Translations under genes and position numbers: made by a program | Part shown: in pieces, positions 1-64,000 of the stretch | How positions within the stretch are numbered: the stretch's first letter is position 1 | How the letters are laid out: each line of letters begins with the position of its first letter | Notes under the pieces: generated by a model | The model's database searches: none | What the model was told of the DNA's origin: nothing | What the model saw: the letters and a program-made list of their open reading frames with translations, nothing else | From: Asterias amurensis | Lineage: Eukaryota > Echinodermata > Asteroidea > Forcipulatida > Asteriidae | Assembly (NCBI RefSeq): GCF_032118995.1 | Contig: NC_092669.1 | Location: forward strand, 9,857,501-9,921,500 | Direction: 5' to 3' | Length of the DNA: 64,000 nt

Positions 1-25
1 AAATTGTCAGTTAATCATTACTAAT

Positions 26-2380
26 ATGAATTCTAAAAGTAATCGAACTGATTTGGTCCGTGACGCGAACCACCAAACCATCCGCACTAAAACTAAACCA
101 TTTCCTTGTGAGACTTGTGGAAAAGCTTTTGCACGAAAATGCCACCTGACCAACCATCAGCGTGTCCACACGAGAGAGAAACCATTTACTTGTGATTTAT
201 GCGGACAATGTTTTACTTCAGAGCACGCTCTCTCTGGTCATTACCAAACTCACACTGAGCAAAAACCATTCTTCTGTGACATTTGTGCACGAGATTTTAC
301 AAGTAAGTCTGGCCTGACAACCCATCAGCGTATCCACACTGGAGAGAAACCGTTTGTTTGTGACCTTTGTGGGGAAACCTTCTCACGAAATCAAACACTG
401 ACCATCCATCTGCGTGTCCACACTGGAGAGAAACCCTATACTTGTGACATTTGTGGAAATGCCTTTACATATAAAGGCAGCCTAACTATTCACAAACGTG
501 TCCACACTGGTGAAAAGCCATTTGTTTGTGACATTTGTGGAAAAGGATTTGCGCAAAGGTATTTACTGACTACTCATCAGCATGTTCACACCGGACAAAA
601 ACAATTTGTTTGTGCCATTTGTGGAAAAGCCTTCACGGTAAAATCTTCAATGATAAAACATCAGGTAGTCCACACTGGAGAGAAACCATTTGTTTGTGAC
701 ATTTGTGGAAAAGCAGTTTCTGAAAGAAGCAGTCTAACTAAACACCAAAGAGTACACACTGGAGAGAAACCATTTGTTTGTGACATTTGTGGAAAAGCCT
801 GTGCTTTGAAGTCCACTTTAAAAAGTCACCAAAGAGTCCACACTGGAGAGAAACCATTCAATTGTGAGACTTGTGGAGAAGGCTTCACTTATAAGTATGC
901 TCTCTCTAACCATCACCAAACTCACATTGAGGAGAAAACCCACGAGGAGAAACCAATTGTTTGTGATGTTTGTGGAAAAGTCTTGAAATCTAAACAGAAG
1001 TTTGACAAACACCAACTTGTCCACTCTAAAGAGAAACCATTTTGTTGTGACATTTGTGGAAAAACCTTCCCCCAAAAATGTGATCTGACTAGACACCAGC
1101 GTGTCCACAGTGGAGAGAAACCATTTTTCTGTAAAATTTGTGGAAAAGCGTTCGCAGAAAAATATCGCCTGACCACCCATCAGTTTGTTCATACAGGAGA
1201 GAAACCGTTCGTTTGTGACACTTGTGGAAAAGCATTCACGCAAAAGAATCTATTGATTACTCATCAGCATGTCCATACTGGAAACAAACAGTTTGCGTGT
1301 GGCATTTGTGGAAAAGGCTTCACGGCAAAAGCTTCAATGATAAAACATCAGGTAGTCCACACTGGAGAGAAACCATTTGTTTGTGACATTTGCGGAAAAG
1401 CAGTTTCTGAAAGAAGCAGTCTAACTAAACACCAGAGAGTACACACTGGAGAGAAACCTTTTGTTTGTGACATTTGTGGAAAAGCCTGTGCTTTGAAGTC
1501 CACCTTAAAAAGTCACCAAAGAGTCCACACTGGAGAAAAACCATTCATTTGTGACTTTTGTGGAAAGTGTTTTGCTCATAAGTACGCTCTCACATACCAT
1601 TATCAAACGCACATTGACGAGAAACCAATTGTCTGTGATATTTGTGGAAAAGTCTTGAAATCTAAAAAGAAATTTGATAAACACCAACTTGTCCATTCTG
1701 GAGACAAACCATTTGCTTGTGACATTTGTGGAAAATGTTTTGCCCATAAGTACAATCTCGCTTACCATAACCAAATTCATACTGGAGAGAAACCGTTTGT
1801 TTGTGATATTTGTGGAAAAACCTTCTTGAGAAAACTCAATCTTACCATCCATCAACGTCTCCACACTGGAGATAAACCATTTGTTTGTGACATTTGTGGA
1901 AAAGCGTTCAGACAAAACTATCACCTGACCACCCATCAGCATGTTCATACTGGACAAAAGAAATTTGCATGTGGCATTTGTGGAAAAGGCTTCACAGCAA
2001 AGGCCTCAATGATAAAACATCAGGTAGTCCACACTGGAGAGAAACCATTTGTTTGTGACATTTGCGGAAAAGCAGTTTCTGAAAGAAGCAGTCTAAAAAA
2101 ACACCAGAGAGTACACACTGGAGAGAAACCATTTATTTGCGACATATGTGGAAAAGCATTTGCTCTGAAAACCGGTTTAAAGAGTCACCAAAGAGTCCAC
2201 ACTGGAGAGAAACCATTCAATTGTGACTTTTGTGGAAAGTGTTTTGCTCATAAGTTCGCTCTCTCTTACCACTACCAATCCCATATTGTGGAGAAACCAT
2301 TTGTTTGTGATATTTGTGGAAAAGTCTTAAAATCCCAAAAGAAATTTGATAAACACCAACTTGTCCACTCTGGAGATTAA
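26..2380 (+). CDS. Poly-C2H2 zinc-finger protein with 27 tandem fingers
   Basis: Single-exon reading frame of 784 aa that starts at ATG 26. After a 25-residue leader (MNSKSNRTDL...) there are 27 consecutive 28-residue C2H2 Krueppel-type fingers joined by TGEKP-like linkers; finger 10 has a 5-residue longer linker. Such proteins bind DNA in the nucleus through residues -1, 2, 3 and 6 of each finger helix; the target and effect here are unknown, and no KRAB, BTB, SCAN or SET domain is visible. Fingers 4-11, 12-19 and 20-27 form three copies of an eight-finger higher-order repeat starting near 353, 1040 and 1712. Two consecutive fingers (helices SERSSLTKH and ALKSTLKSH) are identical in protein in the first two copies. 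The frame ends at TAA 2378-2380 inside the linker after finger 27, and further fingers follow in the same frame. The leader resembles that of the zinc-finger gene at 13225-14394. An untranslated upstream exon probably lies outside the window. Confidence 0.9.
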   Translation: MNSKSNRTDLVRDANHQTIRTKTKPFPCETCGKAFARKCHLTNHQRVHTREKPFTCDLCGQCFTSEHALSGHYQTHTEQKPFFCDICARDFTSKSGLTTHQRIHTGEKPFVCDLCGETFSRNQTLTIHLRVHTGEKPYTCDICGNAFTYKGSLTIHKRVHTGEKPFVCDICGKGFAQRYLLTTHQHVHTGQKQFVCAICGKAFTVKSSMIKHQVVHTGEKPFVCDICGKAVSERSSLTKHQRVHTGEKPFVCDICGKACALKSTLKSHQRVHTGEKPFNCETCGEGFTYKYALSNHHQTHIEEKTHEEKPIVCDVCGKVLKSKQKFDKHQLVHSKEKPFCCDICGKTFPQKCDLTRHQRVHSGEKPFFCKICGKAFAEKYRLTTHQFVHTGEKPFVCDTCGKAFTQKNLLITHQHVHTGNKQFACGICGKGFTAKASMIKHQVVHTGEKPFVCDICGKAVSERSSLTKHQRVHTGEKPFVCDICGKACALKSTLKSHQRVHTGEKPFICDFCGKCFAHKYALTYHYQTHIDEKPIVCDICGKVLKSKKKFDKHQLVHSGDKPFACDICGKCFAHKYNLAYHNQIHTGEKPFVCDICGKTFLRKLNLTIHQRLHTGDKPFVCDICGKAFRQNYHLTTHQHVHTGQKKFACGICGKGFTAKASMIKHQVVHTGEKPFVCDICGKAVSERSSLKKHQRVHTGEKPFICDICGKAFALKTGLKSHQRVHTGEKPFNCDFCGKCFAHKFALSYHYQSHIVEKPFVCDICGKVLKSQKKFDKHQLVHSGD

Positions 2381-2779
2381 CCATTTGTTTGTGACATTTG
2401 TGGAAAAGCATTTTCTCATAGAGGCAGTCTTAATAAACACAAACAAATACACACTGGAGAGAATGCATTTGTTTGTGATATTTGTAGAAAAGCATTCACA
2501 GACAAATATCACCTGGCAACCCATCAGCATATCCACACTGGAGAAAAACAATTTGCATTTGACATTTGTGGGAAAGCCTTCTCAGTTAAAGCTTCAATGA
2601 CGAAGTTTCAGGTAGCCCACACTGGAGAGAAACCATTTGTTTGTGACATTTGTGGAAAATCTTGTGCTGTCAAATGTAGTCTAAAAAGTCACACAGGAGA
2701 GAAACCATTTGCTTGTGACATTTGTGGAGAATGTTTTAATGATAGTCTGGCAGCTCTTCCACAAGTCAAGATTAGTTAA
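2381..2779 (+). pseudogene. In-frame zinc-finger continuation beyond the stop of the 27-finger gene
   Basis: After the TAA at 2378-2380 the same frame stays open to a second stop at 2777-2779 and encodes about five more fingers. The TAA stands where paralogous linkers in this gene read AAA (SGDKP), so one base change explains the stop. The continuation is degenerate: one finger has FAFDIC in place of FACDIC (a lost zinc cysteine), another has MTKFQVAH (a lost histidine), one finger is shortened to KSHTGEKP, and the end is DSLAALPQVKIS. This looks like a tail released from selection after the stop arose. Confidence 0.8.
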
Positions 2780-2869
2780 AGCTAAGCAGATTTGTTAAAG
2801 CGAAGTTGCTAGTTGGTTCACCTGGTAAAAAAATGTTACTGGTCCCCAGGTGTTTTACCTTGAGTTGGA

Positions 2870-3180
2870 CCAGTAGGATTTGAAACTTTGCAATGTGGAA
2901 ATACGATATAGAAAGGTTTGCGGCAACACTGTGGTATGATAATCTCTAAATGAGTTGGGTTGGTTCTGAAAAGAACCGTTGGTTTCAACTTGATGTTTCG
3001 ATCAGTATGCTGATCGTCTGAGCAGCATTGCATGCAGCATCAGAGTCCAGCTTTCTCAAGAAGACGATCAGAGCATACTGATTGAAACGTTGAGTTGAAA
3101 CAAACAGTTCTTTTCAGAACCACCCCAACTCATTTGGAGATTGTCTTTCCATGGTGTTATCGCAAACCTTTCTACATGTA
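2870..3180. repeat. Foldback repeat with GGTTCTGAAAAGAACC core
   Basis: Imperfect inverted arms of roughly 130-150 bases. The left arm runs from about 2884 to 3038 and the right arm from about 3055 to 3175. Both arms share the segments GAAAGGTTTGCG, GGTTCTGAAAAGAAC and GATCAGTATGCT. Related fragments lie near 28020 and 47790 and at 54490-54830. No coding capacity is seen. Confidence 0.75.
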
Positions 3181-3269
3181 TATAGATTTGGACCACTAGC
3201 AAGGGGCAACCAGTGGCCGAGTTCACAAAGAGCTAAGATTGATCTTAACAGAAAGTCAACCAAAGTTGC

Positions 3270-3655
3270 TTAAAGGCAGTGGACACTATTGGTAATTACT
3301 CAAAATAATTATTAGCATAAAACCTTTCTCGGTGACGAGTAATGGGGAGAGGTTGATGGTATAAAACATTGTGCGAAACGGCTCCCTCTGAAGTGCCATA
3401 GTTTTCGAGAAAGAAGTAATTTTCCACGAGTTTGATTTCGAGACCTCAGATTTAGAACTTGAGGTCTCGAAATCAACCATCTAAACGCACACAATTTCGT
3501 GTGACAAGGGTTAATTTTCTTTCATTATTATCTCGCAACTTCGATGACCGATTGAGCTCAAATTTTCACAGGTTTGTTATTTTATGCATATGTTGAGATA
3601 CACCAACTGTAAAGGCTAGTCTTTGTCAATTACCAATAGTGTCCACTGCCTTTAA
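3270..3655. repeat. TTAA-A element, full length
   Basis: Type copy of the commonest repeat here: 386 bp, bounded on both sides by TTAA, with terminal inverted repeats that read AAGGCAGTGGACACTATTGG and its complement. An internal palindrome is built on GATTTCGAGACCTCA. It has no reading frame of its own. TTAA boundaries are typical of piggyBac-type DNA transposons, so a non-autonomous derivative of that group is the best guess, but the termini do not show a recognised piggyBac consensus. Confidence 0.8.
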
Positions 3656-3741
3656 CTAAAGTGTGATGTCGCAATACAAATCACTATGGTAAGACTAATA
3701 ATTTGTCTGTACAATAAATTGTGTTGCTTAAATCGAGCTCT

Positions 3742-4263
3742 GGGGTCAATTTCACAATGAATTAGGACTAGTCTTATCTTATCTCGAGTTAGGACGAGTT
3801 AAAGACAATGGACACTATTGGTAAATGTCAAAGACCAGTATTCTTACTTGGTGTGTCTCAACATTTGCTTAAAATATCAAACCTGTGAAAGTTTGAGCTC
3901 GATTGGTCGTCGGAGTTGCGAGATAACTATGAAAGAAAAAAAAACCTTGTCACTTGAAGTTGTGTGCTTTCAGACGCTTGATTTCGAGACTTCAAATTCT
4001 AAACCTGAGGTCTCGAAATCAAATTTGTGGAAAATAACTTCTTTCTCGAAAACCACGTCACTTCAGACTTCAGAGGGGGCCGTTTCTCACAATGTTTTAT
4101 GCTATCAACCTCTCCCCATTACTCATTACAAAGTGAGGTTTTTTGCTGATAATTATTTTGAGTAATTACCAATAGTGTCCACTGCCTTTAACCTAACTTA
4201 GAACTAGTCTTAAGTTTTCAATATCTCCTAGGACTAGTCCTAACTCTTTGTGAAGTTGACCCC
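3742..4263. repeat. Foldback repeat (GGACTAGTCC type) split by a TTAA-A element
   Basis: The left part (GGGGTCAATTTCACAATG then AGGACTAGTCTTATCTC) and the right part (AGGACTAGTCCTAACTCTT then GTGAAGTTGACCCC) are inverted arms of one element. They are separated by the TTAA-A copy at 3799-4191. Uninterrupted relatives lie at 19908-20055 and 38560-38705, and a variant lies at 5384-5855. Confidence 0.75.
3799..4191. repeat. TTAA-A element nested in a foldback
   Basis: Starts TTAAAGACAATGGACACTAT and ends with the complementary end and TTAA. It lies inside the GGACTAGTCC foldback, so it is the younger of the two. Confidence 0.8.
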
Positions 4264-4295
4264 TGGCCTTTAACTTTATCCAAAATAGTTTGTTC

Positions 4296-4454
4296 GTTGT
4301 AAAATTACTTCTTTCTCAAAAACTCCGTTACTTCAGAGGGGGCCGTTTCTCACAATATTTTTATACTATCAACAGCTCCCCATTACTTGTTACCATTAAG
4401 GTTTTTTGCTAATAATTATTTTGAGTAATTACCAACAGTGTCCACTGCCTTTAA
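4296..4454. repeat. TTAA-A right half
   Basis: Only the half from TTCTCAAAAACTCCGTTACT to the TTAA terminus is present. The left half is missing. Confidence 0.7.
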
Positions 4455-4798
4455 TACAATGTACTCCCCCCCCCCCCCCCACAAGGGTGATGTTTGTAAC
4501 ATTGTCCTCTAATGGTCGTTATTTTTTGTTTGGAGTTATAGTTACTATTACATACCCACCCCTTAGGCCAAATAAAAAAAATACCAGTTTATCGTCCCCT
4601 CCCTCATCGATGATTACCTGGTATTTTCTTTTAAATGACCTTAGTTGCAATATCAATTTTGGGAACCACACATTGTGTAGCTTTTGATGTCTTTTTCTTC
4701 ATGTATACATGTAGTATCAGAGTTCTTTTTTTTTGTGTGCCAGAGTGTCATCTTGGACAGACATGGCACACTAATAATGTTCAATATTATTTTTTTTA
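4455..4798. other. Non-coding stretch with C-run
   Basis: Holds a poly-C run near 4468-4480 and a fragment AGGCCAAATAAAAAAAATAC that recurs near 25015 and 27330. I see no gene. Confidence 0.6.
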
Positions 4799-5139
4799 TT
4801 AAAGATGATATGTCAGATTTTTTGCCCCAAACATTAAAAAATAGATTTTTTTGAGTGAATGGTATTTCAAAGAGTATCACCCGCTCTAACGAAAAAAAAT
4901 TTAACTTTTACTTTTAATGGTCAGGAACCATGACAAATATTTAAAACGTTTCTTATAAAACACATAAGAATTGGTCACATGACATATTGTCGGGATCCCG
5001 ACAAAAACTAATTTTGAGCACTTTATTTCACTGCTACTAATAATTGGCGGACTTTTTCGAGCAATGGCTCAAATGAAAGCTTGTAACTTTCTCGACCCCA
5101 TGGGTCAAATCTGCCAAAAATCTGACATAGCATCTTTAA
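4799..5139. repeat. TTAA-B element
   Basis: 341 bp bounded by TTAA, with inverted termini AGATGMTATGTCAGATTTTT and its complement (AAAAATCTGACATAGCATCT). A second copy lies at 29252-29622. No coding sequence. Confidence 0.75.
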
Positions 5140-5276
5140 TTATATTGTTGTGTTGATTTTATTCCCAAAACGGAATTAACCCCATAGGCATACCCTGGGG
5201 TAGGTAAACAACAATAATTATTAAACTGTTTAGAGTATATACAGATCAATAGTACTGCAGAAACCAGGCCAAATAA

Positions 5277-5340
5277 ATTTTGTTAAAATAAACTTTTTAT
5301 ATGAATTTATTTTGTTAAAATAAACTTTTTATATGAATTT
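5277..5340. repeat. Two-copy 32-bp tandem repeat
   Basis: Two adjacent copies of an AT-rich 32-base unit containing GTTAAAATAAACTTTTTATA. Confidence 0.8.
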
Positions 5341-5383
5341 AAAACAGAAACTTTGCTTTGATTTTTTTTTTCAACCTGCTCTG

Positions 5384-5855
5384 CAGCCGATTTCACCAAA
5401 CGCTTAGACCCAGTGACTGGGGCGCTGTACTCCTTTTAAACAATTTTTGACTTCATCTGTCGTACTAGCTAGTACGACAGATGAAGTCAAAAATTCAGTG
5501 ACTGCGGCGCTGTACTCCTTTTAAACAATTTTTGACTTCATCTGTCGTACTAGCTAGTATGACAGATGAAGTCAAAAATTCAGTGACTGCGGCGCTGTAC
5601 TCCTTTTAAACAATTTTTGACTTCATCTGTCGTGCTAGAACGACAGATGAAGTCAAAAATTGTTTAAAAGGAGTACAGCGCCCCAGTCACTGGGTCTACC
5701 AAACGCTAGGATTAATCCTATCTCGAGTAAGGACGAGTAACCCATCCTTACTTAGGATGGGTTCAATGCGTCCTTCGTATTTGGATGCGGAACTTAACTC
5801 GTCCCAAGTCCTAAGATTAATCCTAGGTTAGGAAGAGTTTGGTGAAATCGACGGC
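5384..5855. repeat. Foldback repeat carrying an inserted 9-bp-TSD element
   Basis: Outer arms start with GCCGATTTCACCAAACGCT and end with GAGTTTGGTGAAATCGACGG. The interior has AGGATTAATCCTATCTCGAG-type inverted segments. The element at 5405-5698 is inserted in its left arm. Confidence 0.7.
5405..5698. mobile_element. MU-F foldback element with 9-bp target duplication and 85-bp internal repeats
   Basis: Begins TAGACCCAGTGACTGGGGCG and ends with the reverse complement, ...CAGTCACTGGGTCTA. It is flanked by the 9-base direct repeat CCAAACGCT (5396-5404 and 5699-5707). Inside, an 85-base unit starting CAGTGACTG at 5411, 5496 and 5581 carries its own hairpin (GACTTCATCTGTCGTACTAG and complement). 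The 9-base duplication and long inverted ends suggest a non-autonomous Mutator-like element; no transposase is present. Confidence 0.75.
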
Positions 5856-5930
5856 TGGCTCTGTATTGACCTTAGTTTCTTCATTGTTTGTAATTACTAT
5901 TTATCAATGGCTGGATCCTATGCATTAAAC

Positions 5931-6050
5931 ATGTGTTCCTCACAATGTTTTATACTATTAACCTCTCCCCATTTATACTCGTTACCAAGTGAGGTTTTAA
6001 CTTTTATGCTGATAATTGTTTTGAGTAATTACCAATAATGTCCACTGCCT
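5931..6050. repeat. TTAA-A right-end fragment
   Basis: Matches the right third of TTAA-A from CTCACAATGTTTTATACTAT to GTCCACTGCCT. It is truncated on the left. Confidence 0.65.
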
Positions 6051-6379
6051 CGCAATTTGCATCAGCCAACCCTATATAACCCATGTACATTGAACATCAA
6101 TGTTTTATGTATTCTGAACCTCAATTATTTAAAGCATGATTTCAGTCATCAAAGATACTTTTACTGGTCTTTTTTGGCCACTGCTGGACTAAATCAATTT
6201 GCCATCACAGCGTCTAGAGGGCGCTGTTCAGTCCCATTCAGTCTATACCATCTATTTCTATGGTCTAGACGGCCAGACACTTCCATTGTTGATAAACAAA
6301 CCCACGTGCTGAGAAGGGGGGGGGTCACTTATGTTTTCCCAGTATGCCTTGCTCAATCAAACACACTTAAAAATAGACT

Positions 6380-6620
6380 GGAGTTAAATAGCGCAATCTC
6401 AATTCAGAGGTGCGCGTTTTCCAAATTGTGCGTTAAGTCCCTATATCGAATCAGGACTGTCGGAATTTGCGTACAGAAGATGAAGCGCAATTTCCACACA
6501 GCGCACGAGTCTGTGTTTATTATCGCGCATGTGTGTAACGCCGGTGTGGTATTCGAGTGCTCAAGTGTCAGAGTGAAACAAACTTTTCCCTCCTTCTCCA
6601 AAAAACAAACGTAAGTTCTT
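6380..6620 (+). promoter_or_regulatory. Possible untranslated first exon and donor site
   Basis: A locally CpG-richer stretch (GCGCGTTTTCC, GCGCAATTT, GCGCACGAG, ATCGCGCATG) ends in a good splice-donor match, AACAAAC|GTAAGTTC, near 6609. It lies 2.5 kb before the 16-finger gene, whose frame is preceded by an acceptor-like AATATTAAAACAG near 9075, so it could be that gene's 5' untranslated exon. This is inference only. Confidence 0.2.
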
Positions 6621-6752
6621 AAATAATTGTAGCGTTCTTCTACGATCCTCAATATCTACCAAAAGTGATTTTATACATAATTCCTGAGGGACTTTGATGT
6701 TAGCACAAGTGCTAAGTTAAGTACTTCCCCCTTTTTGTTTCTTGGTCAAGTT

Positions 6753-6935
6753 TGACCAGGTCCAGGAAGGGTAGCCCACCTTGTTGAGCTGTAGGTGTAA
6801 CTGGCTAGGCTCCGCTTTTAACATCAGACCGATGTTAAAAGCGGAGCCATTTACAGCTCAACAAGGTGGGCTAGACCAAAGGGTAGCCCACCTTGTTGAG
6901 CTGTTAATAAATAATGCCGCTTTTTTAACATCGGT
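6753..6935. repeat. Foldback with TAGCCCACCTTGTTGAGCTG arms
   Basis: Inverted arms read TAGCCCACCTTGTTGAGCTG and CAGCTCAACAAGGTGGGCTA around a hairpin CCGCTTTTAACATC...GATGTTAAAAGCGG. A third, partial arm follows directly. The TAG...CTA ends resemble those of the MU-F elements. Confidence 0.65.
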
Positions 6936-6965
6936 CTCATCACTATCGCTTGTAAGGTAAGGTAA

Positions 6966-7258
6966 GGTAAACCACGCAATTTCGAGGCAAACTTGTGTGG
7001 ATCATTCTATTCTACTTTTAAAACATCTTTCCAACCATATATGCATTTTGTAAAAAAGGGTTACAAACGCTTTTTATGAGAACAAAACTCAGTTAACCTA
7101 AAAAACTTAAGTAAATTATCTTTTAGCTAATACTTTACAGTTCTATTCAATTTTTTCTATGCCTCTTTTGTGGATTTTAAATGAATATTGGTTGAGTTGA
7201 CGGTTGAGTTGCTTTTTATAGACCAACTCGTCTGATCCAAGGCAACGTGTTCCTTTAA
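6966..7258. repeat. TTAA-C right half with an insertion
   Basis: Right half of a TTAA-C element (ATTTCGAGGCAAACTTGTGT ... CAAGGCAACGTGTTCCTTTAA) interrupted by the 133-base insertion at 7078-7210. Confidence 0.7.
7078..7210. mobile_element. 133-bp insertion with 9-bp target duplication
   Basis: Starts GAGAACAAAACTCAG and ends GGTTGAGTTGACGGTTGAGTT. It is flanked by GCTTTTTAT at 7069-7077 and again at 7211-7219, inside a TTAA-C element whose two sides are otherwise continuous. An inverted copy lies at 7597-7728. Confidence 0.7.
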
Positions 7259-7305
7259 ATTAGTACTAGCACTAGCAAAGAGGCACAGTGGAGTCCTAGA
7301 GTGCG

Positions 7306-7456
7306 TTTTGGCGACCCCAACCAAAAACTGTTTCTGACGTCACAACCAAAACGGTAACCGAGCTCACAACTCGGTTGCCGTGAACGGTTCAGTCTGAACA
7401 GCAGAACCAACGACCAACAACCGAAAAACAGTTTTTGGTTGGGGTCGCAAAAACGC
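7306..7456. repeat. Hairpin between the two inverted copies
   Basis: GTGCGTTTTGGCGACCCCAA, CCAAAAACTGTTT and AACGGTAACCGAG are matched in inverted order by CTCGGTTGCCGT, AAACAGTTTTTGG and TTGGGGTCGCAAAAACGCAC. Confidence 0.65.
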
Positions 7457-7596
7457 ACTCCTAGAGATCAGGACGGGAGGACTGGCCACTGCCTGTCACA
7501 GTCATGCCTGTCATCACTCACCACTGCTCACTGTTTTGTGATAATTGATGATATGATGCTGGTCCTACTACTTGCTGTAGCTCGCTTCGTGCCGCC

Positions 7597-7728
7597 AACT
7601 TACCGTCAACTCAACCAATATTCATTTAAAATCCACAAAAGAGGCATAGAAAAAATAGAATAGAACTGTAAAGTATTAGCTAAAAGATAATTTACTTAAG
7701 TTTTTTAGGTTAACTGAGTTTTGTTCTC
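7597..7728. repeat. Inverted copy of the 133-bp element
   Basis: Near-exact reverse complement of 7078-7210, from AACTTACCGTCAACTCAACC to GAGTTTTGTTCTC. No target duplication is visible around this copy. Similar GTTGAGTTGACAGCGAG sequence recurs near 7947-8025. Confidence 0.7.
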
Positions 7729-8147
7729 ATAAAAAAATTACCGCGAGGCATGCAGCAAAGCCGTTGGCTGCCATCTTGCTTTAGCACAGGGCTTGTTCAA
7801 CATGGACACAGAGGGCGCTTTCCTGAAAATGGAATGGTCTTGGCGCAAGACGTCAACTATCGGTACCGTATAGCATAATGTACAACTGCGCAATTATTGA
7901 TCACTGACGACTTGGGTCAAGACTAATCCATACCTTTCATCTGCGTAGTGGTTGAGTTGACAGCGAGTTGACGCAACCAGTGATTTGACGGCGAGTTGGC
8001 GGCAAGTAGTAGGACAGGATGATGCACTATGACATTGTGTCACTTAGCCCCACTTGTGTCATCTTGGCCACAGAAGTGGGACTACGGGGAGCTTTGGCTG
8101 GCACCATTTGTTGGGAGCTACGATAACGTAACCCCTTCCCTTCACAG

Positions 8148-8372
8148 GCCTTTAGCTTCGTTTTTGAAAGGGCAAGGGCACCAAGACATTTTCTCTTTTG
8201 CAAAGGGCACTCTATGAGCAAATTGTAAATTTCTACTGGAGCGGTTCAAGGGCACCAAGGCAATGGCAAGGAGCAATGGTGGAGCATTTCAAGGGCACCA
8301 AGGCAATGGCAAGGGGCAACGGAGGCAGTCGCCTACGGAGGCAATTGCCGCCGTTGCCTCCGTGAAGTATTA
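8148..8372. repeat. Repeat with CAAGGGCACCAAGGCAATGG units
   Basis: Contains CGTTTTTGAAAGGGCAAGGG, then CAAGGGCACCAAGGCAATGG twice, then an inverted ACGGAGGCAATTGCC/TTGCCTCCGT end. A second copy lies at 10826-10986, so the pair flanks the 16-finger gene. A diverged third copy lies near 48180-48330. Confidence 0.65.
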
Positions 8373-8597
8373 GGCATGCCTTCACTCCCGATGAAGTATG
8401 ATCCTGGCTTAATATTCATAAATAAATGAGAATGATAAACACAGTATGTTGATAAATGTGTTTATCATTCTAATAAAAGCAAAAAAAATTAAAATTGTGT
8501 AAATTGTTTTTTTGCCGGTAGAATTCTTGAATTTGTTAAAAAAATTGTTTGTGACTTTTTTACCAAATCTTTTTTTATTGTGCACACAGACTGACTG

Positions 8598-8920
8598 AAG
8601 CACCAGAGAGTCCAGACTGGAGAGAAAACATTTGTATGTGATATTTGCGGTTAGCCTTCTCACGAAACTGTCCCCGGACACACATGTACCATCATAGTGC
8701 CTACTGACCCAAATCACCTGACGTCATCATCAGAAAATCTTGGAACTGCTACACTGGTTGGCAATGTAACTGTGCGTTATTCAGTGAATTGCGCATTTTA
8801 GACGACGCAGCGTTACCTATTGACCACCAAAATTTTGAGCGTGGCACAGTCGCCGCTTGTCATGTGCGTGCAAGGGGTCAGTCAATACGGGAGAGCAAGG
8901 ATTCCCTTGTGATATTTTAA
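8598..8920 (+). pseudogene. Decayed zinc-finger fragments
   Basis: From 8598 a frame reads KHQRVQTGEKTFVCDICG followed by a stop, then out-of-frame finger sequence. Near 8870-8915 another frame reads GSVNTGEQGFPCDIL, a worn HTGEKPFVCDIC. These are remnants of at least one earlier C2H2 array, or former upstream fingers of the gene at 9104. Confidence 0.65.
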
Positions 8921-9103
8921 GGATATTTCTTTTCGCTGTGAAAACACCTCCATGTAGACAAACAATCAGCATTCATGCTACAGAGGGAAAAAACATTAAC
9001 GAGGGGCTGCAAAAATCTGTGCCAGTGTACATGTTGAACAGAAGTAGTGTGCTTCTTATAACAATATTAAAACAGGCCTGAGTTATTGTTATTCAAATAA
9101 GTT

Positions 9104-10474
9104 ATGAATTCTCAAAAGGAGACAATTACTTGCGACTTGTGTGGAGCAAACTATTTAGAAATAGGTGAGCTTGAAAAACATAGAACAATCCACTCTGCGA
9201 AACCTTTAGAAGATTTTGTCTGTTTCATTTGTCATGAAGCTTTCTCTGATGATCTTGTATTGAGAGAGCACCAAATAGTCCACACTAAAAAGAAAGTCTT
9301 TGTTTGTGAAGTTTGTGGAAAGGACTTCAAATGTAAAAAAAGTTACAACAGACATCAGCGAGTTCACACGGTAGAGAAACCATTCGTTTGTCACATCTGT
9401 GGGAAAGCATTCTCACATAAGCACAGCCTGACTGGCCATCACCGTGTACACACTGGAGAGAAACCACTCGGTTGTCACATCTGTGGAAAAGCCTTCTCAC
9501 AAAGATGCGACTTGACAGTCCATCTGCGTATCCACACTGGCGAGAAACCGTTTGCTTGTGAGATATGTAAGAGAACCTTTTCAAAAAAAGCTTCACTGAC
9601 AAACCATCAGCGTGTCCACACTGGAGAGAGACCATTTGTTTGTGAAACTTGTGGAAAAGCCTTCTCACAAAAATATGACGTGAAAGTCCATCAGAGTGTG
9701 CACACTGAAGAGAAACCATTTGTTTGCGATATTTGTGGAAAAGCTTTAAAATGTAAAAAAAGTTTCAATAAACATCAGCAAATGCACGCTGGCACTGGAG
9801 AGAAACTATTTTTTTGTGGCATTTGCGAAAAAACATTTTCAGAGAGACATTGCCTGACTTATCATCAGCGTGTTCACACTGGAGAGAAACCCTATGTCTG
9901 TGATGTTTGTGGAAAAGCCTTCTCACAAATAAGTACTTTGACAAAGCATGAGCGTCTCCACACTGGAGAGAAACCATTCATTTGTGACACGTGTGGAAAA
10001 GCCTTTTCACAAAAACAACATCTTACATTCCATCAGCATATCCACACAGGAGAAAAACCATTTGTTTGCGATGTTTGTGGAAAAGCGTTTTCACATAAAA
10101 ACTCTCTGAAATCTCATCAGCACGTTCACACTGGAGAAAAACCGCTTACGTGTGAGATTTGTGGAAAAGCGTTCTCACACAGACAAGGCCTGACTGTCCA
10201 TCGGCGTGTTCACACTGGAGAGAAACCATTCAACTGTGATATTTGTGCAAAAGCCTTCTCACAAAAACATCACCTCACCATTCATCAGCGTATCCACACT
10301 GGAGAAAAATCATTCGTTTGTGGGGATTGTGGAAAAGCCTTCTCAAAGAAGCACAGCCTGACGGTTCATCAACGTTTACACACTGGAGAAAAACCATTCA
10401 TTTGTGACATTTGCGGCAAAGGATTTTCTCAAAAAGTCGGTTTAAGTAGTCACCAGAGGTCGCATTCTGGATAG
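9104..10474 (+). CDS. Poly-C2H2 zinc-finger protein with 16 fingers
   Basis: Single-exon frame of 456 aa that starts at ATG 9104 with MNSQKETITCDLCG, an opening shared in part (MNS) with the other two zinc-finger genes here. Fifteen regular Krueppel-type fingers follow a slightly atypical first finger (CDLCGANYLEIGELEKHRTIH). Finger 8 has a two-residue insertion before its linker (HAGTGEKL). Most fingers are of the CGKAFSQK.xLT.H type, unlike the 27-finger neighbour, so the two arrays expanded separately. A nuclear DNA-binding role is expected; no accessory domain is present and the target is unknown. The frame ends at TAG inside the linker (SG*KPFVC), where the family norm is GAG, and one more finger follows in frame. 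An acceptor-like AG near 9075 suggests a spliced 5' leader. Confidence 0.9.
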   Translation: MNSQKETITCDLCGANYLEIGELEKHRTIHSAKPLEDFVCFICHEAFSDDLVLREHQIVHTKKKVFVCEVCGKDFKCKKSYNRHQRVHTVEKPFVCHICGKAFSHKHSLTGHHRVHTGEKPLGCHICGKAFSQRCDLTVHLRIHTGEKPFACEICKRTFSKKASLTNHQRVHTGERPFVCETCGKAFSQKYDVKVHQSVHTEEKPFVCDICGKALKCKKSFNKHQQMHAGTGEKLFFCGICEKTFSERHCLTYHQRVHTGEKPYVCDVCGKAFSQISTLTKHERLHTGEKPFICDTCGKAFSQKQHLTFHQHIHTGEKPFVCDVCGKAFSHKNSLKSHQHVHTGEKPLTCEICGKAFSHRQGLTVHRRVHTGEKPFNCDICAKAFSQKHHLTIHQRIHTGEKSFVCGDCGKAFSKKHSLTVHQRLHTGEKPFICDICGKGFSQKVGLSSHQRSHSG

Positions 10475-10640
10475 AAACCATTTGTTTGTGCGGTTTGTGA
10501 GAGAGGATTCACACGAAACGAATACCTGACGGCACATCACTGCGACTGGAGAGAAACCATTTACAAAATGATTTTGTGACGCTTGTGGAAAAGCCTTTGT
10601 TTGACACAAACACACCCCGACACTCTGCGTACCCTCACTA
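10475..10640 (+). pseudogene. Out-of-use finger(s) after the stop of the 16-finger gene
   Basis: Directly after the TAG the same frame reads KPFVCAVCERGFTRNEYLTAHH, one C2H2 finger that loses register at its end. Then CTGGAGAGAAACCATTT and GACGCTTGTGGAAAAGCCTT recall another finger in shifted frames. GAG to TAG is a one-base change. Confidence 0.75.
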
Positions 10641-10825
10641 GAGAGCAACAAAACTTGTGAAACATTTTGTTTAATGAGTGGCAACATCAAAGTGATTTTC
10701 AGTCTTAAGTGACACCAGGTCATTTTAAAAGCAAAACACTTTTTGAATGGGACATGAAGGCCATGGTCTGTCGTCAAAACCGTTGTTAATAATCATTTTG
10801 CATGGAATGATCAGGGCTGTATGCT

Positions 10826-10986
10826 TCGTTTTTGAAAGGGCAAGGGCACCAAGGCATTTCCTTCTTGTGAAAGGGCACCTTGTAGATGATGAAATTGCAA
10901 ATTTGTACTGGAGCATTTCAAGGGCACCAAGGCAATGACCAGGGGACACGGAGGCAATCACCTTCGTTGCCTCCGTAAAGTTTCAG
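10826..10986. repeat. Second copy of the CAAGGGCACCAAGGCAATGG repeat
   Basis: CGTTTTTGAAAGGGCAAGGG, GAGCATTTCAAGGGCACCAA and a GGAGGCAATCACC/GTTGCCTCCGT inverted end match 8148-8372. Confidence 0.65.
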
Positions 10987-11175
10987 GGCTGGAATGATGA
11001 TCCCAAAACAGTGAGAGCTGACCCAAGATCCTACACAGCCAGTTGCCACTGCCTGGGAGTTTTCCCAACATCTTGGGAAACTAATACCCATCTTGGGAAC
11101 TTCTTGGCAAAATTCTGGCTCATGTGACACAGATAATTTTTGTATGTTTTAAAAGTTTAAATTTTGGTTATCAAC

Positions 11176-11300
11176 TTAAAGACACTGGACCCCTTGGTAA
11201 TTGTCAAAGACCAGTCTTCTCACTTCTGTGCTTTCAAATGCTTGATTTTGGGACCTCAAAATCTATACTTCTGAGTTCTCAAAATCAAAGTCAAATATTT
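11176..11300. repeat. TTAA-A left-end fragment
   Basis: TTAAAGACACTGGACCCCTT through CTTGATTTTGGGACCTCAAA matches the left third of TTAA-A. The right part is missing. Confidence 0.6.
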
Positions 11301-11449
11301 TCAACTCTTTGACGGGGTATAAACTTTATAAAGGAAACTTTAATCTTCGTCATTGGCTGAGAGTTGGTGGCTGTGCGTACTGCGTAGAACTGGTACACAC
11401 GTGTTTTGTGTTGGCAGGGGTTATACAGTATACATACTTGGTGTCGTGT

Positions 11450-11754
11450 TAGACCCAGTAACTGGGGCGCTGTACTCCTTCTTTTGAAATTTTGACATTA
11501 TTGGTCGAACTAGAAATAGTGTCCAATCTGCCCCAGTGCAACAGTCAAACAGTAATCGATCGGGCGGTAGATTTCCACCCAAACGAGCCTGCAGCCTTAG
11601 CCCGAGATTTCTCAAAGTTCTCCCCAGCCCGGGGACCCCGGGTCTTGATAAGAGGTTGGACTTCACCCTGGACTCCTAAATTTGAATTAGTCTTGTGGGA
11701 AACCGATGTCAAAATTTCGAAAAAAGGAGTACAGCGCCCCAGATACTGGGTCTA
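11450..11754. mobile_element. MU-F element, second copy, with 9-bp target duplication
   Basis: Begins TAGACCCAGTAACTGGGGCG and ends with the matching inverted CCAGATACTGGGTCTA. It is flanked by GTGTCGTGT (11441-11449) and GTGTTGTGT (11755-11763), a 9-base duplication with one difference. Its interior of about 200 bases is unrelated to the 85-base hairpin units of the copy at 5405 and holds no recognisable gene. Confidence 0.75.
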
Positions 11755-11763
11755 GTGTTGTGT

Positions 11764-12600
11764 GAGTGTCCAATGCAATCACTCAGTCATTACCCCAGAG
11801 ATGCTAAGTCCAGAGGCCAGCTTTGCATGAGAGTTTTCCAAGCTCACCACCACCACCCCCCCCCCCCAAAAAAAAAAAAAGAAAGAAAAAATGTCAGTTT
11901 AAGAAGGCCTTTCGAAATCACCGCCCAACTTGTTTTTTTTAAATCAACAAAATTGCAGAAATTTAATTGTGTACAAAAAAGTGTTCAAAAATGCACCAAA
12001 AACCTGTTCAGAATAATTATCACATGAGGTACATGTACACAGGAGATGTTGATGGTTAATGTGGAGGTACGATTGTGTCAGATTATTTCCCCCCAAAATA
12101 AAAATTAAATCGACTAAAAATTATGTCCAAAATCCTCCGCTCACTTCTTCTGCCTGTTGTGTCTTCGCTAGTGGAGTGCATTTAACGAATTTGCTTAACG
12201 AATCGGGAAAAACTTGTGCGCAATGAGCGGTTTGCGCTCTGCCGAATTTTAGCTGAACCTGCTTGGAGAGCAAACGCATGCGCAATCTGCGCATTTGCGC
12301 TCTGTACGGCAGCAAGTTTATAATTCTGATAAACTGCGTGCAATCTGAAGATTGTGCAAACATTGTAGATTGCGTTTATTGTACACACGAGCGCGATTTG
12401 GCAAAGCATTGTCTTTAATTTTTTTTTTTTCCCGGTCTGGCCCCAATGCGTGAGAAAATGGTTGCTGTGTGTGTGAGCGTGAGACAGAGCCCAAATGCGT
12501 GAGAAAAAAGAACCATAGTGATTTAATAATCAAACTATTAACCACTTCGAATATCATAGACCTTTTTTTCAAACCCCCTTTGTGCAAGCGCAAACTGTTG
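11764..12600. other. Non-coding stretch
   Basis: C-run and A-run at about 11852-11885. The region 12200-12420 has repeated GCGCAATCTGCGCATTTGCG-like words. No gene seen. Confidence 0.5.
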
Positions 12601-12604
12601 AAAG

Positions 12605-12661
12605 AGATGCATGCTGGTCTAACACTCGATCAAACTTGACCTCTAGCTAGACCAGCATGCA
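12605..12661. repeat. Short hairpin
   Basis: GCATGCTGGTCTA and CTAGACCAGCATGC form a perfect 13-base stem. Confidence 0.6.
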
Positions 12662-12969
12662 CCGCATTCTTTGCCTGAGGCTCAATAAAATAAAAAAATC
12701 AGGGCCTTTACATATTATCACTCAAGTAAAAGTCATTATTTATTGATAAATACCTTGGACAGTTTACAGACTCTGATTGGTCAAAACAAGATATATCACG
12801 TTGGGATGTTTTAACTTAACTTCCTTTTTCAAACATTCTTTTCTACAAACATCTGATGAATCGTGATTCACATCATGAACAAGTTATTTTTCTCAAGAGT
12901 TCATTTTTGTAATGATCAATAAACAACTTTAACATTACAGTAAATTGGCAAGTTTGTGTGGGTTCACTT

Positions 12970-13168
12970 CTGTTCACTTGTGGACAAGTCGTTTATGGTT
13001 TGTCGCTGTGATAGTTGAGTCATGGTGGTGGCATAATGATTCAGGTCTCTGCGAGAGTAGTAGTCTCGAGCGGGCAGCAGTCTCGCGAGAATACCGCCAG
13101 TGTCGTGGGAATCTTGTAGAGAGTCGGAACACTATCACCGCGACAGACATTTAACGACTTGTCCAGAA
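12970..13168. repeat. Foldback close to the 3' end of the minus-strand zinc-finger gene
   Basis: TGGACAAGTCGTTTA...GTCGCTGTGATAG is matched by CTATCACCGCGACAGAC...TAACGACTTGTCCA. It lies less than 60 bases beyond the stop of the gene at 13225. Confidence 0.65.
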
Positions 13169-13224
13169 AAAATGTCCAAAAGTCTAATGTACTTCTTTTA
13201 GCACAGATGTAACAAAGTTCTTAT

Positions 13225-14394
13225 TTAGTAAATGGCTTCTCTGGCTTCTAGTGTAGGCGGACAGAGTTTTTCTTCAGGAGGCGGTTTGGCCACAAATGGC
13301 GTCAGCAAATGTCTCTCTTCGGTGTGAACTAGCTGGTGACAAAGTAGACTCCCACTTTGACAAAATGCTCTTCCACAAATGTCACAAACAAATGGTTTTT
13401 CTCCAGTGTGGACTCTGTGGTGAGTCTTTAAACCTCCTTTGAAAGAAAATCCTTTTCCACAAATGTCACAAATAAAAGGTTTCTCTCCAGTGTGGACGAT
13501 CTGATGCATTTTCAGTGTATATTTTTGTGAGAAGGCTTTCTCACAAATGTCACAAACGAACGGTTTCTCTCCAGTGTGAATACGCTGATGATCTGTTAGG
13601 AAACGTCTCTGTGAGAAGGCTTTTCCACAAAAGTTGCAAACAAATGGTTTTTCTCCAGTGTGAACACGCTGATGGACACTCAAGTTTGTTTTATGCGAGT
13701 AGGCTTTTCCACAAATATCACAAACGAATGGTTTCTCTCCAGTATGAACACGTAGATGTTCAGTCACGTTGTTACTTTGCGCAAAAGCTTTTCCACAAAT
13801 GTCACAAGCAAACGGTTTGTCTCCAGTGTGGACTATCTGATGCTTTTTTAGTGTATTTTTTTGTGAGAAGGCTTTTCCACAAGTGTTACAAATAAATGGT
13901 TTCTCTCCAGTGTGGATACGCTGGTGGTCCGTCAGGCAATGTCTTTGTGAGAAGGCCTGTTCACAAATGTCACAAATATATGGTTTCTTTCCGGTGTGGA
14001 CACGCTGATGGATGGAAAGGTATCGGCTTGTTGAAAAAGATTTTTCACAAATGTCACAAACAAATTGTTTGTGTCCAGTATGGACAAGTTGATGTTTTGT
14101 CAGTGTGCATTTTTTTGTGAATACTGCTCCACATATATCACAAGTATATTGTTCCCCTTCAGTTTTGACTATCTGATGTGTATTTATACTGCCTATTCTA
14201 GACAAGCCTTTTTCACAAATGTCTTTTACAACAATTGATTTCTCTTTATTAAGGTCACAGCAATGGGTGGTTAGGCAAAGATTTGTTAAAAAGGCTTCGC
14301 CACAAACTTCACAAATAACTGGTTTTGTTTCAGTTTGGTCTTTTGAGTGATTCATATCACTGACTACTTCAATTGTATCAGTTCCAGAATTCAT
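13225..14394 (-). CDS. Poly-C2H2 zinc-finger protein with 10 intact and 2 decayed fingers
   Basis: Single-exon minus-strand frame of 389 aa from ATG 14394. The leader MNSGTDTIEVVSDMNHSKDQ resembles the leader of the gene at 26. The first finger is worn (CEVCGEAFLTNLCLTTHCC, with the final histidine spacing lost). The second has lost its first cysteine and last histidine (VVKDICEKGLSRIGSINTHQIVKT). Ten regular fingers with TGEKP linkers follow. Unlike its two neighbours it ends in a non-finger tail (TEERHLLTPFVAKPPPEEKLCPPTLEAREAIY region), so this may be its natural terminus. DNA binding in the nucleus is expected; target unknown. It is convergent with the gene at 9104. Confidence 0.9.
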   Translation of the reverse strand: MNSGTDTIEVVSDMNHSKDQTETKPVICEVCGEAFLTNLCLTTHCCDLNKEKSIVVKDICEKGLSRIGSINTHQIVKTEGEQYTCDICGAVFTKKCTLTKHQLVHTGHKQFVCDICEKSFSTSRYLSIHQRVHTGKKPYICDICEQAFSQRHCLTDHQRIHTGEKPFICNTCGKAFSQKNTLKKHQIVHTGDKPFACDICGKAFAQSNNVTEHLRVHTGEKPFVCDICGKAYSHKTNLSVHQRVHTGEKPFVCNFCGKAFSQRRFLTDHQRIHTGEKPFVCDICEKAFSQKYTLKMHQIVHTGEKPFICDICGKGFSFKGGLKTHHRVHTGEKPFVCDICGRAFCQSGSLLCHQLVHTEERHLLTPFVAKPPPEEKLCPPTLEAREAIY

Positions 14395-14439
14395 GTTGGT
14401 ATGATTTTATCATTTGATTAAAACTGCTGATGTTCTCCC

Positions 14440-14745
14440 GAGATGTTTTTTGTTTGAATCTTTTCCACTAAGACAACAAATAGATGGTTTCTCCCAGTGT
14501 GGAAGTCTAATTGATAGTCAAGTTGTTTTTTTTGTGAAAAGTCAATTCCACAACATGGTTTGCCCTTCAATATGGACAAGCCATGGTTTTTCAATTCAGG
14601 TGACGATTTCATGAGGTTTTTTTTTTTTTTAAACAAATGGTTTATCTCCAGCAACACAATGAGAATTATAAAAATGCTCGTAATTTTTGAGGGCCTTTCC
14701 AGAAAATTTCAGAATCTAATGGTTTGTTTGTTTGTTTGTTTGTTT
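14440..14745 (-). pseudogene. Zinc-finger relics upstream of the 10-finger gene
   Basis: Read on the minus strand, pieces such as GKPCCGIDFSQKKQLDYQ and DFHTG, then worn CCLSGK and KPLDSEIFWKGPQK stretches, recall successive fingers in several frames. They extend the array upstream of the present start, so the gene once had more N-terminal fingers or lies beside a dead copy. Confidence 0.5.
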
Positions 14746-14746
14746 A
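14721..14746. repeat. (TTTG)n microsatellite
   Basis: Six uninterrupted GTTT units. Confidence 0.9.
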
Positions 14747-14937
14747 GTGTCATGTTTTTGGTGCTTTGTGTTCATGAATATCAAAGTTTATTAAAAATGT
14801 CACACACAAATCCATCCAACAACCTCTTGATTACTAGTCGATCGCTCCACATTCGTGATCTTTGCAGAATTCATCTGTAATAATTAAAAACAATTTTGAA
14901 TGGTAATTATTATGAAAATGATAGTATACATAGATGG

Positions 14938-15345
14938 TAATTTGCATCAGGAATAAATAACATTCATTTTGGTTTATCCATATACATGTATACACCGATG
15001 TGTGTTAGCGCTGTACACTCGGTACTTTCCTGAGCTCTGTGAAAAATCACAGGTATATTACTCAAGTGGGATTGGAACCCACGACCTTTGCAATTCCAGA
15101 GCGGTGTGATACCAACTAGACCACTGAGATTGCCCGGTAGCTAGAGGCAGTTCGAATCCTATGTTTTAGCAGCGGGTACTGCAAAAGTTTTAATAGATGT
15201 TAAATTTGCGCCGGGGATAAAAAATATTCATTTTGGTTTTTTACCAATATACACCGTGATACAACTGAGATTGCCAGACAGCTAGAGGCAGTTCGTATCC
15301 AGTGTTAAAATAAAGGATTTGAACTGCCTCTAGCTACCGAGCAAA
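14938..15345 (-). mobile_element. tRNA-derived SINE and a partial second copy
   Basis: On the minus strand a tRNA-like head has an A-box region (CTCAGTGGTCTAGTTGGTA) and a B-box (GGTTCCAATCC) around 15065-15140. It is followed by a conserved body (CTGTGATTTTTCACAG, ACACACATCGGTGTATA) and a tail near GATGCAAATT. A shorter copy lacking the head centre follows at about 15200-15345. Related copies lie at 31950-32150 and 46831-47165. Confidence 0.7.
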
Positions 15346-15359
15346 CTTGTTGTCTATTT

Positions 15360-15740
15360 TGACAAGAGGGTCATTCCGTGTCAAATCACCCCCAAAAAAG
15401 GCGATTTTAAACCCTACCCTCTTCAAATTTGCTCATATTTGGTTTATGGGGTAATCTTGGCTCAACAAGTTCAAATTTCAAATTTCAGCTCCATCCGATA
15501 AACGGTTTTCGCGCTTTATTCTTTATCCGCAATCTCATAAAGTACCAGTATGTAAAGGGCTGTGTGCAAAAAGTGCACATACTGGTACCCTGTGCGAGCT
15601 TCGTGGTTCCGTGTATGTTTTGTACACAAATCACGGATCGTACCCGCCCTCTCGTGACGCATTCTCGCAAAACGAGGTCGGGTAATTTTCAATTGTTGGC
15701 AGAGGAGTAACACGTACAGTAGATAGGGAATCTGAAATTA
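15360..15740. repeat. Unclassified repeat with hairpin
   Basis: Opens with GTCATTCCGTGTCAAATCAC. It contains a hairpin GTACCAGTATGT...ACATACTGGTAC at about 15542-15590 and a CpG-rich right part. No gene seen. Confidence 0.4.
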
Positions 15741-15989
15741 CGGTAAGAATTGATCAATTTATGATTCTCTGGTCGCAAGCATGTACACATTGATATATCA
15801 AAGGACACACAGCCTAATTTTGGCGAGATTAAAAAAAAAAAAAGAGAGATTTCTGATTCCAAAATTCATTGAACCATGGGTTGTTTAACGCGTGAGAGAT
15901 ATAAACCTATGAGGTTACGGAAGACGATAGCCGGACGAAACCGAAATAGTTCTAGGAGTAGCTCTAGTCTAGCCTAGTGTTTTGTTGCA

Positions 15990-16145
15990 AATTGTTGGGC
16001 TGTTTAAAATAATAATAATATAGGCCTATTCTGGCTCTCTTTTAACATCGGTCTGGTCAGTAGTGTTACTGTAACCTTGGCGACAATAATAATTGATGAG
16101 ATGACCACACAGATAAAAGTGAGCCATAAACAGCCCAACAAGCTA
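15990..16145. repeat. Foldback with TTGTTGGGCTGTTTA arms
   Basis: TTGTTGGGCTGTTTA and TAAACAGCCCAACAAG are inverted around GGCTCTCTTTTAACATCGGT, which also recalls the foldback at 6753. Confidence 0.55.
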
Positions 16146-17393
16146 AGTCCTTCTCCAGCAACTTTAGTCTTGGTAATGACAGCGCCTCGCTCTTTTTAGT
16201 CTTAGTCTTACTTATCTTAATTATGGCTCCTTGACCTTACCTTATTTTTCTTAGGTTTTTTTTTCATTAATTTAAATCACGATTTAAATTTAAAAGGACT
16301 AATAAATAAGGATATAAATTTACAGAGAATAGCCCTATAGTTAACATAGTGCCACGCTTTCTCCAGTAGGCGAAATCCTTTTTTGCGAATAGAAACTCAC
16401 ATTTTAAATAAAACATAGTCGATATTTTCCCCCATTTGTTGTAGCTAGTCACTTAACATGCTTAACTTACCGTATATTGATCTTAGCGCAAGAAGTGGAG
16501 ACCACAAACTCGAAAGTGACAATCATTCCATTCTGTCTCCTTTTGACGTTTGGTTCCTGACTAGTTGTGGCTAGAAAGAAAGCTAATGTCTGTACTTGCA
16601 GATTACCCTACCACACCAATACCGCAGCTTTTGACAAGGATAACCTCAAAACTTTTGCGTAAAATCAAATCTTTTTGAGAGAAATAATTGTCAACATGTC
16701 AAAATCTTCACAGAGGTCGCGAACAATTGAACTCTAACCTTCATTCCAAGCCTTTTTATTTTTTGCTTTTCAACGTTACACACTCAAGGGATCGAGCACC
16801 ACACCCAACATTTTGCGTCCGACGTGACAACTACACGTTGTCGGGTTCCCTTTACACCTTCATGTGATCGAATGCCACAATATATTATTGTATTGGGGGA
16901 CAGGCTGGTTACACAGCGTATGAATAGTGTTCACGGCTGTTTTGTGAAATCATTTTCTCTAAGCAGCGAGTTGCATAAAATAGCTTAGCCTCCCTCGGGC
17001 CACACTCTTGTTGATGAGTTCATGATTTGATCTGAGTCATTATTTTATTCAGTTTCACTCTTTAGTTACCACCCCAACTGAAATCCAGAGTTTTCCGTTC
17101 AACTAGAGTAAATGCTAATTTTTTTTAAAGCTTTTGAAAGGGATGTTTATTGCCTTATCATTCAGGGCACTGGGGCATGGGATAGGCTACAAAAAAACTA
17201 GCTATACAATAATATATGTTTTGAAGAACATGGTTGGAAAGACTTTTTACTGTACCTCGAAAATTACTTGATTTTTCTGACTTCGTGAATTTACACGGCC
17301 CGCCATTTTGTCAGAGTTAAAGTTTGCGCAGGGCGGATAATATGGCATTCGGATAAAAAAAAATCCCAATTTCTTTTACCGGGTCATAAATGC
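16146..17393. other. No gene seen
   Basis: AT-rich unique-looking DNA. No domain-bearing frame, clear repeat or RNA gene found. Confidence 0.5.
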
Positions 17394-17781
17394 TTAAAGA
17401 CACTGGACACTATTGGTAATTGTCAAAGACTAGTCTTCAAACTTGGTGTATCTCAACATATGCATAAAATAACAAACATGTGAAAATTTGAGCTAAATCG
17501 ATCGTCGAAGTTGCGAGATAATAATGAAAGAAAAAACACCCTTGTCGCACCATGGTCACACAAAGTTGTGTGCTTTCAGATGCTTGATTTCGAGACCTCA
17601 AAATCTGAGGTCTCGAAATCAAATTCGTGGAAAATTACCTTTTTCTCGAAAACTACGTCAACTAGGGAGCTGTTTCTCACAATGTTTTATACTATCAACC
17701 TCTCCCCATTACTCGTAATCAAGAAAGGTTTTATGATTATAATTATTTTGAGTAATTACCAATAGTGTCCACTGCCTTTAA
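17394..17781. repeat. TTAA-A element, full length
   Basis: Starts TTAAAGACACTGGACACTAT, ends GTCCACTGCCTTTAA, and has the internal GATTTCGAGACCTCA palindrome. Confidence 0.8.
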
Positions 17782-17892
17782 GTTTGACTTGAACCAACCT
17801 TCCAAATGTTGACCAGAAGCATTGCATGCACTGTTCCAATGCGTTGTACCGATTCAATCGGCAATTTCAATATTTCGGGGGTTAGCAAGCTA

Positions 17893-18135
17893 CTCTCTTA
17901 ATGTTAAACTGTAAAAGAGTGAAAAAACACTCTTTGAAGAGCCATATGAAGGACAACTCTTTTTCGAGTGGTCTTCCACTCTTTTAGATTGAATTTTGCA
18001 TCTTTTTGAGTGATTATTCACTCTGTCCTGGAGTGAAACCCCTCTAAAAGAGTGAAATAACCACCACTCTTTTTGAAGAACCGTATGGAGGACAGCTCGA
18101 AATGTAAAGAGTGGTGTCTTTCACTCCTTTACATT
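17893..18135. repeat. Repeat of AAGAGTGAAA / TTTCACTCTT motifs
   Basis: The motif AAGAGTGAA and its complement occur many times in both orientations, giving a multiply folding element. A shorter relative lies at 37815-37950. Confidence 0.55.
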
Positions 18136-19349
18136 TAGAGAGTATATATGTTTAAGTTGACCAAACAAAAAGTAAATTTATTTTTACAACTAAAATAAAC
18201 ATTTTAAAAAATGATACATTGGCTCAAGTATTCAACTCACTCACATTTTAATGCAATATTGTCCAAATAAAATGTACATGAGAACTTTTTTGATTGTCAA
18301 GCAAAACACGATATTATAAAGCTCTTGAGTATTATATAGAATGTGCAAAAATTAGTTACGTAATATTTTGGCATTTAAATTTACAAACAAATATTTTTTG
18401 AAATTTCACCCCCTTTGGTCTGTATTGTCTTCAAGGTTCTCCATGAGCCTAACTGATTTCTGAAAAGCGACCCATTTAGCTTGATCGCATCAATATAAAG
18501 TAAGACCGGGTACCATTCTGTCAATGTCCCCGACACCTACTTATGCCCAACTAATTTTGAACACCAATCTAATGTCAGACAGCACATGCACCGCGTAAAA
18601 CAAACCATAATGTCCGACGAACAAATGTCAGACCGTCAGACCATGGAGGAAGGAAGAGAAGGAGTTCGAACGAAGGGACTTCAAAAGTCGAACCCGTGGT
18701 ACCGCGGTCGTTTAACGACACCTCGTAATCACCCACGTACCTTTCACAAACAATGGGCGACCTGCCGTGTGTGAGTTTGCGCGTGCGCACTTGGTTCTTC
18801 ACCAAACTATGGCGACGTATGTCTTTTGGATATAATAGAGGAAAAACTACTTTTTTGAGACGCGATAACATTTTTGGACGCTACTGGACACCTAAACGAT
18901 GAACACAATTGAATACCAACCACCCTCGTGTGCTTATACCCAAATTTTGATCCACCGCTAGTGACCGGAAAGTTGCAAAAAATGAAAAATATGCTTTGAT
19001 ATTTTCATGTAAACACCACAAACGATTAATGAAAACCGTGTATTCACAATTCTTGTATCCAATGATTTAACTTTACACGAAGGCAACGCGACGGTGCAGA
19101 GAGGCGGTACCACACGTTCTGTATGTACAAAGAGATCTAATCCCGTTCGTTAATCGGCCGTCCAGCTGGAGGTCTCCTATCTTTTTCCACTGGTCAGACA
19201 GGGGCATTGTCAGGGTATTTTTTGTTACTCTGCGGTTTTGCTGGTCGTTCGAGCTCCTTCTCTTTCTTCCTCCATGGTGTTACCGCCAATCTTTCCAGCG
19301 TATTTCATTTCCACCATGCAAAGTTTCAAATCCTACAGACCAAAAGTTG
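18136..19349. other. No gene seen
   Basis: A 98-codon minus-strand frame at 18575-18871 has no recognisable feature. The sequence GCGTGCGCAC near 18780 resembles an NRF1-type site but nothing else supports a promoter. Confidence 0.4.
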
Positions 19350-22300
19350 TTATCGAAGGTCCTCAACGGAATGTACAGCTGCGTACCTATCATGTCTAGG
19401 TCCAAAGCCCTTCTGGTTTTCCACATAACAGTGATAAAATTTCAAGAATCTGGTCGCGTCCTCATATCCATCTGCATAGTACGCTTCTAAATGCCCTTTG
19501 GGTGGTGGGTAGAGTCCGTTGCCAGTCCGAAACATCTCCAGTGCGCTGATATCGAACCGTTGTCCCGTTGTATCCACCCAACCACAGGCGATCTTGTCTC
19601 GCATTGTCGCGCGGGATTTGGGATCGGGCGAGATTCTGATGAGCTTATTTGGTGTGCCGAAGCTGAAGTTGACGTTTGACGGGAGGTTGCTGGTCTGTAA
19701 GAGTGTGGCATCCCCGAGGAACTAAAGAAAAAGAAAACAGTACAAAGTTTACTTATTTTGCGCATCAGCCTCACTGGCTTTGGCTCAAGAGTTTCATGCT
19801 CAAATAAAATAAGCAGGATACCAGTGCAACTAATACATGTAGTGAAATTGTGTTTTGGCTGGTTAACCTTTGTTCTGGTGAGCTTAATTTTCTTGCCCAA
19901 TTTCTTGAAATTGGGTTCTTGGGTGGATTTAGGACTAGTCTTATCTCGAGTTAGGATGAGTTACTCGTCCTAACTTAGGACTAGCTATACGTTTTTGATA
20001 TTTCCTAAGACTAGTCCGAAGTTAGGACAGTTCTAACTCTTTGTGAAATCGACCCCAGGTCACCTATTCCTGTTACGACTATTAATATAATGGAGCTCTA
20101 TATTGTGTTATTACTGCTATTACTTGCCATTAATCTCGGCATTGCATTTTAAAAAGGTCTCAATCGCAACGTTCTTATCAGGTATAACGAAACCAAAGAT
20201 AATCTCTGGAAACTTGTGGCTTTTGGAAACTGCTCAACAATTTCCTACTAGGCAAGTTAGCAGAATACCAGTCACAATGGTATACCTGGTGTTTTGGCAG
20301 GTTCCCTTACAGTGTTGCTAAGCGTATTTTTTTGATTGTGCTAAGCTACTTTTTGCGCCCAGCTCTAATGAAATTATGGGCCAAGATACAGATGTTCGAA
20401 TACGCGCGGGACAATTCGACTTGGTGACAAGTCGTAGTCAGCGTTTGTCTGCCAGCGCCTGCCTATGGGAGACTTTAGACCGCTAGGTGGCAGCAGACTT
20501 ACCAGGTAAACTTCCATTGTTTACGTAGTTCTGAGCATGCGCACATTACCGAGGACAAGGGATTTTACCTAGTAAGTCTGCTGCCACCAAGAGTCCCAAA
20601 AGTCTCTTATTATGACTCGAGAGTTTTTAGAGTGTGGTTCACTTTACTTACACGACCATTATACTGTGGTGGGCTCCAGCCTGGAAACCACGGCACGTAG
20701 ATACAGCCAAGTAAAACCTGCATACATCAAGTAAAATAAGAGAATAGAAGAGATTCAAAAACAGATACAATACTAATTTAAACATGCTCTTCAAAAGAGG
20801 TAAATTACTAACTAATTTCTTTACAACATTTTGTGAGTATAGGCCTATGTACTGTATTGTTTGTTGCTTTGTTTTGGTTATGCAATTTGGTTATTGCAAT
20901 TATTGTTTTATGTTTTTACCTCAATTAGTTCCTCCATGCTTTCATATCTCGAAATCTCAACCTCGTTCCCAATCTTCCAGCATCGATCTCCTATCTCAAA
21001 CACCTTTGGTCCTTTAGTGCGTATACTCGAACTCGTCCCCTGGTCCACGTCATGAACGCTTACAGAGTTGTATTTGTCCACAATGTTGAGAACAGTGGCT
21101 TTTACGTACAGTCGCTCTGTCGCCTGTTTGCAAGATTTAAAAGTTATGATTCAACTATTAACAAGTAGGTTCTATTTAAAATCTCACTTCTAGTTAGACC
21201 ATTTAGGAAAACTGTTCCTAATAATTAACAGTATTCTGCTTTAAACTATTAAAGGCACTGGACAATATTGGTAGGCCTAATTACTCAAAGTAATAGTTTG
21301 CATACAAACCTACCTGTAAAGATCAATGGAGAGTTGCTGATAGTATAAAACATTTTGAGAAACGGCTCCCTCTAATGTATAGAGATTGAGAAAGGGGTAA
21401 TTTCTCACTCAAAATTTTGCAATTTTGAAGCATAATTGTGTAAATCATCATCATGCTACTTTTAAAACATCTTTTTTCAAATAGCCATGGATCGGTCGAG
21501 TTGGTCTTTGAAAGGTGTTCTGTCCGTTTGTTATAAAATCGGTATGGTAGAGAGATGTTGTAAAAGTAGAATACAATGATCTACACAAAATATGCCTTGA
21601 AATTGCGCGGTTTTCGTTTTACCTCGTCGACAAACACGGTCGGCCATTTATGGGAGTCAAAAATTTGACTCCCATAAATGGCCGACCGTGTCAGTTCGCG
21701 ACGTAAGATGAAAACCGTGCAATTTTGAGTGATACTTGTGTGGATCATCATATTCTACTTTTAAAACATCTTTCTAACCATATGCATTTCATAACAAACG
21801 GTTTCAAACGCTTTTCATAGACCAACTCGTCCGATCCAAGGCAACGTGTTCCTTTAAGGCGGCGGAAATTTTACACTCATCAAACGTGTTTATACGTTCA
21901 GGTTGATTTCGTATGTTGTATAGATTCAGCATGTATATAATAATATTTGTGAAATTCTTACCTTAACATGTGCGTCACTGGGTAGATTTGCTTTCAGCGC
22001 TGACCGCAGACGATCAATGAAATCAAAACCAGCAGAAAGCGCGCCAAAGGGCAACGGTGCAACCTCGTCCACGATGTCATAGAGTGCGTAGAGGTAACTC
22101 TGAAAGGATAAAGGGCAACGATAATCTGTTCAATTGATATTTTGCTCTTAAATAAGTCGTAAATATTGACGCAAACGTATACGACTAGGGCACTATAGGC
22201 ATATCTCGAAGCTTCCTTAATACCGCGTCAAGGAATCTTTCATCAAGTTCCATGCTTCTCCTCATTGAACCCAAGTCTCGACACTCCTGGGGTGACAGGT

Positions 22301-22840
22301 ATTTTTCTTCAGCTGCGCCACGCGTCTGCAACTCTCTGTCTTAGATAATGTCTTTGAATCACAAAATGCAAATCTCTTCTCAAAACTTATCTTACGTCAC
22401 AGGTTTTCAAGGACTTGGTGAGTCTGTTTTCTGTCGTTTTGTTTTTTGCTTTACTGTGCCTTAAACACCCAGCGGGGTGATGTATACAAAAGGATATTAT
22501 TATAGGCCAACATTGTTTTGATCTCATAAAGTTCGGTGGGAGTGGCCGAGTAAAGAGTAGGATTTGAGTGGCGGCTACCGCTCTTGACCCCTCTGGTTAC
22601 GGCGGCACTGTGGATAGAAGTTGAAAACTTAAAGGAACTTACAGGTATATTTTCTGGAGCCGTTGCCATGACAGCGGCAATCAACGCATTTGACGATATC
22701 CCACCATACCTCTGTGCGTTGCTGAGCACGATGGGACCGTGATCGCACAGGCACTGCGCAACTCCAATGTTACGGATACCAAAGAATGAGCTCCCATCCA
22801 GGGCGAGGTCAAAGGGCGCGGTTAGGTTCTCCCCTGCCAT
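19350..22840 (-). CDS. Patatin-like phospholipase domain protein A (PNPLA/adiponutrin type) with altered elbow
   Basis: Five exons: 22643-22840, 21962-22099, 20920-21123, 20652-20717, 19350-19721. All junctions are GT-AG and phase 0, giving 325 aa. The ATG at 22840 directly follows an acceptor-like CCACAG, so a 5' untranslated exon is likely. Residues 11-66 match the start of PNPLA1-5 proteins: an oxyanion-loop-like DGSSFFG, then GVAQCLCDHGP, then the nucleophile elbow region YGGISSNAL. The catalytic serine (S49) remains but the elbow is GXSXN rather than GXSXG. Exon 4 gives YVPWFPGW, and exon 5 opens FLGDATLL, where the dyad aspartate (D206) remains but the usual DG is DA. The family hydrolyses acyl esters of lipids; activity here is doubtful but not excluded. 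It has only the patatin domain plus a short tail, shorter than vertebrate PNPLA2/3. Paralogue of 30739-34815. Confidence 0.85.
19908..20058. repeat. GGACTAGTCC-type foldback in intron 4 of patatin gene A
   Basis: AGGACTAGTCTTATCTCGAG...CTCGTCCTAACTTAGGACTAG and the end TTTGTGAAATCGACCCC match the arms at 3742-4263, here uninterrupted. Confidence 0.7.
20470..20610. repeat. Foldback with GGTGGCAGCAGACTTAC arms
   Basis: TAGGTGGCAGCAGACTTACC and TAGTAAGTCTGCTGCCACC are inverted about 60 bases apart in intron 4 of patatin gene A, close to exon 4. Confidence 0.7.
21249..21420. repeat. TTAA-A left half in intron 2 of patatin gene A
   Basis: TTAAAGGCACTGGACAATAT to GAAAGGGGTAATTTCTCACT. The right half is replaced by TTAA-C sequence. 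Confidence 0.65.
21485..21857. repeat. TTAA-C element, left end clipped
   Basis: GATCGGTCGAGTTGGTC on the left and GACCAACTCGTCCGATCC...GTTCCTTTAA on the right, around a near-perfect central palindrome of CGGTCGGCCATTTATGGGAG and its complement. Other copies lie at 31225-31589, 37542-37822 and 49160-49549. Confidence 0.8.
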
Positions 22841-22967
22841 TACTGTGGATCGAAATCAAAGTAAACCATCACTGGGTCTGTCACGTAGGCTACATCGTCT
22901 GGTACACCAATAACTCACACCCGTTTCAGACAGTCGCTCCAGAGTCGCGCCGAACATAATGCGTTAA

Positions 22968-23535
22968 AGGCACCGTGGAGTCGTGGACACTATCGATAAT
23001 CACTCAAAATAATCGGTAGAATAAAAACTTACTCATGTTTGGGGTTGAACAAAGAATTGACTAGAGTGGGATTCTAACCAACGACCTCCGGATTAATAAC
23101 GTGCCGGCGCTCCACCAACTGAGCTATCTATAGCCCTATGTTGGCGGTGTCCCTATTTTGTCAATATCTTTGTTCGGGGTGCCAGTCAGAAGCCATACAA
23201 CCGTTAACTTTTACTTGTTAACGAGTAATGGAGAGCTGTTGATAGTATAACACAATGTGAAAAACGGCTCCCTCTGAAGTATCGTAGTATTTGAGAAAGA
23301 AGTAATTTCTCATTAAAAGATTTGAATTTAATAAGAGACCTCAGCTGAGGCCTCGAATTCAATGCAAGGTGTTTTTCCTCCATTATGAGTCTCTCGCAAC
23401 TTCGACGACCGATTGAGCTAAAAAAAAATTTTTACAGATTTTTGTTATATTATGCATACATTATTTTTTGATACACCAAGTGAGAAGACTGGTCTTTGAC
23501 GATTACCAAAGGTGTCCATGCCTTTAAAGTACATG
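22968..23535. repeat. TTAA-A element interrupted by a SINE
   Basis: Left part TTAAAGGCACCGTGGAGTCG...AATAAAAACTTACT. The right part resumes ACTTGTTAACGAGTAATGG and runs to TCCATGCCTTTAA. Confidence 0.7.
23038..23210 (-). mobile_element. tRNA-derived SINE fragment inside a TTAA-A element
   Basis: On the minus strand it reads GATAGCTCAGTTGGTGGAGC (A-box) and GGTTAGAATCCCACT (B-box with one change from GGTTCGAATCC). TTACT occurs on both sides as a plausible target duplication. It is not a functional tRNA: the anticodon stem is poor and the arms are altered. Confidence 0.65.
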
Positions 23536-23681
23536 GAAAGTTCGATGTAGGAGCGACTGGACGCGTCGCGCTAGAAGTCGAAACAATCGACTGTTGCGCA
23601 GTCATTTGAACGACTCTGGAGCGTCTTGGTTTTAGACGTCGATCTTGTCATGGATCGAACCGAGCCAATGTAAATGTTACG

Positions 23682-24075
23682 TTAAATGCAGTGGACACTA
23701 TTGGTAATTACTCAAAATAATTATTGACATAAAACCTTACTTGGTGACGAGTAATGGGGAGAGTTTGATGGTATAAAACATTGTGAGAAACGGCTCCCTC
23801 TGAAGTTCCATAATTTTAGAGAAAGACGTAATTTTCCACTAATTTGATTTTGAGACCTCAGATTTAGAACTTAAGGTCTCGAAATCAACCATCTAAACGC
23901 ACACAACTTCGTGTGACAAGGGTGTTTTTTTCTTTCATTATTATCTCGCAAGTTCGATGACCGATTGAGCTAAAATTTGCACAGGTTTGTTATTTTTTGC
24001 TGATGTTGAGATACACCTAATAGCAACTGTGAAGGCTAGTCTTTGACAACTACCAATAGTGTCCATTGCCTTTAA
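23682..24075. repeat. TTAA-A element, full length
   Basis: TTAAATGCAGTGGACACTAT to GTCCATTGCCTTTAA. Confidence 0.8.
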
Positions 24076-25538
24076 GTTTGCCTGTCTGCAGATTGTAGAA
24101 ACCATTTATTTGGGTCGACCTAGAGTCGCTCCTAATTTGGTTCGGCGCGACTCTGGAGAAATAGTACGGTTGGAGACGATGGTTTTCGCCGGTATACATA
24201 AAAAAAAAACGAATTACTGGAGTAGAGATACTGGTATATTGTACACTATAAAAACTTCCTGGGCCGAATTTCCTAAACCTGTTAAGCAGAAAATACTGCT
24301 TGCTAAAAAAAATTAAGTGGACATGGTATCCTTACTTGTCACTTTGTGCCAAGTACGTTTTTGTTGTGTGTGCTTATACAGGTGGTGTGCATGGTGCATT
24401 GTGTGAAGCGTTTTAAATTCCTTAAATTCTTGTACTGCGCCTCATCCGGTTTGCTTGGCTGACAATTTGAACGACCATTGCGTAAGCAATGACTGTTCTC
24501 AGAGATCAGCTTGCCATTATTCGGGGCAGTCGGGTCTTGGGCGTGGCGCCGTCAACATCTATCGGCTCTCGCGGGTTAATTTATTTCAGTAGCAATGTAC
24601 CTCTGTTATTTTATAATAAAGTACTCTAGACCATATGTTTATGGTGTCGCTCTTCAGTTTTTTTATGTCTGTTTAACATCACTAAAAATCAAAACATAAA
24701 ACAGGCTTAGTTTATCAAATTTGGACATAAGGATCTTAATTTAATAACGTATTAGTGTGCATAGCTTTAGGGAGTCAATTGGAGTTGAAGATCTATTGAT
24801 TTTCAGCTGTGCTTCTATAGCCACAGTGTGTTTATCCACCAACCAATCGCGGCACTTGGGGCCTTATTATTGATCGATATCGAATTGTTGAGACCTTACA
24901 AGGCTGCGAGGGGTCTCCACTTTTCCCCACAATATTTGTTTACCATTCCTTTCAAATCTTTATATTTTATATTTATTTCATTTCTCGGGAATAATAAGTA
25001 CACTAATGCACATTAGGCCACATAAAAAAAAAATTGTTGATCGTCCCTTTTTTTTGCAGATGGGGAGGGAGGGATTTTTTTTGTTAACCTTCTTTAAACA
25101 TCTTTTTAAACCTGTACATTTTGAAAAAAATACCAGCTGAAAAGTCTAGGCAGTAAAAGTATAAAGAGATATCCAGTCATGGGGGGGGGGGAATGGGGTC
25201 GGGGGGATGGGGTCAGGGGGGTTGAACTGTCGGGCGAGGACGATCAACATTTTTCTTTTTTTATTTGGCCTTAGTTAATAGGTTAAAAAATATTGAAAGA
25301 CACAGCAAAGAGCAATTTAAATACAGTAAAGGAAAAAGAAACAGCTGGAGCCCGAAGGATTGCCTAAAAGAAACACAGTTCTGTCGAGAGGCTCTCCTCT
25401 CCAGCTGATCCTAAATAGAACAACAATAGTTTAAAGTAGAATTATACAAATGTAAAAATATACTAAAGCCCTAAAAGTTTCTTTCATCAGAAACCCAGCC
25501 CTCTCCAATCCTCATCATCTTTGCTCTGAAATGAAGGG
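24076..25538. other. No gene seen
   Basis: Between the two patatin genes. Holds a fragment GGGCCGAATTTCCTAAACC (24262) related to the foldback at 50455, an AGGCCACATAAAAAAAA fragment (25015) and a G-rich run (25180-25230). Confidence 0.5.
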
Positions 25539-25882
25539 TTAAAGACCGTGGACACTATCGGTAATGGTCAAAGACCAGTCTTCTCACATGATGTATCTCA
25601 ACATTTACATAAAATAACAAACCTGTAAAAATTTGAGCTACGGTCGTCGAAGTTGCGAGATAATAATGAAAGAAAAAACACCCTTGTCACACGAAGTTGT
25701 GTGCTTTTAGATGCTTGATTTCGGTGCCTCAAATTCTAAACTTGAGGTCTCGAAATCAAATTCGTGGAAAATTACTTCTTTCTCGAAAACTATGTCACTA
25801 CAGAGGGAGCCGTTTCTCACAATGTTTTATACCATCAACCTCTCCCAATTACTCGTTACAAAGTAATGTTTTATGACGGTAG
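25539..25882. repeat. TTAA-A element, right end missing
   Basis: TTAAAGACCGTGGACACTAT to ATTACTCGTTACAAAGTAAT, then unrelated sequence. Confidence 0.75.
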
Positions 25883-26680
25883 GTAGGTGCATGAGAAAAT
25901 GTTTTATTCATGGTCGAGGAACGAGTTAAGGACAAAATAAACTGTATGTCATGTAATTGTTCTTCATAACTTATTTACCAGTATCAGACTAAAACGGCTA
26001 TTGCTGGCATTGCCCCTAAACCAGACAATAGTACTAATTTCATTGGTAGGAAGTAAACATATCTTACCTTGCCCTCGGGTAGTTTGTTATTTTTATTTCT
26101 GCAAGAAATCAACCAGCAACCGCAATTTCTCTCAATGGTTGCTTCCAGGTCCAGGCGAGTGCTTTATTCTGGAACTGTCATTCCATATCGAGTTGTTTTG
26201 AGTAAACCGGGTGCTGTTGAAAATGCAGTCAGACTCACAAAACCCAAACTGATTATTGGTGCAACAACAATGGAGTTGTCGAAATGAACACCGACACGGA
26301 ATGAAACTAAATCCAACCCGAGTTTTTGACTGTAAAATTACCCCACTCTTCCTTACAGCAACAACAGCAGACAGGCTTTTAATACACTGTGACTATTGCA
26401 AGTATTTTAATGCCATTCCGTCGAACAACACAGGGTAAATATCACCATCGAAGGGACAAAGGTCCCGGGGTTCCAGGCTTGTGTGTACGGGTGACGGGCA
26501 CGTCGTCCGCACGCTGTGGTTTATTAGGTTGATGATAAACCACGGACACTTTTGAGTCAATAGCAACGGTAAACGACTTGTGACTGACGGGATCCAAGTG
26601 GTTTAAGGGTTCGTCTCATAACAGTAGGGATGCAAAAAGGGGTGTGGCTGGGACTGTTTGGTGGGTCGATGTGTTTAGCT
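25883..26680. other. No gene seen
   Basis: Short open frames near 26001-26438 have no start context, domain or splice signals that I can support. Confidence 0.45.
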
Positions 26681-27030
26681 GTTAAAGACACTGAAAATGA
26701 TTGTTTGATAATTTTGTTAAAAAACAAATGTTCTTACTTGTTGTTTCCCAGATATGTAAAATAACAAACCTGTGAAAATTCGGACTCAATTGGTTATGGT
26801 AGTCGAAGTTGCAAGAGAATAATGAAGAAGAAGAAAAACACCTATGTTGCACACTATTGTATGCTTTTCAGATGCCTAAAAAGGCTTCAGACTAAAACTA
26901 TAAACGTTAATATAAGGGGGAGCCGTCGAAGTTGCAAGAGAGCAATGGAAGAAAAATCACCATTGTTGCACAAAATTATGTGCTTTCAGATGGCAAAAAG
27001 GCTTCCGGCCTGAGTATTTTAAAATTTGAG
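26681..27030. repeat. Diverged TTAA-A element with internal duplication
   Basis: Starts TTAAAGACACTGAAAATG. The segment GTCGAAGTTGCAAGAGA...GTGCTTTCAGATG appears twice in tandem (26795-26885 and 26925-27000). Confidence 0.55.
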
Positions 27031-28668
27031 CGAGATTTTCCGTGTTTTTCCATATTGTGCTGCAGGAGGCCTTGCTCTGTGGATCTTTGGTAAGCTGAGA
27101 TGTTAAGTCTAACCATAGAGAAAGGACAGATTTCTAACCATAACAGAATTAACCCAGTTCATTTTCTTGAGTTTTTTAATTTGTTGCTGACCCCTAAAAG
27201 AGCTTAACCCGGAGCCTTCAAAAGAGATTATAACGGTTGCAATAACGACAAATCGTCTCTATTGTCAAGGCGGCTCCTTGCGCAAGTGAGGGGATTAAGA
27301 CTATAGTAAGATGCTGGGTGTGCTGTAAGGCCAAATAAAATAAAAATACCAGTTGATCGCCCCCGCCCGCATCTTTTTTTCGGGCCGCATCATGTTTTTT
27401 GCTATTCACTATTTTTCGATTTTGGGGGGAAAAAAAGTGTGTTTTTTTTTTTTTTTATCCATCTTTTCAAAAGGACTGGCCTAGGAGCTTTTCCCGAATC
27501 TAACTTGTTGCTCTCGGACACTTGTAACTGTCTGTTTCATAAAACAATATTAGTGAATGCCTACCAGCGATTCTATTAATAGTGTTATCCGACCCTGTTA
27601 GTGTTAGTGTTAACACAGGTCCTCATGCAACTAATAGGTATAAGTAAGTTTGCGGTTGATTCAAACTGAAGAATTGGTGGCCTGTTTGATTTGAAATACA
27701 TAGCGGCCATCCTGAGAAAAAATAGTAAATAATAGGCCCTCATCCTCCTCTTTTTTGAAAAATCCGGACGACCAACTGGTGCTTTTTGTTATTTGGCCTA
27801 ACAGCGGGGAGAACAATCGTTGCGTCCAAAGAAACTATTTTCTCTGACTTTGCCTTGTTCTTGTGTGAAGTTTGATCCAATTGGGACATATTTTGGTGTG
27901 TGATTTATATTTCGTTAATTTGAAAGCTCTCCCGAAAATTATGGAAAACATTACTGTAAAAATAATATTATTTTTCCCGGTTTAAAAATGTTAATGTTTT
28001 CAATGAAATGCTGTTGTTAAACAACTTGACGTTTCGATCAGTACCCAGTGATTGTTTTCAGTTGCTTAGATGTGAACTTTATTTGGGGTTACGAGTAACG
28101 AGCGGGACATTCATTTCAAAATTCGTGCTTAGGCTGGTTCTTCTTTGATCTTGTAACATGTCTATTTATATTCCTTATGGAGGGGAGGGCATTGACCTTG
28201 TCGACAGAGGGCGGTATAGAGGTCGAGCTCAGATTGATTATCAATATTGCTTAGCAATTTCTTTGCGCTAAGCAAAGATGAGTAGGGTGGAACCAATGCA
28301 AACTGTATCGACTTTTGGCTGGTAGGTTAACCACTGTTTTCAGGTAAACAAGATATTCTATGCTTAGAACTTTTTGTGATTTCAAGATAGGGCCATGCAT
28401 TTAAAGAGCAAAAACGTTTACTAAGCAAAAATGACAAGGGCACCAGTGACACCAATGTTAACCATATGGACTTCTTGGCTGGTGTACTGTCCCAGCTAAG
28501 CAAGATAGTTATTTGCTTAACACATTTTTACGACTACATGTTTTTAAAACTTACAGCATAGTACCTTGTGCTAGTAACTTGGCCTTTCAAGTCGTCACTA
28601 AACACATTCTGAACCTGTTGTATTTTTTGTGGTACATCCCGATTTTATATTAAAAAGTATTTTTTTAA
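27031..28668. other. No gene seen
   Basis: Contains an AGGCCAAATAAAATAAAAATACC fragment family member at 27330-27480 (shared with 4560 and 25015), a short piece of the 2870 foldback near 28020, and AAGCAAAGATGAG-type words near 28270. Confidence 0.45.
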
Positions 28669-28677
28669 ACCACGTTA

Positions 28678-29016
28678 TAGTCTTGGTTCCAAGACCATTG
28701 GTGTTGCGCGGTCACACACAACCAAAGTTCCGATTATGCACTCACGGCAAAAACTGTACACGCTTGTAATGAACGAACGCTAGCGGGCGCTCTGTTTCTC
28801 TGGTTTCCGGATCTCACCAAGTCTTGGATATTTGCAAATTGAAGGCGTGGCAAGACTATGCAAACGAATTTTAATGTATGTGGTGAGATATAAGTCAGAG
28901 AAACAGAGCGCCCGCTAGTGTTCGTTCATTGCAAGCGTGTGCAGTTTTTGCCGTGCATAATCGGAACGTTGGTTGTGTGTGACCGCGCAACACCAATGGT
29001 CTTGGAACCAAGACTA
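28678..29016. mobile_element. 339-bp foldback element with exact 9-bp target duplication
   Basis: Arms of about 130 bases: TAGTCTTGGTTCCAAGACCA at the start and TGGTCTTGGAACCAAGACTA at the end, continuing with TTGGTGTTGCGCGGTCACAC and GAGCGCCCGCTAG in both. It is flanked by ACCACGTTA at 28669-28677 and 29017-29025. The arms are nearly identical, so the insertion is recent. The TAG...CTA ends and 9-base duplication match the MU-F elements at 5405 and 11450 in type, though not in sequence. No transposase. Confidence 0.8.
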
Positions 29017-29032
29017 ACCACGTTACTTTAAA

Positions 29033-29139
29033 GGGAGCCCGTTTCCAATGTGTTATACTATCCGGTGCTCGTTGCCAAGTAAGTTTAATGCTGACATCTA
29101 TTGTGAGTAATTAACAATGAGTGCCCAGCGCCTTTAATC
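29033..29139. repeat. TTAA-A right-half fragment
   Basis: AGGGAGCCCGTTTCC to GCCCAGCGCCTTTAA. Confidence 0.6.
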
Positions 29140-29251
29140 TTAAGGAATTAAATTTGAGTATTCACATGATGTGACCAATCATATCATTTTATTCAAACCT
29201 TATCGCACTAGCTTTATAAGCAGAAATGTATGACCCTAAACTACAGTTGAA

Positions 29252-29622
29252 TTAAAGATGCTATGTCAGATTTTTGGCACCAAACATTAAAAAATAGATT
29301 TTTTGAGCGAATGATATTTCAAAGAGTATCACCCGCTCTAACGACGAAAAAGTTTAACTTTTACTTTTACTTTTACTTTTAATGACAAAAGTTTAAAACG
29401 TTTCTTAAAAAACACATTAGAATTGGTCACGTGATATATTGTCGGGATCTCGACAAAATCTAATTTTGAGCACTTTATTTCACTGCTACTAATAATTGGC
29501 GGACTTTTTCGAGCAATGGCTCAAATGAAGCTTGTAACTTTCTCGACCCCTATCAAAATACCAATTGAATTTTAAATCAAAATTTGTGGGTCAAATCGGC
29601 CAAAAATCTGACAAAGCATCAC
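29252..29622. repeat. TTAA-B element, second copy
   Basis: TTAAAGATGCTATGTCAG to AAAATCTGACAAAGCATC. It contains a short (CTTTTA)n slip near 29352-29375 not seen in the copy at 4799. Confidence 0.75.
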
Positions 29623-30221
29623 AATCTTGTGAACATAATATTGTCGATGGCAAAATAAAGCAAAACAAGTCCTATCTTGCTGTTACAGATATAAACTGTA
29701 GGTTCCAAATGTTTTCGAAAATGGGACTGTGACAAAAGTTACTTGAATATTCATTTTGTGAGGTCATGTTGCCTGAAGTACATAATATTAACAATTTAGT
29801 TTAAAACTTACAATTTGACATTAGAAAAAGCTAAACAGCAGTAAGGCATAATATTGTTGTTAAAAATGTCAAAACGGAAAGTGTACCAAAGTTATTAATT
29901 ATTTCATTCAAATAAAAGTGAATTTAAAAAAGATACATCATAAATATAGATATCATTAATATTTTCTTTGACATGTAACAGGGCTGATCCCCAAAAGTGG
30001 GGAAAAATGTTTTGTCATCTCCCGGACTCAGTTTACGTCGTATTTGAATACAAGGGGCGAATTGAGTTCGGCGTATTGGGTTGTAAAATGCCTTGACTGT
30101 TGTTGAACAGACATTTTAAAGTATAATGATTCTCAATATCCCTTGAAACTGTGTGGAGTTACTGGTTTGTAAAGCCAAAGTTTTGACTCCACAAAATTGC
30201 AAACCATCTTCCGATTTATGT
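29623..30221. other. No gene; worn TTAA-C half
   Basis: Around 30080-30215 a degenerate TTAA-C half can be read (AACAGACATTTTAAAGTATA, TTTTGACTCCACAAAATTG). Nothing else is recognised. Confidence 0.4.
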
Positions 30222-30730
30222 TTAAAGACACTGGACTCTTTTGGTAATTGTCAAAGACCAGTCTTTTCACTTGGTGTATCTAAACATATGCATAAAATAA
30301 CAAACCAGTGAAAGATTGAGCTCAATTGGTCATGGAAGTTGCAAGATAATAATGAAAGAAAAAACACCCTTGTCACACGAAGGTGTGTGCTTTCAGATGC
30401 TTAATTTCGAGACTTAAACATCTAATTCTCAGGTCTCAAAATCAAATTCATGCACAATAATTCTTTCTCGAAAACTACGGTACTTCAGAGGGAGCCGTTT
30501 CTCACAATGTTTTATACTATCAACAGCTCCACAATACTCGTTACCAAGTAAGGTTTTATGCTAATAATAATTATCAAGACTACATCCGTATGGACTGTAA
30601 AGGGGGTAACCCTGTTTCAGCCCTAGGAGTAGGTGGCAACGGCCTCTGGAAAAAAATTGTAGTCCACACCTTGTGTGTCTGGCGACTAGCATACAAAAAA
30701 TATTTAAAAAAATAGAGTCCACTGCCTTAA
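30222..30730. repeat. TTAA-A element with an inserted retroposon-like piece
   Basis: TTAAAGACACTGGACTCTTT to GTCCACTGCCTTAA. About 125 bases starting CTACATCCGTATGGACTG and ending in an A-rich tail (30577-30700) interrupt its right end. The element ends 8 bases past the stop codon of patatin gene B. Confidence 0.7.
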
Positions 30731-30738
30731 AAAAATCA

Positions 30739-33700
30739 TTAGGAAATTAAGCCGTCTGTTCTCTGCCGATCGGCAATAGGACCTTCGTACACTCCATAGC
30801 GCCGCAGAAATTCCTGCGCATCTCGTTCACCTGTCTGGACCACTTTCTGCAGTACGTCCTTTTGTGGGGGGTTCAGGACGAACCCATACCCCCCGCGTTG
30901 CCCCCCGGAGCTGATCGGAACTCTGTACATATTGAAGGGCGAAGCTTCGAACCGTTCCTGGCTGATGTCTTTCCAGGTGGTGGTGATATTGTCTTGTGGA
31001 CGATAGTGGGCGGCCTGTTTGTTCGGGGAAATTGTTATGAGGGTCCCCTCTGGAAATTGAAGATCCTCGATTCCGCCGGGGTTTGTGTTGAGAAGTGAAC
31101 CATCGACCCAGAACTGGAGTTCAAGCATTCAAATTAGGATATAAAGACACAAAATTATTTTAAATTCAATTAAGAGAATATATATTATTTAATAGATGTT
31201 AAATTTGCATGGGGATAAAGCACATTAAAAGAACACGTTGCATTGGATCGGACGAGTTGGTTTTTGAAAAGCGTTTGAAACCGTTTGTTATGAAATGCAA
31301 TGGTTGAAAGATATTTTAAAAGTATAATGATCCATATATCACTCGAAATTTTACGGTTTTCCTTTTACGTCGCGAACTAACACGGTCGGCCAAGAGTCAA
31401 AATTTTGACTCCACAAAATGGCCGACCGTGTTTCTTCGCGACGCAAGGCGTGCAATTTCGAGGCATGTTTGTGTGGAACATTCTATTCACCTTTAAATTA
31501 TCTATCTAACCATTTGCATTTCATAACAAACGGTTTCAAATGCTTTTCAAAAGCCAACTCGACCGATCCAAGGCAACGTGTTCCTTTAAAGACCAGTCTT
31601 CTTACCAGTGTATCTCAACATATACATAAAATAACAAACATGTGAAAGTTTGAGCTCGATTGGTCGTCGGAGTTGCGAGATAACTATGAAAAAAACAAAA
31701 AACCTTGTCACTTGAAGTTGTGTGCTTTCAAACGCTTGATTTCGGAGACCTCAAATTCTAAACTTGAGGTCTCGAAATCAAACTCGTGGAAAATAACTTC
31801 TTTCTCGAAAACCACGTCCTTTCAGAGGGAGCCGCTTCTCACAATGTGTTATACTATCAACATCTCCCCATTACTCATTACAAAGTGAGGTTTTTTGCTG
31901 ATAATTATTTTGAGTAATTACCAATAGTGTCCACTGCCCTGTAAAATTGTTTGTAACCTACACACCGACGTGTGTTAGCACTTTCCCTACGGTTCTGTGA
32001 ACAAAATCACAAGCATTACTCGGTAAGGTTCGAACCCACGACCTTTGCAATTCTAGAGTTGATCAATTCTAAATCGCAAAGGTCGATGGGGTCGAATCCC
32101 GCCCAAGTAATATGCCTGCGATTATTTTTGTCATAAGTTGTCATCCAAGTATTTGTTTTGCAAAAAGAACCACTCGTTTTCTAAGTATAGGCGGCCTTAG
32201 GTCGACCTACGATTTTCTTGCGCCCGCAACAAACCGTCGGCAACGCACAGACAAAATATGCTCAGGTCACAACAACTGAGAAATCGTGCGCCTGCGATTG
32301 GTTCCCGACCGTCGGGATCACGTCGTATAAGTTGAAATTGTTCTACTCTTGCGACTGTTAATTTTTTCGAGCGGCAACCCTTTCAGATTGTCTTAAAATC
32401 ATCGCAGCTACGCTCAGGTCGTAAGTAATCGCCGATTGAAAAGTTCCCGAAGGTCTTAGCTCAGGCGCAGTGTGATCCCAACAAGGTCTGTTGCCGACTG
32501 TTTTTTATTGACGCAAGGTCGACCTGAGGCCGGCTTAAAACATTCACTTTCATTTGGACATATTTTTTTCAATTACATTATATTTTTTATTTCAGGACCT
32601 ATTGATCATTACGTATTGCCATTATTGACCTTAAGGCTCTGAACAGACGATCTTATTTACACCGTTTAAAGGCAGTGGACACTATTGGTAATTACTCAAA
32701 ATATTTATTAGCATAAAACCTTTCTTGGTGACGAGTAATGGGAAGAGGTTGATGGTATAAAACATTGTGAGAAACGGCTTCCACGAATTTGATTTCGATA
32801 CCTCAGGTTTAGAACTTGAGGTCTCGAAATCAACCATCTAAACGCACACAACTTCGTGTGACAAGGGTGTTTTTTCTTTCATTATTTTCTCGCAAGTTCG
32901 ATGACCGATTGAGCTCAAATTTTCACAGGTTTGTTATTTTATGCATATGTTGAGATACACCAACTTTGAAGGGTAGTCTTTGACAATTACCAATAGTGTC
33001 CACTGCCTTTAATAAGTTGTTTTGGTCCATACATAGTGAACAGGTGGTCTGAATCATTACCAAAATAAACTCACCTTCCCCTGGTACGACGGGGCCTTCC
33101 AGTCACTAAACCAAGGCACATATGTACCTGCCAGCAGAACCTGTTTCGTGAAGGAAAAAAAAACAAGAGCTCACAACTTTTCAAAATGTATAGTCACTGC
33201 ATTGGCTTAAAAAGAGGGCGTGAGGCGCAGTCGCCCCCACTCCTTGCTGGACCAAAACATGCACACAAAGAATGGTTCGATATATTTAACCACCCTCAAG
33301 TCTTTGCTCCCTTCCCCCCGCATAAAAAGGGGGGGAGTGTCTGATTGCAACGCAGTGTCTCTGCAAGTTAGAGGGGGCCATAAATAAGTAAGTCTCTAGC
33401 ATGACGCAAATCCACGACGCCCGTTCACGAATTCCTAAAAAAAAAATTTGGCTTCGTCAGTTCTTTTGAAAACGTTGCTTTCGGTGCAGGAGCCTGAGCA
33501 GAAGACAATGCCACAGTTTAGAAAATGGCACATAAACACTTTAAAATCACAAGAGGGCGCTATGGGACGCACCACTCTTAAATTAGGCCCTTTTCAAAAC
33601 CATGGATTCGGCTTTTGATTCGGCTTCAGGTACGTCTTCTAGTCTGAAGCCCTTAGCGCGAACGCAAACCACGCGCAACAGTGTCAAAACAACCGCGGGG

Positions 33701-34815
33701 CCAAGCTAGCCTGAGCCGAATCTGGAGCCGAAGCCGTGGATTCAAAGAGGGTCATTAGCCTACCTCTATTAATTCTTCCCTTGAGCTGAATGACGTCACA
33801 ATTTTCTTCTCTCCACACGCCCAAATTTTCCCGCCAAATTCAAGAACATTTGGCTTCTTAGTCGGCTGCGGAATAATGGCCGTCGTTTTGCATCTTGGGT
33901 CAGGGGTCACTGAGACCAGTTCCATGATGGGTACGTGGAGTCGACCCGAGCAACGGACATGCGCATCGTCCTTTAAGTGTGATTGGAGGATCTTCCGGAT
34001 GTCACTCATGAGGTCATATCCAGGGGTCACGGCACCAGAGGTCATAGCCGTTATTGATGCAGAAAGGTCAAAGATCGATCGCAGGTACTCCTATTTTAAA
34101 AAACACGTTATAAAATAATGTTGTTGTGAATTTTAAGAACACACTGAAAAGCAATATAAAAAAAGCTTTTGTCACTAAAATATGTGTTTTGATGAGTGGA
34201 ATGTGAATAAACAGAATAAGGTGAAAGTGTCCATTTTATTAACAAATTTAACAGTAGGCCCGACCCGAGAAGGCGCTGTTCGTGACGTCAATCGAGGCGC
34301 GTTATTTGAAGAAAAAATATGTAGTCTGGCCCCACATTTGAGGTTTTTTTTATTGAACGCTCACGCGATGCTATTTGTTCAACTTACAAAATGGCCGCAC
34401 AAACACACGCTGTGAGATGCCAGTTTTGTCAACTTAGAAAATGGGCCTGGGCGCATGCCGGGGCGCGTATATAGGCAAGTGCGCTCTCTAGTTCTTATAT
34501 ATAACTCTATGCTGTTTTGTCAACTTAGAAAATGGCCGCCTGCTCGCATACCGGGGCGCGTATTATAGGCCAGTGCGCGCTCTAGTCCTTTCTGATAAAG
34601 TCAGGGTACCAGTCTAAGTTTCATCTTACCGGTAGTCTCTCTGGTGCACTGAGCATGATGCAGGCGGTGATGGCTCCAGCCGATGTACCACCGTAGCAGT
34701 TGATCTTACGGATTAATTCTTTACCATGGTCCAGGAGGCAGATCGCTGAGCCTATGTTGTAGACCCCCATGAATGAGGTCCCTGCAAAGGTCAGATTGCA
34801 GGCGTCTGATGACAT
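30739..34815 (-). CDS. Patatin-like phospholipase domain protein B (PNPLA/adiponutrin type)
   Basis: Four exons: 34630-34815, 33764-34090, 33075-33140, 30739-31113. All junctions are GT-AG and phase 0, giving 317 aa. The start ATG 34815 follows the acceptor CCAACAG|G. Residues 8-17 carry the oxyanion-loop region LTFAGTSFMG, then GSAICLLDHG, and the nucleophile elbow G43-T-S-A-G47 with S45. After YVPWF in exon 3, exon 4 opens FWVDGSLL with D197 as the expected dyad partner. Members of this family hydrolyse triglyceride, retinyl ester or phospholipid acyl chains, usually at lipid droplets or membranes; which substrate applies cannot be read from the sequence. It is about half to two thirds the length of vertebrate PNPLA2/3, with no long C-terminal lipid-droplet region. 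Its second exon equals exons 2 and 3 of gene A joined. The catalytic motifs look intact, unlike gene A. Confidence 0.85.
31225..31589. repeat. TTAA-C element, full length, in intron 3 of patatin gene B
   Basis: TTAAAAGAACACGTTGCATT to CAAGGCAACGTGTTCCTTTAA with the CGGTCGGCCA central palindrome. Confidence 0.8.
31586..31940. repeat. TTAA-A element lacking its left terminus, joined to TTAA-C
   Basis: Begins at the TTAA shared with the TTAA-C copy, then AGACCAGTCTTCTTACC, and runs to CCAATAGTGTCCACTGCC. Confidence 0.7.
31950..32150. repeat. Head-to-head SINE palindrome, imperfect
   Basis: A SINE on one strand (ACACCGACGTGTGTTAGC...GGTTCGAACCCACGACC) is followed at once by the opposite strand of the same head (GCAAAGGTCGATGGGGTCGAATCCC...TGCCTGCGATT). 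Same arrangement as at 46831-47165 but more diverged. Confidence 0.65.
32185..32540. repeat. Long foldback with TTAGGTCGACCTACG ends
   Basis: GGCCTTAGGTCGACCT and AGGTCGACCTGAGGCC are inverted ends of an otherwise weakly folding, GC-richer segment. No coding sequence. Confidence 0.5.
32666..33012. repeat. TTAA-A element with small internal deletion
   Basis: 347 bp. TTAAAGGCAGTGGACACTAT to GTCCACTGCCTTTAA; about 40 bases after GAAACGGCT are missing relative to the copy at 3270. Confidence 0.8.
33585..33755. repeat. Foldback beside the exon 2 donor of patatin gene B
   Basis: CCCTTTTCAAAACCATGGATTC and AAGCCGTGGATTCAAAGAGGG are inverted ends, with GGCTTCAG-type inverted pieces inside. It ends about 10 bases from the splice donor at 33763. 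Confidence 0.65.
34375..34603. repeat. 90-bp tandem repeat in intron 1 of patatin gene B
   Basis: TTTTGTCAACTTAGAAAATG begins units at 34424 and 34514. A shorter relative (TTGTTCAACTTACAAAATGG) begins near 34374. Confidence 0.7.
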
Positions 34816-35032
34816 CCTGTTGGTTGACACATTAAACGCCAATAAGTAAGCAACAAAATATATACCCCCCCCCCCCCCAAGAAAAAGAGCTTGTACGTGT
34901 AGCTCTAACGTACATAAGTTCATATTTCTTTATCAAGATCATTGCGCACGAATTTTCCGAAATGTACATAAAGTAACAGATTCTCTTATGACAGTAGAAA
35001 GATTGTTCCAAATAATTGGCCAAGCTACACAC

Positions 35033-36622
35033 CGAACGCTTTTTGACCGAGAACTTTACTTGCTCGGTGAACGTTCAAGCGAGTGATGTCAAGATGTTGA
35101 CCAAAAAAGTGTAATGTGACAGTATAGAGTGGAAATATATCGAGGAGTAGTTTTGTCAAGCATTTAAAAAGACAAGAAGAACAGCAATGTTAAATTGGAT
35201 TCGTTCTTTAATCGGTAACCAAGGATGTTCCATAAGTGATGGGATGTTATCTCTTGGGTGTGAAACATAAACGAGCTACACCATTTTGTAATCGTTGAAC
35301 TCTTTCGAATTCATATGACGTGGCACCAAACTAAGGAGATTCTCATTATAGAAGAACTAAATTTGCACCATTGATTTTCTATCGATTCACAATTGATGAA
35401 AATGAGTAGTTCTTGCTGCCGACCTTTTAAGAAGTTAACTAAAAGCAATTGAATAATCTGATTAAATAAGACTAAGGAATGCCGAACGCTGTTGACACTT
35501 AAAGAACGTTACAGATTTAGTAAGAAACAAAAATCGTGAAGATCACAGATTTACGTAAAACTTACACAGGCTATTAATAATAACTATATAACTATAAAAT
35601 CCGTTTCTCACTATGCTTTCTTTCACTGTTATCTCGCAACTTCGACGACCAATTGAGCTCAAATTTTCACAATTTTGTTATTTGATGCATTATGTTGAGA
35701 TACACCATGAGGAGACTGGTCTTTGACAACTACCAATAGTGTCCAGTGTCTTCAAGAAGTTTACCCAATGCAATCGAAAGATCTTACTTAATACGGTCGA
35801 CCATATGAATGTCTATCTGTTGAGATTTTACATTTTGATTGATGCATGCCGATGAAATGGAGCATAATTTCCTGAATGAAATTTAATGAGCCGGGTATTA
35901 ACAAATTGAATGGACTCACCTGATGTGTCGTAATTACCAACACTGTTGTTATAAGAAGCCGTGTGCGTGCACCTGGCTGAAGTCTCTATCAGCGATAACA
36001 CTCTTGCCACAACAGACTCTTTCAGTACCTAAAAATCTGTTCACGGTTTAACATGCAAACAATGGTCAATATTTACACAGATTGAATGGTGTTCTTTTGA
36101 TGGTGTGAATCTGTTCCTGTTTGCACACTTACAGCTACAAGGACAGAACAGACAACTGAAGAATGTAGAAAACACCAGTCGCTATGAACAGAGTCTTCAA
36201 GACAAACATACAACACACACAACGATTTTAAGTTTGTATACACTTTGAAAACGCACGAGATTAACGGCTGCTTGTTTGTGCGAGATCACTTAAAATAATC
36301 ATCAGGTGCAGCAGTTGCATGGGTGGGGCAGGATCCTGTGGCCCTTCCCTTCTCCTCAGATGATATCGAAAACATACACATAAATGGCTGGTTCGATACA
36401 ATTAACACAGCCCCCCCCCCCGCAAAAAAACCAACCCAAACAAAACGAATGGAAATGTAAATTTAACCACAGTTTTACAATTAATCGAGAGGGACATGGA
36501 ACTAAAGTCAGAATACATTAACGAATGGGAACGACTCTGGGAATTGATGGCAATACACACATTGCAGCATTGGAAAGTAAATAATGACTTTGAAAAACTT
36601 TTCTCTCCAAGTTTACGAGTTA
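35033..36622. other. Upstream region of patatin gene B
   Basis: Contains a TTAA-A half (35612-35757). On the minus strand there is a good donor, CATCAG|GTGAGT, at 35920/35919 that could close a 5' untranslated exon of patatin gene B. No coding exon is supported. Confidence 0.3.
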
Positions 36623-37007
36623 TTAAATGAAGTGAACACTATCGGTATTTACTCAAAATAATTATTAGCACATAACATTACTTGGTAACGAGTAATGGGG
36701 AGAGGTTAATAGTATAAAACATTGTGAGAAACGGCTCCCTCTGAAGTAACGTAGTTTTCGAGAAAGAAATAATTTTCCACGAATTGGATTTCGAGACCTC
36801 AGATTTAGAATTTGAGGTCTCGAAACCAAGCATCTGAAAGCACACAACTTCGTGTGACAAGGGTGTTTTTTCTTTCATAGTTTACTTGCAACTTTGACAA
36901 CCCAATGGAGCTGAAATTTTCACAGGTTGGTTATTATGCATATGTTGAGATACACCAAGTGAGAAGACTGGTCTTTGACAATTACCAATAGTGTCCAGTG
37001 TCTTTAA
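36623..37007. repeat. TTAA-A element, full length
   Basis: TTAAATGAAGTGAACACTAT to GTGTCCAGTGTCTTTAA. Confidence 0.8.
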
Positions 37008-37156
37008 TGTAGTTATTAAAAAAATAAAAATATAACACTAAGTGCAATCACCTCAAATTTGAATCTGAGAAGCGTTACCGACAGTAACATTTCTTGTGTA
37101 TTCCAGTTAACATTCTTCTCTGACTGGACGTCACCACAAACGGGGGTTCAACCAAA

Positions 37157-37322
37157 CGTATATAGGGTTTGGCGTTTAGCTTCCCCGGGTCGACCCCGGT
37201 ACGTGGCGTTTTTTTCTTTCCAGGACGAACGTGTGCAGATAGTTACCCACGTTCGTCCTGGGAAAAAAAACACCACACACCGGGGTCGACCCAGGGAAGC
37301 TAAACGAACGCACCCATATTAA
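37157..37322. repeat. Foldback with GTTTAGCTTCCCCGGGTCGA arms
   Basis: Arms of about 60 bases: GTTTAGCTTCCCCGGGTCGA...CCAGGACGAACGTG and CACGTTCGTCCTGG...GGGAAGCTAAAC, separated by about 15 bases. A strong hairpin. Confidence 0.75.
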
Positions 37323-37541
37323 ATGTGCAGGACAAAGCTATGGCCTCCACGTGTGTATAAGTACACAATCTAACACAACTTCTCAACAATTGTTTTATCG
37401 ATTGGAATTATTAGTCTTCCAGACGTTTAAAAATTACATGAGACTGACAAACACAAATCGATATTGCGGCTAAATAAATAAGCGTGTCGCAGACTGCAGA
37501 TCTTTTCAGAACATGACACAATGAGGCAAAACGAGTGAACA

Positions 37542-37822
37542 TTAAAGGGACACGTTGCCTTGGATTGGGCAAGTTGGTCTATGAAAAGTGTTTGAAACCG
37601 TTTGTAAGAAAATGCATATGGTTCACACAAATTATTATGTCTCAAATGATTTTCCTTATTCGTCTTGAACAACCATTGCACGCCATTTTGTGGAGTCTAG
37701 TCTGGAACTTCGACACAAGTTATTGTGTGGATCATTATTTTCTACTTTTAAAACATTTTTCCAACCAGATGCATTTCATAACAAACGGTTTCAAACACTT
37801 TTCATAGACCAACTCGCCCAAT
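37542..37822. repeat. TTAA-C element, internally shortened
   Basis: TTAAAGGGACACGTTGCCTT to ATAGACCAACTCGCCCAA. The central palindrome is largely lost. Confidence 0.7.
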
Positions 37823-37955
37823 AGAGTGAACGCCGGGTAAGTTCAACTCGATCTAGAGTGAAGTTCGTTTTCACTCAAAAAGAGTGAAACAAAAAATTGA
37901 CTTCAAAAGGGCGAAACTGACACCATTCGAAAAAGAAAAGGCGAAGTTGATCAAA
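37815..37955. repeat. AGAGTGAA-motif repeat
   Basis: AGAGTGAA and TTCACTC recur in both orientations, as at 17893-18135. Confidence 0.45.
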
Positions 37956-38559
37956 TCAACCAATTAACCTACTTTTGTGGTCATATTCAAATGGACAATT
38001 TGTTCCGTCGCTACAAGTTTATCTTTCCCCTAGCCCTGACTGCCTTACACTTTCGTATTTTTGTATCTGTGTACGCGTTATACAGAGGAAGAGTTCTATA
38101 CAGGGCTACCTTTCCCCGTACATTTTATTAGTCAAAATTTGACAACAAGCACCTTTTCCCCAACACTGTTACAAAAATATCAACCATGCAAAGAATTTTC
38201 TGTGGGTGATTTCTCTCTGACTTTACTAAATATCTCCTACTATATTGTATGACAACAGGCAACTCATTTTGCCCAACATCGTTACCCAAAATATCCACTG
38301 CAGTCACTGCAGTCACCCATGCAAGGAATTTGCTACCCCCGGAGTTTCATTGTGAGTTAGAGGTTATGTTGCCATGGCTCCCGGCAACAAAGTGAACCCT
38401 ATGGGGTGCTAAACTCACTGAGGGTGATCGATTGGCTATTCATGGTCGAACTGGGTTTACACAAAACAACACCTGATGATGATATACAGGAACACTGATT
38501 GCGGGATTTGTATCCCATAGTTATCGTGTCACATAGTTTGTGTGTTGAATCGTTCGACT
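37956..38559. other. No gene seen
   Basis: Two loosely similar segments around CCCCAACACTGTTAC and CCCAACATCGTTACC (38158 and 38270) suggest an old local duplication. Confidence 0.35.
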
Positions 38560-38707
38560 GGGGTGGATTTCACAGAGTCAAGACTAGTCTTATCTCAAGT
38601 TAGGACGAATTACTCGTCCTACACTAGCCTTCGGTTTTCAATTAACTCCTAATGGGTCATAGACTTTAGTTCAAAGTTAGCATCATCTTTGTGAAATCGA
38701 CCCCTGG
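38560..38707. repeat. GGACTAGTCC-type foldback, diverged
   Basis: GGATTTCACAGAGTCAAGAC at one end and TTTGTGAAATCGACCCC at the other, as at 19908-20058. Confidence 0.6.
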
Positions 38708-39469
38708 TACATGAGCACAGCCACACTCAAGGATAGCTTACACACTTTGTTTAGTGTCCATATTTTATGAGCAAAAGTTTGAAAATCACTGTGTGGCAGC
38801 AGTTATTTTTATGTCAGTTTAACAGTCGCTGTGTCAATGATGAATTGAAGTGCTTGATGGGGTTTGTAGAATACAAGATCTGCAATTAGAGTTTCTCAAT
38901 TATGTATCTGTTGTTCATTTGGTTTTTTGGTTTTTTAAGAAAGGTTATCCAATATTGGGGATGTGCGCATGTACTATCCTATGTCAACAAACTGCAAATT
39001 GGTGAGCTTTCTTGGCTAAAATCGCAAAAAGGACATAAAATGTTTCACGACACAGCTAATCCCATTGCAATACATCAACATGGTGTGTATTTACCAAAAC
39101 AAGTCAGTGGAACAGCAAAAGTAGTGCAAAAACATCAATGTATTTATAAATAGGGCATACTCGCCATTGGTGTAATAATTTGGCACTATAGCTCTGTAAG
39201 GTTGCAGCTGGGCCTCACACATTGAGCAGACGACACTAACCTTTTACAGTTCTGGTAAAATATTAGGCCAGTAGTTGGCCTATTTTTTCTTTTAAGCAAA
39301 GCTCGATAGGATTGTCATTGCTCTATAGTCAGAATAAACACCTTACCTCAATGCTCAAAGTTTCACTTTCAGCTCCAATGCAGGTCAACTAAATTCACCA
39401 TAAATCAACGCACGGTCCATTGGTGTGATAGGTACCCTTCTATTTACAGGCAGAGTGATAACGTGAAAA
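38708..39469. other. No gene seen
   Basis: An 83-codon frame at 38902-39153 has no recognisable motif. Confidence 0.35.
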
Positions 39470-39665
39470 TGACGTATCAAAAGCTGACGGGCACGTAGCC
39501 TTCAGTCAAGGCGCACGCGGTGGCGGTGCATGTCACGCACCTATTTGGCCGCTCGCGCTGGTGTTTTTTTTCGTTCGTGACTTTTGGGGTCGTGTGTGAC
39601 ATCCAGGAGGTGCCGCGTGCGCCTTGACTAAAGGCTAACGGGCAAGGTGTACGCGATCCTGGCAA
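39470..39665. repeat. Foldback with AGTCAAGGCGCACGCGG arms
   Basis: AGCCTTCAGTCAAGGCGCACGCGG and CCGCGTGCGCCTTGACTAAAGGCT are inverted, about 85 bases apart. Confidence 0.7.
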
Positions 39666-40357
39666 GTGGAAAGCTGGCGATTGCGGCTGGAGAGAAAGAC
39701 TATAGGTAACAAAAGCGAGCCTTGGTAACGCATGGTCATGAATTATAGACTACCCGAGTGGAGACTAGTTCTCGTTTTGTTTAAAATTGATGAAGTTATA
39801 AATAAGTAATTTGAGGTGGGTCAATACAGCAAGGGTGTTTTCCCCCATTATTCTCTTGCAACTTCAAGCCCAAACTGAGCCAAAATTTACACACGTTTGT
39901 TAGTGTATGCATTATGTCGAGCCAACTGAGAATAAGTTATTGGTCTTTTTTTTTTTTTTGGGGGGGGGGGGGGTCGCTGCAGTTGTTGAGACATTATTAC
40001 TTGCGAGTCCAAAACCCAATGGTTGAAACAGTGAAACTCAACAATGGACTTTTCCCAATAGTTTCTTGTAACTTTGATAATCGACTGATAAGCCAAGTTA
40101 TAACACACCTCTTGCTTGTTCTGTATTCTGGTTGGCTGAAACACAGTCACGTGGGATGAACTATAGTATAGTGATCGCGCGCGCGTGTTTTGCGGGATCC
40201 CGAGCGGGCACTAGTCTTTGAAAATAGTGCCCGGTTACAGAGCCCTCTCTGGACTTGAACCGTGAACAGCAATTACGAAACTTTCTTTCTTTTCCAGATT
40301 TCTGTTCTTATTTCACATTTAAGACCGAGCTGTGGTATATAAAACACATATTGACTG
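39666..40357. other. No gene seen
   Basis: Includes a T/G homopolymer tract at 39945-39973 and worn pieces of TTAA-A (GTATGCATTATGTCGAGCC). Confidence 0.4.
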
Positions 40358-40505
40358 GCATAATTCGGTAACTAGTGTAAGTCTATTCCCCCTGTGAGTG
40401 ACCAGAAGAGGTACCCATTTACCTCGGCATTCGGCCTCGGGAAATAGGTCGCTCTTCTGGTCACTCAAAGTCCCTCGTGGGAATAGACGTATACTAGTTA
40501 CCTCG
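40358..40505. repeat. Foldback with GGTAACTAGTGTAAGTCTAT arms
   Basis: GGTAACTAGTGTAAGTCTAT, GTGACCAGAAGAG and their complements CTCTTCTGGTCAC and ATAGACGTATACTAGTTACC surround a short GC loop. Confidence 0.7.
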
Positions 40506-40676
40506 TTGTCAGTCAATGATCTATTTCGTCAGAAACCCCACTAATGTTATGGCGTCCCACAAGGACCGGCCAATGGACCCCACGATTTCACCTACACAAT
40601 TTGCCATGTTGTAATAATAGTATTGGATTTCAAAGTCAAAATCTAGTTTTATTTTTGCATGGATTTCCACTTATAC

Positions 40677-41302
40677 TTGAAGGCAATGGACACTATTGGT
40701 AATTGTCAAATATCAGTATTCTCACTTGGTCTATCCCAACATATGCATAACATAACAAATCTGTGAAAATGCGGACTAAATTGGTCGTCGAAGTTCCAAG
40801 AGAATAGTGAAAGAAAAATGTTTTCTTTTGCACAATGTGTGTGCTTTCAGCAGGTGCCTAAAAAGGGCCCCAGGTCAAAATTCCAGTTGAACCTAGTTAA
40901 CTGGGGTCAACTGGTTCAACTGGTTAGTGACCAAACTCGTCCATTTTCCATATTAACCAACTGGTTTGGACTAGGTTTAACTGTGTTCAACTAGGTTGAA
41001 ATTATAAACCAGTTGGTCTCTGTCCATTTTCCATATTAAACCAACTGGTTTTAACTGTGTTTAACTAGTTTATCAACTGGTTTTCTACTAGTTCCAGTTA
41101 AACCCAGTTTAACTAGGTTCAACTGGAATTTTGACCTGGGGCTGCAGCCCAGAAGATTTTTTGATGTGACAAATTAATACCTTTCTAAAAGAAAACTTCG
41201 TTACTTCAGGGGGAGCCGTTTCTCACAATGTTTTATACAGTTTACACACCACACTGTGCTAACAATTATACTGAGTAATTACCAATAGTATCCAGTACAT
41301 TG
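40677..41302. repeat. TTAA-A element with nested insertion
   Basis: Left part GAAGGCAATGGACACTATTG to GCCTAAAAAGG, right part GTTACTTCAGGGGGAGCCGT to CCAATAGTATCCAGTAC. The middle is occupied by the element at 40868-41152. Confidence 0.7.
40868..41152. mobile_element. Element of AACTGG/AACTAG repeats with CCCCAGGTCAAAATTCCAGT ends
   Basis: Inverted termini GCCCCAGGTCAAAATTCCAG and CTGGAATTTTGACCTGGGGC. The interior consists almost wholly of permuted AACTGGTT, AACTAGGTT and their complements, with GTCCATTTTCCATATTAA twice. Inserted in a TTAA-A element. Confidence 0.7.
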
Positions 41303-42216
41303 AGAGGCAAAAGCAACATGGTTTTTTTTGCATGGATTTCCAATTTTACTGAAGAGCCCTTCGTTTCTGCCACAGACGAGAGTGAAACTGTGATAGCCAA
41401 AACACTACAAGGAACTAACCGCAGGGACATTTATTTATAACTAAACAGTGTCAGTAAAATCCCAGCTAACTCTTTCTTTCGAATGCCTTTCATTTGTAAG
41501 AACAAAGCGTTGGAGTCAACTACACCAGTAGGCTACACTACTTCAGCTGAACCGTTCGGTGTGAGAAGTGTTGTCGTGTGATGGGCCTTTCCTTTCACAA
41601 CAAAACTGGAAAGATCCACCAAAACATCGTGTTTGATTGTCCTGAGGAGTCTCAAATGAAAGATATTCAATCATTTCCGATAAGTCTGTATTTTAGTTGC
41701 CTTATTTCAGTCTGCCTTATTTTCGTGTGTCTGAAGTTAATATTCGCGGACTCACACGCAAACATTTTTGATGGAAAAGTGTCGGCTCTTTTGTACAAAC
41801 AAAATATTTTTGAATGTAATTATCGTGGCCAGTTTGGATGCTGAAAATACTGGGAGGTTGGGTGTCTTTGCGGAGCTTGATGAGAGTGGACTTCAGCAGT
41901 GACAGGTACGCCACATGGTTTAGCTAAGCCCATGCGTAGTGGCTTACCATTTCACACTTCCGCGACTGGGTTCGAGTTGTTTTCTTCCTCCATGGTTCGA
42001 GGAACAAAACTCTATGTCCAAACATAGTCTGAATTGTGGATTTATCTCTCGCACCGAAGACCACAGCGTCCGTGCACACCTTTCTCGGTTTCTGATCAGT
42101 TCTTTTTGAGACATCAACAGACTGCTTAAAGCAATCTTAGACCACACTGCATGCCTGATGCAATTCAGGCTTTTATCATATGACTCGAAATCTGGCTGAC
42201 CATTTCTTTCAAAAAC
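41303..42216. other. 5' flank of the ZU5/death-domain gene
   Basis: No coding exon supported. A frame at 41581-41844 encodes a hydrophobic stretch but cannot be joined in frame (see rejected items). A hairpin-like TGCATGCCTGATGCAATTCAGGC lies at 42148. Confidence 0.4.
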
Positions 42217-45200
42217 ATGTCATCATTTCGATCCAGACGACCAGAAGGAAATCAGTCAGTCGAGTTCCCCGCCAAAAACAGGAACAAGCTTCCCGCCAAA
42301 AACAGGCACACCGAACTCAACCACACGTACGACTCGGTCAAATCACCACCAGTGCCCAAGAAACGCGATTCCATCGGTGGCGGTTACGTCATTCCAGCAA
42401 GAAGGTTCGCCCAACAAGAGGACCCAACCGAACACTACCTTAATGTGCCGAGGAATCCCCAGGCTAGAAACTTGATGATTGGGAGGCAGGAAGGTCTGCC
42501 ACCTCAGGTGAACACCCCACATGTGAAACACTCAGTCGAAAGCCGAGGCGACCCACCAGTAGGAATAAAGCCAAGGACGCCAAAACGAGAGGGTAAAGTC
42601 GATGCCAATTCTCCTCGTCCACAAAGGAGATCTGAATTTGATCCACCAACAACCATGGGGAACCTTCAAGGCATCCTTGAAAGCAGGATGAATTCCCCGC
42701 GAAGCAGGGGTCCAATACCATTACCGAGGTTTCAGAAGGACCGAATACCGGGGCCTTCGAGGCAAATCACAGTGCCGTTCTCTGGAGCTGTAAGGCACCC
42801 AACCTCCTTGTCGCTGACCACGGGGTTTCTCAGGGAGCTGGAGACTGTCGACCCGGTCTTGCGTGGTATCTTCCAGCAGTGCGGGGATACCATGGAGCGA
42901 TACGCTAAGCAGGTAGCTGATGGGCGTCTGATCTTCACCTCCGATCGTTTCGCGTGTGGGATGTTCGACCACCATGGGGGCTATCTCCCCCTCCCTGCCC
43001 ACAAAGTATCCCTCTACGTTACTCCTCATGCGATCGTGGGAGACGAACAAGAGCCTATCTTTGTCTACGTCCTTCCCGAATCCACCCAAGAGATTCTAGT
43101 CTTTGAGAATGGTGAGGAGGTTATAAGCTCTACCATCGTGTGTGGTAAGACTGGACACAAATTCTCTAGCGATGTTGTTCTGTCTTTTCCAGTGTCAACA
43201 CATGGCCCAGATAACTCTGTCGATCAACAGGTCATTATCTGGGAGTATGGGATGTCGACAGACGACAAACCCAAACAACAGGTCATGGACAACATCCTCG
43301 ACTGTTTCTACTCCATTCAAGACAACCGTTGTACACTGATGGTCAACCAATTAGCAAACTTCACTGTCATCTCGAAGGCCGAACGACGGGCCGAAGGTTC
43401 CCGATCTTACTATCCGAACCCGTCTTCGGATGAGTCCGTAAGCCTTCGGATTGGCGTGTTTGGTAGGCAAATAGCAGGAACGGGGAGTGCTCAGATAAGG
43501 GTTATATTTTGGAAGGACAGTGATTTGGAAACGAAGGTAAATATTTGTAGTAATTTTCAATATCTTTCTGGAAACTTGTTTTATTTTATATATTTTGTGT
43601 TTTTCCGCTCAAGCGTTCAAATTTACGCATGTTTCCTTTAAAGGCAGTGGACACTATTGGTAATTGTCAAAGACTAGCCTTCACAGTTGGTGTATCTCAA
43701 CATATGCATAAAATAACAAACCTGTGAAAATTTGAGCTCAATCGGTCTTCGAACTTGCGAGATAATAATGAAAGAAAAAAACACCCTTGTCACACGATGT
43801 TATGTGCGTTTAGATGGTTGATTTCGAGACCTCAAGTTCTTAATCTGAGGTCTCGAAATCAAATTCATGGAAAATTAACTCTTTCTCGAAAACTATGGCA
43901 CTTCAGAGGGAGCCGTTTCTCACGATGTTTAATACCATCAACCTCTCCCCATTACTCGTCACCAAGAAAGGTTTTATGCCAATAATTATTTTGAGTAATT
44001 ACCAATTGTGTCCACTGCCTTTAAAGGCAAAGTATACTTTTGTCTCTTGGAACCGTTTGATTGTTTTAATCCTATGTAAATGAAGGTGCATACAATAAAG
44101 TATCATGTAGAAATTTCATTTCCAAAGAGTACAGCCAAGGAAAGAATCCACTAGAGCCAACATGACTTCCCTCTGATGGAGACCAACGAGTCTCAAACAT
44201 CAAAGTATTCTGACCTGTAATCTGCAAACAACAAAAAATAACTCGAGGCAAGCGCTCAACCAGTATGGTTTGAGGACCAGGCCGCTTAAGGGCCCCTGGA
44301 AATTGTGCATTAGTAGGTGCTCTCTGATGCAATCTAGGCCAATCCAGGTACATTTTGACCTAAAAAAACAACAATCATCTCAAAGGCTTTAAATAAAAGG
44401 AAAGAAAATAAAGCAAGTTATTGCCTTGTCACACGAGGCAACTTTTGCAGGCAAAGAGGCAACCAACTGCAGTTCATTCAACATAACATGGGTAATTTTT
44501 CAAACAGTGTCTTCCAAAAAATTATGAGAACACTCAAATGTGAATAGATTCTCTTCTTGGGGATGACATGACCCTTAAGCTCTTTTCACACGACAAAGGC
44601 TATTGGTTCTTGGTCTCAGGTCCCAGTTTTCAGGTGTATAGACCTTTATCATGCTGCCTCCATCTTGGTTATGTTCCTCGTATTGAATAACAATAATGAT
44701 TGCTAACACTCATTTTGCAAATAGGAACCAGACTATTTTGTTCTTCCAGCTTCGGTTTGGCAACATTTATATCAATGGGATAAATTCAAGATGGCTGCAC
44801 CATCATAAAAGTCTACTGTTGGACCCTTTTCCCCCTTTCTCCTCCTTTCTTCCTAACTCCTTATCTGGGTTTTGGTTTCGTCTTGTACTTGATCGAATTC
44901 CCTTTCGTCTATCCTATATGTGTCGTGGCTGAGCGGTTAAGAGCAGAGTGTGGGTTCGAATCCCCCTGCCGTGACACTTGTGTTCTTAAGCAAGACACTT
45001 AACCAATGCTTCGTCCTTCAGATGGGACGTGAAGCCGTTGGTCCATGTGTTGTGTTAACCCAATGTAAAATAACCCAGTGAACTTATCGGAAACAGAAGG
45101 GGTTTGCCCTGATGTTCCTGGCTGTGGCTGCATGCTGTATGCGCCGTAGCACCTTGTAAACCCTTATAAGGTGCTAAATAATTGGGTCTCAGAATTCATC

Positions 45201-48200
45201 ACCGCAATAACCTATCTTTCTGAGAGTTTGTATGTACTCGGCGTCTTGAGTACTTTGTTTGGTAGATACCTGTGCTATATAAGACTTCGATATTGTTTTT
45301 ATTATTATTTATAGAGGATAATGTGTGAGGAGCAACGAGATGGTTTCTCCAAGTTGGACCGGGTTAGGGTCATGGTTATCAACAGATACCGCAAAGCAGT
45401 AGGGGTAGCAGTCATCAATGTCATACCAGGATGGAACCTTCTATCAAAAGACAAAGAGGTCAGAGTTTATTCTGAGTCTAAGAGTCACTTTAAAGGCACT
45501 GGACACTATTGATAATTATTCAAAATAATTGTTAAAGGCAGGGTGGACACTTGGTTAATTACTCAAAATAATTACCAAGCGCTATCATATCTATGGTTAA
45601 CAACAATGTTCCAAACAATTACGGCGACTTGATAAAGAAGTCCAAGTACAAAGTCTGTCGGTGTATGACATTAGTAATTATGCTACTCAAAATAATTATT
45701 CGCATAAAACAATTACTTGGTAGCAAGCAATAGAGAGCCGTTGATAGTATAAAACATTGTGAGAAACGGCTCCCTCTGAAGTAACGTAGTTTTCAAAAAA
45801 TAAGTATTTTCCACGAATTTGATTTAGAAACCTCAGAATTAGATTTTGAGGTCTCGAAATCAAGCACCTGAAAGCACACAACTTCGTGTGGCAAGGTTTT
45901 TTTTCTATTTAATTCATATCTCGCAACTTCGACGACCAATTGAGCTCATAATGCATATATTGAGACACACGGGAAGACTGGTAATTGACAATTACCAATA
46001 GTGTCCATGTCTTTAACATAAAACAAATACTTGGTAACGAGAAGTGAATAGCTGAACCATAAAACATTGTGAGAAGCGGCTCCCTCTGACATGACGTTGT
46101 TTTTGAGAAAGAAAATACTCCAGGCCTGAACCCTTTTATTATGCATCTGAAAGCAAACGAAGTAATGAAACAAGTTTGTTTCTTTCATTACCTCTTGGAA
46201 ATCCAATAACCAATTGACCCTTAATTTTCACAGGTTTGATATTTTATGCATATGTTGTGATACACCAAGTCTTTGACAATTGTGACCCGCTCTGTGAAAA
46301 TGAGTCAGATGTAGGCAATTTCAGGAATTGAGTTATATGCATGGCTGATGGAAAGAACACATCAGCAGCAGCAATTTGGTGTGTGTCTAAAGCTTTGGGG
46401 TGTATCGCGTTGCTGAGTTACTCCCATTTTGAAATTAGCCACTGCACCATTTTTTGTGAAAAACGAATTACAAGTAAAATAATATTTTAAACTACCATTG
46501 TGTGAAAAAGGATACAAATTAGACATAAGTATGACCACAAAATTGTTGTATTTATAGCTTTATTGCCTAAAAGTAAGTGTTCTAAAGGTTAACCATGCAA
46601 CGTAAGATCTTAAAAAGAAAAAGAAAAAAACTTTTTTTTTTCCTTTTTTTCCCTTCATTTTCCACATTAAACTGTCCATAACTTAATATTGCATTGGGCT
46701 CATGTGACTCATTTTCACAGAGTGGGTCACAATTACCAAAGCGTCAGTGCCTTTAAGTGTGAAACCATTCCGCTTACCAAATCACCTAAAATCTTCCGGG
46801 TTTCAATTTACCCGGATCTATTTTATTTTTAATAGATGTTAAATTTGCATCGGGGAAAAAGAGTACTCATTTTAGTTTTACCATTACACCGATGTGTGTA
46901 GCACTGTATACTCAGTACTTTCCCGAGTCCTGTGAAAAAAATCACAGGCATTTTTTACGCGGGTGGGATTCGAACCCACGACCTTTGCAATTCCAGAGCA
47001 GTCAGGTCGTGGGTTCGAATCCCACCCGAGTAAAAAAATGCCTGTGATTTTTTTTTCACAGGACTCGGGAAAGTACTGAGTATACAGTGCTACACACATC
47101 GGTGTATATGGGTAAAAACCAAAAATTAATATTCTTTATCCCCGATGCAAATTTAACATCTATTAAATACTAAGTACTAATTACAGGCATATTACGGGTT
47201 TGAACCGGAGTCCGCAGTGGTAAAAGGAAGGGAAAAAACCAACAGGCCAACCTGGGCAATGGTTTTTTTTGTGCTCCGTGAAAGAACATTCCAAGGAAAG
47301 CACGATATTGGACCCTGATCTTGCTCTCAATGTGACTCAATACTATAAACACTTATTGCAACTAGTTCCTTTTCAGTTTTGATTCCTTATAACCCTTTGA
47401 GCAACAATAATACAAACTTTCACTTTTGTTTTTTGTCAGCATGGACCATTTTCTTCGAAATTAAGGCGGAAACGTAAAATAGAATACGGAATTGGCCTAC
47501 AATCACGCATTGCAAATAATGCACAATAGTTAAAACATACTTTATGAGTAGAGTACTAGATGGCCTTAGCTTTCGATGCAAACCGGACCTCCTTCAGAGG
47601 CATAAAATAAGTACAAACAAATACATATCCATTTATAGAAAAAGAGAGGGGTAAGGGATTAAGGGAAGGATCCAGAAAGAAGCGGGAAATTACAGCCAAT
47701 CAAAGTTTCTATTTCAGAAACAATTGGTGGCTATGAACCAATATCAATAGGAGTAAAGTGGTGAGGTCAAAGGATGTTCAGAAATTGTTCTGAAAAGAAC
47801 AGGTAGGGAGTGGGAACAAACTTTATATACATACATACATACAACAGAGCATTTGTAAAGCGCCTTCCATCGATATCAAAGCACAGAAAAGAGCAAAACA
47901 GCGCAACTAAACTACAACAAGCTGATACAAACAAGTTTTTAGAGATTTTTTTAACAATGTCAAAAAATTACAATTTCTGATGCGTACTGGAAGGTTGTTC
48001 CACATTTGGGGAGCAACAAAAGGGGAATGGGTCTGGTTTGAGCAGATGAGAGTGTTCGATTATGCTGGGAGTGGTGTCAGAAGCCGACACTTTGTCAAAA
48101 TATTTGGTGAACATCGACAAAAAAAGTTGCCGATTTAATTCAAAGCTTATTTCAAAGTCAGGCTTTCAACTTTACTCTTGAAGGGGCACGTCAAATTTCC

Positions 48201-51200
48201 TCTGGCAAGGGGCACTCTATGGGGAAAATGTACATTTTTATTTGGGTTTTTTTTGCACTGGGCACCACAGCAAAGGCACAGGGCACCACGACAATTGGTG
48301 GTGCCTTGGGTTTATTTTCAGGCCTGCACAGCTTAACAAACAAACTATCAAATCACAATACGTTTTTAAAGGAACAGAAGCCCTTTATATAATCCTACAT
48401 AGACTGACAAACCTGTTGAAGTTTGAGGACGATCAGCCATCCGGGTCATGAGAAAATAGTGAAAACACAATTATACATTAATTGGCATGACATTGAACGC
48501 TCATTGAGCGATAAACTCCAAATGGGGAAACAAAGTAAATATGACATTTCAAACAGAAATATTTCAAGGGATGTTTTCTTCAATCAGCATCATAAGACCG
48601 TGTAAGTTTTCTGTAAATCTGTGGTCTTAGGTGAGTTTTTTCTTCCTTAAAGAAAATGATTTCAACGATCAACATTTTCAATATTATAAATATTTTCCCG
48701 TTTTCAGAATTTTACGGTGGAGCACATCCTCTCACAAAACCGCAAAGGTGGTCATTTCCCATCCTGCACGTTCGCCCTATATCGTGTCGGGGGTCCGGGG
48801 GCAACCAATACCCCTCATGTAGCAGCATGTACCATTGAGGTCTCACAAGACGGTGGGGACGAGGATGATGGGAACGAGGGTGATACCATACAGTTGGTGG
48901 CAATAGTTGAAGGCGTTGCAACCAATCAGCAAGCGGTTTGTGATGTACGTTTTTTGCTATATATTTTATCTTAGAAAAGTTATAGGAAAATGCTTTAAAT
49001 TAGCATTTCCAATGAATTATTATAGGGCCTACTCATAGAGTTGTTCACTTGAAAGCAAAAGCCAATTACCTTTTAGTTATCGTTTTGCTTTCATTCTATT
49101 TTGGACAAGTCAAATAGAGTTCCTGTTAACCACGTAAAACTTTGGAATAACCTTGGAATAAACTTCACACGTTGCCTTGAATCGGTCGAGTTGGTCTTTG
49201 AAAAGCGTTTGTAACCGTTTGTTATAAAATTGATATGGTTAGAAAGATGTTTAATAAGTAGAATACAATGATCCACACAAACATGCCTCGAAATTGCTTG
49301 GTTTTCCTTTTACTTCGTTGACTAACACGTTCGGCCATTTATGGGAGTCAAATTTGACTCCCATAAATGGCCGACCGTGTTAGTTCGCGACGTTAAATTA
49401 AAACCGTGCAATTTCGAGTGATACTTGTGTGCATCATTGTATTCTACTTTTACAACATCTTTCTAACCATAATATGCATTTCACAACAAACGGTTTTCAA
49501 CGCTTTTTATAGACCAACTCGTCCGATCCAAGGCAACGTGTTCCTTTAAGCAAACCTTTGATTTAGGCGCTATATAAATTGTTTACAGTTGATTGAGGCA
49601 GTTTTGCTGTCATAATAAATGCATGCCGTGTCGTCACTCGTGAAGTCGTGGTGTGTAGCCAAATGGATATTTGTTTCGCAGGGCTTTTCACAAAGTATGG
49701 CGTTAGTTTAAACAAACAAAAATAAACGTGTGAAGTTTCCTTTTACTTACAAAATACATGTTGGTATTTAATAATATCCATTCTCAATAGCCTGATACAC
49801 CCTCAGTCCATCCGCGAACACAACTCAAGGATTCTGGCGATTTAACGGGGCTGCAGGACGAACCTTCCCCTGGAAAGGGCCTCAAAGCACCCATCAAATC
49901 ATTCCCCGTGACACCCATCGCTAAACCATCCGCTTGCCTGAGATACCAAATACTTGGGGAGTTGGCTCTTCACTTGGAGGTAAAGTAAACATTAGTTAGA
50001 CGGAGACATCTTTTTAGACCATTAAGACAATTTGTTTAGACCATTATTGTTTATAATACATTAAAATTGTAACGTCATTATCCTATCTTTGATCCTGTAA
50101 TTCTATAACTGTCTATTGTTGGTTTCATAATCCTAATGCTAATCCTACCCTTTCATGTTTCCCGCGTTGTACTTGTTATACCTACAAAGTTTTCCCGCCC
50201 TTTTTTGCAATCTTCCGTTATTATCTTTTGCTCCTCTTTTTGCTATAAATGAATATGTTTTTGTTTATGCCTATAACGAAGGTCTGGTTTTGATCGAAAG
50301 CTAGGGCCATCTCCCCTAATCATTATTATTCTTCATAAACAGTTAAAATTGTTTGTATCAAAACCTCAAGAAAAATCAAGTGCTTTGAAACAAGAAACTG
50401 AAGTTTGTCACTTTTTGTCAATCTTGCAGCAGTAACTACGTAAACTTTCTATCTGGGGCCAATTTCATAGAGCTGCTTAAGCAAAAATGTTGCTTTAGCA
50501 CGAAAATAGCTCGCTTATTTTACACATGTTACTGGCAAAAATTTCATGCAATATACATTGCTTGTGACTGGTATTTAGCTGTTGTTTACTTAGCATAACA
50601 ATTGAGTGGAGTCTTGGCCGGTAATCTGATTTTACTAAGCAAGGATTTTTTTTTAAGCAAAATTTTGTGCTTAAGCAGCTCTTCGAAATTGGGCCCAGCT
50701 CTGTGGCTTTTAATGTTTGATCTAATCCTCATTAAAGGCACTATATAGACACGTTTGGTAGGCCTTATTGTCAAAGACCAGTACTCTCACTTGGTGTATT
50801 CCATGCCCACATAATGCATACAATAACAAATCTGTGGAAATTTTGAATCAATTGGTCAACGAAGTTGCAAGAGAATAATGAAAGATAAAACACCCTTGTT
50901 ACACAAATTTGTGTACTTTTAGATGCCTAAAAAGAGCTTCAGGCCTGAAGTCCTTTATCAGATTCAAATATTTTGAGTGAAAAATTACCTCTTTGTCAAA
51001 AGAAATTGTTACTTAAGAGGGAGCCGTTTCTCACAACGTCTATACTATCAACAGCTCTCCATTGCTGGTTGCCAAAGAAGTTCTTCTTCTAGCAATTTGT
51101 TTGAGTAATTATCAATAGTATAATTGCAGCCCACACCTTGAAGTGGCCTTCAGGCCTTGTGTGTCAGGCGACTTGCATTAAAAATAAAAATAAAAAAATA

Positions 51201-54200
51201 AAATAAAAAAAGTATCCAGTGCCTTTAAGCACCTCACCCTATTATTTTCTGTACTGTTTCTTAATAAGGTGAGCGACATCTCTGGCCGTTGCTGGAAGCT
51301 CCTAGCTAAGAACATGGGACTCTCTGCTCCAAACATCTGCTGTCTGAGTGAGAGGTACCTCTGCCCTGGGGAGGCTTTGATCAACTGGTACCTAGGCCAA
51401 CAGGTAAGCCAGAAACTAAACCCAAAGTCCTAAGCCTGTAAGATAGGGCACTCATCAATACACATATCTACTTTATGGTTATTCTTGGTCAAAGACGTCA
51501 CTACCCAAGCCTGTAGTTAGGGCATTCATCAATACACATATCTACTTTACGGTTAGTCTTGGTCCATGACATCCTATACTCTAATGTAACAAAACGCAAT
51601 ACAACGTAACGTAATGTAACCTGTTAACCTAACGTATCATAGCGTAACGTACTGTTACAAAACGTAACAAGGTAACCCAACAGAGGGCATTTTTTTATTG
51701 TAACGCAACGTAACACAACGTAGTGTAACGCAGCGTAACATGGTGAAATGTAACCTAACCTAACGTATCATAGCGTAACGTAATGTTACAAAACGTAACA
51801 AGATAACCCGACAGAGGATGCGCATTTTTGTCACATGATAATTTTCCTCTCTTGATGCTGCAGGTGGCCATCGTTGCACCACGTGAGGCACTTCGTAGAC
51901 TCTTGGATCTCTTCAGAGAAATGAAATGGCCAGAACTCCAATCCATTATGGTCAAAGAGCTCAGGCTTACAGAGAATCAAAATCAAGGACTCACTTCGTC
52001 TACACATCTGAAGATCTATGAGATAATTGATGATGACAACCACAGCCAATCTCCTGGAAGAAGTGTCTCCCAGAAAACCGAGGTTCAAACTCCATCTAGA
52101 TGTTTAAACCTAGGAGAGAAGCTTAACAAAGGAAAGAGCTTGATCCCTAGTCCCAGATTGTCCGCAAAACAGATTTCAAGAGGTGATCATGATAAGGAAG
52201 AGCAAACCGGTCGGACGGGACCCACTGAAGTGCAAGGTGATCACCAAGACGAACCTCCTTCTCAAAGGGATTATGACTTCGGGAGTCAAAGATCTGAAAA
52301 GGTCATAAGCCCAACGACAAGTCCAAAAGGATTCTCATATGACACGCCTTCATCACAGTTGCCAGCATCTAGGCTATTGAGACCGATGCACAATGTCACC
52401 TCATATGTTAAAGAGTCTACTTCGCAAGAACCTGAACAATCCAAGAAACCCGAGGTACCAGCCGTTGTGGTGTCAGGTGCCGTGACCCATGACATCACTC
52501 CCGAAGAGGAAAACCCATATCTTCAGCCTGATAGAAAAAAAGTGCAATTACCCATTCATCATGGACAATCATCACAAAGTGTAAGACTGAAAAACGATTG
52601 TCAAAAAACTAAAATACCAATTCCACCCGCTCGGTCTTCTTCTTTTAAGACGAAGAAAGGAAAAGATGCTTCGATACGACCTTCCAATGTCACAGTGCGA
52701 GATACCTCATTGGTTGACTCTAAATCATGTTCAAAATCACTGATTTCCCTCAAAGATATGTCAACAGACCAGCAAAATGAACATAAAAGGACGTATAACA
52801 CTTCCGTAATCCCACTTCCGCACCTAAATCAGGATTATAGAGCTCCTGAGGACCTGCAACGAGACAATGATTCAGATCTTGAAGACAACAGCCCAGATGA
52901 AAGTACCCAAGACGTTGCACTGCAAGATGCCCCTTCATTTCAAAGAAAACTAAAGAATCTCCACAAAGTTGTCAAGAGGAACCTGAAGAAGAAGCCCAAG
53001 GAGGAATTAGAGAGACGACCAAGACTAGACGCCCTGGAGAGACGACCAAGACAAGATGACCTGGAGAGACCACGAAGACAAGACGACCTGGAGAGACCAC
53101 CAAGACAAGATGACCTGGAGAGACGACAAAGGCAAGACAGTCTCCCTCTTGATGATTCAACCAAGGAGGCCATCTATGATGACATCGATGGCTGCTTTAA
53201 TCAAAAGAAAGAACTCACAATGGCTGATGCATCTGGAGAGCGGCAGTATGGAGAGCAGCGAAAGCAACTGTCTAAGGACCTGCTGGCAAAACTCACCCAA
53301 AGTAAGTGGAGGAATACAAGGTTTTTAGGTAGTAAACTACAGACAGCAGTTTTCCAAATGCTGCTACAAGCCACCTTCCCCAATACTGCTACAAGCCACC
53401 GTGTAACATTATTATCAGAATAAATTATCTTACACAGCTTATAAAATACCCTATAAAGCAGTTAAAGGGTTTGATACCTTTTGTAGATCAAGTTTTTTGG
53501 CAAAGACATGGATCCCTACTAGCTGTGAATGAAGATGTATACATCATGTAACATAATTTACCTGAGAAGTTTCAGCTTCATTAGCTGACAAGTTTTTGTG
53601 AAAAAATGTGAAAATCAGAGAGCGATGTTTTCAGGAGAGTGGCGTTAATACCAGTTCTTGTAAAAAACAGAATGACTTTTTGGTGAACAAACTCGAAAAG
53701 CTTCTAGACATTCTCCATTCTCCAGTTTGTCCTCCTTTTGGTCAAAATGAAACTCTGTTTCTCTTTTATCATAAACTACAAGAAATTTTCTTTTTTGCCA
53801 ACTTTTAGGCACAGCATCAAAACAGCCATTCATCCCATCGAGATCCAAATTTTGCACGGAAGCTCAAGGCGTAGATGGGAATGATGTTGCAGTTGGATTA
53901 CCAGGTATAGGTGCTGGAACTACATCTAACCGCTCCCGTAAGTCTCGACACAGTACAGGTGATTATAAATAGGATAGTGCTTCAGGTGGGGTTGGAATTG
54001 TCCCGAGGGTACTCGGTTCATACTTCCTACGATTGTGAAGCATTTGGATGTCACATGGCTGTTTTCGCAGCGAATGTTTCGCGGGAGTTGAACACAAGTC
54101 AACTGAAGCGAAGTACTCCTTGCAAATCTGGACGTAAACATTCTTATCGCATTTGCAGGAAGTTAATATGAACCGTGCTTTAACCTTCACCAGTGACTTC

Positions 54201-56974
54201 ATACTTTATTGTTCCAATGCTCGAATTTTTTGCACGAATGGAGGGATGTTAACGGTAGCCAATGCGCCATTCATACAAAATATCAGAGCGATGGAACAGT
54301 GGCATGATCATGACGTCACAGATGGAGATAATTATGAAGTAATAAGTTGTTTGCTACAAAAATCAAGAGTCATCAGTGTTATTATTGTATACTCCTCATA
54401 TTCAAGCATTTCTGGTAAATCTGAGGAGTTCAAGTGCAGCTATATAAAACATGTAAATAATGTAAGCAGAACTTGGCCACTACTGAGAATTTGAAACTTT
54501 GCATGGTGGATTTGCAACCAAGAGTGGTTTGCGGTAACACCAAGTTGGGGAGGTAGTGCTTTCTACCAGCCAGGCTTCTGATTGATGATACCCAAGCCTA
54601 CATCCGTATGGACTGTAAAGGGGGTAACCCTAATTCAGCTCTTGCAGTAGGTGGCAAAGGCCCCTGGATGAACAAATATTGTAGCCCACACCTTGAAGTG
54701 GCCTTCAGGCTTTATGTGTCTGGCGAATTGCACAAAAAAAAACATGTGAATATCTCTTTTGATGATTGTTGGTTCTGAAAAGAACTGGTGATTAACCACT
54801 CCTGAAGACAATAGCATACTGACCATAAAACTCTCTTAGTTAGTGTAACACCATGCTAGTAGAAACTTCAATAAAATAATTCTCACATTAAAGGGAAGGT
54901 ACACGTTTTGTAATGACTCAAAACAAATATTAACTTAAAAACTGACTTGGTAACGAGCATTGGAGAGCTGTTGATAGTATAAAACATTGTGGGAAATGAC
55001 TCCCTCTGAAGTAATGTAGTTTTTGAGAAAGAAGTAATTTCTCGCTAAAATAATAACAGATTTCTAGCTAGAAGTCTTTTATTCCTATCTGAAAGCACAC
55101 AAATTCGTCCAACAAGGGTGTTTTTTCTTTCATCATTTGTTCGCAACTTCAATGACCGATTGAGCCCAAATTTTCACAGGCTTGTTATTTTATGCTTATG
55201 AAGGAATACACCAAGTGAGAACACTGGTCTTTGATAATTACCAAATGTGTACCGCGCCTTTAAATAAATAACTGACTGACAATCTCGAACTTGGTCTTTT
55301 TTAACAGATGAAATGATAAGCTATGAAGACACTTCGATGTATGAAGTTGGCGCTCAACTTGATGCTAAACTCTCTCCAAATAAATCCTTACCAAAAGATA
55401 TAAAACCATGCGCGAAAACTGCAGATATGGAATGCTACGAAGACATATGCACATTTCAGAAACAAGTCGCAAACCCGATCACACTGGCCCTAACCAAGAA
55501 TTTGCCAAATCTTCTACCCTTTGTGTTACCCTCTGCGCAAACGGATGACAAGGAATGCTATGGAAGCGCCAGTACACCAGTGTACAGAACCAGAACCGAC
55601 CAGCTCAAACCAGTTCCCAAAGTGACCGGAACCGACCAGCTCAAACCAGTTCCCAAAGTGACCGGAACCGACCGGCTCAAACCAGTTCCCAAAGTGACCG
55701 GAACCGACCGGCTCAAACCAGTTCCCAAAGTGAAAAAGATACCATCTTTTCCTCCAGGGGCATCACCATCTAAACAACAGGCAGCAGTCGATGACATGGT
55801 CAGCTATGAGGATGTCAGTATACCCGAGTATCCATATGGTACATCTAGTGAACAATTCAAACTGGTTTCCAAAACAAAAACTGTTCCCCAAATTCCAACT
55901 CGAACAAACATGGACTATCGCCTCCCAACAGATGACATGGTTACTTACGAAGATGTTACAACTCCATGTAATCCAGATTGCGCCAGAATGGATCAGTTAA
56001 AACCGGTTTCCAGGAAGGAAATGCCAAACATTACTCGGACTGTGACCGATGAAATGACGACCTACGAAGACGTCACTAAACCCGAGTCTCATATTGGAAC
56101 TAGAAAACCAATTCGCCAGAAAAAGTTACCAGCTATACCTTCTCGTGGTGTTGACAATCCCCGCACAGCATTTGCGTACACCAAAGATGCTTTCAACTCA
56201 CCTGAGCCTTCGACCAGAATAGAACACGCTAAATCGGTTCCCAAAGCTCTAGTATTTCCACCACGCTATACTGATGCACCACCTGAAGACAACTATGAAG
56301 ACATCAGCATCCCAGTAAATCTCACTGGACAGACCAAAGGCAAGAAATTACCAACGATACCACCTTGTGATGAAGTGCAACTTTTTGCTGACCACCACAC
56401 TACAACTAGAACTGACCAGTTCCAGCCGGTTCAGGGAAGGCAATCACCAGTTATTCCTCCTCGGAATCCAGAAAGATCCCATGTGGGAACTGATGACATG
56501 GTAAGCTATGACAACGTTACTATTCCTGAGCATCACGTAAAAGAGGCAAGAGATTTCAAACCAGCTGCTAAAAAGAAAGTACCGGCAGTACCGCCCATAC
56601 CGCCCCGAGAATATTCCAAACCTGCTTCAGAATACGACACGATCGCTTCAGGAGAAGTCAGGAACTTGGACTATCCAAACGAAGCCAGGATGAACCAGTT
56701 CAAAGTCTTGCCAACACACGGCACACCACCATGCACAACTGATGACATGACAAATTATGAAGACATGAATAGGGTCCAGAAACCGGCTAGAACCAGATCT
56801 GACCAGCACAGTAACCCAATTGTAACTCCAGATAACATGCCAGGTTATGAAGACATGACCGTGCCTCAGTATCCGGATGGAACTGGATCTGACCCGATCA
56901 AGGTGGTCAGAACAAACACAGGGAAGTTGATGCCAGTCCGTGTATTTGTCCCAAAACAAAAATACAAATACTAG
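42217..56974 (+). CDS. ZU5-UPA-death-domain adaptor with a long tyrosine-motif and SH3-motif tail
   Basis: Eight exons: 42217-43536, 45315-45458, 48708-48944, 49791-49979, 51269-51403, 51864-53301, 53809-53904, 55308-56974. Introns 1-5 are phase 0 and introns 6-7 phase 1; all are GT-AG, and the exons join to about 1741 aa. An in-frame TGA upstream supports ATG 42217. Residues 1-185 are basic and proline-rich (SPPVPKKR, YLNVP). ZU5 spans about 245-345 (GMFDHHGGYLPLP, VTPHAI, LSFP), UPA about 370-555 (INVIPGW, SCTFALY) and a death domain about 608-720 (GRCWKLLAKNMGL, INWYLG, over exons 4-6). The order is that of UNC5 cytoplasmic tails and UNC5CL, but no transmembrane segment or netrin-receptor ectodomain is present. 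The rest is probably disordered: exon 6 has five 9-residue LERRPRQDD-type repeats; exon 8 has eight YED[VIMT] motifs plus YDN/YDT, alternating with PxxPxR motifs (VIPPR, LPAIPSR, PPIPPR). Inferred role: intracellular death-fold scaffold recruiting SH2 and SH3 proteins. No HFS/HLS autoproteolysis tripeptide seen. Confidence 0.85.
43638..44024. repeat. TTAA-A element in intron 1 of the adaptor gene
   Basis: Full length, TTAAAGGCAGTGGACACTAT to GTCCACTGCCTTTAA, starting about 100 bases after the exon 1 donor. Confidence 0.8.
44025..44924. other. Unclassified intronic sequence
   Basis: A 93-codon minus-strand frame at 44072-44353 has no recognised domain. Otherwise nothing seen. Confidence 0.35.
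44928..45313 (+). mobile_element. tRNA-derived SINE abutting exon 2 of the adaptor gene
   Basis: The head GTGTCGTGGCTGAGCGGTTA (A-box) and GGGTTCGAATCC (B-box) is of Leu/Ser-tRNA type with a shortened anticodon region. It is followed by a conserved body (AAGCAAGACACTTAACC, GCTTCGTCCTTCAGATGGGA, TAAGGTGCTAAATAATTGGG) and a 3' end ATATAAGACTTCGATATTG with a TTATTATTTA tail. The tail runs straight into the acceptor TTTATAG at 45314. A minus-strand relative lies at 58050-58305. Confidence 0.75.
45490..46016. repeat. TTAA-A copies, broken
   Basis: A 45-base left end (45490-45535) abuts a second left end (45532) whose body is interrupted by about 85 unrelated bases before resuming at CTCAAAATAATTATTCGC (45675) and ending GTGTCCATGTCTTTAA. 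Confidence 0.6.
46013..46756. repeat. TTAA-A copy with nested GTGACCC element
   Basis: ATAAAACAAATACTTGGTAACGAG-type body, interrupted at 46282-46730, resuming AATTACCAAAGCGTCAGTGC and TTTAA. Confidence 0.65.
46282..46730. mobile_element. 449-bp element with GTGACCCGCTCTGTGAAAAT ends
   Basis: The terminal inverted repeats of about 26 bases, GTGACCCGCTCTGTGAAAAT and ATTTTCACAGAGTGGGTCAC, differ at one position. AATT flanks both sides (46278-46281 and 46731-46734) as a probable 4-base target duplication. No coding sequence. Confidence 0.75.
46831..47165. repeat. Near-perfect head-to-head SINE palindrome
   Basis: Two copies of the same tRNA-derived SINE (body GATGTTAAATTTGCATCGGG, CCTGTGAAAAAAATCACAGG, head GGTGGGATTCGAACCCACG) lie in opposite orientation, meeting at the tRNA-like head around 46998-47012. 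The arms are about 155 bases with only a few differences, giving a very long hairpin in intron 2 of the adaptor gene. Confidence 0.8.
47166..48179. other. Intronic, no exon seen
   Basis: Contains an (ACAT)n run near 47829 and GTAAAGCGCCTTCCATCGAT...GGAAGGTTGTTCCACATTTG (47858-48020), which reads like a worn repeat tail. A GTTCTGAAAAGAAC piece of the 2870 foldback lies near 47790. Confidence 0.4.
48180..48330. repeat. Diverged GGGCACC repeat
   Basis: GGCAAGGGGCACTCTATGG and GGGCACCACAGCAAAGGCAC recall the repeats at 8148 and 10826. Confidence 0.45.
49160..49549. repeat. TTAA-C element in intron 3 of the adaptor gene
   Basis: CACGTTGCCTTGAATCGGTC on the left (TTAA end clipped), central GGCCATTTATGGGAGTCAAA palindrome, right end CAAGGCAACGTGTTCCTTTAA. 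Confidence 0.8.
49980..50454. other. Intronic, no exon seen
   Basis: AT-rich. The segment 50140-50330 (CCCGCGTTGTACTTGTTATA, TTTTGATCGAAAGCTAGGGC) reads like the 3' end of a retroposon, but this is not secure. Confidence 0.3.
50455..50700. repeat. Foldback with GGGGCCAATTTCATAGAGCT ends
   Basis: GGGGCCAATTTCATAGAGCTGCTTAAGCA and its complement TGCTTAAGCAGCTCTTCGAAATTGGGCCC (split here: CTGCTTAAGCA / TGCTTAAGCAG) bound the element. Fragment relative near 24262. Confidence 0.7.
50732..51228. repeat. TTAA-A element with retroposon-like insertion
   Basis: TTAAAGGCACTATATAGAC to TATCCAGTGCCTTTAA. AATTGCAGCCCACACCTTGA...AAATAAAAAA is inserted at 51122-51206 between copies of AGTAT. It ends 40 bases before exon 5 of the adaptor gene. 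Confidence 0.7.
51432..51581. repeat. Two-copy 75-bp tandem repeat
   Basis: AAGCCTGTAAGATAGGGCAC (51432) and AAGCCTGTAGTTAGGGCATT (51507) start two similar units. Confidence 0.75.
51590..51825. repeat. Degenerate CGTAA/GTAAC satellite in intron 5
   Basis: Dense CGTAAC-like pentamers. A longer unit, CTAACGTATCATAGCGTAAC, occurs at about 51628 and 51757. Confidence 0.75.
53007..53141 (+). repeat. In-frame 27-bp minisatellite, five units
   Basis: Encodes five 9-residue units of the form LERRPRQDD in exon 6 of the adaptor gene. Confidence 0.85.
54490..54835. repeat. Foldback fragment with retroposon-like insert
   Basis: GAAACTTTGCATGGTGGAT...GTGGTTTGCGGTAACACC and the right piece GGTTCTGAAAAGAACTGGTG recall the foldback at 2870. 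Between them ACATCCGTATGGACTGTAAA...CAAAAAAAAAC (54600-54744) matches the insert at 30577. Confidence 0.6.
54898..55263. repeat. TTAA-D element in intron 7 of the adaptor gene
   Basis: TTAAAGGGAAGGTACACGTT to GTGTACCGCGCCTTTAA. The interior is shared with TTAA-A but the termini differ and the central palindrome is TTTCTAGCTAGAAGTC. It ends 45 bases before exon 8. Confidence 0.75.
55595..55738 (+). repeat. In-frame 36-bp minisatellite, four units
   Basis: Four 12-residue units TDQLKPVPKVTG in exon 8 of the adaptor gene. DNA copies differ at only a few positions. Confidence 0.9.
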
Positions 56975-57795
56975 AACGTACATTAGTTTTAACGAAAACC
57001 CTGAACCATCGTAGGATTCCAATGTATGCTTATTGGTTGTGTACAAATCCAATGGAGTATGTCCAGAACACGGTTAGGAAAAAAAACACAATGATGCCAA
57101 CATTAGGAAAGCGTCGTAGACTCCCCTCAAGTAAGTCCTTAATCCAAACAGGTCCACACTGTATTGCAAACACCCATAGAGAAAGTGTACATCCACATGA
57201 GAGAAACTGCACCCACTTTAGTGACTACATCCAGAAGTACTACGTTGTACCCATGACGCCAATATTTTAATTTATTCGTTAATGATAGACATCCCTTGAT
57301 TGGTTTTAATGGACGGAAACAATTATTTTTAGAATCAGTATATTTTTTGACACAAAATATCAAATTTAGGAAACAAACAGATAAATAATTTTGAAGTTAT
57401 TAAGTTTTTGACCATTTAAATGTTGACATTTGAAGAGCCATTGTGTTTGTGCACAGACACAAAACGTGCAATACATGACGTCATGGTGACGTCGTCCGGA
57501 TTTTAAGGCCATGGAATAGTTATACAGTACCCAAAGAGTACAACATTGAGAAAAAAAAATTGCGATCGGACGTATAGTTTGTGAGATATGGCGGTCTGAA
57601 GATTTGCTAATTTAATATTCATGTCGTTATAACTTAGTTAATTAATTATTTAATTTATGCAAATTACATTTAACTGCAACTTCAAGACATAAGCTTTAAT
57701 ATGATATAGGGTCTGACTCTTTTATACTAAGCCAAGTATGATTTTTGGCTTTAACAAAATGCCCTGGTTAAACCTATGGGCTTTTGACGGAAACA
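56975..57795. other. Probable 3' untranslated region of the adaptor gene
   Basis: No further coding exon. An AATAAA occurs at about 57804, within the direct repeat that follows, and again near 57865. Either could end the transcript. Confidence 0.35.
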
Positions 57796-57890
57796 AATAA
57801 CAAATAAAAATCTTGACGATTTCAATAGCTGTTCCGACTAAAGTTCGGAACAGCTAATAACAAATAAAAATCTTGACGATTTCAATAGCT
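57796..57890. repeat. 35-bp direct repeats around a 25-bp hairpin
   Basis: AATAACAAATAAAAATCTTG... (35 bases) occurs at 57796-57830 and 57856-57890. The spacer makes AGCTGTTCCGA/TCGGAACAGCT. Confidence 0.8.
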
Positions 57891-58049
57891 AATAATTGTG
57901 GCTTCTTATAAAGCGCACATGTCCGTCACTCAGTGACGCTCCTGGCGCTGTAACATACAGTATTCCCTGCCAGATTATGGGACTACGTTTGAATAATGAG
58001 ACCTAATTCTGATAGCACCATGTAATGCTTTACAAGATACTGTGGCGCA

Positions 58050-58305
58050 ATTTGCTGCCGATCGGACCAGGAACACCGGGGTGAACCCTTTCTCTTTTCG
58101 ATAAGTGCACTGGGTACTTTTACATGCGTTACGAAAACACATGGGACCAATGGCTTAACATCCCATCCGAAGGACGAAGCAATGGTTAAGTGTCTTGCTT
58201 AAGGACCATGTGCCACGGCTGGTGACTCGAACCCACACTCTGCTGATCAGAAACACCAGAGTTTGAATTCGGTGCTCTTAACCGCTCGGCCATGACACTT
58301 CCACA
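58050..58305 (-). mobile_element. SINE with leucine-tRNA-like head
   Basis: Minus strand: GTCATGGCCGAGCGGTTAAG (A-box), TTCAAAC in the anticodon-loop position, a long variable arm and GGGTTCGAGTC (B-box) near 58210-58300. The body AAGCAAGACACTTAACCATT and CTTCGTCCTTCGGATGGGAT is shared with the SINE at 44928. The head keeps a class II tRNA layout better than the copy at 44928. Confidence 0.75.
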
Positions 58306-58930
58306 TTTCTATGCATTTCTGATGAGAACAAAAAGCTCTATTACACAAGTCAGTTTGCTGCAAGGAGACACGTACCAAGGTGATTTAAATTTAGTTCAGT
58401 ACTTTTTTCAATAGAGTATTATTGGAATCTAAAATATGCATTTAAAAATATAATTTCAAAAGAGAATTCTTCGTAAATTGTGATTATATATAATTAAAAA
58501 AATTAAAAAATTAGTAATATATCTGTTACTCCAATATTTGGAAATTACATAAAAATACAATTTGATATTTCAAGCAGTTAACATTTTTGTACAATTTAAA
58601 AAAAATATACTCATAACTGCAAAATTTTAATCTTTAAAACAAAAGATGAGTGATCAGAAATTACAAAACACCGAGAAATAGTTTGGAAAAACAGCAACAA
58701 ATCTTGGCACATGATTAAAGTGTAATTCGGAAAAATTTGAAAACTTATTTCAATAAACATTCATAATTATTAATAATAGTTCATAATTGGTATTGTATAT
58801 CATATATTTTTTATCTTTAAGGTCGCCTAATTGTTTTGATGTAAACAACTTTTGGTGACTCAAAAAGCCATTTGCGTCGAGATTTGAATAATGGCTGGTA
58901 CAATGACTTGCTAAAGTCACAACTTACTGT
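58306..58930. other. AT-rich, no gene seen
   Basis: Very AT-rich with many A and T runs. Confidence 0.4.
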
Positions 58931-59248
58931 TTAAAAGCACTGGACACTCAAAATAATTTTATTCATTAAAATTTACTTGGTAACAAGCAATGGAGAGCTG
59001 TTGATAGTATAAAAAAAAACATTTTGAGAAACGGCTCCCTCTGAAGTAACGTAGTTTTTGGAAAAGAAGTAATTTCTCACTAAGATTTTTGAATTAAATT
59101 TGAGACCTCAGCTTTGTGCGACAAAGGTGTTTTTCTTCCATTATTCTCTCGATACTTTTCACAGGTTTTTTATTTTATGCATATGTTGAGATACGCCAAG
59201 TGTGAAAACTGGTTTTTACAATTACCAAAAGATGTCCAGTGCCTTTAA
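58931..59248. repeat. TTAA-A element, internally shortened
   Basis: TTAAAAGCACTGGACACTCA to GTCCAGTGCCTTTAA. Confidence 0.75.
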
Positions 59249-59705
59249 ATTTAAATTCCTCAGACTATCAAGACAGTTGCTATATCCCATGATTCGGGGC
59301 AAGCTTTTGCGTAGTTGCGTAAAATACAGCGAACACCCATACACAATTTTGAATGAATGTGAAGATGGTTCCAGGCTTTTAAATTTATTTCCTTTGTTTT
59401 TTATTGTTTATTCTGTTTTATAATTTAATGTAGGCTTTTGCTTTTAAAATATATTTTTAATATATTTTCACAGTCGTTCATGGTGGTCTGTTTCTGTTCC
59501 CTATTTTATTTTATTTAATCCTCAATGTATGCTTTAATTTTTCTTTCCTAAGACGATTCTTTTTTAATTGTTAACTTTGTACATATCAGATTGTTTTTAT
59601 ATAGGCTATATGAATATTTCTAATTGTTTTTTTATCCTTTCCTGTAATTGGCGGCTCGTCCGCTGTTGGTTTGGTTAATAAATATAATAACATAACATAA
59701 TCTGG
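59249..59705. other. AT-rich segment, possible retroposon 3' end
   Basis: Ends with GGCGGCTCGTCCGCTGTTGG then AATATAATAACATAACATAA, a tail of the sort left by non-LTR elements. No reverse-transcriptase frame is visible. Confidence 0.3.
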
Positions 59706-59851
59706 AGGTTGCTATACAAAAGTTTGCCTAAGACAATTCACATAGAAACCTTCTCTATTAGTCTGAGATACTTAAATTTAAGTGGTTACTTTTGACTAAG
59801 GAAGTCATTGTGCCAGACTTTATTCAAATCTACCTCGCAAATGGCTCATTG

Positions 59852-60221
59852 TTTAAAAGCATGGGATGCTATTGGTAATAATTGTAAGCAAAAAAGCTTA
59901 CTCTGTAATGAGCAATGGAGAGCTTTTGGTGACATGAAACATTGTGAGAAACGGCTCCCTCTGAAGTGCTATAGTTTTTGAGAAAGAGCAAACTCTCACT
60001 CAAATATTAAAAGACTTCAGACTTGAAGCCTGTAATAGACATCTGAAAGCACACAAGTTTGTGCAACGAGAGTGTTTTTTCTTATAATATTCTCTTGCAA
60101 CCTCCATGACCAAATTAGTCAAACTTTTTACAGATTTGTTATTTTATGCATATGTTGGGACACAACAGGTGAGAATACTGGTCTTTGACAAAGATCATAG
60201 CTATGTGTCCAGTGCCTTTAA
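59852..60221. repeat. TTAA-A element, first of an abutting pair
   Basis: TTAAAAGCATGGGATGCTAT to GTCCAGTGCCTTTAA. Its right TTAA is also the left TTAA of the next copy. Confidence 0.8.
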
Positions 60222-60585
60222 AGACACTGGACACCTTTGGTAATTGTCAAAGACCAGTCTTCTCTCTTGGTGTATCTCAACATACGCACAAAATAACAAG
60301 CCTGTGAAAATTTGAACTCAATTGGTCGTCGAAATTGCAAGATAATAATGGGAAAAAACTTCCTTGTCACACGAAGTTGTGTGCTTCCAGATGCTTGATT
60401 TCGGGACCTCAAAATCTAATTCTAAGGTCTTGAAAATTACTTCTTTCTCCAAAACTACGTTACTTCAGAGGGAGCCGTTTCTCACAATGTTTTATACTAT
60501 CAACAGCTCTCCATTGCTTGTTACCAAATAAGTTTTATGCAAACATTTATTTTGAGTAATTACCAATAGTGTTCACTGCCTTTAA
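60218..60585. repeat. TTAA-A element, second of an abutting pair
   Basis: TTAAAGACACTGGACACCTT to GTTCACTGCCTTTAA. Confidence 0.8.
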
Positions 60586-60677
60586 GGATTAAATGACATA
60601 TTTTCCAATTCATAATGCATGATGTATGTACATAAAGCTGTACAATTAAATGAAAATTAAAATGGTTATACGTTCAA

Positions 60678-61065
60678 TTAAAGGGTCTAGGTATTTTTTG
60701 TAGGACATAAAACACAATGTCAACAGATTAACATAAAACTTACACTATTTGAAGATAACGATGGTAGAAAGATTCCCTTAAAATAGTACTTGCTGAGGTG
60801 CTTTAGTTTTTGAGAAATGAGTAAAACAGTGTCATGAACATGATATTCGTCTCAGTTATCATGAGACGAAAATTATTTTAGCATGTAAAAACATATTTTC
60901 ATGACATTGTATTACTCTTTCTAAACAAAAACTACAGCACCTCAGCAACTACATTGTAATATTTTAAGGTACGCTTTCTGCTATCATTTTCTTCAAATGG
61001 TGTTAGTTTAATATAAATCTGTGGACATTGTGTTTTGTGTTACAGAAAGTACCCAAATCCATTAA
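60678..61065. repeat. TTAA-E element
   Basis: TTAAAGGGTCTAGGTATTTT and AAAGTACCCAAATCCATTAA at the ends. The inner palindrome is built on CGTCTCA/TGAGACG and TTTTTGAGAAATGAGTAAAA. Confidence 0.75.
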
Positions 61066-61282
61066 AGAAAGTTACACACAACCTTCAGCCTTCAGTCCAT
61101 AATAAGAAAGTGAAACTGACCTCTGCTTATATTTCCTTGTAATATTTTCTTCTTCTGCCGACTGGATATTCCAAAATGGAAGGGGCTCTCTGAAAGGAAA
61201 GTAATTTTAAGACCGTCAGCTAACCTTTCACTCGAAACATTTCAGTTTCTATTAGTTCTTGGTTGTGTTCCTGATAGGCCAG

Positions 61283-61664
61283 TGAAGACACTGGACACCT
61301 TTGGTAATTGTCAAAGACCAGTCTTCTCACTTGGTGTTGGTATATCTCAACACATGCATAAAATAATAAAAAATGTGAAAATTTGAACTCAATTGGACAT
61401 CGAATTTGCAAGAGAATAATTGAAGAAAAAACGCCCTTGTCATACAAGTTGTGTGCTTTCAGATGCTTAAATTCTAGACCTCAGCTGAGGTTTCGAAATC
61501 AATTCAAATAATATTTCAGTGAGAAATTACTTCTTTCTCAAAAACTATGGAGCCGCTTCTCACAATGTTTTATACTATCAACAACTCTCCATTGCTCATT
61601 ACCAAGTAAGTTTTTATGCTGACAAAAATTTTGAGTAATTACCTATAGTGTCCAGTGCCTTTAA
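61283..61664. repeat. TTAA-A element, left TTAA lost
   Basis: GAAGACACTGGACACCTTTG to GTCCAGTGCCTTTAA. Confidence 0.75.
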
Positions 61665-62036
61665 AGCCATTGGACACCTTCCATAAACAGTATTGTCCAA
61701 AGGCCCAGACTTCGTGTATCACAACACAACTTATTTATAAAATAACAAACCTGTGAAAATTTAGGCTCAAGTGGTCATCGGAGTCGGGAGAAAATAACGG
61801 GAAAAACCCACCCTTGTTTCCGCACGTTTCGCTGTGTCATGACAATGTGTTTAAAATAAATCTGTAATTCTCCCTATCGAGAATTGAATATTGTTTTAAT
61901 GTTTTCTCAAAAAGTAACGCATTTCATGGAATAATATTTCAAGAGAAGTCTTTCACCATTACCTTCTGTAAACACTGTAAGTTATTTGTAAATCTGTGAA
62001 TTTTTTTTTTATGTTACGAAAGTGTATAATGGCTTT
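61661..62036. repeat. Hybrid element: TTAA-A left half, TTAA-E-like right half
   Basis: Opens TTAAAGCCATTGGACACC, with AAATAACAAACCTGTGAAAA as in TTAA-A, then TTTTCTCAAAAAGTAACGCA and CACTGTAAGTTATTTGTAAA as in the TTAA-E right side. Confidence 0.55.
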
Positions 62037-62069
62037 AAAGGCCCATACTACTGTACCTCTTTGTCAGTG

Positions 62070-62816
62070 TTGAAGGGTTTGGGTACTTTTCGTGTGACAT
62101 TTCACACAAAAGTACACAGATTTACATTTAACTTACATTGTTTAAAGATAATGATGGTAAAAAGCTTCCCTTACAATACTATTAGTGCTGTAGTTTTTGA
62201 GAAATTAGTAAAACAATTTCAAGAAAAAACTTGAAGACTAATGAAGCTAAAACTTCTAATATTATACTTACATCGTCATTCCCAGCGAGTTGGGATTCAT
62301 GCTGTACATTGTAATATATATATTTCCTCTCCGAGACGACAATTATTTTCATGAAATTGGTTTACTCATTTCTCAAAAACTACAGTACCTCAGCAAGTAA
62401 TAAGGTAAGCTTTTTACCATCATTATCTTTGAACCGTGTAAGTTTAAAGGCAGTGGACACTATTGGTAATTATCAACATATGCATAAAATAACAAACCTG
62501 TGAAAATTTGAGCTAAATTGGTCATTGAACTTGCGAGATAATAATGAAAGAAAAAACACCCTTGTCACACGAAGTTGTGTGCATTCAGATGCTTGATTTC
62601 GAGACCTCAAAATCTAATTCTGAGGTCTCTATATCAAACTCATGGAAAATTACTTCTCTTAAAAACTACGTTACTTCAGAGGGAGCCAGTTCTCACAGCT
62701 CTCCATTACTCTTTACCAAGAAAGTTTTTATGCTAAAAATTATTTTGAGCAGTTACCAATAGTGTCCACTGCCTTAAAGTAAATCTGTGGACATTTAAAA
62801 GTACCTAAACCCTTTA
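62070..62816. repeat. TTAA-E element split by TTAA-A
   Basis: Left part GAAGGGTTTGGGTACTTTTC to GAACCGTGTAAG; right part AGTAAATCTGTGGACATTTA to AAAAGTACCTAAACCCTTTAA. Confidence 0.8.
62444..62777. repeat. TTAA-A element nested in TTAA-E
   Basis: TTAAAGGCAGTGGACACTAT to GTCCACTGCCTTAA, with TTAA on both sides. Confidence 0.8.
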
Positions 62817-63022
62817 AACCGCTCAGCTCCTATTTCAGAAAATGAAAGTTGTATTGAATTTTGTTTCACTGGAGTGATTGAAACTACACATATTATCTTC
62901 AGTAGGACCCCATAAAAAATGATAATAAATTTTATCTGCATACATTATATTACTTCCTTGTTTTGATAAAACAGTTTTAATCACATGTACTTCCTTCTAA
63001 AACTAAGCCAAGTTCATTATCT

Positions 63023-63390
63023 TAAAGGAAGGTACACGTTTGGTAATTACTCAAAACAAATATTAAAGGAAGGTACACGTTTGGTAGTTGTCAAAGACCA
63101 GTCTTCTCACTTGGTGTAGGCCATCACAACCATAAAATAGCAAGCCTGTGAAAATTTGGGCTCAATTGGTCATCGGAGTTGCAAGAAAATGATGAAAGAA
63201 AAAACACCCTTGTACGAAATTGTGTGGTTTCAGATAAGGATAAAAGACTTCTAGCTAGAAGTCTTGTATTTTTTTAGTGAGAAATTACCCCTTTCTCAAA
63301 AACTACGCTACTTCAGAGGGAGTCGTTTCCCACAGTGTTTTATACTATCAACATCTCTCCAATGCTTGTTACCAAGTCAGGTTTTGACCA
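63023..63390. repeat. TTAA-D element with duplicated left end
   Basis: TTAAAGGAAGGTACACGTTT occurs at 63023 and again at 63064, so a left end sits before or inside another copy. It is truncated on the right after ACCAAGTCAGGTTTTGA. Confidence 0.65.
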
Positions 63391-63628
63391 GGGTTCTAGA
63401 AGTGGAAGGAGAGGACAGATAACCACGCACCACCCCCCTAGTTACAACACTACATTTGTACAGACAGGCTGAGATCGGGCGGTGTGTTCTTGGCCAGAGT
63501 GCGCTGTTTGCACGCCCTAAAAATAGGAACATGAGCCAAGAACAATAAACTCGGAATACCCAACATTTCAGCAGGGATCAGTCGACAACACTGTAGCAAA
63601 TGGTGCTACATCATCATCGTTTGGGTGT

Positions 63629-63963
63629 AAGATACATGAAGAGCAATCCTACGTGCTCTTGAGCATCCAAGGACACACCGCCTGAAGTCAAGGTATAAGT
63701 CTAGTCTGTACGTTATGTTTTCTGCGTATCTACAAAGTATTTCCCTGTGTGTAGTAGACTTATAATGAACATTATCTTCAAGTACGCACTAATCCTCCAA
63801 TCAGATTCGCAGAATGGAAGATACATGAAGAGCAATCCTACGTGCTCTTGAGCATCCAAGGACACACCGCCTGAAGTCAAGGTATAAGTCTAGTCTGGTA
63901 GTTATGTTTTGTGCGTACTACAAAGTATGTCCCTGTGTGTAGTAGACTTATAATGAACACTAT
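63629..63963. repeat. 189-bp tandem duplication
   Basis: AAGATACATGAAGAGCAATC begins units at 63629 and 63818; the second unit runs to GTAGACTTATAATGAACA. No coding sequence recognised from 63391 to the window end. Confidence 0.8.
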
Positions 63964-64000
63964 GGTAAAGCCCCTTGTACTTGGTACTAGGATAAGTGTG

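Follow-up and report, generated by a model that had tools for sequence, protein, structure and literature searches.

Does the interval 42217-56974 on the forward strand of the window (the whole 64,000-nt stretch of Asterias amurensis DNA analysed here) encode one cytosolic protein, in which a ZU5-UPA-death-domain (DD) module is joined to a long array of tyrosine and SH3-type motifs? The first-pass annotation of the locus had proposed such a protein, encoded by eight exons joining in frame to about 1741 aa. Rebuilding of the gene from its open reading frames and splice sites confirmed this chain: the eight exons yield exactly 1741 aa followed by a TAG stop codon. All seven introns are of the GT-AG type with compatible phases (introns 1-5 in phase 0, introns 6 and 7 in phase 1), and the ATG at the start of exon 1 is preceded by AAAAAC. 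The exons of the predicted gene are the following:

42217-43536, + strand: exon 1; disorder-like, proline-rich N-terminus (aa 1-245), ZU5 and the start of the UPA match
45315-45458, + strand: exon 2; UPA match
48708-48944, + strand: exon 3; the UPA match ends at about aa 536
49791-49979, + strand: exon 4; a linker, after which the death-domain match begins
51269-51403, + strand: exon 5; core of the death-domain match, GRCWKLLAKNMGLS
51864-53301, + strand: exon 6; end of the death-domain match (about 51926), then the first part of the tail
53809-53904, + strand: exon 7; phase 1 on both sides, PFIPSR at 53826-53843
55308-56974, + strand: exon 8; tyrosine/SH3-motif array, stop codon TAG

A codon-usage score trained on exons 1 and 6 was applied to the six held-out exons, with 150-nt windows from this gene's introns as background. 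In each of the six the predicted frame scored best and lay above the 99th percentile of the intron windows, exon 5 passing narrowly (0.009 vs -0.034). Exon 7 has an alternative donor, a GT at 53938, which is also in phase and would give a protein of 1752 aa; with the upstream donor the exon 7/8 junction reads DEMISYED, with the donor at 53938 HEMISYED. We dropped the Asp codon at the start of exon 8 as a proof of splicing, since the intron base preceding exon 8 is also a G and the unspliced frame reads Asp as well, so that this codon does not discriminate. A further candidate exon of the array, VTDGDNYEVIS around 54319 within intron 7, was rejected; this + strand stretch was not reported by a search with a profile of the 11 tyrosine units at E values up to 20. 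The exon chain and the phases of the predicted gene are established at the level of the DNA, and from these we infer that exons 1-8 belong to one transcript.

The first half of the predicted protein had been described as UNC5-like in its domain order, to be checked with profiles of all three domains. Two matches within exon 1 are located as follows:

42958..43191, + strand: ZU5 match, aa 248-325 (Pfam PF00791, E 1.7e-10, 41.5 bits, cut-off 21)
43441..43536, + strand: start of the UPA match, aa 409-440 (PF17217, 18.1 bits, E 0.0022, trimmed query)

The order and the ZU5 domain, which scores well above its cut-off, stood up to this search; UPA and Death were found at sub-threshold scores. With trimmed queries UPA reached 18.1 bits against a Pfam cut-off of 27, and Death (PF00531), matched across exons 4-6, reached 20.3 bits (E 0.00062) against a cut-off of 22.6; with the full protein UPA fell to 12.6 bits (E 0.11) and Death to 13.5 bits (E 0.079). 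On Pfam's own terms both domains are uncalled, because they fall below the cut-offs even in the trimmed queries. Searched in its full length of 1741 aa, however, the protein matches just three Pfam families at E values up to 10, ZU5, Death and UPA, and the matches are collinear, ZU5 being followed by UPA and UPA by Death. The UPA match appears once the end of exon 1 is joined to exons 2 and 3, and it is absent from all three constructs missing one of these parts. The Death match scores 16.8 bits with exons 4 and 5, 17.5 bits with exons 5 and 6 and 20.3 bits with exons 4-6, and Pfam gives none without exon 5 and none in the reversed sequence. The domain order, the dependence of both matches on their exons and the loss of the Death match on reversal raise our confidence. 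With one query of 321 aa, Pfam added a third, weaker match, to Neural_ProG_Cyt (E 0.071).

Among PDB sequences, the best matches of the ZU5 part were the ZU5 of ZO-1 (E 0.0035) and UNC5B (E 0.024); the death domain searched alone gave four matches, all chance-like and none to a solved death domain. Single-sequence structure prediction of the ZU5 part (42817-43536) yielded no usable fold (pLDDT 32.7, pTM 0.21). There is no transmembrane-like stretch in the 1741 aa, the best 19-residue Kyte-Doolittle mean being 1.19, and the claim that the predicted protein lacks a transmembrane segment is upheld. The predicted protein shows a ZU5 domain followed by collinear, albeit weak, UPA and Death matches, and no segment that resembles a membrane anchor.

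The tail extends for about 1030 residues after the death domain, and its most prominent feature lies in exon 8:

55322..56857, + strand: eight YED[VIMT] sites, exon 8

The Tyr codons of these sites start at 55322, 55436, 55805, 55946, 56063, 56294, 56756 and 56846, and the fourth residues are T, I, V, V, V, I, M and M, respectively. Three other tyrosine units (YGSA at 55559, YDNV at 56507 and YDTI at 56633) bring the exon to 11 units, spaced by 30-82 residues. Eight YED[VIMT] sites is exactly the count of the first-pass annotation, and it is not a matter of chance: shuffled exon 8 contains on average 0.02 YED[VIMT] sites, and none of 5000 shuffles reached eight. In the six frames of the whole 64 kb, Y[ED][DE][VIMTL] occurs nine times, always in the frame of this gene (eight in exon 8, one in exon 6). 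The acidic triplet said to precede many of the tyrosines was also found, D[DEN]M standing before Y in 7/11 units; the remaining four read ADM, DDK, PPE and KPA at this place.

Conservation of YED among units picked by YED is circular, because codons so chosen can differ only at third positions. We therefore chose units by D[DEN]M alone, ignoring the tyrosine (n=7; the anchor D and M are fixed by this choice). A tyrosine was found at D+5 in 7/7 anchors, for which the chance expectation from the tyrosine frequency is about 2e-10. Over the three codons starting with Y, pairwise differences amount to 6/63, 0/63 and 31/63 at codon positions 1, 2 and 3, whereas the two residues just before Y differ at all positions (21/42, 26/42 and 27/42). 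In these units the tyrosine motif was held while the linkers drifted, and a chance origin of the array is rejected by the shuffles together with the anchor test. Among the eight YED copies, 34/84 third-position comparisons show a difference, so they are not recent identical duplicates; GAT encodes the anchor Asp in 7/7 units, however, which hints at some recent copying. V, I or M occupies Y+3 in 9/11 units, but the nominal p of 1.4e-6 is too good, because the units were partly picked by that very pattern.

As to the specificity of the sites, the proposal that YED resembles docking sites of Src-family SH2 domains is a fit, albeit one among several, ADAP YDDV and YxxPhi motifs fitting as well. 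The reading of YEDM as a YxxM docking site for PI3-kinase p85 gains no support from motif counts: neither YxxM (2 sites, p 0.14) nor YxN (2 sites, p 0.21) is enriched in exon 8 over shuffles, and we rejected p85 or Grb2 specificity as the main theme of the array. By the usual patterns, four exon-8 sites fit a single ITIM and one fits an ITSM, while no ITAM (paired YxxI/L x6-12 YxxI/L) was found.

The tail also contains proline motifs and tandem repeats:

55886..56608, + strand: five P-x-[IV]-P-[PST]-[RC] SH3-type sites, exon 8
55589..55733, + strand: 36-bp tandem repeat, four near-identical copies (98% matches), TD[QR]LKPVPKVTG
53010..53138, + strand: 27-bp tandem repeat, 4.8 copies, charged, ERRPRQDDL-type, in the exon-6 part of the tail

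The five exon-8 sites start at 55886, 56129, 56351, 56447 and 56591; the third ends in Cys, the Arg being retained in 4/5, and with the one in exon 7 the sites number six. Enrichment over shuffles was found in exon 8 for both PxxPx[RK] (5 vs 1.21, p 0.006) and [RK]xxPxxP (6 vs 1.21, p 0.0008). The tyrosine sites had been said to alternate with PxxPxR motifs; the enrichment sustains the motifs themselves, but "alternate" is too strong a word, as the exon-8 sites occur in 4/11 tyrosine units. A further stretch, D-Q-[LF]-[KQ]-P-V, occurs at four places in 3/11 units; two of the four copies fall within the 36-bp repeat block, a part of the array that has expanded recently. Outside exon 8, similar motifs are found in exon 6 (IYDDI, Tyr codon at 53175; PIPPAR at 52617) and in exon 1 (YDSV at aa 38, YLNV at aa 74, and PPVPKK), but neither the exon-1 motifs nor those of the exon-6 tail are, each alone, significantly enriched over shuffles. 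The tail is poor in hydrophobic residues and exon 8 is rich in proline; by a composition-based charge-hydropathy measure the exon 6/7 tail lies on the disorder side (-0.138) and exon 8 at the border (-0.015), and the tail may be disordered. A scan of viral contigs with exon 8 found no relative, a result confined to viral contigs and uninformative on animal orthologues.

Four other explanations of the locus have to be weighed. Exon 8, with or without exon 7, may be a separate gene or transcript, the ZU5-UPA-DD protein ending soon after exon 6. Exon 8 contains an in-frame ATG (55313), exon 7 is skippable, with phase 1 on both sides, and a frame that continues past the exon 6 donor ends at a stop codon (53421-53423) overlapping an AATAAA (53419-53424), so that a tail-less isoform is possible; a short form with its C-terminus inside an intron is described for C. 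elegans unc-5 (PMC10464613). However, AATAAA is frequent in the window (114 sites on both strands vs 95 expected), and the ATG lies within the first tyrosine unit, and a start there would cut into the anchor of this unit. The phases across exons 6, 7 and 8 match, exon 8 is preceded by an acceptor that looks pyrimidine-rich on visual inspection (tcttttttaacag), and array-like motifs are present already in exon 7 (PFIPSR) and exon 6 (PIPPAR, IYDDI). We regard a separate transcript as rather unlikely, though it is the most serious of the four. An UNC5-type netrin receptor, anchored in the membrane by ectodomain and transmembrane exons further upstream, would have the same ZU5-UPA-DD order, and an upstream exon is compatible with the DNA. 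But the ATG that opens exon 1 leads into some 245 proline-rich residues without a transmembrane-like stretch, and 10 other open reading frames of the window, a part of the total in which short exons could be missed, contain no Ig or TSP1 match; this makes a receptor very improbable.

The two other explanations concern the use of the tail. The YED[VIM] sites could be YxxPhi sorting signals, making the protein an endocytic adaptor rather than an SH2 scaffold. Y-x-x-[LIMFV] fits 7/8 YED sites, but the acidic +1 and +2 residues, which YxxPhi motifs do not require, suit SH2 ligands (pYEEI, pYDDV), and the 1741 aa contain no NPF, DPF/DPW or clathrin-box pattern. Although SH3BP4 and its closest homologue MACC1 function in clathrin-mediated endocytosis (PMC11585957), we consider sorting signals unlikely here. 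Lastly, the tail might be a repeat expansion, a spacer or an entropic linker with little specific function. The scarcity of hydrophobic residues, the proline-rich exon 8, the 27-bp and 36-bp tandem expansions and the identical anchor Asp codon in 7/7 units would agree with this. Against it, at anchors chosen blind to Y the tyrosine triplet varies mostly at third codon positions and its neighbours at all; the P, P and R codons of the six proline sites behave alike (9/45, 0/45 and 31/45 differences), but there the residues are part of the picking pattern. A tail of little specific function is, of the four, the explanation to which we give least credence.

The reading that we prefer, and hold to be somewhat more likely than not, is that of a cytosolic ZU5-UPA-DD adaptor whose phosphorylated tail would gather SH2 and SH3 proteins much as ADAP does. 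UNC5B has been proposed to alternate between two forms, one closed, with ZU5 on UPA and DD, and one open (PMC8358048); by analogy, the first half may toggle between a closed state, in which ZU5 holds UPA and DD, and an open state that would recruit death-fold partners. The fullest tail units consist of D-[DEN]-M-x-x-Y-E-D-[V/I/M], then D-Q-[LF]-[KQ]-P-V, then a P-x-[IV]-P-x-R-like site. Acidic tyrosine sites are preferred by Src- or Syk-type kinases, and such tyrosine kinases may phosphorylate the YED sites. Once phosphorylated, they would serve as docking points for SH2 proteins of such classes as Nck, SLP-76/BLNK, PLC-gamma or p85, as deduced from the specificities of human proteins, and the proline motifs may be bound by SH3 domains. 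Multivalent assembly would then cluster the molecule, hence its death domains, or draw a death-fold signal into a phosphotyrosine complex; with binding of the Nck type, a cytoskeletal output would be favoured. In support of such partners, a phosphorylated YDDV peptide of ADAP pulled down SLP-76, Nck1/2, PLC-gamma1, p85, RasGAP, Crk and Gads, and the same partners are stated, with data not shown there, for the C-terminal YDDI (PMC2908683); transcripts of Src-family kinases, PLC-gamma and BLNK-like SH2 proteins are present in a sea-star egg (PMC11593052). A more specific version, in which kinase activity directly sets death-domain clustering through a switchable module fused to a selected multivalent phosphotyrosine/SH3 array, we put forward tentatively, giving it rather less than an even chance.

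Phosphotyrosine scaffolds and death-fold adaptors are usually linked through intermediates alone. If the proposal is true, tyrosine-kinase signalling would be hard-wired to death-fold assembly in one cytosolic molecule. With a protein of both halves one could examine in a simple way whether clustering driven by a kinase can start, block or redirect death-domain assembly, the array being a ready-made series for Tyr-to-Phe mutants, and it would illustrate how an animal lineage makes new signalling hardware from ZU5-UPA-DD parts.

How does the predicted protein compare with known systems? The UNC5 receptors (UNC5A-D and C. elegans UNC-5) and UNC5CL have the ZU5-UPA-DD order in which the matches of the predicted protein stand, those to UPA and Death being below the cut-offs. 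UNC5CL is a ZU5-UPA-DD protein without an ectodomain, and this architecture would fit, by description, the first half of the predicted protein. The receptors, in contrast, have an Ig/TSP1 ectodomain and a transmembrane segment, neither of which is found in the 1741 aa by Pfam and hydropathy. UNC-5 has a functional phosphotyrosine, Y482 (PMC10464613), which is juxtamembrane and precedes ZU5, whereas here the 11 exon-8 units follow the death domain. PIDD1, CARD8 and NLRP1 (ZU5-UPA, or FIIND) likewise place a death-fold domain after ZU5-UPA. The 1741 aa have no Pfam match to LRR, NACHT or CARD and contain neither HFS nor SFS, the autoproteolytic motifs that end ZU5 in PIDD/FIIND proteins; the position of the CARD8 cleavage site, transferred through an alignment with Leu-677 of UNC5B, reads QLA (numbering from PMC3210808), and PIDD-like autoproteolysis is unsupported.

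For the second half, ADAP (FYB1), SLP-76/BLNK, p130Cas and nephrin likewise carry acidic tyrosine motifs in series along with proline motifs (the likeness to p130Cas, SLP-76 and nephrin being taken from general descriptions), and exon 8 carries what marks a phosphotyrosine scaffold, a conserved tyrosine-motif array with SH2-ligand features. To our knowledge none of these scaffolds carries ZU5, UPA or a death domain. YDDV and YDDI of ADAP (PMC2908683) closely resemble YEDV, YEDI and YDDI here, and YDDV is the best documented analogue that we found for the YED sites.

MACC1 resembles the predicted protein in its disordered N-terminus, ZU5, death domains and a proline-rich SH3-binding motif, and it is tyrosine-phosphorylated by MEK1 (PMC11585957, PMC8390371). 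Its architecture includes an SH3 domain, a pair of death domains and NPF/DPF motifs, whereas the predicted protein has one death-domain match and the tail array, no NPF/DPF, and no SH3 match to Pfam at E values up to 10 (HMMER filters drop most weak matches). MACC1, as described in these sources, shows that the combination of ZU5, death domain and tyrosine phosphorylation is not wholly unprecedented. A different fusion, of TRADD-N proteins to the UPA-ZU5 module, is reported from a clade that underwent lineage-specific expansions in marine invertebrates (PMC8195603). Among the matches listed from the open-access literature, as far as their titles and the beginnings of their abstracts tell, there is no ZU5-UPA-DD protein with a tyrosine array. 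Tyrosine-phosphorylated ZU5 proteins are already known from UNC-5 Y482 and MACC1; what appears to be new, among the matches listed, is a long array of this kind C-terminal to the death domain of a ZU5-UPA-DD protein.

Intron 7 of the ZU5-UPA-death-domain gene, which separates exon 7 from the exon carrying the tyrosine units, holds an open reading frame of its own:
54138-54491, + strand, ORF encoding VTDGDNYEVIS

The VTDGDNYEVIS stretch lies downstream of a possible acceptor whose phase is that of exon 8. The ORF gave a weak Pfam match to DUF4751 (19.1 bits, below the cut-off of 25) and was not reported by the profile built from the 11 exon-8 tyrosine units at E values up to 20. Past the exon 6 donor the frame stays open for about 40 codons (53302-53424, + strand) and ends in a stop overlapping an AATAAA; read-through here may generate a short isoform devoid of the array. 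A dispersed repeat, roughly TTAAAGGCACTGGACACTATTGGTAATT, recurs in introns 1, 2, 4 and 7, as noted by eye only:
43640-44030, repeat copy
45490-46240, repeat copy
50730-51130, repeat copy
54890-55260, repeat copy

Elsewhere in the window, Pfam detected C2H2 zinc finger arrays in three ORFs (best E 9.6e-186) and a patatin-like ORF carrying GGTSAGA, the latter at 19.5 bits, below the cut-off of 27.7:
2-2377, + strand, C2H2 zinc finger array
9101-10471, + strand, C2H2 zinc finger array
13228-14406, - strand, C2H2 zinc finger array
34624-34929, - strand, patatin-like ORF

By eye, ORF 2381-2776 is an apparent continuation of the first zinc finger ORF, ORF 22454-22855 (- strand) resembles the patatin-like one, and ORFs 30742-31128 and 19353-19721 (both - strand) are alike; none of the last three has a Pfam match. 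ORF 22454-22855 reads GGISSNA at the motif, where the last Gly of GxSxG seems to have been lost.

Within the tail of the predicted protein, a 27-bp tandem repeat (53010-53138, + strand) encodes a charged ERRPRQDDL-type repeat, which differs from the tyrosine units of the same gene.
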